Source: Paracyclopina nana
Taxonomy: Eukaryota > Arthropoda > Copepoda > Cyclopoida > Cyclopettidae
Direction of reading: 5' to 3'
Length of the DNA: 64,000 nucleotides
Assembly: GCA_019096065.1 (NCBI GenBank)
Contig: JAGUCH010000003.1
Location: 9,114,001 to 9,178,000 of the forward strand
The notes under the pieces are model-generated. The model did no database searches and was not told the DNA's origin. It saw only the letters and a list, made by a program, of their open reading frames with translations. Positions 1 through 64,000 of the stretch are shown piece after piece. Numbering within the stretch: the first letter of the stretch is position 1; each line of letters opens with the position of its first letter. The translations under genes and the position numbers were made by a program.

Positions 1-2559
1 ACAAAGGAGGAATCAAGAAAATAGGTTTGTAGCCTCAAATTCTCAGCATTTCATTGGGAAATTCCACTTTTGTTGGCCAATCACAAGGCAGGAATAAAGA
101 AAAAAGGGTTTCAGCCTACGATTCTCAGCATTTCAGTGGAAAATTCCACTTTTGTTGGCCAATCACAAAGCAGGAATCAAGAAAATAGGTTTCTAGCCTC
201 AGATTCTCAGCATTTCAGTGGAAAATTCCACTTTTGTTGGCCAATCACAAAGCAGGAATTAGAAAAATAGGTTTCTAGCCTTAGATTCTCAGCATTTCAG
301 TGGAAAATTCCACTTTTGTTGGCCAATCACAAAGCAGGAATCAAGAAAATAGGTTTCTAGCCTTAGATTTTCAGCATTTCATTGGAAAATTCCACTTTTG
401 TTGGCCAATCACAAAGCAGGAATAAGGAAAATAGGCTTCTAGCCTCAGATTCTCAGCATTTCAGTGGAAAATTCCATTTTTGTTGGCCAATCACAAAGCA
501 GGAATCAAGAAAATAGGTTTCTAGCCTCAGATTCTCAGCATTTCTCTGGAAAATTCCACTTTTGTTGGCCAATCAAAAAGGAGGAATCAAGAAAATAGGT
601 TTCTAGCCTTAGATTTTCAGCATTTCAGTGGAAAATTCCACTTTTGTTGGCCAATCACAAAGCAGGAATAAGGAAAATAGGCTTCTAGCCTCAGATTCTC
701 AGCATTTCAGTGGAAAATTCCACTTTTGTTGGCCAATCAAGCAGGAATCAAGAAAATATGTTTCTAGCCTCAGATTCTCAGCATTTCAGTGGAAAATTCC
801 ACTTTTGTTGGCCAATCTTAAAGCAGGAATCAAGAAAATAGGTTTCTAGCCTTAGATTCTCAGCATTTCAGTGGAAAATTCCACTTTTGTTGGCCAATCA
901 CAAAGCAGGAATAAGGAAAATAGGCTTCTAGCCTCAGATTCTCAGCATTTCATTGGAAAATTCCACTTTTGTTGGCCAATCACAAGGCAGGAATAAAGAA
1001 AACAGGGTTTCTAGCCTCAGATTCTTAGCATTTCTTTGGAAAATTCCACTTTTGTTGGCCAATCACAAAGCAGGAATCAAGAAATTAGGTTTCTAGCCTC
1101 AGATTCTCAGCATTTCTCTGGAAAATTCCACTTTTGTTGGCCAATCACAAAGCAGGAATCAAGAAAATAGGTTTCTAGCCTCAGATTCTCAGCATTTCTC
1201 TGGAAAATTCCACTTTTGTTGGCCAATCACAAAGGAGGAATCAAGAAAATAGGTTTCTAGCCTTTGATTCTCAGCATTTCAGTGGAAAATTCCACTTTTG
1301 TTGGCCAATCACAAAGCAGGAATCAAGAAAATAGGTTTCTAGCCTTAGATTCTCAGCATTTCTCTGGAAAATTCCACTTTTGTTGGCCAATCACAAAGCA
1401 GGAATCAAGAAAATAGGTTTCTAGCCTCAGATTCTCAGCATTTCAGTGGAAAATTCCACTTTTGTTGGCCAATCACAAAGGAGGAATCAAGAAAATAGGT
1501 TTCTAGCCTTAGATTCTCAGCATTTCTCTGGAAAATTCCACTTTTGTTGGCCAATCACAAAGCAGGAATCAAGAAAATAGGTTTCTAGCCTCAGATTCTC
1601 AGCATTTCAGTGGAAAATTCCACTTTTGTTGGCCAATCACAAAGCAGGAATCAAGAAAATAGGTTTCTAGCCTCAGATTCTCAGCATTTCTCTGGAAAAT
1701 TCCACTTTTGTTGGCCAATCACAAGGCAGGAATAAAGAAAACAAGGTTTCAGCCTCAGATTCTCAGCATTTCTCTGGAAAATTCCACTTTTGTTGGCCAA
1801 TCACAAAGGAGGAATCAAGAAAATAGGTTTCTAGCCTTAGATTCTCAGCATTTCTCTGGAAAATTCCACTTTTGTTGGCCAATCACAAAGGAGGAATCAA
1901 GAAAATAGGTTTCTAGCCTTAGATTCTCAGCATTTCAGTGGAAAATTCCACTTTTGTTGGCCAATCACAAAGCAGGAATCAAGAAAATAGGTTTCTAGCC
2001 TCAGATTCTCAGCATTTCAGTGGAAAATTCCACTTTTGTTGGCCAATCACAAGGCAGGAATAAAGAAAACAGGGTTTCAGCCTCAGATTCTCAGCATTTC
2101 AGTGGAAAATTCCACTTTTGTTGGCCAATCACAAAGCAGGAATCAAGAAAATAGGTTTCTAGCCTCAGATTCTCAGCATTTCTCTGGAAAATTCCACTTT
2201 TGTTGGCCAATCACAAAGGAGGAATCAAGAAAATAGGTTTCTAGCCTTAGATTCTCAGCATTTCAGTGGAAAATTCCACTTTTGTTGGCCAATCACAAAG
2301 CAGGAATCAAGAAAATAGGTTTCTAGCCTTAGATTTTCAGCATTTCAGTGGAAAATTCCACTTTTGTTGGCCAATCACAAAGCAGGAATAAGGAAAATAG
2401 GCTTCTAGCCTCAGATTCTCAGCATTTCAGTGGAAAATTCCATTTTTGTTGGCCAATCACAAAGCAGGAATCAAGAAAATAGGTTTCTAGCCTCAGATTC
2501 TCAGCATTTCTCTGGAAAATTCCACTTTTGTTGGCCAATCAAAAAGGAGGAATCAAGAA
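1..2559. repeat. 82-bp satellite array, left block (about 31 monomers)
   Basis: Head-to-tail monomers of 82 bp recur with few substitutions. Each monomer carries the palindrome TTGGCCAA with an overlapping CCAAT, and a second dyad in which AGTGGAA faces TTCCACT across an AA spacer (variants read TCTGGAA). Monomer types differ at a few fixed positions, such as CAGTGG/CTCTGG/CATTGG and CTTAG/CTCAG, and they are interspersed, which suggests repeated amplification of mixed blocks. The short open frames of about 66 codons in the array come from periodicity and recur at multiples of 82. I see no gene here. The array runs off the left edge of the window, so its true size is unknown. Confidence 0.97.
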
Positions 2560-2561
2560 TA

Positions 2562-2757
2562 ATAGTTCCCTACCCCCTCAGCAAAAGTTAGACCCCAAGA
2601 AAAATCCCTGAGAGGTCGGGAAAAATTTGAGAACCGAGCAACTATTTTTCATCCGAGCGCAGCGAGGAAATGAAAAATGTGCAAGGTTCTCAAATTTTTC
2701 CCGGCCGATCAGGGATTTTTCGCGGGGTCTAACTTTTGCTGAGGGTGGTAGGGATTC
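2562..2757. mobile_element. Foldback MITE-like element (long inverted repeats)
   Basis: An arm of about 66 bp at 2568-2635 is the near-exact reverse complement of 2685-2753. The ~50-bp loop holds a smaller dyad (TTTTTCAT against ATGAAAAA). The ends read TTCCCTACC and GGTAGGGA. It sits between the satellite junction at 2559 and the left end of the TIR element at 2764, so it is either nested in that element or inserted beside it. It has no coding capacity; a 75-codon minus-strand frame across it is a by-product of the inverted repeat. Confidence 0.75.
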
Positions 2758-2875
2758 ATTTTTCTCTAACAGTAACCGAAAATCCCAGGTTTGTTGAAAT
2801 TCCAAGATAAGCTCGACCTACTATTTCGATCCATCATACTTTGATCCCAGTAGCGACTAGAGAATCTCAGCTGAG

Positions 2876-3320
2876 CAGGGTGACCAGATGTGGCTATTTA
2901 TAGCCAAAGTGGCTATTTTTGACCCGTGTGTGGCTACGGAAATTTAGGCCGAATAGCCATAGCCATTTGTGGCTATTTTTGAAAAGCCCGAAAATTTGAT
3001 ATTTTTACTTAATAAATGCTTGAAAATCATCGAAAAAGCAGGGGGAAAAATTAAATTTGCAAAAACGGCTGACTTTAAAAAAAAATCTTTTGCCACCAAA
3101 ACTTGAAGAAAATGATCATTTAATCCTTGCTTTCATCACAGCAATCCCAAAAATTGGATCAAATTTTCATAATAAATATTAGTCATTGTGAAAATTCCTA
3201 AAAATGTGGCTATTTTTCGCCAATTTGTGGCTTTTTTGAGTCATTTTTCTTAGATAGCCAAATGTGGCTATTTTGGGGGAAAATCTGGCTACAACCCGAT
3301 CAAATTTTCTGGTCACCCTG
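2876..3320. mobile_element. hAT-type MITE with 8-bp target duplication
   Basis: It is bounded by perfect 13-bp terminal inverted repeats, CAGGGTGACCAGA at the left and TCTGGTCACCCTG at the right. An exact 8-bp direct repeat, CAGCTGAG, flanks it at 2868-2875 and 3321-3328. Eight-base duplications and CAGNG-type ends are the hallmark of hAT transposons. The 445-bp body is AT-rich, carries several subterminal copies of GTGGCTATTT, and has no coding capacity. It is nested in the TIR element; removing it and one repeat restores the CTCAGCTGAGTCAC seen in the other copy at about 22352. Confidence 0.92.
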
Positions 3321-3426
3321 CAGCTGAGTCACTGACAACAAATTGACGCCATTATTGATTACGCTGCAAGTCTTACAAAACTTTAGCTGCAAATTGAGGC
3401 TGTTCAAGACCAAGATGGTAATTTGA

Positions 3427-3990
3427 GGCTCCCGCACCCGGCAGCGTCTCCCGCACCCGGCATTGTCTCCTGCACCCAACAGAGTTTCCCGCCCCCTAGG
3501 AGCGTCTCCCGCACCCGGCAGCGTCTCCCCCACCCGGCAGCGTCTCCCCCACCTGGCAGCGTCTCTCACACTCGGCAGCGTCTCCACACCCGGCAGCATC
3601 TCCCGCATCCGGCAACGTCTCCCGCACCCGGCAGCGTCTCCCGCACCCGGCAGCGTCTCCCGCACCCGGCAGCGTCTCCCGCACCCGGCAGCGTCTCCCG
3701 CACCCGGCAGCGTCTCCCGCACCCGGCAGCGTCTCCCGCACCCGGCAGCGTCTCCTGCACCCAACAGAGTTTCCCGCCCCCTAGAAGCTTCTCTCGCACC
3801 CAGCAGCGTCTCCCCCACCCGGCAGCGTCTCCCGCGCCCGGCAGCGTCTCCCCCACCCGGCAGCATCTCCCGCACCCGGCAGCGTCTCCCCCACCCGGCA
3901 GCATCTCCCGCAACCGGCAACGTCTCCCCCACCCAGCAGCTTCTCCCGCACCCGGCAGCGTCTCCTGCACCCAGCAGCGTCTCCCGCACA
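3427..3990. repeat. 19-bp GC-rich minisatellite (about 30 units)
   Basis: The unit CCCGCACCCGGCAGCGTCT repeats about 30 times with variants (for example the longer CCCAACAGAGTTTCCCGCC types). Because 19 is not a multiple of three, each strand and frame cycles through the same 57-bp super-period. That produces long open frames (up to 261 codons on the minus strand and 220 on the plus strand) of proline/serine/arginine- or glycine/arginine-rich repeats. These are artefacts of composition: there are no splice signals, no homology and no codon bias. The GC content contrasts sharply with the AT-rich satellite around it. Confidence 0.93.
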
Positions 3991-4198
3991 TTGTGGCTGC
4001 TCATTACTGAATTGTGTGGGAAAAAAATTCGCCTGGTGATTTTTTTTCCCGGGAAAAAAATTCCCCTAGTTAATTTTTTTCCCAATGTGTTTGTTTACAT
4101 TTCGTTTTTCACTATTATATGCTAGTCTTGGTTGAGAAATAAACTGAGAACTATTTGGAAATTGAAACCTAACCAGGGATTTTCGGTTACCGGTAGAG

Positions 4199-7100
4199 AA
4201 AATAGGTTTCTAGCCTTAGATTTTCAGCATTTCAGTGGAAAATTCCACTTTTGTTGGCCAATCACAAAGCAGGAATAAGGAAAATAGGCTTCTAGCCTCA
4301 GATTCTCAGCATTTCAGTGGAAAATTCCACTTTTGTTGGCCAATCAAGCAGGAATCAAGAAAATATGTTTCTAGCCTCAGATTCTCAGCATTTCAGTGGA
4401 AAATTCCACTTTTGTTGGCCAATCTTAAAGCAGGAATCAAGAAAATAGGTTTCTAGCCTTAGATTCTCAGCATTTCAGTGGAAAATTCCACTTTTGTTGG
4501 CCAATCACAAAGCAGGAATAAGGAAAATAGGCTTCTAGCCTCAGATTCTCAGCATTTCATTGGAAAATTCCACTTTTGTTGGCCAATCACAAGGCAGGAA
4601 TAAAGAAAACAGGGTTTCAGCCTCAGATTCTTAGCATTTCTTTGGAAAATTCCACTTTTGTTGGCCAATCACAAAGCAGGAATCAAGAAATTAGGTTTCT
4701 AGCCTCAGATTCTCAGCATTTCTCTGGAAAATTCCACTTTTGTTGGCCAATCACAAAGCAGGAATCAAGAAATTAGGTTTCTAGCCTTAGATTCTCAGCA
4801 TTTCAGTGGAAAATTCCACTTTTGTTGGCCAATCACAAAGCAGGAATCAAGAAAATAGGTTTCTAGCCTCAGATTCTCAGCATTTCATTGGAAAATTCCA
4901 CTTTTGTTGGCCAATCACAAAGGAGGAATCAAGAAAATAGGTTTCTAGCCTTAGATTCTCAGCATTTCTCTGGAAAATTCCACTTTTGTTGGCCAATCAC
5001 AAAGCAGGAATCAAGAAAATAGGTTTCTAGCCTCAGATTCTCAGCATTTCAGTGGAAAATTCCACTTTTGTTGGCCAATCACAAAGCAGGAATCAAGAAA
5101 ATAGGTTTCTAGCCTTAGATTCTCAGCATTTCAGTGGAAAATTCCACTTTTGTTGGCCAATCACAAAGCAGGAATCAAGAAAATAGGTTTCTAGCCTCAG
5201 ATTCTCAGCATTTCAGTGGAAAATTCCACTTTTGTTGGCCAATCACAAAGCAGGAATCAAGAAAATAGGTTTCTAGCCTCAGATTCTCAGCATTTCAGTG
5301 GAAAATTCCACTTTTGTTGGCCAATCACAAAGCAGGAATCAAGAAAATAGGTTTCTAGCCTTAGATTCTCAGCATTTCTCTGGAAAATTCCACTTTTGTT
5401 GGCCAATCACAAAGCAGGAATCAAGAAAATAGGTTTCTAGCCTCAGATTCTCAGCATTTCTCTGGAAAATTCCACTTTTAATGGCCAATCACAAAGGAGG
5501 AATCAAGAAAATAGGTTTCTAGCCTTAGATTCTCAGCATTTCTCTGGAAAATTCCACTTTTGTTGGCCAATCACAAAGCAGGAATCTAGAAAATAGGTTT
5601 CTAGCCTCAGATTCTCAGCATTTCAGTGGAAAATTCCACTTTTGTTGGCCAATCACAAAGGAGGAATCAAGAAAATAGGTTTCTAGCCTTAGATTCTCAG
5701 CATTTCAGTGGAAAATTCCACTTTTGTTGGCCAATCACAAAGCAGGAATCAAGAAAATAGGTTTCTAGCCTCAGATTCTCAGCATTTCTCTGGAAAATTC
5801 CACTTTTGTTGGCCAATCACAAAGGAGGAATCAAGAAAATAGGTTTCTAGCCTTAGATTCTCAGCATTTCAGTGGAAAATTCCACTTTTGTTGGCCAATC
5901 ACAAAGCAGGAATCAAGAAAATAGGTTTCTAGCCTCAGATTCTCAGCATTTCTCTGGAAAATTCCACTTTTGTTGGCCAATCACAAAGGAGGAATCAAGA
6001 AAATAGGTTTCTAGCCTTAGATTCTCAGCATTTCAGTGGAAAATTCCACTTTTGTTGGCCAATCACAAAGCAGGAATCAAGAAAATAGGTTTCTAGCCTC
6101 AGATTCTCAGCATTTCTCTGGAAAATTCCACTTTTGTTGGCCAATCACAAGGCAGGACTAAAGAAAACAGGGTTTCAGCCTCAGATTCTCAGCATTTCTC
6201 TGGAAAATTCCACTTTTGTTGGCCAATCACAAAGCAGGAATCAAGAAAATAGGTTTCTAGCCTTAGTTTCTCAGCATTTCTCTGGAAAATTCCACTTTTG
6301 TTGGCCAATCACAAAGGAGGAATCAAGAAAATAGGTTTCTAGCCTTAGATTCTCAGCATTTCAGTGGAAAATTCCACTTTTGTTGGCCAATCACAAAGCA
6401 GGAATCAAGAAAATAGGTTTCTAGCCTCAGATTCTCAGCATTTCTCTGGAAAATTCCACTTTTGTTGGCCAATCACAAGGCAGGAATAAAGAAAACAGGG
6501 TTTCAGCCTTAGATTCTCAGCATTTCAGTGGAAAATTCCACTTTTGTTGGCCAATCACAAAGCAGGAATCAAGAAAATAGGTTTCTAGCCTCAGATTCTC
6601 AGCATTTCAGTGGAAAATTCCACTTTTGTTGGCCAATCACAAAGCAGGAATCAAGAAAATAGGTTTCTAGCCTTTGATTCTCAGCATTTCAGTGGAAAAT
6701 TCCACTTTTGTTGGCCAATCACAAAGCAGGAATCAAGAAAATAGGTTTCTAGCCTCAGATTCTCAGCATTTCTCTGGAAAATTCCACTTTTGTTGGCCAA
6801 TCACAAAGCAGGAATCAAGAAAATAGGTTTCTAGCCTTAGATTCTCAGCATTTTAGTGGAAAATTCCACTTTTGTTGGCCAATCACAAAGCAGGAATCAA
6901 GAAAATAGGTTTCTAGCCTCAGATTCTCAGCATTTCTCTGGAAAATTCCACTTTTGTTGGCCAATCACAAGGCAGGAATAAAGAAAACAGGGTTTCAGCC
7001 TCAGATTCTCAGCATTTCAGTGGAAAATTCCACTTTTGTTGGCCAATCACAAAGCAGGAATCAAGAAAATAAGTTTCTAGCCTTAGATTCTCAGCATTTC

Positions 7101-10100
7101 AGTGGAAAATTCCACTTTTGTTGGCCAATCACAAAGCAGGAATCAAGAAAATAGGTTTCTAGCCTCAGATTCTCAGCATTTCTCTGGAAAATTCCACTTT
7201 TGTTGGCCAATCACAAGGCAGGAATAAAGAAAACAGGGTTTCAGCCTCAGATTCTCAGCATTTCAGTGGAAAATTCCACTTTTGTTGGCCAATCACAAAG
7301 CAGGAATCAAGAAAATAGGTTTCTAGCCTCAGATTCTCAGCATTTCAGTGGAAAATTCCACTTTTGTTGGCCAATCACAAAGCAGGAATCAAGAAAATAG
7401 GTTTCTAGCCTTTGATTCTCAGCATTTCAGTGGAAAATTCCACTTTTGTTGGCCAATCACAAAGCAGGAATCAAGAAAATAAGTTTCTAGCCTTAGATTC
7501 TCAGCATTTCAGTGGAAAATTCCACTTTTGTTGGCCAATCACAAAGCAGGAATCAAGAAAATAGGTTTCTAGCCTCAGATTCTCAGCATTTCAGTGGAAA
7601 ATTCCACTTTTGTTGGCCAATCACAAGGCAGGAATAAAGAAAACAGGGTTTCAGCCTCAGATTCTCAGCATTTCTCTGGAAAATTCCACTTTTGTTGGCC
7701 AATCACAAAGGAGGAATCAAGAAAATAGGCTTCTAGCCTCAGATTCTCAGCATTTCAGTGGAAAATTCCACTTTTGTTGGCCAATCATAAAGCAGGAATC
7801 AAGAAAAAAGTTTCTAGCCTTAGATTCTCAGCATTTCAGTGGAAAATTCCACTTTTGTTGGCCAATCAAGCAGGAATCAAGAAAATAGGTTTCTAGCCTC
7901 AGATTCTCAGCATTTCTCTGGAAAATTCCACTTTTGTTGGCCAATCACAAGGCAGTAATAGAGAAAACAGGGTTTCAGCCTCAGATTCTCAGCATTTCTC
8001 TGGAAAATTCCACTTTTGTTGGCCAATCACAAGGCAGGAATAAAGCAAACAGGGTTTCAGCCTCAGATTCTCAGCATTTCAGTGGAAAATTCCACTTTTG
8101 TTGGCCAATCACAAAGCAGGAATCAAGAAAATAGGTTTCTAGCCTCAGATTCTCAGCATTTCTCTGGAAAATTCCACTTTTGTTGGCCAATCACAAAGCA
8201 GGAATCAAGAAAATAGGTTTCTAGCCTCAGATTCTCAGCATTTCTCTGGAAAATTCCACTTTTGTTGGCCAATCACAAGGCAGAAATAAGGAAAATAGGC
8301 TTCTAGCCTCAGATTCTCAGCATTTCAGTGGAAAATTCCACTTTTGTTGGCCAATCACAAACCAGGATTCAAGAAAATAAGTTTCTAGCCTTAGATTCTC
8401 AGCATTTCAGTGGATAATTCCACTTTTGTTGGCCAATCAGTATTTCATTGGAAAATTCCACTTTTGTTGGCCAATCACAAAGGAGGAATCAAGAAAATAG
8501 GTTTCTAGCCTTAGATTCTCAGCATTTCTCTGGAAAATTCCACTTTTGTTGGCCAATCACAAAGCAGGAATCAAGAAAATAGGTTTCTAGCCTCAGATTC
8601 TCAGCATTTCAGTGGAAAATTCCACTTTTGTTGGCTAATCACAAAGCAGGAATCAAGAAAATAGGTTTCTAGCCTCAGATTCTCAGCATTTCACTGGAAA
8701 ATTCCACTTTTGTTGGCCAATCACAAAGCAGGAATCAAGAAAATAGGTTTCTAGCCTCAGATTCTCAGCATTTCAGTGGAAAATTCCACTTTTGTTGGCC
8801 AATCACAAAGCAGGAATAAGAAAAATAGGTTTCTAGCCTTAGATTCTCAGCATTTCTCTGGAAAATTCCACTTTTGTTGGCCAATCAGAAAGCAGGAATC
8901 AAGAAAAGGTTTCTAGCCTCAGATTCTCAGCATTTCAGTGGAAAATTCCACTTTTGTTGGCCAATCACAAACCAGGAATCAAGAAAATAGGTTTCTAGCC
9001 TCAGATTCTCAGCATTTCTCTGGAAAATTCCACTTTTGTTGGCCAATCACAAGGCAGGAATAAAGAAAACAGGGTTTCAGCCTCAGATTCTCAGCATTTC
9101 AGTGGAAAATTCCACTTTTGTTGGCCAATCACAAAGCAGGAATCAAGAAAATAGGTTTCTAGCCTCAGATTCTCAGCATTTCTCTGGAAAATTCCACTTT
9201 TGTTGGCCAATCACAAGGCAGGAATAAAGAAAACAGGGTTTCAGCCTCAGATTCTCAGCATTTCAGTGGAAAATTCCACTTTTGTTGGCCAATCACAAAG
9301 CAGGAATCAAGAAAAATGGTTTCTAGCCTCAGATTCTCAGCATTTCTCTGGAAAATTCCACTTTTGTTGGCCAATCACAAAGCAGGAATCAAGAAAATAG
9401 GCTTCTAGCCTCAGATTCTCAGCATTTCTCTGGAAAATTCCACTTTTGTTGGCCAATCACAAGGCAGGAATAAAGAAAACAGGGTTTCAGCCTCAGATTC
9501 TCAGCATTTCAGTGGAAAATTCCACTTTTGTTGGCCAATCACAAAGCAGGAATCAAGAAAATAGGTTTCTAGCCTCAGATTCTCAGCATTTCAGTGGAAA
9601 ATTCCACTTTTGTTGGCCAATCACAAAGCAGGAATCAAGAAAATAGGTTTCTAGCCTCAGATTCTCAGCATTTCAGTGGAAAATTCCACTTTTGTTGGCC
9701 AATCACAAAGCAGGAATCAAGAAAATAGGTTTCTAGCCTCAGATTCTCAGCATTTCAGTGGAAAATTCCACTTATGTTGGCTAATCACAAAGCAGGAATC
9801 AAGAAAATAGGTTTCTAGCCTCAGATTCTCAGCATTTCAGTGGAAAATTCCACTTTTGTTGGCCAATCACAAAGCAGGAATCAAGAAAATAGGTTTCTAG
9901 CCTCAGATTCTCAGCATTTCAGTGGAAAATTCCACTTTTGTTGGCCAATCAGAAAGCAGGAATCAAGAAAAGGTTTCTAGCCTCAGATTCTCAGCATTTC
10001 AGTGGAAAATTCCACTTTTGTTGGCCAATCACAAACCAGGAATCAAGAAAATAGGTTTCTAGCCTCAGATTCTCAGCATTTCTCTGGAAAATTCCACTTT

Positions 10101-10920
10101 TGTTGGCCAATCACAAGGCAGGAATAAAGAAAACAGGGTTTCAGCCTCAGATTCTCAGCATTTCAGTGGAAAATTCCACTTTTGTTGGCCAATCACAAAG
10201 CAGGAATCAAGAAAATAGGTTTCTAGCCTCAGATTCTCAGCATTTCAGTGGAAAATTCCACTTTTGTTGGCCAATCACAAAGCAGGAATCAAGAAAATAG
10301 GTTTCTAGCCTTTGATTCTCAGCATTTCAGTGGAAAATTCCACTTTTGTTGGCCAATCACAAAGCAGGAATAAGAAAAATAGGTTTCTAGCCTCAGATTC
10401 TCAGTATTTCTTTGGAAAATTCCACTTTTGTTGGCCAATCACAAAGCAGGAATAAGAAAAATAGGTTTCTCGCCTCAAATTCTCAGCATTTCAGTGGAAA
10501 ATTCCACTTATGTTGGCTAATCACAAAGCAGGAATCAAGAAAATAGGTTTCTAGCCTCAGATTCTCAGCATTTCACTGGAAAATTCCACTTTTGTTGGCC
10601 AATCACAAAGCAGGAATCAAGAAAATAGGTTTGTAGCCTCAGATTCTCAGCATTTCAGTGGAAAATTCCACTTTTGTTGGCCAATCACAAAGCAGGAATA
10701 AGAAAAATAGGTTTCTAGCCTTAGATTCTCAGCATTTCTCTGGAAAATTCCACTTTTGTTGGCCAATCAGAAAGCAGGAATCAAGAAAAGGTTTCTAGCC
10801 TCAGATTCTCAGCATTTCAGTGGAAAATTCTACTTTTGTTGGCCAATCACAAACCAGGATTCAAGAAAATAAGTTTCTAGCCTTAGATTCTCAGCATTTC
10901 AGTGGATAATTCCACTTTTG
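4199..10920. repeat. 82-bp satellite array, main block (about 82 monomers)
   Basis: This is the same monomer as the left block. The first ~560 bp repeat, variant for variant, the stretch near 595-1150, including the rare monomers with the shortened CCAATCAAGCAGG and the ATATGTTTCT changes. Towards the right end, segments such as 8345-8475 and 10850-10920 are also near copies of each other. Indel-bearing monomers (for example those lacking AT in GAAAATAGG near 8900, 9960 and 10780) recur in blocks, showing that multi-monomer segments were duplicated. No gene is visible. Confidence 0.97.
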
Positions 10921-12000
10921 GAAAGTCCGCAATGTCAAAAGTCCTGATATATAAAATCCTCATGTAAAAAGTCCTGATATATGAAGTCCTAATGTAAAAA
11001 GTCCTGATGAAAAAAATTATGCTCTGCAAAGATTATTCTTTTTACAAATATCAATAATTGTTTGATAAAATATTAAGGCATGTATTTCATGTATGAAACA
11101 AAATTACGGACACTGCTTTTATTGAGTAATGTTTGACTTATCTAAAGATCTCCATCGACTTATGTCAAGACCAGAAAGGTGAATCGATGGGTCAAAGTAA
11201 TCTTAGATTGGCCACTGTTTGTTTACTATTATTAACTAATTTGATTAAGAAAAAGTAAAAGTTGGCCAATAAAATTCTATCATAATTGCCGGTAAAAAAG
11301 TTTTTGATATCTGCCATGGTTTCGAAGTAACTGCACTATGCTAAATAACAACCTTTTCTCATCTTCAACATGATTGTAATATTATAGTACAGTGTAACTT
11401 AAGAATTAAGTCCAAATTCAATATTTTGTATAAAATATATTATGTTCATTTTCCAATTTCAGAGGGGGTAAATAAAGCGCATTTTTTCTCTTCCTTGCAA
11501 AATGAGAGCGCTAGCGGTTTTTTAAATTTGTATGTTAAGGGAAGCTACGACAGGGGATTTTATGGTTTACACCATTGGAACCCCCTAATCAACGGCTTTC
11601 AGAAAATGTAAAATATAAAGTTGGTCAAGAAAGTTTAGGTTAAAACCTTACCAGGAACACTGTGATACCATGATATTGTCAAAGAAATAAATTGTTTACA
11701 TATATAAATAGATATTCCCCATACTACATAGGAATGCGCGCACTTGCTTGCTGAGAAATTAGTAATTAAGAGAAATTACAAATTGACTCTTTCTGGTCTT
11801 GCCATTTGGCGATGGAGATCTTTAGACTTATCATTGCAAGTCATTCCTCTCTATTTTTATTTTTGTAAAAATTGGGACTTATGACATCCTTTGTTCACAT
11901 AAAAGGACTTTTGATATCTGGTCTTTATATGAGCGGACTTTTAGTATTTGGACTTTTTGCATCCGGACATTTCACATCGCGGACTTTTTACAGTACATCC
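10921..12000. mobile_element. 1080-bp inverted-repeat element in the satellite, 6-bp TSD
   Basis: The direct repeat CTTTTG flanks it exactly (10915-10920 and 12001-12006), and the satellite monomer resumes in phase at 12001. Both ends carry subterminal copies of an AAAAGTCC-type motif in opposite orientation (about 10922-11010 and 11875-11995). Further in, TCTAAAGATCTCCATCG at about 11142 is mirrored near 11815, and AAGACCAGAAAG at 11168 near 11787. The interior has only a 61-codon open frame at 11426-11611 with no recognisable similarity. An unoccupied copy of the same target lies at 8423-8428. The superfamily is unassigned. Confidence 0.85.
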
Positions 12001-12104
12001 CTTTTGTTGGCCAATCAGTATTTCATTGGAAAATTCCACTTTTGTTGGCCAATCTCAAATCAAGAATAAGGAAAATAGGTTTCTAGCCTCAGATTCTCAG
12101 CATT
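12001..12104. repeat. Terminal remnant of the 82-bp satellite
   Basis: About 1.3 monomers continue after the inserted element (GTTGGCCAATCAGTATTTC and onward), with the same ATTTCATTGG variant as the copy at 8430-8460. The similarity stops after CTCAGCATTTTA near 12104. This is the right-hand boundary of the main array; the 47 bp before the CACTA end at 12152 are not satellite. Confidence 0.85.
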
Positions 12105-12151
12105 TTACAAGTGTAAAATCTTGCACATTAATCAATAAATTGTGTTTCTGT

Positions 12152-12168
12152 CCCCACTACGCAAATTT
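12152..12168 (+). repeat. Left terminal inverted repeat of the CACTA element
   Basis: CCCCACTACGCAAATTT matches the reverse complement of 20215-20231 base for base. CACTA begins at 12155. Outside lies TTTCTGT, with no convincing direct repeat of the right flank. Confidence 0.88.
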
Positions 12169-12546
12169 GCCGCCTTATGTTTAATAATCCAGCAAAAATC
12201 TCGCGAGAATTTTTTGGCTTTATCTTAATTTTTATTGGGGCATATCCTGCCAAAACACTTCTTGTACACGCAGCCTACTAGTCAAGAATTTTCATGCTTT
12301 ACTTAGTTTATCTTGCAAGATAAATTACTTGTAAATTCAGTAAATCACTTAGGTACACGAAGTTGTGCACTGAACAGTGTGGTAGCACTTAATGCGTAAA
12401 ATTGAGAAACAGGAAGTGTATTGACTGAAATAAACGCCTAAAATTTCAAGAAACATTAAGTGTTTCCCGGCTGTCCCCGGGCCCTGGGTAGGCCCAAATT
12501 AGGCCCCCTATGCTGAAATATGCCTTTGCTGATTGATTTTCATATT

Positions 12547-12552
12547 TTTATT
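12547..12552 (-). terminator. Poly(A) signal of the accessory gene
   Basis: AATAAA on the minus strand lies 85 bases beyond the predicted stop codon at 12637. Confidence 0.55.
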
Positions 12553-12636
12553 ATCATATTATATTGGTATATGTTAGTGTTGACTATGAATTTATGAGTC
12601 AAGAAATAAATGTGTCAACTAAAATGGCCATTTCAT

Positions 12637-15600
12637 CTACTTCTTTTCAGTCCTTGGAGTTACGGAACCAGAGGAAGAAGAGTCAGTGATGGGGAACCCA
12701 GACGGAATACTATCCCTGCACGACGATTCAAGAACCTAAAAATTAGATTGATGTTGTGAGAGGTTGACAATACTACAAGAAAGGATGTTTTGGACTCACG
12801 GGTGGATTGGGTTTCTTGGAGGTTGTGGGCTGAGGATCTTCGTAGTCAGACATGCAGTCATCCATCTGGAATAAATTGATCTTGTCAATTATTGTTAAGA
12901 GTATTGATAAGAAATCTCTCACCGTCTGTCCTCGTTGAACGCTGGATTCAACATCTTGAGTTGAAGGCTCTTCATTGTCTGATGACAACAGAACAGTTGG
13001 TGGCTCAATTTCATCCTCTTCATCTCGCATAGCCAACTCGTCTGCAACTTCCTGTCGAGATCTTTTTGCAACACTTCCAAATGGCATAGTTAGCCGTGGC
13101 TTGATTGGGGACTTCCTTTTTCTTGTAGGATTGTCAATTGGAACAACTACTTCTGGCATGTAGTCCAAGGCGTCAACTGAATACGTCTTAACAAGGCTGT
13201 TGATGTCAGTAATGCCTCTAACGACCTCCTTGTACAAAGCCGGGAGCTGAAAAGTTTAAAAACTCAAAAGTTTCTCGCAAGAAAGTTAGCCACAGTGGTT
13301 ACCTCTGGAATCATCTCATTAAAGTCAACTTGAAGGTTCCTGTAGTCAAGGCCCATGACATGGGCACTTGCGCAGATGATCCTTATGATCTCTTTGGGAT
13401 CCTCTGTCTCGTACACCATTTTTCTCTTGAGATCATCGAAGATTCGCTCGGGTGGTGGGATGTCCTTGTTGACATTTTCATCGTGTTTGGAGAATTCACC
13501 CCTGTCGGCAATCTTGGCATAGTGGCTTTCTCGAGAGATGACTTTAGACCTCTTTGTCTTGTTCTTGGGCAATGTATGCTTGTTTGCCTCGTAGAAGTCA
13601 AAGTCGCAATCAACAATTGCATTGCATGCATCCTCGTGCGTCCTGGTATTCTCTAGTGCACAGTTGATGAAGGCCGTCCTATCCACATTAAACATAACAG
13701 CGCACGGGTCACGCATCTCAGAGATATGACTAAGGTCAGCACCCGGTGCAACTGACAAGATCTCTTGAATCTTCAACATCAAATTTTTCTTCACCATTGT
13801 GAACAAGCCCTCAGGCAACGGCCTTTTATAGAAGGTCTGCATTTTCGTCGAGCTGAAAAGATGCTCGTTAAAGGAGATGATCGAAAATTTGCATTTCTTA
13901 CTTACTTTTTGCCATCGCCATAGATTAGATGTGCCCTTGCCAACGGGGTGAAAAAAGTTGTCAGCAATGTCTTGGCAAGCACGGTGTTCATGCCAATGAG
14001 CTGCATCTTATTCAGGTACGGCCCCAACAAGTCTGAGCATTGCTCCTTAAAAGAAGACATTAAGAATTAGTAAGATGAAGGTTACCAATGAACCACCCAA
14101 CGTACTTGGACGAAAGGAAAAGAAAAGTAAATGTCGCAAGGTTTGCCCATTTTGTTGAAGGGTGTAGGCCGGAACAAGATTGACCGAGCTTTGGACTTCA
14201 TCTCGATATTTCCTCGCATTGTTTTGATTGGACTCGCAGCAAAAGCCTTGCCTGTCATTGAAATGGTCCTACTCGAGATATCGTCCACCACTTTTTTCAT
14301 GGCCTAAAATTGTATCATTAGTGCAACTTTTGAAATGTTATGCCACAACAATACTTACATTAATTTTCGCAAATTTGTTGTCCACTTTCTTCAGAACAGA
14401 GGCCATCTCGAGTGATCGTTGATCCTCCAAGTTTCGGACCTCCTCCTTGAGTATATCATGAAATCTCACGAAGAACTCATTGAGCTTCATGTCGAGGTAA
14501 GCACGAGTAACCAGCGACTCACTTGGAGTTACATTCATCATCACGCTGCCCAAGACCTCGGAGCCTTCATAGTTGCCTAATTCCTAAAAAAAAGAAAAAT
14601 AAGAATGTGAATGTCAAGTAGCTGGTAAAAAAAATTACCACGGCATGCCCACGTGAAGTTGACGGCAATTCTTCATCATGCACAGAGTCCTCGTACTCAG
14701 CTGTGCCAACTACTCTTGACATTCTCTCCTCCATCTCGGCTAAAGAAACAGACGCAGTCGCTGAATTGCCTGTTGCAATTTCTGCAGCAGCTTCTGCCGC
14801 TTCCATGGCCTCGGCTTCTCGAAGAGCCTCAGCAGCAGCAGCAATGGCTTCGGCTTCTTCTTGTGCAGCTGCTTCTTTTGCAACTTTTGCCTCTTCTTTT
14901 TCCTTTTCACGTCTTAACCTGTCAATTTCATCAGCCTTAGCTTTTTCCAGTCTTGCCTCTTCCTCTTGCCTTTCCATTTCTCTAGCTTCCTCTTGCCTCA
15001 TCCTTTCTACTTCTTCCATTCTCTTTGCCTCCTCAGCTATTCTTGAGGCTTCTTCCGCTGCTCTTAGGGCCTCTCTAGCTTTTTCTGCTAATTCCTCAGC
15101 CTTAGCAGCTTGAGCAGCCCTTGCTGCAATTGCTACCTCTACGTTGGCTTTTTCTGCTGACTTTTTAGCCAAATTATCTGTAGCCGTTTTTGATATTTGT
15201 GCAGCCTTTGACACCCTCGCAGAAAAAGATTCATCGGCATTGGGATCGTCAATGAAACCACGGTTGCCCTCATCAACGCTTTCTTGGCTTGATGTCTCCA
15301 ATTCCTCCGAAGGAGAGCGTTCATTTTGAGGGACAGCGCTTGATCGTGTCTGCATCCGACGACCAGACGAAGATGGCATCGGCATAGGATTTCTTGGCTC
15401 CTTCTGAGCAACCCTTGTTCTTGGCTCCTTCTGGGCAACCTTAGGCCTCAAATTGGCAATCCCAGGTCCTCGGTCGGGTCCAGATTCAGAAGCTGACTCA
15501 TCAGTGATGACGGATTGGATGTTGAATCCTTTCTTGACTTCTTCTCTTGTCAATCGTTTTGTCCACGGCCTCATTGGAAAAGTCAGAGTTGTTTCATCTC

Positions 15601-16053
15601 GCCTCGGATAGTCGAAGTCTTTCATGACCTTCTCGTAATACATGTAGACCATGTTCTCATAATAATTGAGCCGGTCACCCTTGACGGTATGCTCGTTGAT
15701 TTCGAAGTTGAGATCTTCGATTAACATGTTCAACCGGAATTGGAGTAGCCCTATGAATTAGTCAATAGTGTAAAGTAATTGTAAGATATGTTATAAAAAT
15801 GAGTACCTTTCTCCACTCTAGCAAAAGCTCGGATGACTTTGTCCTCATTATCCATGAGGACAGGATTGGCAATTTTCCGGTTAATGTCCAAGAGCCGCAA
15901 GGAGACATCGATGTCAAAGACATCTTTAATCGTCTTTCCATCTTGAGAGAGATAGTCCATCGGAAGGAACGAGAAGACTTGATCCTCGGCGTCCAGGTCG
16001 GCTATGATCAGGCGATCATACTCTCCGTGCTTTTTTTTATCACTTTGAGACAT
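12637..16053 (-). CDS. CACTA accessory protein, 986 aa, nine exons, unknown family
   Basis: The exon model is 16053-15807, 15750-14639, 14583-14359, 14303-14106, 14045-13906, 13852-13303, 13246-12923, 12865-12800 and 12735-12637. All junctions are GT-AG and phase-compatible, giving 987 codons with the stop. Residues ~1-130 form a conserved-looking globular region. Residues ~255-425 are a highly charged Ala/Glu/Lys/Arg coiled coil. Residues ~480-820 are globular with several Cys and no motif I recognise. At ~908 there is a hydrophobic-acidic patch, TVLLSSDNEE, like a SUMO-interaction motif. It lies divergently next to the transposase inside one pair of TIRs, so it is probably the element's second protein (DNA-binding or assembly role, inferred). 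If the last donor is skipped, translation ends at 12773 instead. I found no frameshift or stop. Confidence 0.8.
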
Positions 16054-16491
16054 AATTTTCGAATTTTTTTCTTGAAAAAGAGCGTTACGGCCAATTTTCT
16101 TTCACCTATTGTCGTTTGGCGAGAAATAAACAAATAATTTCACGCGGCAGGATTAATTTTCAACGGTTTTTCTGACTTAATGTTTCTCTCGTGTTTGTTG
16201 CATAAACAATCACAGCTACATTAAGTGACCTCCTCATGAGCAACTGCAAAATAGGAAGTGGCAGCTGTTGTGTTTCCTGTTCAGCTAACGGCTCAGAAAG
16301 CGACATTCTTTAAAACATTTCGTAATAATCGTATTCTTGCCAAATTCAACATTTTTTGGTCATCCAACTTTCGCCTCCGCAATATACGAATTGCTGGGCT
16401 TGACGTAAGTATTACTGGCATACAAAACATCTGACATCTCAGTTCAATTTGCCTTTTTTTGTCATGTTAGAAAACTGACGACGAAGAAGAA
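16054..16491. promoter_or_regulatory. Shared divergent promoter region of the two CACTA genes
   Basis: The two start codons face away from each other across about 440 bp. The plus side contains a likely 5'-UTR intron: donor GTAAGT near 16405 and acceptor TTAG ending near 16470, just before the ATG at 16492. Short repeats of the type AACAGGAAGTG and ACATTAAGTG occur near 12404-12462 and 16220-16260, in both the subterminal and central regions, and could be binding sites for an element-encoded protein. That last point is inference. Confidence 0.6.
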
Positions 16492-19400
16492 ATGCCTCCA
16501 ATAAGGCGTGACAAGAGGAGGGAACATCAGGAAGCAGGCGCTACTGGAAATAAGGCGAAATGGCGAAGCCGGGAGCGACGACGAGCTCAGCGTATGCTGT
16601 CCAAGTTAGGTCAAGATCTTCGAGAGATCAAAGATAATGTTCGCCAGGACGCAATCACTTTGGATAGGATTGCTCACCGCAATGAAACTACGTAAGTGAA
16701 GCGATTTGAACTCGTTATTTGCTACATGGCACAATTACATATCTTTGTCTTTAGTGGTAATGCTCGAGATCAACAAAATCCGATTGACGACCTCTTTCGC
16801 CAAGAAACTGCAATACATGATGTTGAAGCCAGGATTGACCGTGTCGTCTCAGTTCACCTTGCGGATGATGATGACACTTCTTCTCTTGCTTCATCTACGG
16901 ATCATTTGTCAAGATCAATGAGTACTCAGTCTGTTTCATCTGGAAGAAGGTCTGTGTCCACAGATTCCAGTATGCCCCCACTCGAGGCATCTCCACCAAG
17001 AGTCGCTCGTGCTTTGCCTTTGAGGGATGTCGACCATCTTGTCAATAACTTGACACCTGTAGGCCTTTCTAGGCCTCTGAGAATCAACGATGACTCTCCT
17101 GAATTTGCTGTCACTCCGGCACCTGCTGCCACGCCACCACCCATCATTGATTTGAGTAGTGACTACACAATTCCTTCATTCGAAGAAACTTTCTCAAGTC
17201 AGTTGTCAGATACTTCCTCTTCCATTCATCCTCTTGGCGAGACTAACAGGTTCAATCCGGATATCAATGTGGAAATTGAGTTGACAAAATTGAAGATAAC
17301 TGACGATGACGCCCCAGAAAGTAGCGATCATGACTCGCTAGTAGATGATGACGAATGGATGAACGACTGGATGTTGTCATCAGATGACGAGAACGAGGAT
17401 GCGGCAAATGACCAAGCCGGAACGTCAAATGCCCAAGTAGCAGGAACTTCAAATGGCCAAGTTTCAAATGATGCAAACGCCAAGGAGGATGCTCGACCAA
17501 TGGCTGACGTTTTCTCTCAAGAAAGTGTTATGGGAGATGACTTGTCCCAGCTAGGGGCTGCTGCTTTGCCCAATCCTGATGAGCCCGATGATCCGTATTT
17601 TCCAGCAAAGGAGGATGACAATGACTTTTATGGGGCCAACTACAGGTTGACTCAAGCATCTGTTCGACGCCATGTCAAGAAAGAAGAGCAAATGGGAACT
17701 TTGCGCTACAAGAACAAGAGTCTGTTTGACTTGTTTTCAAGCGTCATTCAACAACGAGGCATTGGCGCCAGCGCTGAAAGTGACTTGTGGGAAATCTTTC
17801 GAGGTTATCTACCACAACGTAAGCTGCAAGGATTAAGGTCCACAAAGAAGCGATTCTTGGACAAGCAGCCAAATGTTGTGATGTTCTACGAGTTCCTTAA
17901 CTTAGAAACGCGAGAAGTTGTCAAAGTAGAGTCTTCAGTCTATCCTAAGGGCCAATTTCCACGAGATAAATGGTCCAAAATTTCCGAATATGCTAAGACA
18001 ACAATCTCGGATATTTGGAATCACTCTACCGCTGTTCACAACACGGATTTCAGAGGAGCAATTTATCAGCAATACGTTGGTCTTGACATTTTTATGGATG
18101 GATTGCCATGCAGCAAAAGCGGAGCTGACCAGCTGAACATGGTTCTTGTGAGAATTTCACCATGCAGGACCAAGTACGTCTATGCAATGCATCTCTATCG
18201 CAAGGAGTCCTCTTGGAATCCATTGAAAATCCTCCAAGAAGTTATTGATGAAATCAAGGATTCATCTCTCAAGATCCGACAAGTTATTGGTGATGGCCCG
18301 ATCCGAGCCAAATTGAAATGCTTGAAGCAATGGAATGGATCCTACTCGTGTGAGTTTTGCTTTGCAAAGGGATTCAGAATTGGAAATAGAACTGTCTTTC
18401 CAAGTGACACGTTCAAATCCCGGCGACGATCTCGATATTGGTGGCATGACATGGCATCTGCTATCGCTAGTCAAGGAATTGACAACTTCACCCAAGAACA
18501 ACTCCTTGGTCTAACAGGAGCGTCACCATTGGCACTGCTTCCCGAATTTGACATGACATCTCAATTCACTTTGGAACCGATGCACAACTTTGGTGGATGT
18601 GTGAAGCAAATCATTCGCCTAATGATTGGTCTGTCATCATCAAGTCAAAAACAATTCAGCGCAGCCCAGCTGACTTTGATCCGAGCATTCGATGCTCGCT
18701 GGGTCAAAATAAAGTTGCCTCGCGAATTCAACAGGGATCCACGATCAATGGAATCTTGCATTAAGTTCTACAAGACGCAAGAATACCTGTCAATTGCCAT
18801 TGGTGGGTTCTTGGCATTTGCGGATGCTTTCTACGGACAAGCCTACTATGCTGATCATTACCGTGTGTGGCTCACCTTCTGCTATGTCCTTCGCACTGTT
18901 CTTTTCGATAACCAGCTCTTCCAAGAAATAGTCGATAGGTCCAAATTGGACAAGATTGTTGGCTACCTGTACACTCTTTTTGAGACGACCTTTGGAGTGA
19001 TGAACTGTACGTAGAACATTCATAACTTCATGACCCATGTTCTTGAAGTTAGAGCCAAGTCTCGTATGCCTGCACTTAGCGCTTTATCTTTTGAGGGACA
19101 CCTCGGAAAAGTCAAGAGATGCATGAAGCCAAATACGCCAAGTATGCCGAAGCAGGTCATGAACAATCTCTTCCTTGGAAACAGGCAAAACCATGACTGT
19201 GACAATATGGTCCGATTGACATGCAGCGAATACCAAAGAACTGCAGACAACTTGATCTACACCAACACTCGAGAGTTCTACAAGATCATCACCACCCAAG
19301 ACACAACTTACACTTGCAAACGGTATTTCACGAAGACTTTTGCAACTCCGGAATGCAGTAACCTCAATTGGCGTTTGGTGGGAGTTGCTCGTTGGTTCTC

Positions 19401-19506
19401 CTTAGAAGATGCCCAAGTTGTTGTCGAGAAGAAAGATGTTGTCGGTAAAGCAATTCTTGACAAACACATCATCATCGCAATTCCACTGGATTCTTTTTTC
19501 ACTTAA
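16492..19506 (+). pseudogene. tnp2-like CACTA transposase, two exons, one internal amber codon
   Basis: Exon 1 is 16492-16691 (donor GTAAGT) and exon 2 is 16755-19506, giving 983 codons plus stop. The first ~320 residues are acidic and Ser-rich, with an IIDLSSD patch at ~197-203. The catalytic part follows: Asp515 in MDGLPCSKSG and Asp580 in VIGDGP fit the DDE family pattern of FxxDGLPxxKSS and CDAPAR. A Cys-x2-Cys (SCEFC) follows, then EFDMTSQFTLEPMHNF and a C-terminal FHLGKxKR-type block (FEGHLGKVKRC). At 19012-19014 (residue 820) the frame reads TAG between MNCT and NIHNFMTH; relatives have a Tyr-Asn-x-His here, so one base change explains it. The frame continues openly on both sides. Without readthrough the protein loses its last 164 residues, so I call it a very young pseudogene or a readthrough gene. 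Confidence 0.85.
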
Positions 19507-19688
19507 TATGTTCTAAGTTAACTCGTAAGAGACACATATAGGACCTTAGCCTTGTGCACGATGCTTTCTAAAGAAGCTGCACCTAAGGTCAATATTGGCA
19601 GTTGATTTTGCATGCCAATTGTAGTGTTCTCTGAGTTTTTGCTAATATTTCATGTATGTCGTAATAACATTAAAACAGGAAAGTTTCC

Positions 19689-19694
19689 AATAAA
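19689..19694 (+). terminator. Poly(A) signal of the transposase gene
   Basis: AATAAA lies 183 bases past the transposase stop codon. The region from here to the right TIR is non-coding subterminal DNA. Confidence 0.6.
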
Positions 19695-20214
19695 GCAAAG
19701 TGCACATGTCAATTATCTACTGCTCTTTCTTTCGGTCGCAAACATTCATGAACTACTCTTGCACTTGTTTAAAGTTGAAAAGATGCATTAGACATGAATA
19801 ACTTTAAAAATAATGCCTTTATTGATGAATGTCACAAATCGCTTACCTTTCTAATGCCAAAAAGGGAAGATTTCAAAGCAACAAATTAGTTATTAGTGCA
19901 AACGCTACTTTTTCAATGAAAAGAAAACTGACTTAGTAACTATCACTATATATGCCAAGAAATAAGTACAGATTTTACACCTAAATAAATTATGTACGAG
20001 ATGTAGCACATATAAACCACTAGATTTGGACAAAAAATCTTAATGTCACCTTGAAATATATTGTATTGGAGATGTAAGAAGTGGGTGGCTTGACTTCTAA
20101 AAAAAAAAAGATTTCTTGCGAGAACTAGTATAAGTACAAGTACTACATCTCGGTAACCATCAAATGGGCCGAGATGTAAGAAGTGCCACGCGAGATACAC
20201 TTACAGCCTATAAA

Positions 20215-20231
20215 AAATTTGCGTAGTGGGG
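20215..20231 (-). repeat. Right terminal inverted repeat of the CACTA element
   Basis: AAATTTGCGTAGTGGGG is the complement of the left terminus. Just inside it, GATGTAAGAAGTG occurs twice (about 20072 and 20174), facing the ACACTTCTT motif near the left end. Confidence 0.88.
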
Positions 20232-20308
20232 GTTGGAAAGGTTTATATTTAATTTGCAATAAAAACTGGACACAATCTGCTTACTTTTTCTATCATTGAA
20301 ATAATACT

Positions 20309-22097
20309 ATTTAAGGAAAACCTTCGCAGAATTTTCAATAACCACTCTAGCGGCACCAAGAGCTTTTAGAAAATCTTATGGACCATCTTGAGGGGCTACC
20401 TCTAGATAGTCACCATGCCAAAGGGTTTTGCCCCTGGGCCCCTGGGAGGGGAGATATTGGCCCTCAAAGTTTTGGGAAATTCTTATGAAGTAAAACTTTG
20501 GGCCCCTCTCACGGCCCTATGAAGCAACTTTTATCTACCCATTTTTTGGTCATTGTTGGGCCCCCTAAGGGTGTTTTTGGAAATGGGATAAAAGTTGTCG
20601 CACTGCATGCCCACTGTGCTCCAAGGGGCAAAATGTGAATTTTAGGGGTTAACTTTGGAGCAAAATTGAGGGAACTCCCCCCGGTTGAATTTTGTTCATT
20701 TTTTGCACAGTGTCAGTCAAAGATGAGTACTTTCAAATAAAAAAATAAAAAAATGGTCCATTTTTGATTGGAGCCAGATATTGTCCGTCAAAGTTTTGCT
20801 AATTTTAGCCATAATAACTTTGTTTAACAGACTTCAGATTCATGACCTAAAAATGAAATTTTATTATAATAATAATATGTTGTGAACATTTTTTATTATA
20901 GTCATTTTTTGTTTTGGCAGCATCTGGGGGTACTTCTATAATAAACATTTTAGGATTTTTGGAAAAAATGGTTTAATTATAAAACCTTAGTTTCTGAATG
21001 ATAAAATGAAAATGCATGAACTGGAAATGAAATTTTATTATAAATATGGGGTATAAAGAGCAACTTTTATTATTGTCATACTTAGGTGTTCTTAATTTTA
21101 GGGGCAGTTATTTGATAAAAACTAATACATTTACTGTTAAAGTACCCCCAAAAATGATCCATCACTATAATGACAAAAATAAAAGTTGTTGAATATACCA
21201 CATATTTATAATAAAATTTCATTTTTAGCTCAATATATATAAGTTCATTTAACAAATAGATAAGTTTAAACAAGACTGATGTATGTTTATTATAAAAGTA
21301 TCTTAAAACACAATCAAACCTCATTTTAGTAAAAATAAAAGTTGCTTGCCACAACCAATAATTATAATAAAATTTCATTTTTGAAGGTGAAAAATGAATT
21401 ATGTATCATACAAACTTAATTCTTGCAACTAACACCATTTTTTACAAAAAATCATAGAACTTTTATTAAGGAAGTACCCCCAGATGCTGCCAAAACAAAA
21501 AATGACTATAATAAAAAATGTTCACAACATATCATTATTATAATAAAATTTCATTTTAGGTCATGAATCTGAAGTCTGTTAAACAAAGTTATTATGGCTA
21601 AAATTAGCAAAACTTTGACGGACAATATCTGGCTCCAATCAAAAATGGACCATTTTTTTATTTTTTTATTTGAAAGTACTCATCTTTGACTGACACTGTG
21701 CAAAAAATGAACAAAATTCAACCGGGGGGAGTTCCCTCAATTTTGCTCCAAAGTTAACCCCTAAAATTCACATTTTGCCCCTTGGAGCACAGTGGGCATG
21801 CAGTGCGACAACTTTTATCCCATTTCCAAAGACACCCTTAGGGGGCCCAACAATGACCAAAAAATGGGTAGGTAAAAGTTGCTTCATAGGGCCGTGAGAG
21901 GGGCCCAAAGTTTTACTTCATAAGAATTTCCCAAAACTTTGAGGGCCAATATCTCCCCTCCCAGGGGCCCAGGGGCAAAACCCTTTGGCTTGGTGACTAT
22001 CTAGGGGTAGCCCCTCAAGATGGTCCATAAGATTTTCTAAAAGCTCTCGGTGCCGCTAGAGTGGTTATTGAAAATTCTGCGAAGGTTTTCCTTAAAT
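20309..22097. mobile_element. Near-perfect 1.8-kb palindrome (foldback element)
   Basis: The sequence starting ATTTAAGGAAAACCTTCGC at 20309 is mirrored by the one ending GGTTTTCCTTAAAT at 22097. The arms are about 890 bp each with only scattered mismatches, and the centre is near 21204. The outer parts contain runs of G and C (CCCCTGGGCCCCTGGGAGG). The inner parts are very AT-rich and repeat AAATGAAATTTTATTATAA about every 160-180 bp (near 20848, 21031, and in reverse near 21228, 21385 and 21561). There is no open frame of note and I cannot find a clear target duplication. It lies 77 bp from the CACTA right end. Confidence 0.88.
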
Positions 22098-23946
22098 GAC
22101 ATAATGTTTATGTGTGATTTAGCTTAACAAAAAAAATTTTCTCGAACATTCCCCATAAAATATTGAAAGTCTCACTGAAGTTACGTACAAGTGTAGGTTA
22201 AAAGTTTCAGTGAAGTCATGTACAAGTTATAGAAGTTGAACCTTTTTTGCAACGGTAACTACACGTGGAAGCCTTCAAAAAAGACACATTTATTCATTCC
22301 ATCAACTAACTTCACTGAAACTTTCGATTCCGGTGAGGTAGTCTCAAATCTCAGCTGAGTCACCGACGATTGACCCCATTGCATCGCATATTTTTAGCCA
22401 GTGTTTTTAAACTGTTATAAGACTGCAATTTGGGCTTTTCAAGAGGTAAATTGAGTCCGCTCAAGACTACATATTGAAGCCGCTCAAGGCTACAATATTA
22501 GACTGTTTAACAGACTGATTTTTCATCGCGGGGCTTCGTTTGATACATTGATTCGGGTTTGATTTTTCAATTTTGGGCCCAAACCCCTTGTCACCATGTG
22601 GTTTGATGGGGTTTCAAGTTTGGCGGCCCCCAGGATGCTCTAAGGGGGTCAAATGGGGCCTGGTCTTATCAGCTGATTGAAACAAGGCAAATCTTTGCGG
22701 GGGCGTGGCTGGAGGAGTGGAGGGCAGCCAAAATCAACTATGCCCCAATTCTTGAGGCCCCTGGGGGGTGTCCAGATGTCAGGGGAAAAAAGTTGGAAAA
22801 AGTCCTCGGCAAGGCCAAAAAAAGCCAAAATTTGCATTTTCGGACCCAACTTTGAGGCCGATTATCTCCAAAGGCTACGGATGGATTTTGGATTTTTTTG
22901 CTCCAAATGGCAGATAAAGATCCAAATTAGTACCAAGAAAAAATTTGGGAGGGTGTTATTCCTCGTTTGTCCGCTACGAGCTCTCAAAGTTGGACAAAAT
23001 TCACTTTTTCACAGTAGTAACAAAATGGCTACTTTTCTTCTGTCAAAAATTCTCGATTGGTCACAGTGGCCAAGTTGATGGCTGGAGTGTGGGCCATTTG
23101 GTCTGGAGGACACCTCTAGGGTCTCAGTGGTTGGTATCAGGTCCAACTTCCTTGGTAGGGCAAGGCCAGGCCCAGCCAGGAGCCTTGGAGCCGAGCCATC
23201 GCGACGGCCATTTCGATTCAGTGGCAATTCCAAGGGCCTTGCTGCCAATTCTGGGGACAGATTGTTGACCATTTGGCCTTGATCACTCCTTTAGGGTCCC
23301 AACAGATGATTTCAAGGCTAACAGTCAAGGTACAGCAAGGTCAGCTTGATCCAGGGGGCTCGGAGTTCACTTGTGGCATTGGTGATTTGGCTACAGAAAG
23401 TCTTCGAGGGCCTCGAGGGCCAAGTTCTCTGATCAGGTGAGGATTTTTTGAGCTGTATCACTCCTTTGGCATCCCATGAGATGATTTCAAGTTCAACTTT
23501 GATGGTGATCATCAGCTGACTGCTTCCAGGGCTACCAGAGCTTATTTGCCAACTCAGCTGCCAATGGTTCAATGAAAGGCAGCATGGATCACAGCCAAGA
23601 CCAAGGCTGGAGAGTGGATTTTTTAGGCTGAATCAACTCAAATGGAAGCAAGGAGATGAAAGACAGTCTATTTTTCATGGTGTTATGCTCCTTTCTTCAA
23701 CCAGGAGTGCCAAAGCTTCATGGGAACAAAAGTCGAAAATGGCTTCAATAAAGAGCTCCTTTGATTGCAGCCAAGACGAGCGATGGCAAGTCACTTTTTT
23801 GCTCCAGCTCAGCTCAGTTGGTGCCAAGGAGGCTGTGGAAGGTGTAAACATTCTGGTGTTGTGCACCTTTCATGAATCTGGATATGCAAAACTTTACTGT
23901 GACAGCCAGAGGTCTTATAATAACAACTGCTACTCACGGATGAAAA

Positions 23947-25367
23947 AACAAATTTTTCACATTCCACAGCCTCTTTGGCACCAATGGAGTTGAGCTGGAC
24001 CAAAAAAGTCAAGTTCAATCCGCGATTTGCTGTGCGCGAGCCCATTTTCATCCGCGAGTAGTAGCATATAGTATAATAGTGGCTGTCACTCCATAAAACT
24101 TTGCCCAGTCCAGAATCATGAAAAATGGAGAACACCCGAAATTTTTCACATTCCACAGCCTCTTTGGCACCAATGGAGTTGAGCTGGACCAAAAAATTCG
24201 CATTCCACCCGCGATTTGTCGAGCGCGAGCCTTTTTCATCCGTGAGTAGCAGTTGTTATTATAAGAGCTCTGGCTATCACATGAAAGTTTTGCGCATCCA
24301 GAACCATGAAAGGAGCGCAACACCTGACAGTTTGCACCTTCTAAATTCTCTTTGGCACCCACTGAGTTGAGCTGGGGCAAAAAATTCGCATTTTATCGCG
24401 GATTTTTTGAGCGAGAGCCCACTTCTTCGGCATTTATACTATTATTTTGGCCCTCTATATAAATGGCTGAAGAAAAAAGTTTAGCACATGTAAAATCGCG
24501 ATAGGTGCATAACACCTGAAATTTTACACCTTCTAAATTCTCTTTGGCACCCACTGAGGTGATCCAGGCCAAAAAAGTCGAGTTCCATCCGTGAATTTTT
24601 GAGCGCAAGGCGTTTTCCGTTTGCGAGTAGCAGTTGCTACTATAGGAGCAGCAGTGCCAGGAAAGTTTTGCGAAGCCAGAACCATGAAAGGAGCACAACA
24701 CCTGACAGTTTGCACCTTCTAAATTCTCTTTGGCACCCACTGAGTTGAGCTGGGGCAAAAAATTCGCATTTTATCGCGGACTTTTTGAGCGAGAGCCGAC
24801 TTCTTCGGCATATATATATTGTGGCCCTATAAATATGGCTGAAGAAAAAAGTTTAGCATATGTAAAATCGTGATAGGTGCATAACACCTGAAATTTTACA
24901 CCTTCTAAATTCTCTTTGGCACCAATGGAGTTGAGCTGGACAAAAAAATTCGCATTCGACCCGCGATTTGCTGTTCGCGAGCCCATTTTCATCCGCGAGT
25001 AGCAGCACTTAGCATAATAGTGGCTGTCACTCCATAAAACTTTGCCCAGTCCAGAATCATGAAATATGGAGAACACCCGAAATTTTTCACATTCCACAGC
25101 CTCTTTGGCACCAATGGAGTTGAGCTGGACCAAAAAAGTCAAGTTCAATCCGCGATTTGTCGAGCGCGAGCCCATTTTCATCCGCGAGTAGCAGCATATA
25201 GTATAATAGTGGCCATCACTCCATAAAACTTTGCCCAGTCCAGAATCATGAAAAATGGAGAACACCCGAAATTTTTCACATTCCACAGCCTCTTTGGCAC
25301 CAATGGAGTTGAGCTGGACCAAAAAAGTCAAGTTCAATCCGCGATTTGTCGAGCGCGAGCCTTTTTC
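23947..25367. repeat. Tandem array of ~187-190-bp units at the palindrome centre
   Basis: TTTTTCACATTCC at about 23953 recurs 189 bp later at about 24142, and related units start near 24331, 24519, 24706, 24893, 25082 and 25268. The arms contain further units. Since 189 is 63 codons, the minus strand shows long frames (127, 110, 121 and 188 codons) repeating a 63-residue unit with QLNSIGAKEAVE at its core. I see no start context, splice sites or known domain that would make this a real gene. Confidence 0.88.
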
Positions 25368-26582
25368 ATCCGTGAGTAGCAGTTGTTATTATAAGAGCTC
25401 TGGCTGTCACAGTAAAGTTTTGCATATCCAGATTCATGAAAGGTGCACAACACCAGAATGTTTACACCTTCCACAGCCTCCTTGGCACCAACTGAGCTGA
25501 GCTGGAGCAAAAAAGTGACTTGCCATCGCTCGTCTTGGCTGCAATCAAAGGAGCTCTTTATTGAAGCCATTTTCGACTTTTGTTCCCATGAAGCTTTGGC
25601 ACTCCTGGTTGAAGAAAGGAGCATAACACCATGAAAAATAGACTGTCTTTCATCTCCTTGCTTCCATTTGAGTTGATTCAGCCTAAAAAATCCACTCTCC
25701 AGCCTTGGTCTTGGCTGTGATCCATGCTGCCTTTCATTGAACCATTGGCAGCTGAGTTGGCAAATAAGCTCTGGTAGCCCTGGAAGCAGTCAGCTGATGA
25801 TCACCATCAAAGTTGAACTTGAAATCATCTCATGGGATGCCAAAGGAGTGATACAGCTCAAAAAATCCTCACCTGATCAGAGAACTTGGCCCTCGAGGCC
25901 CTCGAAGACTTTCTGTAGCCAAATCACCAATGCCACAAGTGAACTCCGAGCCCCCTGGATCAAGCTGACCTTGCTGTACCTTGACTGTTAGCCTTGAAAT
26001 CATCTGTTGGGACCCTAAAGGAGTGATCAAGGCCAAATGGTCAACAATCTGTCCCCAGAATTGGCAGCAAGGCCCTTGGAATTGCCACTGAATCGAAATG
26101 GCCGTCGCGATGGCTCGGCTCCAAGGCTCCTGGCTGGGCCTGGCCTTGCCCTACCAAGGAAGTTGGACCTGATACCAACCACTGAGACCCTAGAGGTGTC
26201 CTCCAGACCAAATGGCCCACACTCCAGCCATCAACTTGGCCACTGTGACCAATCGAGAATTTTTGACAGAAGAAAAGTAGCCATTTTGTTACTACTGTGA
26301 AAAAGTGAATTTTGTCCAACTTTGAGAGCTCGTAGCGGACAAACGAGGAATAACACCCTCCCAAATTTTTTCTTGGTACTAATTTGGATCTTTATCTGCC
26401 ATTTGGAGCAAAAAAATCCAAAATCCATCCGTAGCCTTTGGAGATAATCGGCCTCAAAGTTGGGTCCGAAAATGCAAATTTTGGCTTTTTTTGGCCTTGC
26501 CGAGGACTTTTTCCAACTTTTTTCCCCTGACATCTGGACACCCCCCAGGGGCCTCAAGAATTGGGGCATAGTTGATTTTGGC

Positions 26583-26879
26583 TAGAGCACTGAGATTTGA
26601 TGAGAGTATCTCGTTCTTAACAACAGCTGAACTTTTTTGTGACAAAATTTACTAAGGTAAAGCTCAAACTACAGCTCCGATCAGAACGAAAATTTGAGGT
26701 GTTCATGGTTTCTCGATACAATTACCAAATTGCGAATAAAAAATTGCACTACATAACATAAAAAACGGTGGAACAAAAATGGGCAGTTGTCGTGTTACCG
26801 CAGGCCGGCCGGCCACCTTTAGGCTGTTTTTGTGAACTGAGTTTTGAGAACGTTTTACTCATCAAAATACAGAGCTCTA
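26583..26879. mobile_element. 297-bp hAT-like MITE in one palindrome arm only
   Basis: It begins TAGAGCACTGAGATTTGATG and ends with the imperfect complement CATCAAAATACAGAGCTCTA. An exact 8-bp duplication, ATTTTGGC, flanks it (26575-26582 and 26880-26887). The left arm, at about 22728-22735, carries the same target once and without the insert, so the insertion boundaries are certain. There is no coding capacity. The 8-bp TSD and TAGAG-type ends suggest the hAT superfamily. Confidence 0.92.
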
Positions 26880-27458
26880 ATTTTGGCTGCCCTCCACTCC
26901 TCCAGCCACGCCCCCGCAAAGATTTGCCTTGTTTCAATCAGCTGATAAGACCAGGCCCCATTTGACCCCCTTAGAGCATCCTGGGGGCCGCCAAACTTGA
27001 AACCCCATCAAACCACATGGTGACAAGGGGTTTGGGCCCAAAATTGAAAAATCAAACCCGAATCGATGTATCAAACGAAGCCCCGCGATGAAAAATCAGT
27101 CTGTTAAGATGCAAATTGAGGCTGCTCAAGACTGCAAATTGTGGCGGCTATAGACTACGAATTGAGGTCGCTCAAAACTACGATTTGAGGCTGCTCAAGA
27201 CTAAAAATTGAAGCCTCTACCGCACAGGGGGACTCGATCTACAGCTAATCTCCAATCTTGCCAATAAGCTGCCAATAAAGCTCTAGGAAATGAATTCCCC
27301 TGGTGATTTTTTTCCTTTGAAGAAAATTCCCCAGGTTAATTTTTTCCCAAATGTTTATATTTCGTATTTCCGTATTATATGCTGGTTTTGGTAAAGAAAT
27401 AAACTGAGAACTATTTGGAAATTGAAACCTAACCAGGGATTTTCGGTTACCGGTAGAG

Positions 27459-27525
27459 AAATAGGTTTCTTGCCTCATTCTCTTTTGTTAAGCCAAAAAT
27501 CACAAAGCAAGCATCTGGAAAATTT
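27459..27525 (+). repeat. Diverged 82-bp satellite fragment next to copy 2
   Basis: AAATAGGTTTCTTGCCTC, then TCTTTTGTTAAGCC, then AATCACAAAGCAAGCATC follow the order of the satellite monomer with gaps. It directly follows CGGTAGAG, exactly as at the right end of copy 1 (4198/4199). Confidence 0.65.
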
Positions 27526-27627
27526 AGTTTATGGCTACAGATTTATTAGGCAAGCTTGAGTATGTTTATTAATTGATTATCACAGTTGGCAGAAAACTCA
27601 ATAATAAGTATATGTGCAGCATAAGTG

Positions 27628-30600
27628 TTACACAGAGGTTTCAGAATTGATTCTGAGAACAAACTTATTTGATTCGTGGTCAATGATTTCTTCTGAAATG
27701 TGAAAATGAGGTAGCTTTGTCACTTGGCACAACAGAGAGATATCACCCTGTCTCAACTGGAAGAGCGTCCCTGGTTGAATGTCTCTGTAGAGGAGCCTTT
27801 CAGAGACCAGCGACCACGAATGAACATCCCGGACTTCGCGCTCATTCTGGAAAATGAAACGGTGACATCAGGAATGGAGGAGCAAGTCATCAAATAAACG
27901 CATTCCTCACCTGAAGTACTGGCGTGGTAACTAGATACCTTTCGAGGAAGGCTCTTGGTGACAAATCGTAGGACAGGCAAGTGGACAAATGCTGCAGAAT
28001 GGCCTCGATTGAATGCCTCGGTTGCTGCCTCGTCACCCGGAGGTACTTTTGCAGGGGCCTCGACAGAGTGGGGAAAATGGCCTGAGCCGCCTCGTAGGAT
28101 TCCATGGGCGCTTTGTCTTTTGCTAAGAAATACGCGTACAGATGCAGGCACATGAGGAGAAGAAAAACCTTACTTGGCTGGTTGGTTTGCATCCTCTTGA
28201 TGTGAGTGAAGGCTTCCTCCGCCGCAGAGATCAGCCTCGCCTTTCTCTTCTTCAACTTACGCTCGTATTCGTATTCCTCGTAGAATCGCTCGTTGTGTGA
28301 CGAGCTGAATCCGCCCTTTTTGGAAGCATGGCTGACCACCGTGGAATTGCCGTCCTGTAAAATGGGTAATGCTACAGCTTTCTTGTCTCGCGAGGTAAAT
28401 CAGAATTCTCCCTACATTGGCATTGCCGTCAATGTCGTACACCTTGATGCCCTTCCTATTTCTGGCTCCTCCGCTCAGCTGCCGGTCAAGGTAGGGATTG
28501 TAGATGGGAAACTCGGTGTAGTACTTGTCCAAAACCCACGCAGCCGCTCTCTGCACCGACATTTGGCCAACGGCAAAGCCTTTGGATTCGCCATCCGGCG
28601 ACCGCAGGACCTTGATGTAGAACTGGGCATTCCTGTGGCGCAGCTCGATGAGCAGGAGCGCCAAATAGTGGATAAAAAGCAGGGCGTCGACCAAGTGTAT
28701 TGCAAACTGGACCAGTCCCACATATTCCACTCGCTCCGTCTCCTTGAGGATGTGGCTGGCGTAGAAGAGCCAGAAGCTGATGAGGAAGATGAGGATGAGG
28801 AGGCAGACGAAGGCCCGGTAGATGTGGATTCTGGGCAAGGTAGATCTGGTGCTTCGATAGAAAATGCCCCACGTCCCCACAACTAAAACGAATAGTTTGA
28901 AGGCTAGTGAGACGAGCATTCCGTCGCATTCCACTCCGCACTGGAGCTGGGAGGTGCGGAGCCCGAAGACGCCCAGTTTGGGAAGACCCGCCATCAGAAT
29001 CGGGCTGATGAGGGCGAGCATGGACAAAAAGCCGGCTGTAAGAGGCCCGATGTGTCTGCGCAGCCGAAACACCATGCCCCTTTCAGTCTCGAGACGCCAT
29101 TTGTCCATCTCGGGGGCAAAGCCGCCCGCGGGTCCGTTGCCCACGTAGCCGGACTGCCCGTTACCGTCCGGGTAGTCCATGTCGGAATTCACGGTGACGG
29201 CGGTCGTATTTTCACCCCAGTGTTCGTCCTGAAAAACATTAAACTAATGGATCTTCGGCTCATGATGCAAAACTGGAAATTCGTCTCGGTTTCGGCTACT
29301 CCTACCTATTTCTAATGGCAATTTGTTCAGCCGGTGATAAATTAAGCCGGAGCTCCTTGCAGTAGTGACCTCCAGAGCAAGTTCAATATCAAAAGATTTT
29401 GACGAAGATGACACACGTATACGTGGTTCCAACTTAATAAGGTTTTTTCACCCGAGGGCGGGGCGACAAATTGGCCCACAATAAATCAACAATTAAGTTA
29501 CCCACACGATTTGTAGTGACCTGCACTCGTTTAATGCTTGACATGCTTATTTTTTCTACGGAGCAAATTTTACTGTCAAAATATAGTCGCTGTCAAATTC
29601 AAAAAGTAACCTTGCATATTTGTCAGCTAGGGAAAAAAATCTAGGATCACTTTTCCTCCGCAATGCACCACTTATCACAGTTTGAAGTGAATCTCTATCT
29701 CACAAGTTGCAGTGCGCATGCTCCTGTTGGGAGGCCAAAAACGATGACGATGAGCAAAAAAGGTCGCCGTTAGAAATGCCAAAGTGAAATTCTAAAGAAG
29801 CTCCTTATCTGAAGCGCCTAAAAAGGGCAGAGGATCGCACGGGAGAATTTTAATGAAAAGTTTGCACCCTTATTAGCGCCACTGCAACTGGTGTGGTTTT
29901 TTTTGGTCAAATTGAAGAGCCGCAGATAAGACAATCTTCCAAACGAAAATAATGATGGCAGTTGCTCGAGCACAACCATCATTCACAACTACTTGAAGTC
30001 GAGTGGTTTTCCTGGGAGGAATGTTACGATGCAAGCTCCCAGAGGAGATCGAGCCTAGCTGATGACAAGCATTCGGTTTATGGCAGGAGACGTACTCAAA
30101 CAATGGCCCTCTCGAGTGCTTGGGCCGCCAGTTTGGGATTGTTTGTAAATGTTTTCACTTTGTCAATTGGGACTTTTATAGACTAGCAGCTTTTTAATTA
30201 GGCGGGCTAGCAGCAGCGCAGAAGCAAATGCCGAAGTTTCAGGGGAAAAATGCCAAGAATCTGTCAGCAGCTCTGCTTATCTTGACATAAACAAAGGAGT
30301 TAGCCCCCAGAAGCGCATCATTATGATGGGAAAGTGAGTTTGGCAGCAATTTATCACCATCAGTAGGAGCATCGGCCGAGGCGAAACAGGTTTGATTCAT
30401 CTCTCATTCCTACCGTATGCTAATGCCAATCGCGCGTCACAACTCAGTTGTGACATCATTTGGATGACAAATGTCCGAAAAGATGGCGTACCTGTGGCAG
30501 AATTTGAACTTCAATCACTTCTTGGTGCTCGTCCGAATCATCCTGGTTGGACATGTTGGTGTCTCCCGTCGTGTTTATGGCCCTGTTGCTCAGATGACCC

Positions 30601-31481
30601 ATGTTCGACGAGGACCTGCAAGAGATGTCATTTTTGCATGCAATACTTTTCGTGGTAGGATTGGCAAAGTCGTGACCAGCCGCCGTAGTGAATTACAAAT
30701 TGTCCGTTTTATGCGGAATTCCGCGCATTTTAGGCTTTCGGATAGGCGCGTGAATCTCGTGATCGGCGTAATGAAATTACCAAGGACCTAGGCTCGATGA
30801 GCACTGGCTCAGCCTCTTCTGGAGATTTCAAAGTGGCATTGTCGTTGAACTCTACAGAAGAGACTACAAATTGCCAATTTTTACGGTCCCAGACCACGGT
30901 GCACAGCTATGCGGTCACTTTTTAAATTCCACGTTAGAAGATGATGATGGTGGGGCGAAGGGGTCAAATATGAACTAGCCTTCTTTTTCTTGCCGAAGAA
31001 ACTGTGACAATGAAGCTGGTTCGTGGAAAGTGACATAGAGCCGCTCCGAAAAAATGTGAAATTGTGGAGGGGATTTCGGCTATTCAAGCATGAGGGTTTT
31101 ACGGACCTTACTCACGCGGCGGCAGATGACACGAAAGCTTCGTTCACTTGCTTACCCTAGAGTATCTCGAGTGTAGGCCTGGTTGGCAATGCCGCCAGCT
31201 GTCATGGGAGTGTAGACGCTCGTGGAATTTATGTATCCACTGCCATTCACTAAACCAGCGTGGTTATGAATCAACGGCGGCACGAGCCTCTCAGTTTTCT
31301 TCTTTCTCGCCACAGAGTTACTGCTATTGGTGGCCGGCGCTAGCGCGCTGCTGTTATTCGAGGCCATGGAAGAGTTGTTGTGGTAGGGAGCAGCTCCATT
31401 GCCAGAGCTCTGCCCCGATCCAGGGCTGGATCCGTTCTGGGAAGACCTAGAGTGGTGAAGCATCATCCTCTCGGTGTCCAT
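27628..31481 (-). CDS. Vang: Van Gogh/Strabismus planar cell polarity protein (VANGL)
   Basis: This is a four-pass membrane protein of the core planar polarity pathway, partner of Prickle and Dishevelled. Supported exons are 31481-31156 (starts MDTERM, with HSRSS like the vertebrate VANGL N-terminal Ser cluster), 29228-28416 ([12 protein letters not shown], then four hydrophobic segments), 28354-28174, 28122-27911 and 27846-27628. The last one ends in the PDZ ligand ETSV, identical to vertebrate [24 protein letters not shown] and AFLERYL are family blocks. The last four exons join in phase. The first exon ends in phase 2, while 29228 needs phase 0, so at least one small exon inside 29229-31155 is missing from this model. 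An in-frame ATG at 31517 could start translation earlier. Minus-strand AATAAA signals lie at 27565-27570 and 27542-27547. Confidence 0.95.
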
Positions 31482-31519
31482 CATTGCGGCTCCAATTTGC
31501 AGCAATGGCATAGCCAACA

Positions 31520-34500
31520 GTTATTACTATTTCAGCTCCGCCGGGTCACGACTCTTGATTGACACAACACAGGGGCAAAGCACAGTGGGATTCCCACCCT
31601 CATGACAACCTCCACTTGACACTTGCGTGAACCTACAGTCAATGATGCACTTTGACAGCACTCATCGCCTGCAACAAGAAACAGAGCATTTCTCAAAAAT
31701 TCTGCTGTTAGATGGTAATACAAGGTGGTTTTTTTCTTGCCACCGATCATCGTGCCTCCCCTCAAAAAGGAGGAGACAATTGGTTGCCTGCGTGCAACCA
31801 TAAAGCCATAAAAGAAGAGCCTTTTTCTAATTATCAAAAGGCTTGGAAAAAGTTCTCACACTTGTTAGGTTAGCTATTGTGAGTCCTTTTGTGCTTGCCA
31901 AAACCGCAATAAATTAAAAGCGAAGAAAAGTATTTGCCAGGAAGCCACACAATTGAGAAATCAGAGGAGATTTCCTCCACTCAATTAAAACACTTGCTTG
32001 ACTTTTCAATGTAGAGTTAGGTGTTCAACTCGACTGAGGGAAGCACAAGGTTGAAGTACCGAAACCACCTGAAGCGAGCGCATCGGAAATCTTTGCGAAG
32101 ACGGCGCGGCGCATAATAAGTGCCCGACCGACCTCGGCGAGAAGTGGAACATGTGAAAAACCAACCCCTAAGCAAATATTTGTCAGAGAGCTCAATAGTG
32201 ATCAACAGTCTTGCGCGAGTGCCATTTTGTGCAGATGCTGGCGTTGAGCTCACCTGAGCTAATGAGCCGATGGGGACAGCCGAGATTTGGACTGTTTTCA
32301 ACAGTGGCTGGTGGGGCAATTTTGATCGCTGGGAGAATTCGTATTTAGTTCCCACGCGCGCCCTCCATGGCTTCCTCTTCTCACTATGTCTCCCTTATTT
32401 CTCGACTAATGTTTCGATTGAGACGAATGCAAAACAATTCACTGATCTTTGCCTTGTCACCCTACTTTAATTTAACGCCATGCCTGCATGCTGCAGCTGC
32501 TGCGCTGTCGTGAGAAGAGCGCAGGAAATCACATGCTCTCAGTTTTTGCTTTCCACGCATGACTTTTTGCTGCGGTCAAATTGAAATGGATTTGATTGTA
32601 GGGAGGCTGCTGTCATTGACTGGGCGAATGTGGGCGTTTAATGCGAGCCCGCTCCTCGGCTTTTTTGCCCCGCTGAGCATATTTGTGGCAAAATGCTCAA
32701 TCAAGCAGATGTCGTTGGGGGGCACAAGACACAGAAAAGGGAACGACTGCAACTTTTAATTGGGTGGACATGCTAGGAAAAATGAGCGTTCACACCTATC
32801 TGATCCTGCTCGGTGATAGGGCAAGAATGCCCATTTAGTGCGACCCAACTTGAATCAGACACACTGCACTGGCCAATGAAGCAGCATATATCATGGCTCG
32901 AAATTACTTTTGCTCACTTGTCATCCACCTCTTTTGTGGTACGATCTGCTTTTTGTTGTGGCTCTCCTCTGGAATAGTAATGTAGGTGCACGTAGGTACG
33001 GAGAAGCATAATTTTCAATCTAAAGTGCGAGTTTGCTGCACCGCCCAACCGTTGTTCGACTCCCCAAAAGGCAACTTTTGACTGAATACGATCCTCATAG
33101 CATCACGTGCACACTCCACGCAAAATTAATCTATGCAATCACCACGCTTCCATCAACTAGCTGTGCATTAGAGTGGATTTCTTTAAGCAGCAGCACACAA
33201 ACCCCTTTTGATGGTGCCCAACGATGTCTTTGTGTGCCTTCAACTCATTTTTGATGTGCAGCCCTTGTCATCAGCTAAAATGTATTCAGGTGCTTTTGAC
33301 GACGACGATGATGATGGCAAAAAGCTAGACTTAATTGAGGTTGCATGCCAAACTCAAATATTCACTTCAGTCAGAGCTAGAATTCTCGGAATGCTTTTCC
33401 TCGATGCCTTCCACTAGTCCAGGCTTTAAATACTTCGATCGAGCTAGGAAAATGAAAAGCTCGTCACAATGTCGTCAACAGAGTCAATTGGGTCTCATTT
33501 TAAATTAGCTTAGCGTGAGGAAGAAATTCTTTTGGTTTCTTTCATTCTTTTGTCAGTTGGGAAGCAGCAATGACTGTGTCGTCGTAAAAAGGTTTGCTTC
33601 GTCATTTTCGCATTAATTCCGCTATTCTGCAAGTTACTTGAGAGTTGAAGAATTCCCTTCAATCTTCGTGATAAGCATCGCACACATTTCGATGGATCGG
33701 AAAGGACCTCCCACTTCATGGAGTGCAATTATTGACCTCAATTCCTCGTCACATCAAAAAGCCATCAAGGTTCTAATGATGGTCATGGTACTGCGACTAC
33801 TGAGCTCGGGAAATGACTAGGCACAACTTTTAATCACACCCTCGAGAATGGTGAAAAGAAAATATTTCAGCTAATAATTATTGAGAGAGGAATGCCTTCT
33901 TGCGGTGACTTAATCCGATTTCTCGAGAAGAAATGGTCAATGGATCGATTTAAAGACAGGATTTACGCAGCCTCAAAAGGTAGCAGCATGAGGTCGTGGG
34001 ATTACGACTCTAATGGTCAAAGCCTGAAAAATCCACGGCTTTTCATTAGGAGAAGCTACTGCAGTAGTGGGCACTTATCAAGCTCCCCGATCTTGTTGAT
34101 TAAACATCTTCTTTGCATGTAGCTGCGTATCACGATGCAATTTTGCGATCCTGTTTTGATAGCCCACCGATCATCAGTTATGGCTAGATTGAGAATGAAA
34201 AAGAAGAACTGGAACAGGCTTCTCTGCTTGAAATTCAGTGCAGGTAAGGAATTTCAATTTTTCTTCTTCTTCATCACATTAGTAATGGTCGTAAAAAGCT
34301 GACTTGAGGGCTACTTTGTCGATCTTTCGACCGTACGTATTGTCATGCGCAGACGGGAAGCCAATTTCAGTCGCAAAAGATGCTTAGCTGCAAAGTTGGC
34401 ACACTTTCCTCCGCTGCGCTGCATGAAACAGCATGTGCAGCGCGATGGATGAATAAAGCCAACATGAAACGCTGGAAGACTCGTAAAAACGTCTCTCTTG

Positions 34501-37500
34501 AACTTTTCCCAAAGAAGCACCGAGCTGGTCGGCATTTTAAGCGATGGATCCTGCTGACCTTTGCAAAACTCGATCGCTTCGAAGAAAGGAGGGAAAAATT
34601 GGGAAATCGTGCAGCTTCCGTCATGATGAATATTCACGTGGATTGCTAGTAGCCTTGGACGCTCTCGGTTGCTCCATCACACGAATTTTCTCAAGCTCGA
34701 ATGTAATCTAAGTCGAGGCATGAGCGGAAATGGGTCTCGCATTGCAACAATTTTGGCCTTTTTACTTGGTGCGAACTGCAGCAACGACGGGAAAGGCAAC
34801 GGTCGTAAAAACGTTTTTCCCGCTTGCAAAAAGAAGCTAGCCCCCGAAATTAGTTTAATTTAAAACCAACGTGCCAGTCTGGTGGTGCCAGCAGCAACGT
34901 CTTGGGAGGGGCTGCAATGCATGCATCAAATTCAGAAGTTGGAACAAGCTGTAAAATGTCAACATTTTGTGCCAACTCACTGAGCCTCATGCAATAAAGA
35001 AAGTGAGCGCTTCGCCATGCATGGGTCAAAACTCCAGGCTGCAAATCCAACATGTTCCCGGCGAAACATCGCATCGGCGCAGCTAGCAGTAGCTAGTGCG
35101 CAAGTTCGTGACAAAAAAGCTTCGACGCAAAGTGTTGGTAGGACGTGGGCGCGAGTGTCGACCAACCAGCTTTTAATGATGGGAAAATCAACTCCCAATA
35201 TGGAGATGGAATCGTGAAAAAATCTTCCACCGCGATCAATTTGCATCTTCGAGCATCGGTAAATGGTGGCCATAAAAATGCACGAGCCGTGAGCGAAATC
35301 AAAAGGCAAAATCAACGAACATTTCGTTCTCCAGCTCGTAATCTTGGAAACCGCATTCGTCGTCGCGTCCCTCGAGCGAGGCAGTGCTCAAAAAGACGCG
35401 GATTTTGCCATGGGAAAACGGCATGTTAGCATGAACCGCAGCCAGCCAAGAGCTGGACTGGTTCCCACATTTTTAAAAAAATCCCGTGATTTTGAAACAA
35501 TTTGCTCGGACATTCTTCTCGCGTCTCTACAACAATGGCGCTCCATTAAGCAACGACAATTGGTTGTCGATCGAGGACGTTTGCGCGAGTTGACATTGCA
35601 ATATGCAAAAAACGTACGCAAATTGGCGAAGCAGCAGCCGCGTCTTGAAATGATGGGAGTTTGGGCCAGTCAAAAAAAAAAAAAAACATGGAGAAACGCA
35701 AAACAATGGCCATAAATAAGCGAGAAAAGATGGAGAGATAAGTTGGCATCTGCAGAAAGGGCGTGAGCAACCGTAACAATCCATCGAAATCCGGACGAAA
35801 AGCGCACAATGGGAAAAGGCCAAAAGTCATCGGCAATCACGATTGTTTGCTCGCCTTTTCAAAGAAGCAGCAACGTCGACGGCGGATTCGAGATTGGTAA
35901 AGGCCGCACCGAGCAAGGTCATTCTTAAAACGGTGTCAAAAAAAGGAGCAATTGTGAACGATATTTGCGCTTACCTGATTAACTCCACGAAATAGGTAGC
36001 TGCCGCTGGCACTGGAACGAGTTGAAATCGAGCTGTTTGCGATCCAAGAAAAGCCAACTTGGTCGGGGAGCGCGATGAACCGGACTGAGGGAGCCAGGGC
36101 TGCCAGGCTCGTCTTGAAAGGAGCGCGCTCTTCTTTCTTCTGCTACCTTTTCTCAACCCGCAACGCACCCGCCCAACAGGTACAACGACTCCTTTCCTCG
36201 GCCAGGCCAACGGCAACGAGCCGGCCGAGCTGGTGGCAAGAACGCGGCTGCTGGCGAAGCTACTACCCCCATCGACTCGGGACGCCAAAGCCATCGACTC
36301 GAGAAGAACACTGGAGACTTGAACGCGCTGAAATCTGCGCGCGGAGATTTCAACGCGCGGCAACTATTCTGATGCGAGAGGTCAGTCGCGATCGCTGCCA
36401 TTTGGCCTAGTCTTTAGCAAGTTTTGTATACTCACGCTACCCATGGCATAAAATGTATTTAAATAGCCTCTGAATGTAGTTAAAAAGCCGCTATTTAAAT
36501 ACCTTTTATATTTTTAAATCGTCCGAAAGACTAAGCCATTGCATGCTCGCGACGTCAAAAATGATGCTTCAACCGGACTTTCCATTTCGATACGCATCTA
36601 CTGATCCGTCAGACATTCGTCAGATGCGAGGCGTTGCCGCTCCACTTTTTCAGCCATTCCATCCATCTGAATTCCGATAAGACGGATTTTCTCTTCGGGG
36701 CTCGGGCCACTCCCACCGCACGCCTCCGTCGTTTGGAGTCCCCCACCGAGGAGCAATATTCATGATCGCCGCGAGCCACCTCATGGGGAGCCTCGCAATC
36801 CCCACTTCCCAACACTTTGCACCGGCCCAATGGGCGGCATAAGCTAGGCCCCTTCGCATTCCGCCAAGCCAGGCATGGAATTAATAAGCAGGAGCTCGAC
36901 CCAACGATCGAGGGTGTCGCGTTTCATGCGCATAAACTTGATCTTCTTACGACGCGTCCGTCTTTAAGCATTTTAATTCGGTCAGCACTTTGCGATACGG
37001 CTCAAACGCGCGACCCGGAGCACGGACACTGTGGAGAGTCCGACGCTGTCAGTGCAGTGTAATGTTTCCACACCGAATGCCAATGAGTGCGCGGCTATGA
37101 GAATCTCAAGCAAAAGATTTGCGACGTCTCCGTTGCCTTCTGCATTTCCAGAATTCCATGGGATGATTGGAGCGAAAACTGCACCAACGACAAGACATTC
37201 CGCGAAAATGTAATGAGGCCAAGAAGCTCATTACCGCGGATTTTTCTCCGCAAATCTCGCTGCCTCCAAAATGCGATTCCATAATGTAAATCGTGAGCGC
37301 TAAAAGGGGGGGGGGGACTTTAATGGCTCCATTTACTTATGCCAGCAACAGTGGAAGCATTATTATACTATATCATAGGGGCCGTTGATGCTGATCTCGG
37401 CAACTTTTTGCCCCTTGGCGATCCCGTTCGTAGGCTAGCTGCGTACGTTGTCCAAGCTCGCTTGGAAAACAGCTCCACGGCAAAAAGAGCTCAAATTGAA

Positions 37501-40500
37501 TGAATTGGCCGGTCCTGTTTTCGATCAACAATGACCTCGGCTTTATCGTCCATTTGGACTCATCGAGCTGAATAAGAAGCCTGCCGTGGATTTCGTCTCT
37601 TCACTGTCGCACCACACATGTACACAGCGGCATGGAGATATGCATAGGTGCGAGCTAAGGACGCAGGAAATCTGTGCGGCTCGCCGAGCGGAGAAAATGG
37701 GCCGAAATGAATCAGCGGTGCAGAAAAAGTGGAAGACGATCATATAAAAATCATGTGGAATTAACGGGCATGCGCCGTGTGAGGTCTGATAAGCATCGAG
37801 GCGGCTAGGTGGTCAAGCTAAATCAAGAAGAAACGCTGCTCCCATTTCCTCCGGTTGCAGCATTCGAAATTTGCTTTGGATTGGTGCTAATTCTCCATTG
37901 GAGCGGAAAGCGAGACGAGATCTCTCGTTGATGGCGATGCCACCGCGAAAACAATGGACCCATGATTCATTCTCGAAATTGGAGCGTTGACGGGCCAACG
38001 ACAGCGATCGCTGCAGTGGCTTCTGCGCCAGAAGACAAACTCCGAAGGAAATGGGGCTTTGCGGCTTCAAGCTGACACATCTTCATTTATTCCAGATCGA
38101 CAGCAACGTACGTAGTTGAAAAAGTCTACCCCAGACGGAAGTGGGTAATTTTCATGAGAAAAGGTCAATATTCAGCCCCCAAGAAAAGACTTTTGGAAGC
38201 CGAGCTCTTTTTCTGACATTGGCCATGCGTAGCAATCTTACGACCGGCACCTACTTTTTGCTCTGCCAATCACGTTTGTTTTACAAAGCCTCGTTAATCG
38301 ACCCTAAATGACATGGCCAAGCTCACTTTGGGCTGGGAGACTTTCAGATTCCAGTTCTCATGACTGATTGAAAATGGCCTCCTTTTACCGCGCACATTGG
38401 ACAATTTGAGCTGCTCAAGTTCGTGATCCAATCTTTGAGAAAACCATAAGGTGGGAATGAGCGATGATTATACGCTCACAATGGGATCCTAGCTCATTTT
38501 CCCCGTGCACACGATTGCCCTCTGGGGCCTCTCTCATGAAGCTTCAAAGTGGGCTTTTTTACCCCAGCTTTGCTGCTGTCATCGCTTATGAGTTTCTAAT
38601 TGGCCCCAGCCTCATTTGTATGCAGATGAATGTGGAGCGAGAAAAAGCACCGAAGCCTGCAGCCTGCCAATTTTTTAATCACGTTGACTCATTGGAGGAT
38701 TCAAATGGATTCTTTCTCACGATGCTTACTGAGGTGATGCAACGGATTTTTCCTCCTCATAACACGATCATCTCGGCATCACGTCAATTGGCACAAGGAA
38801 GTTTTTGCCAAATTGAGAATTAATCCCGAAGAAGTCATCCATCACGATGCATCAGAGAAAATCCCCTCGATGCTAACGAGAAATTTTCGCGCTTGAGATT
38901 TGTCGGCCCGCTCCCCTAGGCCGGTTATAACCAACCAACTTATGAATTCTAAATAGAAAACATGAGTTGCGACATTTCAGGCTCCATTAATTCAGAGATG
39001 CTTATCAGGCAATGCTTCAAAACAAAAGAAGTCGAGCTCTCGCCATTTGTTTCTGCAATCTTTATGGTGGCCGGTACAATATTCAAGGTGTCAATTGGCC
39101 AAATGCACGTTTTATAGCTGTTATTGTTGATGGCTCATGAAATTACGATGTCAACTGGCACTTTCCCAGGAGTTGAAGGCTCCAACCCTGGAATTTGCCA
39201 GCTAGAGACCACCTGCTCAACTGCCAAGAAAACAAACGCGACTACTATCTTAAGATGCCTTTGCCTCATCACTATCGCGCTAATTAAGCTGGTATGGCAA
39301 AATCATTTTTCATGAGGCCAAGAAAAAACCTCGCTCGTAATGCATAAAGCCAATTAAGCTGGTTCCCTTTGGTGAAGAAAGTGAAGCAGAGCAAGCCGAA
39401 TTTTTTCTGCCATTATCATTGGACCTTATCGATGCATTCGTTCGTCAAAGCGATTTGAAAAACACCCTCATGGATGATGAGGTTATGGTTGTAAGTTATT
39501 GGAAAAGCTTTGACGACACTCAGAGATCGGCCCCCTTTTTCCATCGTGGGTCCGAAACGGTCAGCCAAAGTGGGAATTGTTGTAATTTCCCGCATCAAAC
39601 AAATGATGATGATGGAGTAACCTGTGACAGTTTCATTCTCTCTCACTCACAAGCATCGAGCACGGCTCTAATGTGTTGAAAACACGCGAGCGTGAAACGA
39701 AGCCTCATGACCCAATTTAGAATTAAAATCTAAAATTAGTCTCGTATCCCCTGTATGCTCCTAGTGCAATAGGGGTGGAGTTGGCTCCTGCCATCTTGTT
39801 CAAATCCCATGGTTTCATAGCCGGTTGAAATGTCAATTTATGGCGCACATTGTCTGATAACAGCCAGATAAGCAAATTCACTTCCAGTAGCTAAAAGCAG
39901 ACAAAGCTACGATTGTGGAGACAAATGGGTTGAGCGAAGGCAAAATGCGCGTACAGTGAGCAACTTTGAGCTCATTTCGGCTGCTAATTAATAGGAGAAG
40001 AAGCAGGAACGTCTTAATGACCATCTGAAGTTATAATAGGCTTTTGAAACTGACCTGATCTGTAATTGCATATATAGCCCAAGTTTACGTTCGGTTGCTT
40101 ATTTGACACGGTGCAGTGGATATATAATCATCAAGTAGCTTTTATGGCTCCAAAATTGGCCCCTTTTTGCTGCTGCCATGAATGAGGTTGCGCCTTTGGA
40201 CGCGCAGCTTACACTCATGACATTTGATCCTGGTTTTTATTGAACCATTATCATAGCCAGTTGCGTCATTGAATGCTAATGAAGTGCGAGATGTGCCTAT
40301 GTACACTTGCTACTAGCTACAACATGAAGAAAAGATCTGCTGGGAATTCCAATGTCTCAACCCAATTCGCTTGGCCTTTTTAGACGCTAAGAAAAAAAAT
40401 GATGTATTTGAACAGCGAGCTATCTAGCTCCGAAAGTTAAGTTTCCAGGGCAATAAGGCAAGTGACCAAACTTGCTTGGCTTTATACAGTAACCAGGGGT

Positions 40501-42684
40501 CTGATTCTTTGTTCAACATGAGTCAAAACTTTTCATTTCGAACACGCAAATTCTTTTTTGCCAGCACCACCATCTTCTCAGGTCAAACACACGGTGATAA
40601 CCGCTAGCTGACTCTCGCCACTTTATTTCACCTCCATGGCTGGCCACATAACTGGCAGCTCCTTAAACGACCAGTAAACATTGCTTTTAATGCCTAATGG
40701 GCTCTCTGCCACAAAATGGATGGCCTTCTTGTGCCCCATTTTGGCAAGGGTGTGATTAGCGCGAATAAATAGCGGCCATCGCTTCTCAACCCAATGAATG
40801 GCGCGGCAATTTCCATCACAAGTCTATGATGGCCTGAACTCTGACCTAAAAACTGATGCTGCTACTAGAATGGTGGCTTTTGAAGTGACACAGTGGGAGC
40901 TCTCATTGTTTTGCTTCATGCCAAGAGAGCGGCTTCCTTTTGTGCGACCGACCGGAGGAGCTCCGGCATTGTTTGCATGAAGGGCAAATTTTTTCCCACC
41001 GAAATCACCCCAATTTGAGTCTGCCTGCTATGCACCAATTACGAGGGGAGCTCAGGAAGAGCCTTAAAAGTAACCTCGGTCTTTGCTCCTTAACCAATTA
41101 CGTTGGGAAAATTAACCTTCTCTGTGGCTTTTATTGCTTTCAATTCGACATTGAGGAGGAAACGCTAGCACGTGGAGACTTTAACGCGCGCGTCGTTACT
41201 TTTTAAAGCAGGTCATTCAGGTCAGTGTAGTTCATTTTGCCGGAGAAAACTCTTGCTGTGGCCATTGACAGACTCCAATAAGACACTTGCTGTGAAATGC
41301 CGACAAATTGGTGAGGAACAGAGCTATGGCAGCGTCTACGATATTGGCGCGCGAGCATATTTCGTGGCAGAATGGAATTTCTTCCCGAGATCTCTGATGG
41401 ATGAGAATGAAGCTGTCCATTAATAGACAGCGATACAAAAACCCTAACCAACATCTGACGAGAAACTTGACCTTTCTTTGAACTCGTAGTGAGCACTGAA
41501 ATTAAAAAGACACAAATAAAAAACAAAGTGCTATTTTACATTTGTCGATTTAGGAGCGAAGAAAAGCCAGGTGTGTACTTGCTGAAAAACGTGCTAAGTC
41601 AAAGGTTGATTGCTTATGTTCAAACAGGGAGCTTTGGATCACCAAGTGGTGCCCAATTTTCTCTCACAAAGTAATTGGATCTTGAAACCATGACAAATCT
41701 CATTGTCTAGTCTTCGAGCACAATGCGGTAGTGCTATATATTGAGACAGAGTATAGCATACACTGAGTCAAAAGGGAGAGATTATCACTTTTAAAGTGGC
41801 TTGAGTGCTAACAGATGAATCGGCAGACATACCCGAGTTGAGATTGGGGAGAAAAAATGCACCATTTGCCTCTTTTACAACCTTTTTAGTTGATCATCAG
41901 TACACTTGCCTTCCCCACCCTCACTTAACTATTAGTTGAGATTGATGGAATTAAGTCTCAGTATTTATTCAATTCGGTTAGGCCAATATAGCATCATCTC
42001 CATGACACTCTGACATAAAATGCTGCTCGGTTTTAGTTGCTATGAATATCACTGTCTCTCACATGCTAGCATCCCATGGATCGGGAGTAATAAAATAAAC
42101 TTTCAAAAACTTCTACTTCCATGGATCATGAGGTTCATAAAATTACTTAAAATCCCTCAAAGATTCCAGGGTCATTAAGTATTTAATATCCCTCAAAATG
42201 CTTAGAAAGAACTGTGACATGAAAGAGCGGAGTCGGATCGGTTTACTTAATTATAACACGAGGAAATCGTATTACAGTATGTAAAAACTTTTTGACCAAC
42301 TAGTTTATGTACAGCCGGGTGAAAAATGTTTTTCAACAAAGCCACCAAGGTTTGGGCAGCCCGCTAGATCAATTGGCCAACTCTCAGTTTTTCACGCTAT
42401 CTACTCTCACGTATCTGCCGGTACTCAAATAACTTTTTGATGCCCTATTAAAAACTGCAGCCAGATAGGGAGTCGATTCTGCATGGTCGCAAATATTAAC
42501 CCACAACATTGAGACAGAGCGTGAACCTAACACTTTGGTAGAAGGGCCATTAGGTTGGGCGACTCCAGTTTTGTAAGTTACGCCTAGTAAATGATTACCT
42601 TGGTCATAATGGCCACAACTTCATATTATTACTTCGTTAACGTACGAAAACTAAGGAACACTTTGATGATGAAGTGGTCTCCTT
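31520..42684. other. About 11 kb with no recognisable gene
   Basis: Apart from the possible UTR exon at 35974-36400, I see no protein similarity, no exon series with consistent phase, no tandem repeat and no inverted repeat longer than short hairpins. All open frames are under 131 codons and mostly paired with frames on the other strand. The DNA is complex and low in repeats, unlike the satellite and palindrome blocks, so it is a reasonable place for long VANGL 5' introns and enhancers. A short G run occurs at 37307-37316. Confidence 0.6.
35974..36400 (-). other. Possible 5'-UTR exon/promoter of VANGL
   Basis: On the minus strand, TTAATCAG|GTAAGCGC gives a good donor at 35973-35968 at the end of a locally GC-rich stretch (CGCGCGCAG, GGCCGGC). 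A large open frame is present on both strands here because of composition. It is upstream of, and on the same strand as, VANGL and could be its first, non-coding exon. This rests on splice-site and composition evidence only. Confidence 0.3.
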
Positions 42685-44258
42685 CTAAAGCAGCTGAACG
42701 ATAAGGCCACTGAGAGAAGCGCCAACGGCAAGACCAAGTACCAAAAAGGAGACTAGGAGCGAGGCGGCTTGGCCTTGCTCTTGAGGGTTGGCCATAGTCT
42801 TGGGGCCAAACATCATCGCGATGCTGCCAATGTATCCATTAGTGATGGAAAATATAGCCATAAATATCAGATACGCAGTATCCGATTCAAAATGCACCTG
42901 CAACGCACGAGAGTTCAGCTTGGATTATCGACTCGATGTAAGTAAACTTACGCTGGTTAGAGATCGCTGATTTGGTGCAGCATTGCAGAAGAGGAAAAGG
43001 GGAATGAAGGCAAATCTGAGCAAGGAGATGGTGAGAGTGACCAGACTTCCGAAGTGAGTCGCTTTGGGCCATTGAATCAAGCTGGCCAGCATCCGGCCAA
43101 AGTAGTCCCCAATATTGAACAACAAGAAGCATCCAACAGGAATGAAGTACTTGGTGCTCCACTGCGACTCGGTGCCAACTTGAGTGCTCTTTACCAGCAC
43201 GGTGACCGCAGGGAATACAGCTAGAGTCACCAAGAAGCACGAGAAGACGGCCAAAATCCAGATCCAGATCCTCCTGATGATGCCGAGAATGCTAGTTTTC
43301 TGGAACACAACCTCAACTTGATCGCCACTGCCTGCTCTGTTCTCCAAAAGCTGGTCCTTCTCCAGTGTTGGGGGCTCCTCCAACTGCGCCTCGTTCTTGC
43401 CCTCTCCAGCATAATGCTACTCAAGCCGAGTTGATGAACAAGTAAGATGCATCTACGAAGTGGCTGCTTACGTGGAAAAACTCCGTCTTGGTGAGAATGA
43501 CGAAGGCCACCAAGGCGGTGGCCAAGAAGACGACCGCGATGAGGAAGTCGTAGAAAGCAGCTGAGACCGCGTCTGCTCCACACGCTAGCATGATGACGTT
43601 GGTGCCAGCGGCAAATATTCCCCCCAAAGCCTGGCCTTGTACGACCGCCCCCATGTAGGCCGGCGGGAACTTTCCAGCCAGTCCGGAGAGGCCACCCTAC
43701 ACAACGGAGGAGCCTTTTAAAGATCATGCACTCAAGACGAATGGGCAATGAGCACCTGAAAAATGGCCACCATGATGTTGATGACCACTACGGAGAAGAG
43801 CGTGACGCCCAAAAACTCGTCCTGCCAAGTGTCGGTGTTGACTTTGGTCATCACGTCCGAAAAGATGAAGAGGAGGATGACAACGATGAGCGCGGCCAAA
43901 AGCCTCGGTTGCGATCGGTACCTGTGACCGATGACGGCATTCAAAAGCAGAAACGTGACGTTGGGGATCATGGATGCGATGCTCAAGTAGGAGCCCCATT
44001 GTACTTGGAGGCTGGACAGATTGTCGCTCGGACTTTGCTCAGCGTTCTCCTCAGCCCGGGTTGTGTTGCGAAATTTGTACATCCAATACTCATTCACTGA
44101 AACGGAAAGGTTAATTGCACGCGCCATCTTAGCTGTGTCAACATACCTGCAATGAAAAAGTTCCACGGCAGAAGGCTGCCAATGCCAAGCCAGTAGAAAA
44201 TGATGTAGGCAACCTTGCACGGATCGTTGGGGGCGGAGGAGGTGGTGGTAGTAGTCAT
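42685..44258 (-). CDS. Equilibrative nucleoside transporter (SLC29 family)
   Basis: The exons are 44258-44147, 44096-43756, 43696-43472, 43416-42952 and 42897-42685, all in phase, encoding 451 aa, the usual ENT length. The N-terminus has the family block WLGIGSLLPWNFFIA (TM1). FSITNGYIGSIAMMFGPK near the C-terminus matches the ENT signature around TM10. PPAYMGAVVQGQALGG matches the TM4/5 region, and a large hydrophilic loop (GEGKNEAQLEEPPTLEKDQ) separates TM6 from TM7, as in ENT1/2. About 11 hydrophobic segments are visible. It should move nucleosides by facilitated diffusion at the plasma membrane or an organelle. The donor after exon 2 (CAG|GTGCTC) is weak. CATTTGCAG just before the ATG suggests a 5'-UTR intron. 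Which ENT paralogue it is cannot be settled here. Confidence 0.95.
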
Positions 44259-45353
44259 CTTGTCTGCAAATGCAAGAATGAAACGTCAGCCACTAAAAAC
44301 GCATGATCGGCAGCGCAATCTCATCTCTGCCTACCCGGTCGAGCGAGCAATGCAGTTTGGGAGCTAAAAATGCTCGCAGCATCAAAAGAATGAATGATGG
44401 TGTTTTACCTTGAAATGCCAACTAATTTTTCATAGCGCACGTGAGCTAGGAAAAAGTAAGAACAAAACCTGTTCTCCAACGTTCAGCAAAGCAAACTCGT
44501 TTGAAACGAAGTACCTGTTAATTATTGAGAATTTTCAAGCCAATCCTCAAAGGAGAGAGGAGATGAAAGAGCCCCGATCAAAGTCTGAAGACAAACTCGA
44601 AGAGCTGAAGACACTGAAGCCGAATTAAAGTTGAGCTCACCTCGGCAAAGCGCAACCGATGGAGAGCGAGCTGACCTATTTCGGGCAAGCTGTTGCGTTA
44701 TGACAACGTTTCATCGGCAATCCTGCTGGCAAAGATTCGCTGCTACATAAAGCACTTCAACCAAATGAGATATATTTTTCGGCTGGCAAAGTGTTCAAGA
44801 TAAAGGCTGAATAAGTGCGGTTCCTTTGAGACTGGCCTTTTTCGATGCTTTAAAAATATGATTCGACCTTTGGCGGATGTCAAAAACAAAAAGACTAAAA
44901 CGCTTCTGGACGGTTTCTCGTTTGCAAACAGTTAATAACGAGATCTCCTTGGAAGCTAAGCTTAAAAAGCTAACTTTGGCAATTGCTTACGTAATATCGG
45001 ATACCACGTGGACGCTCATGAGGACGCATGCGCTAATATTCAGAGTTTTATGCAAGTGCTTTCACTGTGTAAGAAAGCCGCTTCCATCTGTTTTTGTAAA
45101 GGAAAGAATCATTTCGGTTAGGGCCGTCACGCAATGCAATGGGGAGATGGACCAGTCCATTTCGCAAATTGCTAATGGAGAAGAATTTCTCTCCTTCCAT
45201 TCCTCACTAGAAAACGGACGAAATTGTCAGATTTGAAATTTCGCGCACTTTTTTAAGCTTCCCAAACAAACTCCTGTCATCGTAGGCAAACTGAACAAAA
45301 AATATGTTGGCCGATAAACAAACCACCTTGCTGCACCTGTGATAAAAAGGGCT
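44259..45353. other. Divergent intergenic region between ENT and GCC1
   Basis: About 1.1 kb lies between two start codons pointing away from each other. It should hold both promoters and the ENT 5'-UTR exon. No TATA box or conserved motif stands out, and open frames at 44410-44628 and 44877-45236 show no similarity. Confidence 0.5.
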
Positions 45354-47511
45354 ATGAAAATCATGGCCTCGGTACCCAATGATCGGCAAAGTCGGCGGGA
45401 ATTGATCGACACCATCGACTCGCAAAATGAGCAAATTGCTAGATACGAAGCGCGACTGAGGGATGTTGTTCGCGCGTACAAAGGCCTGGTGAAGGAGAAA
45501 GAGGCCTTGGAGAGCAGCCTTGCCATTCTCGGAGGAGCCACACCCGGTCCCACTTCAGGCGCCGAATCGTCAGATGCCGAAAGCAAAGGTATTCGTACAT
45601 AAATGATGTTGCACATAATGTCATGCTATTGCAGACGACGCGAGCCAAGGCGATGGCGTTGCGAAGCGCATATCCACGCTCACCTCATCACTAGCCACGG
45701 TGACGTCGGAAAAGTCCCGACTGGAAGCCGTCTTCCAAGAAGACAAGAGGAGGCTGAGGGCAGAGCTCAACGACAAGGATCAAGTGATTGCTGCGCTGAA
45801 AGCCGAATTGCAAGCTGTCAAGGAGAAATCCAGGCTTGAGATTGACGATGCCAAGTCCAAGTTGATCATAGAGAGGCATAACCGCGAGAAGGAGAGCAAT
45901 GACAACGCGCTCATAATGCGAGAGCTCCAAAAGCTTATCACGGACGAGCGGTCGGCCAAAGAAAAGCTCGACTCGGAACTGCAACATGCCAAAGATAGCC
46001 TCAAGGCGCTGCAAACCGCCGGTGTGTACAACGCTGAGCAGGAAAAGACAGTGAGGGGCTTGGAAGGCCAACTGAAGGCGAAAAACGCCCTCATTGAGGA
46101 GCTCAAGGCAAAGGCTAGTGCCACTCCGCCAGAACTGCTGAAATTGAAGGAGGAACTTGCGGAAATGAAGCTGGCGCACAGGCATGACTTGGAGCGAGCA
46201 GAGCAAAAGGCCTCAAAGGCTGAAGAGAGATCGGCAAGTATTCAAGGCCAGCAAGAGTCCAGAGTGGCCAACCTTGAGTCACGGCTCCAGGAGCTCTCCG
46301 AAACTGTGGGGACGTATGATCGCTTAAGGCAGGCGGATCAACTCACCATGTCCAAGTTGAAGGAGAGAATCACCCAACTGGATCTGGAGAACAAGCATTT
46401 GCAAAGCTGCACCCCTCCCCCCCAATTGATGGACAAGTCCGAGCAACTCGATGGCGATAACGATTCCAATCTTGATGTTCAGAGTCTGATTGAAAGGATT
46501 CTTCGACTTCGAGCTATGCTGAGAGACGCCAATCGCCGATCTGAAAATCCCGTTGACCTCGATGAGCTCCTCGACGTTGGTGACAATGAGAAAAAGTGGA
46601 AAAAATCGTATTACGCTCTGAAGGAGGAGTTTGAAAAGTTCAAGCTCGCCAGGCGAACTCCCTCGCCGTTTCTAAGCAGTGGTGGCGGTGGCTCTCCGTC
46701 CAAAAACAGAGGTAGCAGAGAAACTGACGATGACGTGGAGGAGCTGATCAAGCTCAAGTCGCATGTTCAAGAGTTGAACGAGAAAATCAAGTATTCGCAT
46801 CAGCAATTGTCTGCTGTGGAGGCCAGAGAAGCTGAGTTCAAGAATCGCGAAGTGGAACTTGTAAATGCCATTGCCGCCTTGAAGGAGAAGGTCAAAAAGG
46901 ATGCCCACGAGAGAGAGGCTGAAATGAGGGCCAAATTAGGCCACCTAGAGGCCGAAGAACAAAAGCAACGGGACCGTTGCCTCATGTTGATCTCTGAGAA
47001 GGACGAAGAGATTTCCGTTTTGAAGGCCACTCTTGATGGCCTCAAAAGGCAAACAGAGCAAGACTATCTTTCTGAATTGACAAAGGCAGAAAAGTCGAAA
47101 TTGGACACGTTGGTGTTGCATTACAGTGAGGAGTCTGGCCATGACAAGCTCGAGCTAAGAGAGTTAAGAGCCAAAAAGCTGGAGTTGGAATCTGCTCTAC
47201 ATGAGCTGCAAATGAGCGCATTGACCAAAGAGCAAAAGTATCAGGATGAAATTGAGCTCATGAACGAGCACATGCTGAGGCTGAAGAGGATGGCTACGAA
47301 GGAGGGAGCAAATTTGGAGTACTTAAAGAATGTTTGCCTGACCTACATGCTGAGCACTGATGCCAAGTCCAAGGAGCATATGCTGAAAGCAATTGGAGCA
47401 GTGCTCATGTTTACGGCCTCTGAAATGAAGCAAGTCCATGACTATAATGCATCATGGTGGCCAGCTTCCACTCCAGCCAAGAAAAGCAATCCCTCGAATT
47501 TACGACGATGA
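45354..47511 (+). CDS. GCC1: GRIP and coiled-coil golgin GCC1/GCC88
   Basis: Exon 1 is 45354-45588 and exon 2 is 45635-47511, separated by a 46-bp intron, encoding 703 aa. The N-terminus (ELIDTIDSQNEQIARYEARL, then DVVRAYKGLVKEKEALE) matches the conserved GCC1 start. TLTSSLATVTSEKSRLE and ELSETVGTYDRLRQADQL, then KERITQLDLENK, are further family blocks. Most of the protein is predicted coiled coil. The C-terminal ~55 residues are a GRIP domain (GANLEYLKNV... ending NASWW), which binds ARL1-GTP on the trans-Golgi. The family tethers endosome-to-TGN carriers. The ATG at 45363 has a better start context than 45354, so the N-terminus may be three residues shorter. It is shorter than human GCC1 (about 775 aa) mainly in linker regions. 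Confidence 0.95.
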
Positions 47512-47562
47512 TTGATGCCTTTTGTGATTTTCTACTGCAACCTTTGACTAAAGTTTTATTAC

Positions 47563-47568
47563 AATAAA
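47563..47568 (+). terminator. Poly(A) signal of GCC1
   Basis: AATAAA lies 52 bases past the GCC1 stop codon. Confidence 0.8.
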
Positions 47569-48811
47569 GTTTGATTATGCGCACTGAACATGTTGCCACA
47601 TTTTCGGATTTACCTCTTCGGTATCTTCTTGGGACTTGAGATAAAAGCCATATATTTAGATATTACATTGAAACATTGCTTTCAAGAAATGCTGTTGCTC
47701 TTGCTGCAATTTTTCCACTGGTATGGAATGCAGGCTAGCTGTCTTGGTTTTCTGCAAATAGTTCTAGCAAAATCGGATTGAAACAGATAAATTACAGGTT
47801 TGAAATGTCTTTAAAGTGTGTCATTACAAAGAGAGTAATGAAGGGAAGCTCAAATTCTGTAAAAAATCAAGCCTTGGAACTGGCACATTTTGAAACTTTT
47901 TTTGAATTGGTGAGGGTGGGATGAAAACCAGCAATGATTTCATACATAATTTCTATACTCTTTCACTGTTAGGAAGGCAGTTGTAGGAAGACATTAGTGA
48001 AAAAAAGCAATCCCCATTCAAAAATAGCAACATAGTTTCAGTTAAAGGGCTTGTTTTTGGCAATTTCTAGTGGACTTGGCAGCTTGCCTGCTAGCATAGG
48101 CCAGCCAAACACCTAATGGCAGCAATGCAATGATATTTCGGCAAAAACTTATATTCAGCAAAAGCTGAGTTCACGAAACCCTCTATTATTTACCGGCCCT
48201 GGTTTGTCCAATCTTTTTGTGATGCAAAATCTCTTGGTATGCCATTGTTGATGCACTTTTAATTGGTGCTTTAGCTCCCCAAAGGCCACCCCAAGAGCCA
48301 GCCTTGAATTTCAATAAAAAATGAAATTTCAGGCAAAGTAGGGCTTGCAATATGACAAAATGAGAGTGATTTACCTCTTAGACCCAAAATACAAGTTTTG
48401 CAAATTACATGTGTAACTGCCAATGTAAATGAAAAAGTCAAAATATGAAGCGGCAGATTGACGACCTTTGGTGGATTGTTCAAAAGCAGTTCAAGTTACG
48501 TAATGACATCAACTCTACGCTGACAAAACGTCCAAGTTTCAATGAATGTTATTTGAGGTAGGAGGGCTCTGATTTTTGGCTGGACAATTAGCTTTAACAA
48601 TGATGCCAACAACTGTAGGACAAGTCACGGTATTAATCGCGACTTCATCTTTCCAGAAAGACGAAATGAATTCGTCAATCCTGAAGACCATTCCAAGATG
48701 GATACTAAAAAATTGGTAAAAGCTACCACATGGAGAGTGCAGTCGAAGCAAAGAGTATCGTTGCGGAACTTAAAGAAAAACAGCATTGAGTGCCTTAAAA
48801 GACATAAGAGC
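47569..48811. other. Intergenic region between GCC1 and eL28 3' ends
   Basis: About 1.2 kb of AT-rich DNA between two convergent genes. It contains only short open frames (63-70 codons) without similarity. No repeat or RNA gene is recognised. Confidence 0.55.
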
Positions 48812-48812
48812 C

Positions 48813-48818
48813 TTTATT
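48813..48818 (-). terminator. Poly(A) signal of eL28
   Basis: AATAAA on the minus strand, 21 bases past the eL28 stop codon. Confidence 0.8.
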
Positions 48819-48838
48819 TTCAAGAATGTTACCACATA

Positions 48839-49264
48839 TTATTCGGATTTCTTTGCTGCGGAGGGAGCCTTGGTTCCTTTCCTGGCGGGCAAAGGCTTCT
48901 GCGACCTCACGATGGCGGATGCCCGCCTCATGGCAGCCTTAGCGAGATCCTTGCGGTATCTTTGCTTCACAATCATGGACTTGACCTTGTGCAAAGATGT
49001 CCTGGGTCCGGCCTTCATGGTAACGACTTCCCTGCCCTTGCCAGGCTTGAATCCGCTGCCCTTCTTTAGGGTGACGGTGAATCCCTTGTTGCCAGTGGCG
49101 GGAGCAATGCCGACGGCCTTTTTATTGACGACCCCGGAGTACCTTTGCGAGTGCTTGTTGGTCAAGTTCATTGGGTCGGTAGAAAAGGGCTTGGGGCAGT
49201 TCCTCTTCTTGAGCAGGAAAGAGGAGGAGTTCCTCGTGATGGCCCATGCGACGTCAGATGACAT
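48839..49264 (-). CDS. RpL28: Ribosomal protein eL28 (RpL28)
   Basis: One coding exon of 141 aa beginning MSSDVAWAITRNSSSFLLKK. The family features are visible: W-x2-RN-SSFL(L/I)K near the start, KPFSTDPMNL, RYSGVV, GFTVTLKKG, and the C-terminal RYRKDLAKAAMRRASAI then RSQKP. It is a component of the large cytosolic ribosomal subunit. FLLKKR and KPFST resemble arthropod eL28. I chose the ATG at 49264 because an acceptor (TGCTGCAG) lies just upstream. A non-coding first exon, ending with donor GTGAGT at 49339, starts near 49385 in a pyrimidine-rich stretch, consistent with a TOP-type ribosomal promoter. It is divergent from eIF3k. Confidence 0.97.
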   Translation of the reverse strand: MSSDVAWAITRNSSSFLLKKRNCPKPFSTDPMNLTNKHSQRYSGVVNKKAVGIAPATGNKGFTVTLKKGSGFKPGKGREVVTMKAGPRTSLHKVKSMIVKQRYRKDLAKAAMRRASAIVRSQKPLPARKGTKAPSAAKKSE

Positions 49265-49385
49265 GTTCTGCAGCAAAAAAAGGCCAATGAGTTTTCAGCA
49301 GATGACACAAAGGGCTGCAACATTCTTGTAACTACTCACCTCGCCGCTTTTTTACGTCAAAATCAAGAACGAGCTGCTAAGAAAG

Positions 49386-49620
49386 CGATTGTGGCCGCCA
49401 AATGGGCCCTAAGAAGGATAGCAACTTGAAAAACTTACGTTTGATTTTTGGGAAAAATCGGCAGCAATCCAAAGGAATCCGCGTGGAGGAAACGAAAGAA
49501 CGACGACAGTTGAGCGTTTTCATTGGTCGTCAGCTGTCTTTGTTGGACTCTGATTGGTCCGTCAAAAAAAAGGAAACAAAACTACGTCACGTCCGCGATG
49601 CAAGCAGAGTTATTGATTGA
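49386..49620. promoter_or_regulatory. Bidirectional promoter of eL28 and eIF3k
   Basis: The two genes are divergent with about 390 bp between the eL28 first-exon region and the eIF3k start. Two inverted CCAAT boxes (CATTGGTCGTC at 49521 and GATTGGTCCGTC at 49552), about 31 bp apart, are followed by a CRE-like TACGTCACG at about 49584. Paired CCAAT/CRE sites are common in constitutive promoters. The 72-codon frame here is not supported as a gene. Confidence 0.55.
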
Positions 49621-49772
49621 GCTTTTTGGGCCACAAAACAGCCCCAGTTTGGGAGAATTTTGGACTTTCCTGGCGTGTATTGCTCCAAGTACCTAAGTTT
49701 CGCCGTCATCACAGGCGAAACAGTTTTTGTAAACAAAGTCGAAATAACCAAGCTTGCCAGTTTTCCGTCAAA

Positions 49773-50438
49773 ATGTCGATGACTACGCTAGATGGGATCA
49801 AAGCGAGCCTTGAGGGTGCGCTGAAAGGCATCGAAAAGTACAACCCGAACAACATCCAGACTCTGGAGCGGTATCTAGATATGCAAGTCGATGAAAACGG
49901 CTACGACCTCGAGGCCAACTTGTGTCTGCTCAAGTTGTACCAGTTCAACCCAACGATGTTGACCATGGAGTACGTGTGCAAGGTCCTCTTGAAAGCATTG
50001 GCCAACCTGCCCCACTCTGACTTTCTTCTCTGCAAGTCTCTGCTCAGCCAAGACATTCTCGAGGATCCGACCGTGAAGAGCATTCAGTCCATGGCCACCC
50101 TGCTCGAGACGTGCAGCTTCAGGGAGTTTTGGGAGAAGAGCCGAACAGATTACGCTAAGCTGACGCGGGCCATCGCCGGCTTCGAGGATTCCATGAGGAA
50201 GTTCGTGTGTCACGTCATCAGTGCGACCTATCAACGCATTCCAGAAGAGCGATTGTGTGAGCTGCTCGGCCTGAGTGACGAGAACATTGTCAACCAATGG
50301 ATCGCCAAGAACGGATGGACCACCGGAGAATCGAACTACGTCACCATCTCAAACCAGGACGAGTCAATCAAGACCAAGAAGATCACGGAGAAAATCGATA
50401 TGGAGTCTGTTGCTGGCATCATGGCCTCGTGTTTCTAA
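49773..50438 (+). CDS. eIF3k: Eukaryotic initiation factor 3 subunit K
   Basis: A single coding exon of 221 aa, close to the 218 aa of human eIF3k. It has the family blocks IEKYNPNNIQTLERYLDMQ, YDLEANLCLLKLYQFNP, LLKALANLPHSDFLLCKSLL and the C-terminal winged-helix part (ICSATYQ-like VISATYQRIPEERLCELLG, then WIAKNGW). The protein is a HAM plus winged-helix subunit of the eIF3 complex that brings the 43S complex to mRNA. The frame is open upstream to 49617, but those residues are not family-like, and the ATG at 49773 (MSMTTLDGIKASLEGALKGI) matches the expected N-terminus. AATAAA overlaps the stop codon by one base (50438-50443), giving a very short 3' UTR. Confidence 0.97.
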   Translation: MSMTTLDGIKASLEGALKGIEKYNPNNIQTLERYLDMQVDENGYDLEANLCLLKLYQFNPTMLTMEYVCKVLLKALANLPHSDFLLCKSLLSQDILEDPTVKSIQSMATLLETCSFREFWEKSRTDYAKLTRAIAGFEDSMRKFVCHVISATYQRIPEERLCELLGLSDENIVNQWIAKNGWTTGESNYVTISNQDESIKTKKITEKIDMESVAGIMASCF

Positions 50439-50511
50439 ATAAATCATACTGAACTGGATGTAATTTAATTCGAATTATCATCAACATTGACAAAAATGCC
50501 TGGTTGTATTT

Positions 50512-53500
50512 TTAAGCGTTACTGACGTCGTCCACCTCCTCGACCTTGGCCTTCTTAGCCTCGGCTGAATCACTGTTCGCTGAATTGGGCCTTTTCACGG
50601 ACGGGGGGCCCGGCAGGGGCAGCGGTGCACCATCCTCATCTACTTCCATGTCAAGTGCCTCAGCTTTACTCAGAGGATTATCCTCTGGACTTGAATCACT
50701 ATAGCTAACGAGTCCAATATTCTTGGACGTTGAATCAGGACTCTGAATTTCTTCTACGTTCTCTTTTGGAATGGCCTCGGAGGCAGCACCGTCACTTGCA
50801 CTAAGTATAGAAGAAGCATCACTAGAAGTTGTTGTTGAGGATGCAGAGGCCACTGTCACTTCCTTCCTCACTATCTTGTCCCCAGGGCCTGCAGTCAGCT
50901 TTGGTACTAGCACGTTGACGGTCTTATTGCTAGGAATTGCTCTGAGAGTGGTAGGCGTGGTCACCTTGGTTTTGCCTTGTTGCAATGAAAAACACTCAAT
51001 TTTGCCCTTTTTCCTCTGGATCATCAATGCGGATGAATTGTTGGGAGGCGTCGCCGGATTGCTTGGTGTAGCAGCTGCTTTTGTGGGAGTCAACGTCAAA
51101 GACTTGGAGCTGGACAAGCAAATGACGCGCGTCGTCGTTGGCGTCATCCCACTTGTAGCAGATTTGACCAAAAATTTGGGCTTCAAAAGCGGCTTTTTCT
51201 CATCGTCTTCATCGTCTGTGTAACCGGATCCAGATTCTGGAGCAAACACGAGGTCTGGAAAGTTGATCTTCTTGTCCTTGTTTTGTTGCGAGCTCAAGTC
51301 GCGAATGATCTTGGCAATTTCTGCTCGTTTGTTGCGCATGGCGTTGGAAGGGAACCAGGATCTCAAAGATGTGATGGGAAGAGAGTAGTCCGAGATGGGC
51401 GCTTTGAAAAAAGACTCCACATATTGAAGGACAAAGAGGCCACAATCGGAAAAGTTGGGCTGCTGTGGCACTTTGGGGACACAGCCTTGAATGTTGTCTT
51501 TGTTGAAGTCTTGATCCTCCTTGATGCGGGCCTTGTACTCACATTTGAGGTATTCTCTCAGCGTAGCAGCAACTCTGGCCCGACTGCCGGTTTGCAGAGA
51601 ATCGAATATCAAAATGCAGGGCCTGAAAAAAGGAAAACATCATTAGAGCACTTAAAAGATCAGCTACAAAAAACATGAACCTACTGTTTTACTGCTGAGG
51701 CTGCCTTGTCTTCGGCTTTGCTCTCCGTTTCTTGAGCTGGCTCTGCGCTATATTTTACATCATCGCCTTTTTCAGTTGTTTCGCAAGGGGCCTCCGTCGC
51801 CTCAGGTGGTTGATTTCCGTTGACTGCTTCACTTTTCACCTCTCCCTTTTCGTCATCGGGTTTGGTCACTTCCCGTGGGATGATCTCTAACGGCTTGTTG
51901 GCCCTTATCAAGACAGAGCCCTGAGAAGAGTCCTCTTCTACGACCATGTCATCGTCATCGGCATCTGCTTCATCTCTGTCAGAGTCATCGTCGATGGTGA
52001 AGCTCGCATTGGACTTGAGAGGGATAATTGAGGTGGAACCGATTTGCATGACTTTCCGCTCCTGCTTCTTGACAGTCTCAGGAGCGCAGTTGGCCACCGG
52101 CTCATTGTTATCCATTCTCTGCTTGCCAGTCAGCCCAGGGAAGCAAATGACGGCCACGAACCAGTGACTGTGCTCATTGATGGGAACTATCACAAAATCT
52201 TTGTCGAAGATGTTGACATTTTTGGTCCAACGTTTGACTCGGTCGTATCTTTTGTCAGCCGGAGAAAGGTTGACGTTGTCCTCAACCGGATGCAGCTTGT
52301 TCCTCATTTTGGGCGGTCGCGTGGTCAACCTCTTGTAGAAAAACGTGGAGAACACGTGGGTTTTTTCGCGCGACTCTTCAGGAATCACGGTGTGTTGGAT
52401 CCACTTCAAATAGAAATCAATGATGACATCATTCAGGAACGTTTCATCTTCGAGGCAAAAGTAGTCCTCTTGCGTGACGGAGATTGAGTTGGCCCCGGTG
52501 GGAGGAAACTGGCAATACTTTTCAATTCTCGAGGCGCCAGCTAACGACAGTTCAGCTTTCTTGTTTTGCATTTGCTGCAAAGCTTGCTGCTGCTGCATTA
52601 TAGCGGGCTTGGGAGTTGACTTGACCAACAAGTCATTGGCGCTCTTGTTGTCCAACTCGGCAATGGAGGAGCCATAGAACTGGTTCAGCAGCAGCTTCAC
52701 CTCATCGGGCATTTTTTCGGGTAGCATTGTGATTCTTTTCATGGCTTCATCGGGCGAGGCAAGGTCAAAGTAGAGTCCGTTGCTCTTGAACGTGACATTC
52801 AGGTCTTTTCGGACCCGATCACACGTGGTGGGGGCAGTGCTGATGAAGAGGATCGGCATCGACTTCCCCGCCAGCATTTCAATCTTGAGAATGTCTGATG
52901 CGGGAAGGACAACTGTCACCGTCTTCTTGGGGTCCGTCAAGTAGGGGACCTTGAGGAAGATGGCCTTCTGCGTAAAGTACACCTTCTCCTTGGTCAGGGT
53001 CTTGTACGACCCCACTCGGATTGACCTACAGGTCAACGATGCAAACTGGCCGCTCACTTCGCCCTTGATCAGACTTTGGAGCTCGTTCACCAGACTCGTG
53101 AAACGGCTGTCACCAACGGAGCCGGAGCCTAGCTTGAATTCAGACTTGTCCAACTTTTCAACTGAACTATTACCTGAAATTGAATTAGTAGTAACTGAAA
53201 TTGAGTTAGTAGTAACTAAAATGAGGTGGCACGAGCAATTTGACTACCATTCGTATCTAGGAGTGGCGTTGAACAGTACAAACTGGTAAGATAGCAACTC
53301 ATTATCAAAGAAAGTAGGGAGCGTGCAATTTTTCGTAAAACTTTGTTGACATGCTTGAGCGAGACGCGAGCGAGCGACCAGATGTACACCTCGAAAGGTG
53401 CCTTAAAAGCCAACTTTCTCACCATCAGTTTCCTTCTTGTCTGCGTTGACAGCCTCAGTGGCAGAGTTGACGTCGCCGGCACCGAACTCAGGTTGGTCGG

Positions 53501-55228
53501 CGACTTTGTCGTTATTGGAGCTAACAGCCTCCTCCGTGGCACTGTTCTCTTCATCAGCCAGCTCCTCTTCGTCGGAGCTTAAAGCTATGCACTCTGGCTC
53601 TTCGCTAGCAGTGGGCTTCCGGCGAGCTTTCGGCTGAATGCGAATGTTACGCAGATCCCCAGGACGATCGGAGTTGGCTGCAGTGGTCAGGATCAGTTTC
53701 TTGTCAGTCTCCACTGGAGGCTTGTAATCGGGATCGGGCATGATTTTGGCACCCTCTGGGATGATTTTTTTGCAGCCCATACACTTGGAAATGTCCACGC
53801 TGAAACCGCCGCAGTTCTTGCACACCGCCACCTTACCAGGAAGGATTTTCGGCTTGTGAGGCTCAGGTCCCTAAAAATGGAATTGATCGCAAGCAAAGTG
53901 AGAATGAAGAAGACGCTTTACCTTTGCAGGCACTGGCTTGGGCAGAGAAGGAGGCATGGGTCTTTGCGGAAGTTGCAAGTGATTGGGGATGGCAAGACCT
54001 GGAGCTTTGTGGTCCGTTACAACCATTTGCCTGACGACTTGGGTAGGCAGAGCATTGGCATGCTCACTTTCAGGCGCTGGGTACACAGTGATGGTCTCCT
54101 CCTGGCTCATAGCTCCCTGATTGTTGGCTATCAGCAGGCTTTGATTGACAGGTTGCCTAAAAATGAACTGACTCTTGTTTGCCGACCAAAATATAAAATA
54201 GCAATTGGCAACTCACGGTTCATTGGGCTTATTGGCAGTTGTCGGTCCAGGAGCTTTGACGGCAGCACCGGTTGAGGTGACATTGTATTTCTGGGGCAGC
54301 TTTTTACCAGCATTCTTCACCCAGCCTCGAATGGCAGCAACATTAACGTTGTACATTTTAGCCAGTTCGGCAGGAGAAATCAGCTCTTCAGTGCACTTGT
54401 CCACGATCACTTTTCGCTCCTCCTCGGTGAAATCTTTGGCACTTTTGTTGGTCGTTTGCGGCCGCTGCGGAGGAGGCTGTGCAGCTATCGACGGCTGCTG
54501 TTGCTGCTCGGACGCCCCACTCGAGGTTGATGGGTTCATGTCGAGGTCGAGCAGAACAGAGTTCTTGTTGTCTTCAATGTCCAAGCAGTCCACCCAAATG
54601 GTTTGGTCACCCATGAGAATAGGCATTTTCCGAACAGTCTTGCCATTCTCCTTGAAGACGTGCTCCACGTTGTATGCGATTTCTGACTGGGGCTGTTGAG
54701 GCGGTGGCTGTGGCCGCTGCTGGAACTGCACCCGCGGTCTGGGGATGGGTTGCTGTTGAGGCACAAACCTGAGTTGTTGGCCTGGACGTATCACCGTCAC
54801 TCTTGGGCCAGCGGTTTGGACCATGCGGATTTGCTGAGGTCGCACTTGAGCGGACTGAAGAATGTGGGGCCTGCTATGTTGCATCATGGGGCGCTGACCT
54901 CGGAATCCCTGCTGCTGCTGCTGCTGCTGCTGGCCCTGCACCAGCACTAAATTTGGCCCTGGCTTCCTGTGGAGGCCCTCAGTGCGGATGATGAACCTTG
55001 GTTGGCCATCAGCACCAACAAATTGCTGCAGTTGGCTCTTATTCAACCTGATGATTTGCTGTTGCGGAGGTGGTGGCTGCTGTACGACATTCACGAATTG
55101 CGTTTGCCCGGGGTACTGCTGTTGCTGCATCACTGGTCGCTGCTGCTGCTGCTGCTGTTGGTAGTGTTGAACCACAACGGGCTGTTGTGGCTGCTGATAC
55201 TGAAATTGCGATTGCTGCATGACGACAG

Positions 55229-55259
<31 letters not shown>

Positions 55260-55457
55260 AGGCTGAATCACCAGAGTTGTGTACTGCGGCGGTTGTTGCT
55301 GCTGCTGCGGAGTCTGCAAAGTCTGGTACACAACTTGCTCCGGATGCTGCTGATAGTTATGCTGCTGCTGTACGAACTGTACTTGATGCTGTTGGTGATG
55401 CTGTCCCGGAGCTGCATGAGAAAAGTCGCCTTGCGGAGTGTACTGGCGGTCTCCCAT
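50512..55457 (-). CDS. SENP6/7-type SUMO protease with N-terminal HTH and Cys4 motif
   Basis: The exons are 55457-54217, 54156-53922, 53870-53423, 53173-51685 and 51622-50512, all in phase, encoding 1507 aa. Residues 1-330 are Gln-rich (CAG/CAA runs). Residues ~339-391 form a helix-turn-helix of psq/transposase type (FTEEERKVIVDK, SPAELAKMYNVNVAAIRGWV). Cys509, 512, 522 and 525 make a Cys4 knuckle. Residues 586-592 (CIALSSD, then acidic) are a SUMO-interaction motif. From ~840 on lies the Ulp1 (C48) catalytic domain: ISVTQEDYFCLEDETFLNDV, FYKRLTTRPPK, His978 in HSHWF, Asp1145 in IFDSLQ, and Cys1198 in NFSDCGLFVLQ. A ~150-residue acidic insert separates His and Asp, typical of SENP6/7, which trim poly-SUMO chains in the nucleus. 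The C-terminal ~240 residues are low-complexity. ATTAAA near 50463 may serve as poly(A) signal. Confidence 0.95.
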
Positions 55458-58239
55458 CTCGTCGCCTGCCTTCTATGACATTGTAGCTCTGAACAAAACA
55501 AAGAAACTTGAGCACCATCGAGGCTGAATAATTCGATAAATAGACCGGACTGGAAAACAACCAGTTGCAGTCCGTCAATTTTTGAGAGAACGAGCGATTT
55601 CGTGGGCTGATTCGATTCTTAGAGGAAAATTGAGCCACGCGCAGTCGAAAAAGACGTTGGTAAAAAATGGCGGATTTTTCCGCAAACAGCTCCAAACGAA
55701 CAGTTTTAAAGTTCAAAACAACGTCTCGCCTATCGTTTCCGTCGCTTACCAGATCTGGGTTGGGAGCAAACCTTACAGAATTTGCTCAAAGAAAATTCGC
55801 AGTCTAAGTGCTCGAAAATGCGGCAAACAAAGTTTTGCTTCTCTCTCTAAAATTCCTCCGCGGCCAATGCAACTTTGGCTTAAGTCCGCAAAAAACTGCG
55901 GAAAACACAAACAACCCTTCAGTTTTAACTCAAATTGGTTATTTTAAGCGTCAGTGGGTAGAGTTATAGGAGCATGATATGGCCTCTGAGAGATTGATCT
56001 TGGAACTATTTTGAACTTGAGCTCACAAGTGATCTTCAAAATGGCGTCATTTGTTGATGTTTCCGAGGTAAACGCCGGGCGTCATGAAAAAATCCTATAG
56101 GCTAAAAATTCAGCATTTGAGTGTTAGCCTTTGACGCAATGTCAAAAGTATTCAAGAATTTATGCCTACAACGAGTATTTTTCGTTTATTTTCGCTAAAG
56201 CCCTGATTAAGCACCAAATTTAAAGAGGCGTAATTTAAATGTTTATTTGTTTAATGTGGTATTTGTACGAATTTAATAGCATAATTAGTTTTTTATGATT
56301 TTACGAAAGGTATCAGTTTTTGTCTTTATTTTATCAATATTATCCCATCGTAGCTCATAAAGAGTTATACTGCGGATAACTGAAATTATAGATGGGCTAA
56401 CGCTCAATCGCTGAACCGTCACAGTCATTTTACAAATTCGCTTTAAAAATTATGCAATTAGGGGGGGAATTCGAAAACTTTTACACATCTATTTAAAATT
56501 TCAGTTGTCTGCAACCAAGTGCTTAACAACAATTATTATTTTTATTCATAACTTAATTTTTCAAGGGTTGCGTTTCTGCGTAACTTTATTACCAATGCAA
56601 TACACGAAAACTTAAAAAGTTTATTAACATTGACTAGTTAGTTGTCCAGGTCTCGAGGTAGCAGAATTTTCGCCACCTTGGATTATTTGAGTGGAGCAGT
56701 GTTCATACTGGAGGGTGCCAGTACATTGATCTAAAAAGGGGTACGTTTTAAAATCTGTATGTTAAGGTCGAATGGCGTCTGTTTTATGATCCACTAGCGT
56801 CGTTTTAAGGTCTACATTAGTGAGTACCTTGATCTACATGCCTGCATCTTACTTGTATTAACGTGGTTTCAATCCGGCTTCGGCTGATTTTGAGTAAGTG
56901 AGAAGATATTTGCAGTTATAAAAGGACTCTTGGCAGAGCCTCAGGTATTTTTAATTATTACATGATATTTTTGTTAAATAATAGCTGGTTGGTTATTTGA
57001 GGGCCTTACAAACAAAATGGGAGAAAATAGATTCTAGGTTGCCAAGACCCAGTTCCAAAATTTCCTGCATGATGCTAATCCTAGTCGGCCTCTAAAAAAG
57101 CTAGTTGACTGAAACACTCCCATCGATCTTGAAACAGATCCAAATTTAGAATACGTTATATTGAGCTAGGGATCATAAAGTAGGCCCGTAAAAAAGCTGA
57201 GAGAGGATTTTAAAAATGGAGTACAGCTTTACTAGCCCGAGCCTTCCATGAAAACTTCAAAACCCTACTTTGGGCAAGTAAACTCATTATTAATCCGAAA
57301 GCTTGCTTCAGGATTGCCTGTGACCTAGATTCAAGAGCTGTTAAATCAATTTTCGGCGCTGATCACAACGTAAGATTTTAGGAGACCCAAAATCTTTTGG
57401 AGACCCCAACCAGAACTTTTCGAAAATTTTGGGATTGTAATGGTAGACCAAAAGTTCATTAGTAAGGAATAAATCGGTGATGGTTTCAAAAATCTACTCA
57501 AATCCGTGTCCGCAAAAATCCGCACCATTAAAATTCGCTCAGCAAGTGTCCATTAATTGAAAATTTGTTGATTAAAAATTCGTTTGATCACTTCTTAAAG
57601 ATACAAGGGATCCCATAACCAATTTATCTTGATCCAAGTTATGGTCATATTTATGTACTAGTATAGTCCCTGTCATTAAGGGTAAACAGCGCCCCCTATT
57701 GTGAAAATAGAGCTAGTATCAACGCAACGGCGTAGCAATGGGAAATCATGTTTTTTTGACTTTTTCTTGAGACCTATGCAGTATTTTCAAAAACGATGAA
57801 AATAAACTCTATAGTATTTTTCTCAACAGCAATTTTAGTAAAAAAATCACCTTTTGTGTATGTCATATTCACCCAAGAACTCAATATCCATCAGAACTAT
57901 GTTTGTGGCAAAGAGAAGATTCTATGAAATCAGGAACATTTTGTAAATGTCTTCAAATGACAGCTCATATTTTGGTTTTATGCTACAATATCATCAGTTT
58001 TTGAATAAAAGTAGTAGGAAAAGGTGCTGCATTCAGGGGCCTAAGATCAGCGGAGGAATTTTCTGAAATGCCGGAAATGAGCTCCCTCTATAGTTTCTTA
58101 TGCTCAAATGCATGGCTTATAGTTTATTCTACTTATATGTACTTAGCAACCAAGGTGGTTGACTGGGGCACAAAATCATAAACTTGAATTTATGCTTGTG
58201 CATAATTTCATCTTCCTGCATAACTTTGAATTCAGAGTC
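55458..58239. other. Intergenic, AT-rich, no gene recognised
   Basis: The first ~300 bp should hold the SENP6/7 promoter and 5' UTR. Beyond that the DNA is AT-rich with open frames under 122 codons and no similarity I recognise. I see no tandem or inverted repeat longer than short hairpins. The segment just left of 58240 could include an LTR or leader of the retroelement remnant, but I cannot identify LTR ends. Confidence 0.5.
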
Positions 58240-60034
58240 ATGAAACTAGGTAAAAGTGTTTATAGAACACTCCCTGTTCCGCCATGTCAAAAAAGTTGTG
58301 CTGGCTTACTGTATGAATAACTTGGATCCTTTGTTTGCTGAACCCCCTGAGATTACTGATATGGAAGAACAGGAAGAGGAATGCAGTAAATTGTGTAGTA
58401 AAATTGGTCTCCATGTGCACTGGTTGTTAGGATTGCCAAGAAAATACACCATATCTATGATTAAAAGATCTTATTTGGTGTCAAGAGTGGGGTTACCCTC
58501 TGGGCTACACTAGCCCAATGCAACATTGTTGGGGATGGGAAGAAGATGCAACGACAATAATCGATGGCTGACCAAATTCCCTACCAAACGATGACTACTC
58601 TACTATGACCCAAGATATGACCATCTCTTCATCCAGCAGCCAGCAGTACCAGTAAGATCTATGCCGCCAGGTAATCAGGGCAATTGGGGTTATGAATAAT
58701 TATAGAGAGGTAGTTACTAAGAGTGATCCAGAAGAAATTAGAGCTGATGATGATTCTAGAGAGGTTTTCTCAGAATCAGCCCCTCATCAAGTTGAAGCGG
58801 CCAATTGTATCCTCAGTCGAATTAGAGGTCGCACTGGCTATGATTGCAGGCAGATTGATGTGTCAATGCACACTAATTTGGATCAGACATTGACTATGAT
58901 TCGTCATTTAGTGAGTGGATCCTCTTTCGCTTCAAAGGCACTATATAGTGCTCGTTGAAAAGAGGGTGCAACATCCCAACAAGTCAATCACCAGGTTCAG
59001 GGCCAATCTTCAGGATTTCTTCCATAGGGCCTTATGAATCTAGGGATGTAAACATATTGAAGCAACAATTCATCAAAGGACTGCGTCCTAAGGAGGTAGG
59101 AGGCAAGATTTTTGTCGATTCCACCAACACAGACAGCAACACCTTTGAGGGCATGCAGTTTTGGGAAACTTAAGGAGCATGCCAACTCTGTGTTTTACAA
59201 GTTGTCCGTCTGTGAAGCTCACATGTCCTAGGAAGGACTGGATCAATTTCCTCACTCCACTAACCAGTCGGTGCCCACTAATTTGGGTACAAGTCTCTCG
59301 CCGGTTGAGCCTATAGAGATAGGCGCCATGAGTGTAAGGCTTAGAACTCAGGTACAAAAGCGCAAGCGCAGGCGGGAAATACAGGATCTTGGAGGAATGG
59401 AGGAAGAGGAAATTCTTCCAGAAGCGCAAGTGGAGCTAATAGCATCCAGGGCAGCCTGAGCAATCAAGGTGATAAGGGTGTGCCAAATGCTGATGGGAAA
59501 AAGTGTTTTGAATGCCAATCTCATGACCATTTGATATCTCAATGTCCCAAACAACAGGGCCTGCTGAATACCATTTTGCAATCACCTGATCCTTCTGTTG
59601 CCAGCCTTTCCTTCCACACTGTTGAACCAGCCATCCCAAACGGCTGGGGGCTCTGAGATCACTTCCCCAAGTCTCTGAGCCGGTGTACCATGCAGGGGAT
59701 CCCCATGCCCTCAGTGAGGGAAAATCATTCCTCAGAGCTGCAATCCTGTCCCCAACTAACCCAATTCCCGTTTTCACGCATGTGTTAGTTGATACTGGCA
59801 ACATGCATTTCCCTTGATGAGTGAAGAGATTTTCCTTGAGCTAAATCCTGAGGAATATCTTACCAAGGTCTGCTTTAAGTTGTCAGCTGCTGGCCAGGAA
59901 TCCCTGCATGTTTTGGGTTGTGCGATCCATCCCCTTTATCTCAGGTTTCCTATTCCAAATTTCCAAACTTCATCCACCTATTAACAGCCTTTACCCTTCA
60001 TCCTAGCAATGCGTGACTTGAAAGCAATGAGCAC
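58240..60034 (+). pseudogene. Decayed LTR-retrotransposon gag/protease region (Gypsy-like)
   Basis: Fragmented plus-strand frames with many stops and shifts. A CCHC zinc knuckle (C-x2-C-x4-H-x4-C) is intact at 59504-59545, and an aspartic-protease motif LVDTGN lies at 59784-59801. The order gag, zinc knuckle, protease fits an LTR retrotransposon; downstream coding resumes at 61235 with a KVRKGEII-type segment like the protease-RT linker of Gypsy elements. Reverse transcriptase and integrase are not found in this window. The element is clearly inactive here. Confidence 0.7.
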
Positions 60035-60159
60035 CTAACCAGAATTTTAGTTTCCGATTCGGGCCTGAATAGTTCCCAAATTGGCAAAATGAGCTTTTCG
60101 GGAGCTTTTCATTGATGAAAACTTCTCGAGTGCTTGGGAACAAATCAGGAACTTTAAGC

Positions 60160-60640
60160 TCAATAACTTTTCAACAATTTCTCAGTGTGAAAAGCTATTG
60201 ACTGCTCGGTAACTATTCAATAGGTTTAGCTCAGTAACTTTTCAATAATGAATATGACTTGACTATTCAAGAACTATTCAGAAACTTTGATTTCAGCAAC
60301 TTTTCAACAATGAATACTTCTTGACTATTCAAGAACTATTCAGTAATGTTCAATTCAACAACTTTTCAATAATGAATACTTTTTGATAATTCAAGAACTA
60401 TTCAAGAACTTTCAATCATCAACTTTTCAACAATAAATTATGCTTAATTTTTCAAGAACTATTCAGTAATGTTCATTTCAGCAACTTTTCAGCAACAAAA
60501 GCTTCTTGACAATTCAAGAACTATGCAAGAGATTATGTTCAGTAGCTTTTCAATAATGAATGAAACTTGAATATTCAATTACAATTCAGGAGTGTTCATG
60601 TCAATAACTTTTCAAGAATGATTTCAGTTCAAGTTCAAAA
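60160..60640 (+). repeat. ~62-bp tandem repeats inside the TIR element
   Basis: AACTTTTCAA-type cores occur near 60168, 60234, 60298, 60360, 60423, 60482, 60543 and 60608, spaced about 60-66 bp apart. Each is followed by an AATGAAT segment and an AACTATTCA segment. Copy 2 (about 62280-62810) shows the same array in reverse orientation. Confidence 0.85.
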
Positions 60641-60759
60641 ACTATTCAGTGACAACTGGACTTAAAAGACATTTCCAAGTACTCTAAAAATTAAAGCTAG
60701 CTCCATCTAGAGTATGTTCTGCACAATATAATAGCTAAAAAAAGCCCAAATCAGAGTGG

Positions 60760-60850
60760 GACATTTGTGGTCTAGAGGCAAGGCGCTGGATTCCAAATCT
60801 GAGGGTCATGGGTTCGAATCCACCATGGGTAAACTTTCTTTCTAGCTTTT
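60760..60850 (+). ncRNA. tRNA-like Pol III unit (Trp-anticodon type), probably degenerate
   Basis: TGGTCTAGAGG (60768-60778) fits the A-box consensus at every fixed position, and GGTTCGAATCC (60811-60821) fits the B box exactly; the 32-bp gap is normal for a tRNA gene. The anticodon arm GGATTCCAAATCT would present CCA. The T stem and acceptor stem do not pair well, so a functional tRNA is unlikely; a tRNA-derived, SINE-like promoter is more probable. T runs follow near 60836-60855. Confidence 0.6.
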
Positions 60851-61234
60851 CTAACTTTCTTTCTTTCACTTAAAATCCATCATAGTCTAAAGAAAGAGAA
60901 AGCTTAATCAAAAAGCTAGAAAGCTCCCCAAAAAATTAATTTTTGACAGGTCCTTGAATATAACTGAAATCAAGTCCTTGAATATTAACTGAAATCAATT
61001 CCTGAAAAGTTCCTGAAAAGTTCCTGAATATTCTGCTGAAAGTGGCCAAGCATATGATATAATCAGGAAGTAATCAACATTGAATTTCAGTTACTTTTCA
61101 TGAGATAATCAATTTCTCAGCAATGAATTCCGTCACGGATTAAACCCCTATTCGCGAAGTATTCAAGATCAAATTTGATATCAAAATGGTCCCGAATATT
61201 AACCGATAATTTCGGCAAAATTCTGGTTGGGCAC

Positions 61235-61717
61235 TGTTCTGGACACTGAAGTGGACATAGTGAAAATTAGTGGGCATGCATTCAAATTAGTAACATTTCC
61301 TGGTGCTACCTATACTGCACACTGTGAGCCCTGTGTGTAACTTTAGCTTGCCCACTGGTTATGAAGCAATAGTAACTGGCAGGGTTGCGCTTATCCCAGT
61401 TGCTGAAGTGATGATGGAAGGGTGCATTGCTAGCCGTGTGTTTCCTGTGGGAGCCCTTGCTCGCGATGACTCTAATGATGAGTTTCCCTGCTAAATTGCA
61501 AACTTATACGATAACCCACTGAAAGTAAGAAAAGGTGAAATCATCAGACAAGTGTTGCGTAATGCTATTGCTCCGACTGCCTATATAGGAGCCATGCAAG
61601 CTGAGCAGTGCAATTTTGTGTCTAAGCCAACCCCTGATAAGGCCCCATCAGTAAGAACCCCTTGTGATTTGGACTTACATGACAGCTTGAGAAAGGACTT
61701 AAAACTTGCGGCCCCTC
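61235..61717 (+). pseudogene. Continuation of the retrotransposon remnant between two TIR elements
   Basis: This segment picks up the plus-strand frame interrupted at 60034. A frame with a stop at 61492-61494 (61303-61494) and the following frame (61552 onward) carry the NPLKVRKGEIIRQVL-type linker motif. It ends where the second TIR element begins. No catalytic domain is present. Confidence 0.6.
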
Positions 61718-62932
61718 CCAACCAGAGTTTTGGACAAAACTTTGGTAAGGATTTGAGAACTAATCGAGAAGAATTGTGTTCTCGAATACCTCTTGAATAG
61801 AGAACTATAGCGTGACGGAAATCAATGCTGAGAATTGTTGAAGTTACCTAAAAGTTATCAAGTTATGTTCTCAAATATTGGTAACTATTCAGCAACTTTT
61901 CAGGAATTGACTTCAGCTAATATTCAAGGACTTGATTTCAGTTATTATTCAAGGACCTGCCAAAAATTAATTTTTTGGGGAGCTTTCTAGCTTTTTGTTT
62001 AAGCTTTCTCTTTCTGTAGATAATGATGGATTTAAAGTGAATGAAAGAAAGTTAGAAAACTAGAAAGAAAGTTTACCCATGGCGAATTTGAACCCACGAA
62101 CCTCAGATTTGAAATCCAGTGCCTTGCCTCTAGACCACAGATGTCTGACTATAATTTGCACTATTTTTAGCAACAATATTGTGTAGAAAATGCTCTAGAT
62201 GGAGCTAGCTTAAATTCTTAGAGTACTTGGATTTTTTTGTAAGTCCAGAAGTCACTGAATAGTTCTTGACTCCTCAAGAAGCATTCATAATTGAAAGGTT
62301 ACTGAAATTAAAAAATCATGAACAGCTCTTAAAATTGTGAAAAAGTATTCACATTGAATAGTTCCCAACCAAAAATTTGTGAATAGTTCTTGAACTATGA
62401 AAAAAAATCATTCTTGAAAAGTTATTGACATCAACATTCCTGAATTGTAATTGAATATTCAATTTTCATTCATTATTGAAAAGTTACTGAACATAAGCTC
62501 TTGAATAGTTCTTGAATTATCAAGAAGCTTTCATTATTGAAAAGTTGCTTATATGAACCTTATTGAATAGTTCTTGAAAAATCAAGCATAATCCATTATT
62601 GAAAAGTTACTGATTGAAAGTTCTTGAATAGTTCTTGAATTATCAAGAAGTATATATTATTGAAAAGTTCCTGAAATAGAAGTTCCTGAATAGTTCTTGA
62701 ATAGTCAAGCAGTATTCATTATAGAAAAGTTACAGAGCAAAAGCTCTTGAATACTTCACGAGCAATCAGTAACTTTTCACACAAAGTACTGGTTGAAAAG
62801 TTATTGACATTTAAGTTCCTGATTTGTTCCCGAGTAGTCAAGAAGTTTTCATGGATGAAAAGCACCCGAAAAGCTCATTTTGCCAATTCGGGAACTATTC
62901 AGAACCGAATCGGTAACTAAAATTCTGGTTGG
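61718..62932 (-). mobile_element. 1.2-kb TIR element, copy 2, inverted relative to copy 1
   Basis: It starts CCAACCAGAGTTTTGG and ends CTAAAATTCTGGTTGG, and aligns along its whole length with the reverse complement of copy 1, including the tandem units and the tRNA-like segment (A box at 62127-62137 on the minus strand). Its B box has decayed (GGTTCAAATTC) and its anticodon position differs. Flanking 4-mers (CCTC and GCTG) do not match, so its target duplication is lost or changed. Confidence 0.82.
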
Positions 62933-63600
62933 GCTGAATGTGCTCACTCTCCTCAGCAGAATGCTTCACTCAAAAAGGTGCCATTCTGTTCCTTGAATCA
63001 ATTGTTCTGTTACAAGCTCAAAAAGAGCACTTCCTTTGCCATTTTCTTCCCTGCACTTCTAAAAAAACGTGTTGATTACTTTTTGTTAGAAGTGCTATTT
63101 TTTCCACAATAGGATGCAGCCTGCACCCAAATCCCAATAGATGGCGTTTGTAAAAGACATCCAAAGCATGTGCATAAAAAAGTAGCCCATTTTTCTTCCT
63201 CTGTGAGGACGTCACAGTCTTCATTTAAGGTGTTAACAAAAACAATTTTTTGTTTTCCATGGAAGTCTAAGCCATGTAAGCAACTAAAACAAAGCTTGTA
63301 ACATTTCTGACTGTTCACAGTAGGGTCACTCCTAATAAAAAAGTTGCACCATTAAAAAGTATGTGAAAATGCACACTATGCCAGTACTTTGATCTAAAAA
63401 GAGTGTTCAAGCAAGAGGTACTTGTCCTTGGAAAGATCAAATAAAGTCCAATGAATAAAGGATATATACTTGTCAAACGTCAATCAGCTGTCAGAACTTG
63501 ACCAGCGCGGTAAAATCGGTAGTAGAGCGTCACAATCGGTAAAATGGGAGCCTTAGCAGGCTTGACTTGATGAACAAAGGCCAAAAGTAGAGGCCCCCCT
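62933..63600. other. Unassigned DNA after the TIR element
   Basis: It contains an 80-codon minus-strand frame (63076-63318) with several Cys and His (CFSCLHG, FLCTCFGC) that I do not recognise; it could be a transposon-derived zinc-binding fragment. The rest shows nothing. The area near 63550-63670 may be beyond the 3' end of the gene at the right edge. Confidence 0.35.
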
Positions 63601-63675
63601 CGTTGGGGAGCAATGGCGGCCTTCAAGGACGAAGAATAGTAGATCTATCTCGTTCAAAGGTAAAACAGCAAGTGA

Positions 63676-63681
63676 TTTATT
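63676..63681 (-). terminator. Poly(A) signal of the right-edge gene
   Basis: AATAAA on the minus strand about 170 bases past the stop codon at 63852-63854. Confidence 0.6.
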
Positions 63682-63851
63682 CGCGGCAAACAAAAGGGAC
63701 GCCAACTCAGCAGCAGCTGTAGCCAGCGTCAGCGCGCAGCGCTTCCCGACAAACCCCCCTCCGGCCTTTGTTTGGGCAAAGGCCGTCAGGTTCGACAAGA
63801 CAAACAAAATTCGACACAGTACATTGACATAATATTCTAACATTGATGAAT

Positions 63852-64000
63852 TCAAGGGCGAACCACGGTCAAAGGCAGGGCTGCCTCTTCAGGGCTAGCG
63901 CCCTTGCCGACGGTCACGACAGTGGCGTAGTTGCCTTCAGGGGTCAACCTCCACGTGAACTGGAGATTGTGGATCAAGGCCACGGCATAGCAGTTGAAGA
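63852..64000 (-). CDS. 3' exon of an unidentified gene (partial)
   Basis: One minus-strand frame is open from the window edge to a TGA at 63852-63854, ending in GASPEEAALPLTVVRP. The other two frames are closed. Codon use is GC-rich at third positions, unlike the flanking repeats, and a poly(A) signal follows, so this looks like a real last exon. The visible ~48 residues (FNCYAVALIHNLQFTW at the edge) suggest beta strands, but I recognise no family. Confidence 0.65.
   Translation of the reverse strand, partial: FNCYAVALIHNLQFTWRLTPEGNYATVVTVGKGASPEEAALPLTVVRP

Follow-up and report, generated by a model that had tools for sequence, protein, structure and literature searches.

The question raised by this locus is whether the unit at positions 12152-20231 of the window (the whole stretch of 64,000 nucleotides that was analyzed) is a transposon that has kept its machinery, and whether the second of its two genes forms part of that machinery. 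The unit proved to be a genuine element with correctly placed borders: it covers 8,080 bp, the perfect 17-bp terminal inverted repeats described in a first-pass annotation were recovered as exact inverted repeats, and GT flanks it on both sides. A second gene transcribed divergently inside the same unit, also proposed there, was likewise found, both genes lying within the element with their start codons 438 bp apart. The exon models of both genes were built from splice sites read from the DNA alone. By these models, the transposase has 983 codons in two coding exons with a single in-frame stop at codon 820, and gene 2 has eight exons and 962 codons, with an open frame and introns that are all GT-AG (Table 1). 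Of the lengths of 983 and 986 codons given previously, the former thus holds for the transposase and the latter is replaced by 962 under the eight-exon model. Likewise, the description of two almost unbroken genes fits gene 2 but not the transposase, which is interrupted at codon 820 of 983. Since this stop lies ahead of the H(3-4)H motif and the catalytic E, the window copy should yield no working enzyme, and it could be mobile only if an intact relative supplied one. For the window transposase, structure prediction from the single sequence gave an unusable model (mean pLDDT 35.5).

Table 1. Coordinates of the features of the element in the window.
Feature	Positions	Strand	Basis or remark
Target duplication, left copy, GT, 2 bp	12150..12151		read from sequence
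Left 17-bp terminal inverted repeat, CCCCACTACGCAAATTT	12152..12168	+	100% complementary to right one
Gene 2 exon 8, with stop	12773..12865	-	exon model, GT-AG sites
Gene 2 exon 7; basic stretch resembling a nuclear localisation signal (by eye)	12923..13246	-	exon model
Gene 2 exon 6; conserved protein core	13303..13852	-	exon model
Gene 2 exon 5	13906..14045	-	exon model
Gene 2 exon 4	14106..14303	-	exon model
Gene 2 exon 3	14359..14583	-	exon model
Gene 2 exon 2; rich in Ala, Glu and Lys, probable coiled coil (by eye)	14639..15750	-	exon model
Gene 2 exon 1, with ATG	15807..16053	-	exon model
Inter-start-codon region, 438 bp	16054..16491		presumed shared promoter region
Transposase coding exon 1	16492..16691	+	exon model, GT-AG sites
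Transposase coding exon 2	16755..19506	+	exon model, GT-AG sites
Transposase first D	18097-18099	+	in coding exon 2
Transposase second D	18292-18294	+	in coding exon 2
Transposase C(2)C	18349-18360	+	in coding exon 2
In-frame stop TAG, codon 820	19012..19014	+	read in transposase frame
Transposase H(4)H pair	19021-19038	+	downstream of stop
Transposase catalytic E	19093-19095	+	downstream of stop
Right subterminal 15-bp repeat, copy 1	20069..20083	+	exact repeat
Right subterminal 15-bp repeat, copy 2	20171..20185	+	exact repeat
Right 17-bp terminal inverted repeat	20215..20231	-	exact match to left
Target duplication, right copy, GT, 2 bp	20232..20233		read from sequence

The arthropod genome that was searched comprises 92 Mb in nine long contigs, and 90 places were scored out of 218 transposase candidates. 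Gene 2 was found divergently, 2.0-4.2 kb upstream, at 72 of these 90 transposases, compared with a mean of 0.37 and a maximum of 3 under random placement; this disposes of the earlier concern that the two genes might never occur together elsewhere. No scored transposase had a same-strand gene 2 within 8 kb, and gene 2 was present divergently in 40/40 of the best matches. The two queries used detected no gene 2 at 18/90 transposases, and in some of these elements it may be dispensable or merely too divergent. No stop interrupted the matched stretch at 87/90 scored places, a count that includes the window copy because its stop falls just past the searched stretch, and 85/90 lay within open frames of at least 600 codons. 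Stops past the matched stretch were checked in 29 fetched relatives only; L017 and L035 are shortened there, and the row of L035, a fragment, was dropped. The deep branches of a transposase tree of 29 of the 30 fetched rows were supported, with a long-branch warning, and no other conclusion was drawn from this tree. Four short copies (1.5-2.0 kb) have the same or nearly the same ends and are too small for both genes. The genome holds scores of related, largely intact copies, and it is the family, more than the window copy, that constitutes the finding. The view that a nearly intact copy is a rarity among animals is therefore reversed here, as it is the window copy that is broken and most of its relatives that are stop-free in the matched stretch.

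The signature D, D, C(2)C, H(3-4)H, E was present in 22/22 aligned relatives, with 64-65 residues between the two D. Together with the co-occurrence of the genes, it upholds the earlier identification of a CACTA-like DNA transposon with two associated genes. The label "tnp2-like", in the sense of Transposase_21 (PF02992), was not supported, as 0/23 aligned proteins matched that model at E<=1. A search of the genome with Transposase_21 returned 0 matches and shows little, as the control genomes also returned 0; a DUF1258 search found nothing in the genome or in the controls. Scanned against Pfam, the two proteins and their relatives matched no model at the cut-off. Below it, DUF1258, Acetyltransf_9, DUF4806, and the rve integrase core (0.11) matched one or two members at E 0.013-0.45, and these scattered matches were taken as noise. 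Searches against profiles of solved structures gave eight weak matches in one case (best E 0.11, none below E 0.1) and no match in the other, a scan of IMG/VR with the transposase alignment gave nine pattern matches of which none was a relative, and Rfam returned nothing on the window. The gene 2 product looks unlike any known protein family, and neither gene would be picked up by an annotation that relies on Pfam domains.

We interpret the window element, with a probability of roughly 0.85, as an autonomous-type cut-and-paste transposon of the EnSpm/CACTA-Mirage-Chapaev-Transib (CMCT) clade, EnSpm/CACTA-like, which lost its own transposase by one stop and whose gene 2 encodes a predicted nuclear accessory protein. 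Alternatively, gene 2 could be a captured or decaying passenger, carried along with the transposase but playing no part in transposition, as might be suggested by the lack of a recognisable domain and by the 18/90 transposases without detectable gene 2. We regard this as unlikely, given the divergent gene 2 at 72/90 places and at all of the best 40 matches, and given the way in which its protein has been conserved. Between the window copy and its nearest full relative (for gene 2, the C5 copy), 68% of the transposase residues and 66% of the gene 2 core residues are kept. The synonymous-site estimate was saturated and four-fold sites were counted instead: these are alike at 50/153 positions in the transposase and 13/35 in the gene 2 core, near saturation, the expected likeness being about 0.26 as derived from all third bases of one relative. 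The gene 2 core has thus kept its residues while its four-fold sites are near random, like the transposase.

The ends of the relatives were analyzed in a right-end set of 21 lineages with one row per near-identical pair, from which L025, where no tip was recognised, and L017, whose end shows a long G run and no clear tip, were excluded. The tip reads CCCCAC in 20/21 lineages and CCCAAC in one, and all 21/21 begin with CCC; tips were called by matching ends or pair boundary in 8/21 lineages and by a G-run pattern in 13/21, a pattern that GTGGGG alone satisfies in 13 of 86 control kilobases. The tip of the window copy reads CCCCACTA. The CACTA noted earlier in its inverted repeats is indeed present, yet it lies 3 bases inside the tip and, being found in only 5/21 lineages, is not the conserved tip. 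Target duplications of 2 bp were observed in 12/12 elements read at both ends (GT, AT, TA, GT, TG, CA, TC, TA, TA, TG, TT, and AT). The search proposed in the first-pass annotation, for copies with shared ends and duplications of 2-3 bp, has therefore yielded a family, and its relatives share the same kind of ends, contrary to the possibility that transposase copies were bounded by different ones. Of seven near-identical pairs (98.5-99.9%), three lose their match exactly at the tip and three others only after one further flank base that both copies share; the pair L025/L026 showed no boundary within the available stretch and its row was dropped. These boundaries at or one base past the tip (6/7) point to recent movement. 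They also bear on whether the two genes are a domesticated host gene pair that keeps mere remnants of transposon ends, a reading with which the kept protein residues and near-random four-fold sites would agree. The tens of dispersed copies and the stop in the transposase of the window copy make it very improbable, and we rejected it on account of the separate near-identical insertions at new sites, each with its own 2-bp duplication.

We class the family as a divergent variant, with two genes, of the CACTA-like transposons of animals. The CMCT clade is described by a D, D, E triad whose second D and E are separated by a stretch holding C(2)C and H(3-4)H, by duplications of 2-5 bp, and, in most cases, by tips of the form 5'-CA..TG-3' (PMC12730594). 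The 22/22 relatives share this DDE, C(2)C, and H(3-4)H arrangement (the H pair and E following the stop in the window copy), and the 2-bp duplications of the 12/12 elements read at both ends fall inside the range of the clade, but the usual CA..TG tips are absent. Animal TRC elements (SmTRC1 of Schistosoma and those of Tribolium and Aedes) are reported to have tips starting with CCC and a CACTA-related transposase, with 2-bp duplications at 7/14 SmTRC1 copies and also in the Tribolium and Aedes elements (PMC1636069). The present family agrees with these published descriptions in its CCC tips and 2-bp duplications, and the Aedes element, at 9.2 kb (PMC1636069), is of similar size to that of the window. 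On the other hand, the transposase region of SmTRC1 corresponds to Transposase_21, which our transposase does not match, and the account of SmTRC1 mentions several spliced transcripts, of which one carries a second ORF, but in the parts available no divergent second gene (PMC1636069). The tunicate CACTA element ENS1_Cis of Ciona savignyi also has 2-bp duplications, as here, and differs in its CAC..GTG tips (PMC6004678); CCC tips are thus no general trait of animal elements. It is conceivable, though doubtful, that the element has closer affinities with another branch of the clade (Transib, Chapaev, Mirage, Plavaka, ESTA, or Lanisha) than with EnSpm/CACTA: all of these branches have the C(2)C and H(3-4)H pairs in common (PMC12730594), Transposase_21 was not recognised, and the tips are not CA..TG. 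Against this stand the CCC tips and 2-bp duplications, which are published TRC traits, and the match of SmTRC1, itself a TRC element, to Transposase_21 (PMC1636069). The 2006 suggestion drawn from three animal elements with CCC tips and 2-bp duplications is now extended to many lineages of one genome.

The names tnpA and tnpD belong to maize Spm. Spm is described as being for the most part a single transcription unit that gives four spliced products (PMC1636069), whereas two divergent genes are found here. Plant CACTA elements carry a transposase and ORF2 between inverted repeats, the function of ORF2 being given as unknown or as aiding excision and transposition (PMC4158355); this two-gene layout is shared at the 72/90 places, without implying homology of gene 2 and ORF2. 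Their tips and duplications (CACTA..TAGTG, 3 bp; PMC4158355) differ from the CCCCAC..GTGGGG and 2 bp of this family. In functional relatives of the window copy, cutting at the CCCCAC tips would be the task of a DDE transposase whose two pairs, C(2)C and H(3-4)H, presumably bind zinc, and insertion would take place at a 2-bp staggered target, a scheme to which the observed tips, duplications, and group signature belong. The gene 2 protein would be a nuclear accessory that most likely binds subterminal DNA and helps transposition, by analogy with ORF2/TnpA of plant CACTA elements and in keeping with the observed co-occurrence and protein conservation.

Repeated subterminal motifs, as claimed in the first-pass annotation, were confirmed at one end only. 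The 15-bp exact repeat of the window right end (20069, 20171) was reached by 0/1000 shuffles, whereas the longest exact repeat of the left end, 8 bp, was reached by 498/1000 and gives no subterminal repeat signal; nor did 9-base words with one mismatch allowed exceed shuffles in the window copy (173/200 reached the count at the left end, 32/200 at the right, and 47/200 at both ends). The window and C5 copies each have an identical repeat pair 102 bp apart, 163/61 and 165/63 bp from the tip respectively, but the words differ. Exact repeats at the right end were strong (reached by 0 of 60 shuffles) in only 4/21 lineages, and an exact repeat of at least 9 bases was absent in 5/21, which indicates that repeat binding is no general rule.

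More tentatively, and with odds below even, the family may represent a separate CMCT lineage that present domain models fail to detect and whose machinery would include, as a standing part, a large second protein of unrecognised fold, reading subterminal DNA that changes sequence but keeps its place. Such a lineage would survive in a single small arthropod genome in the form of numerous branches with deep separations, of which several have a pair of near-identical copies that moved recently. The restriction of strong right-end repeats to 4/21 lineages lowered the probability that we give to it. The many two-gene branches and recently moved copies make this family a natural system for testing the role of the second protein of CACTA-like elements. 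As regards individual words, GAGATCAAGTT occurs 39-40 bp from the tip in 7/21 lineages (shuffles: mean 0.35, maximum 3) and is a lead only, since the choice of word was made post hoc and the lineages share ancestry. ACATTAAGTG is likewise no more than a lead: five of its six matches in the window fall within the genes and ends of the element or border on them, but a total of six is reached by 10/100 window shuffles.

The main interest of the two-gene CACTA-like element in the window lies in the family around it, more than in the copy itself. The element is real and its borders are those proposed in the first-pass annotation, with exact 17-bp inverted repeats and a GT on either side that forms a 2-bp target duplication. 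Exon models based on splice sites gave a plus-strand transposase of two coding exons and, divergent from it on the minus strand, a second gene (gene 2) of eight exons, with 438 bp between the two start codons. The 983 codons previously counted for the transposase were recovered, but gene 2 has 962 rather than 986. Gene 2 is open throughout; the transposase, however, is interrupted by one in-frame stop at codon 820, so the copy is less intact than was claimed. Subterminal repetition held at the right end, where two copies of a 15-bp word lie 102 bp apart (a repeat as good arose in 0 of 1000 shuffles), whereas repeats at the left end were no better than chance in the shuffle test.

Positions of the element and of neighbouring features in the window
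Feature	Position	Strand	Details
82-bp-unit satellite	1-10920		most of this stretch
19-bp tandem array	3429-3989		29.5 copies, unit CTCCCGCACCCGGCAGCGT; within 82-bp satellite
Further 82-bp satellite unit	12001-12119		directly left of element; 88.6% alike, 105 bases
Two-gene element	12152-20231		8,080 bp
Left inverted repeat	12152-12168		17 bp
Right inverted repeat	20215-20231		17 bp
189-bp-unit tandem array	23950-25516		8.3 copies; overlaps open frame of 204 codons
Vang-like gene	28320-29243	minus	E 1.5e-58 against solved chains of Vang-like protein 1

The catalytic half of the transposase served as query in a search of the source genome, and 90 of 218 candidates were scored (128 unscored). 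Those other than the window copy were 28-69% identical to the query; with that copy counted, the matched stretch lacked stops in 87 of the 90, and 85 fell within open frames of 600 codons or more. Matches to two gene 2 queries (66 and 75) were merged into 111 places. The two genes do occur together elsewhere: gene 2 lay in opposite orientation, 1,981-4,229 bp upstream, at 72 of the 90 scored transposases, against a mean of 0.37 and a maximum of 3 in 1000 runs of random placement, and no scored transposase had a same-strand gene 2 within 8 kb. The two queries detected no gene 2 at the other 18, each of which ranked 41 or lower by similarity to the transposase query. A further 39 gene 2 places lacked a scored transposase, perhaps because 128 candidates were left unscored. 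At C2:2568797-2586727 of this genome (G000), three equal-score transposase matches on one strand, spaced 8.3 kb apart, are probably whole elements arranged in tandem, and two of the three have a detected gene 2.

The window-type ends recur in relatives. The nearest full relative (8,124 bp, contig C5) has identical 17-bp ends, and its catalytic half shares 68% of residues with the window transposase (69% in the genome search). Shorter elements (1.5-2.0 kb) on C7, C8, and C4 have exactly these ends, and one on C2 has one mismatch in each. Among seven near-identical pairs (98.5-99.9%), the match ended at the tip in three and one base beyond in three, that base being common to both flanks. Since flanks differ, pair members are separate insertions; in the seventh pair the match ran through the entire compared stretch, with no boundary. 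With left ends added for three of these pairs, duplications of 2 bp were present in all 12 elements readable at both ends. The tip was CCCCAC in 20 of 21 lineages and CCCAAC in one, with 8 placed by matching ends or a pair boundary and 13 by a G-run pattern, which makes the counts for those 13 non-independent (for comparison, 13 of 86 kilobases sampled from other parts of the window contain GTGGGG). Five of the 21 have CACTA among their first 9 bases, and no clear tip was found in two further lineages, L017 and L025.

The CACTA label holds in the broad sense of the EnSpm/CACTA-Mirage-Chapaev-Transib (CMCT) group, but not for plant-type CACTA. In the portion consulted of DeMarco and colleagues (PMC1636069), a CCC core was proposed and 2-bp duplications were found for three animal CACTA-related (TRC) elements. 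Our family shares both features, but it lacks a Transposase_21 match and has a divergent second gene, which that portion does not describe for TRC. CCC tips are not general in animals, since ENS1_Cis, another animal CACTA element, has CAC tips together with 2-bp duplications (PMC6004678). On these grounds, the family is assigned to the CMCT group, as a variant whose ends place it close to TRC. Literature searches, which covered most papers at the level of their listed records, returned no description of a similar two-gene element in animals or of mite elements.

Neither protein reached the cut-off of any Pfam model, and no solved structure was matched at E below 0.1. When 23 transposases (the window copy and 22 relatives) were aligned, two D residues separated by 64-65 residues, C(2)C, an MH pair, H(3-4)H, and the following E were invariant in all 22 relatives. 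The stop in the window copy precedes its H pair and E, so a product ending there could not complete the active site. Between the window and C5 copies, 68% of transposase and 66% of gene 2 core (exon 6) residues are kept, while four-fold third bases are nearly random (alike at 50/153 and 13/35 sites; chance ~0.26, estimated over every third base in one relative). Likewise, two other lineages (L013 and L014) keep 88% of residues, with 53/180 four-fold sites alike. This contrast suggests that the lineages are old and that selection has kept both proteins, presumably because working copies have moved repeatedly.

The family thus has defined ends, 2-bp duplications, a group signature, recent movement, and a partner gene alongside most scored transposases. 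A DDE enzyme would cut at the tips and insert with a 2-bp stagger, and the gene 2 protein is probably a nuclear, DNA-binding helper. Against this helper role, the exact right-end repeat exceeded all 60 shuffles in only 4 of 21 lineages (window, C5, L010, and L034), and none of at least 9 bases was present in 5.

The source genome comprises 92 Mb; nine of its contigs measure 6.3-17.8 Mb, and a tenth is 268 kb long. PF00379 (Chitin_bind_4), a domain typical of arthropod cuticle, matched at 80 places in it and in 0 of 14 control genomes; the host is probably an arthropod. The element lies on the margin of the 82-bp satellite array, as one unit is present just to its left and none within it or in the first 2 kb on its right.
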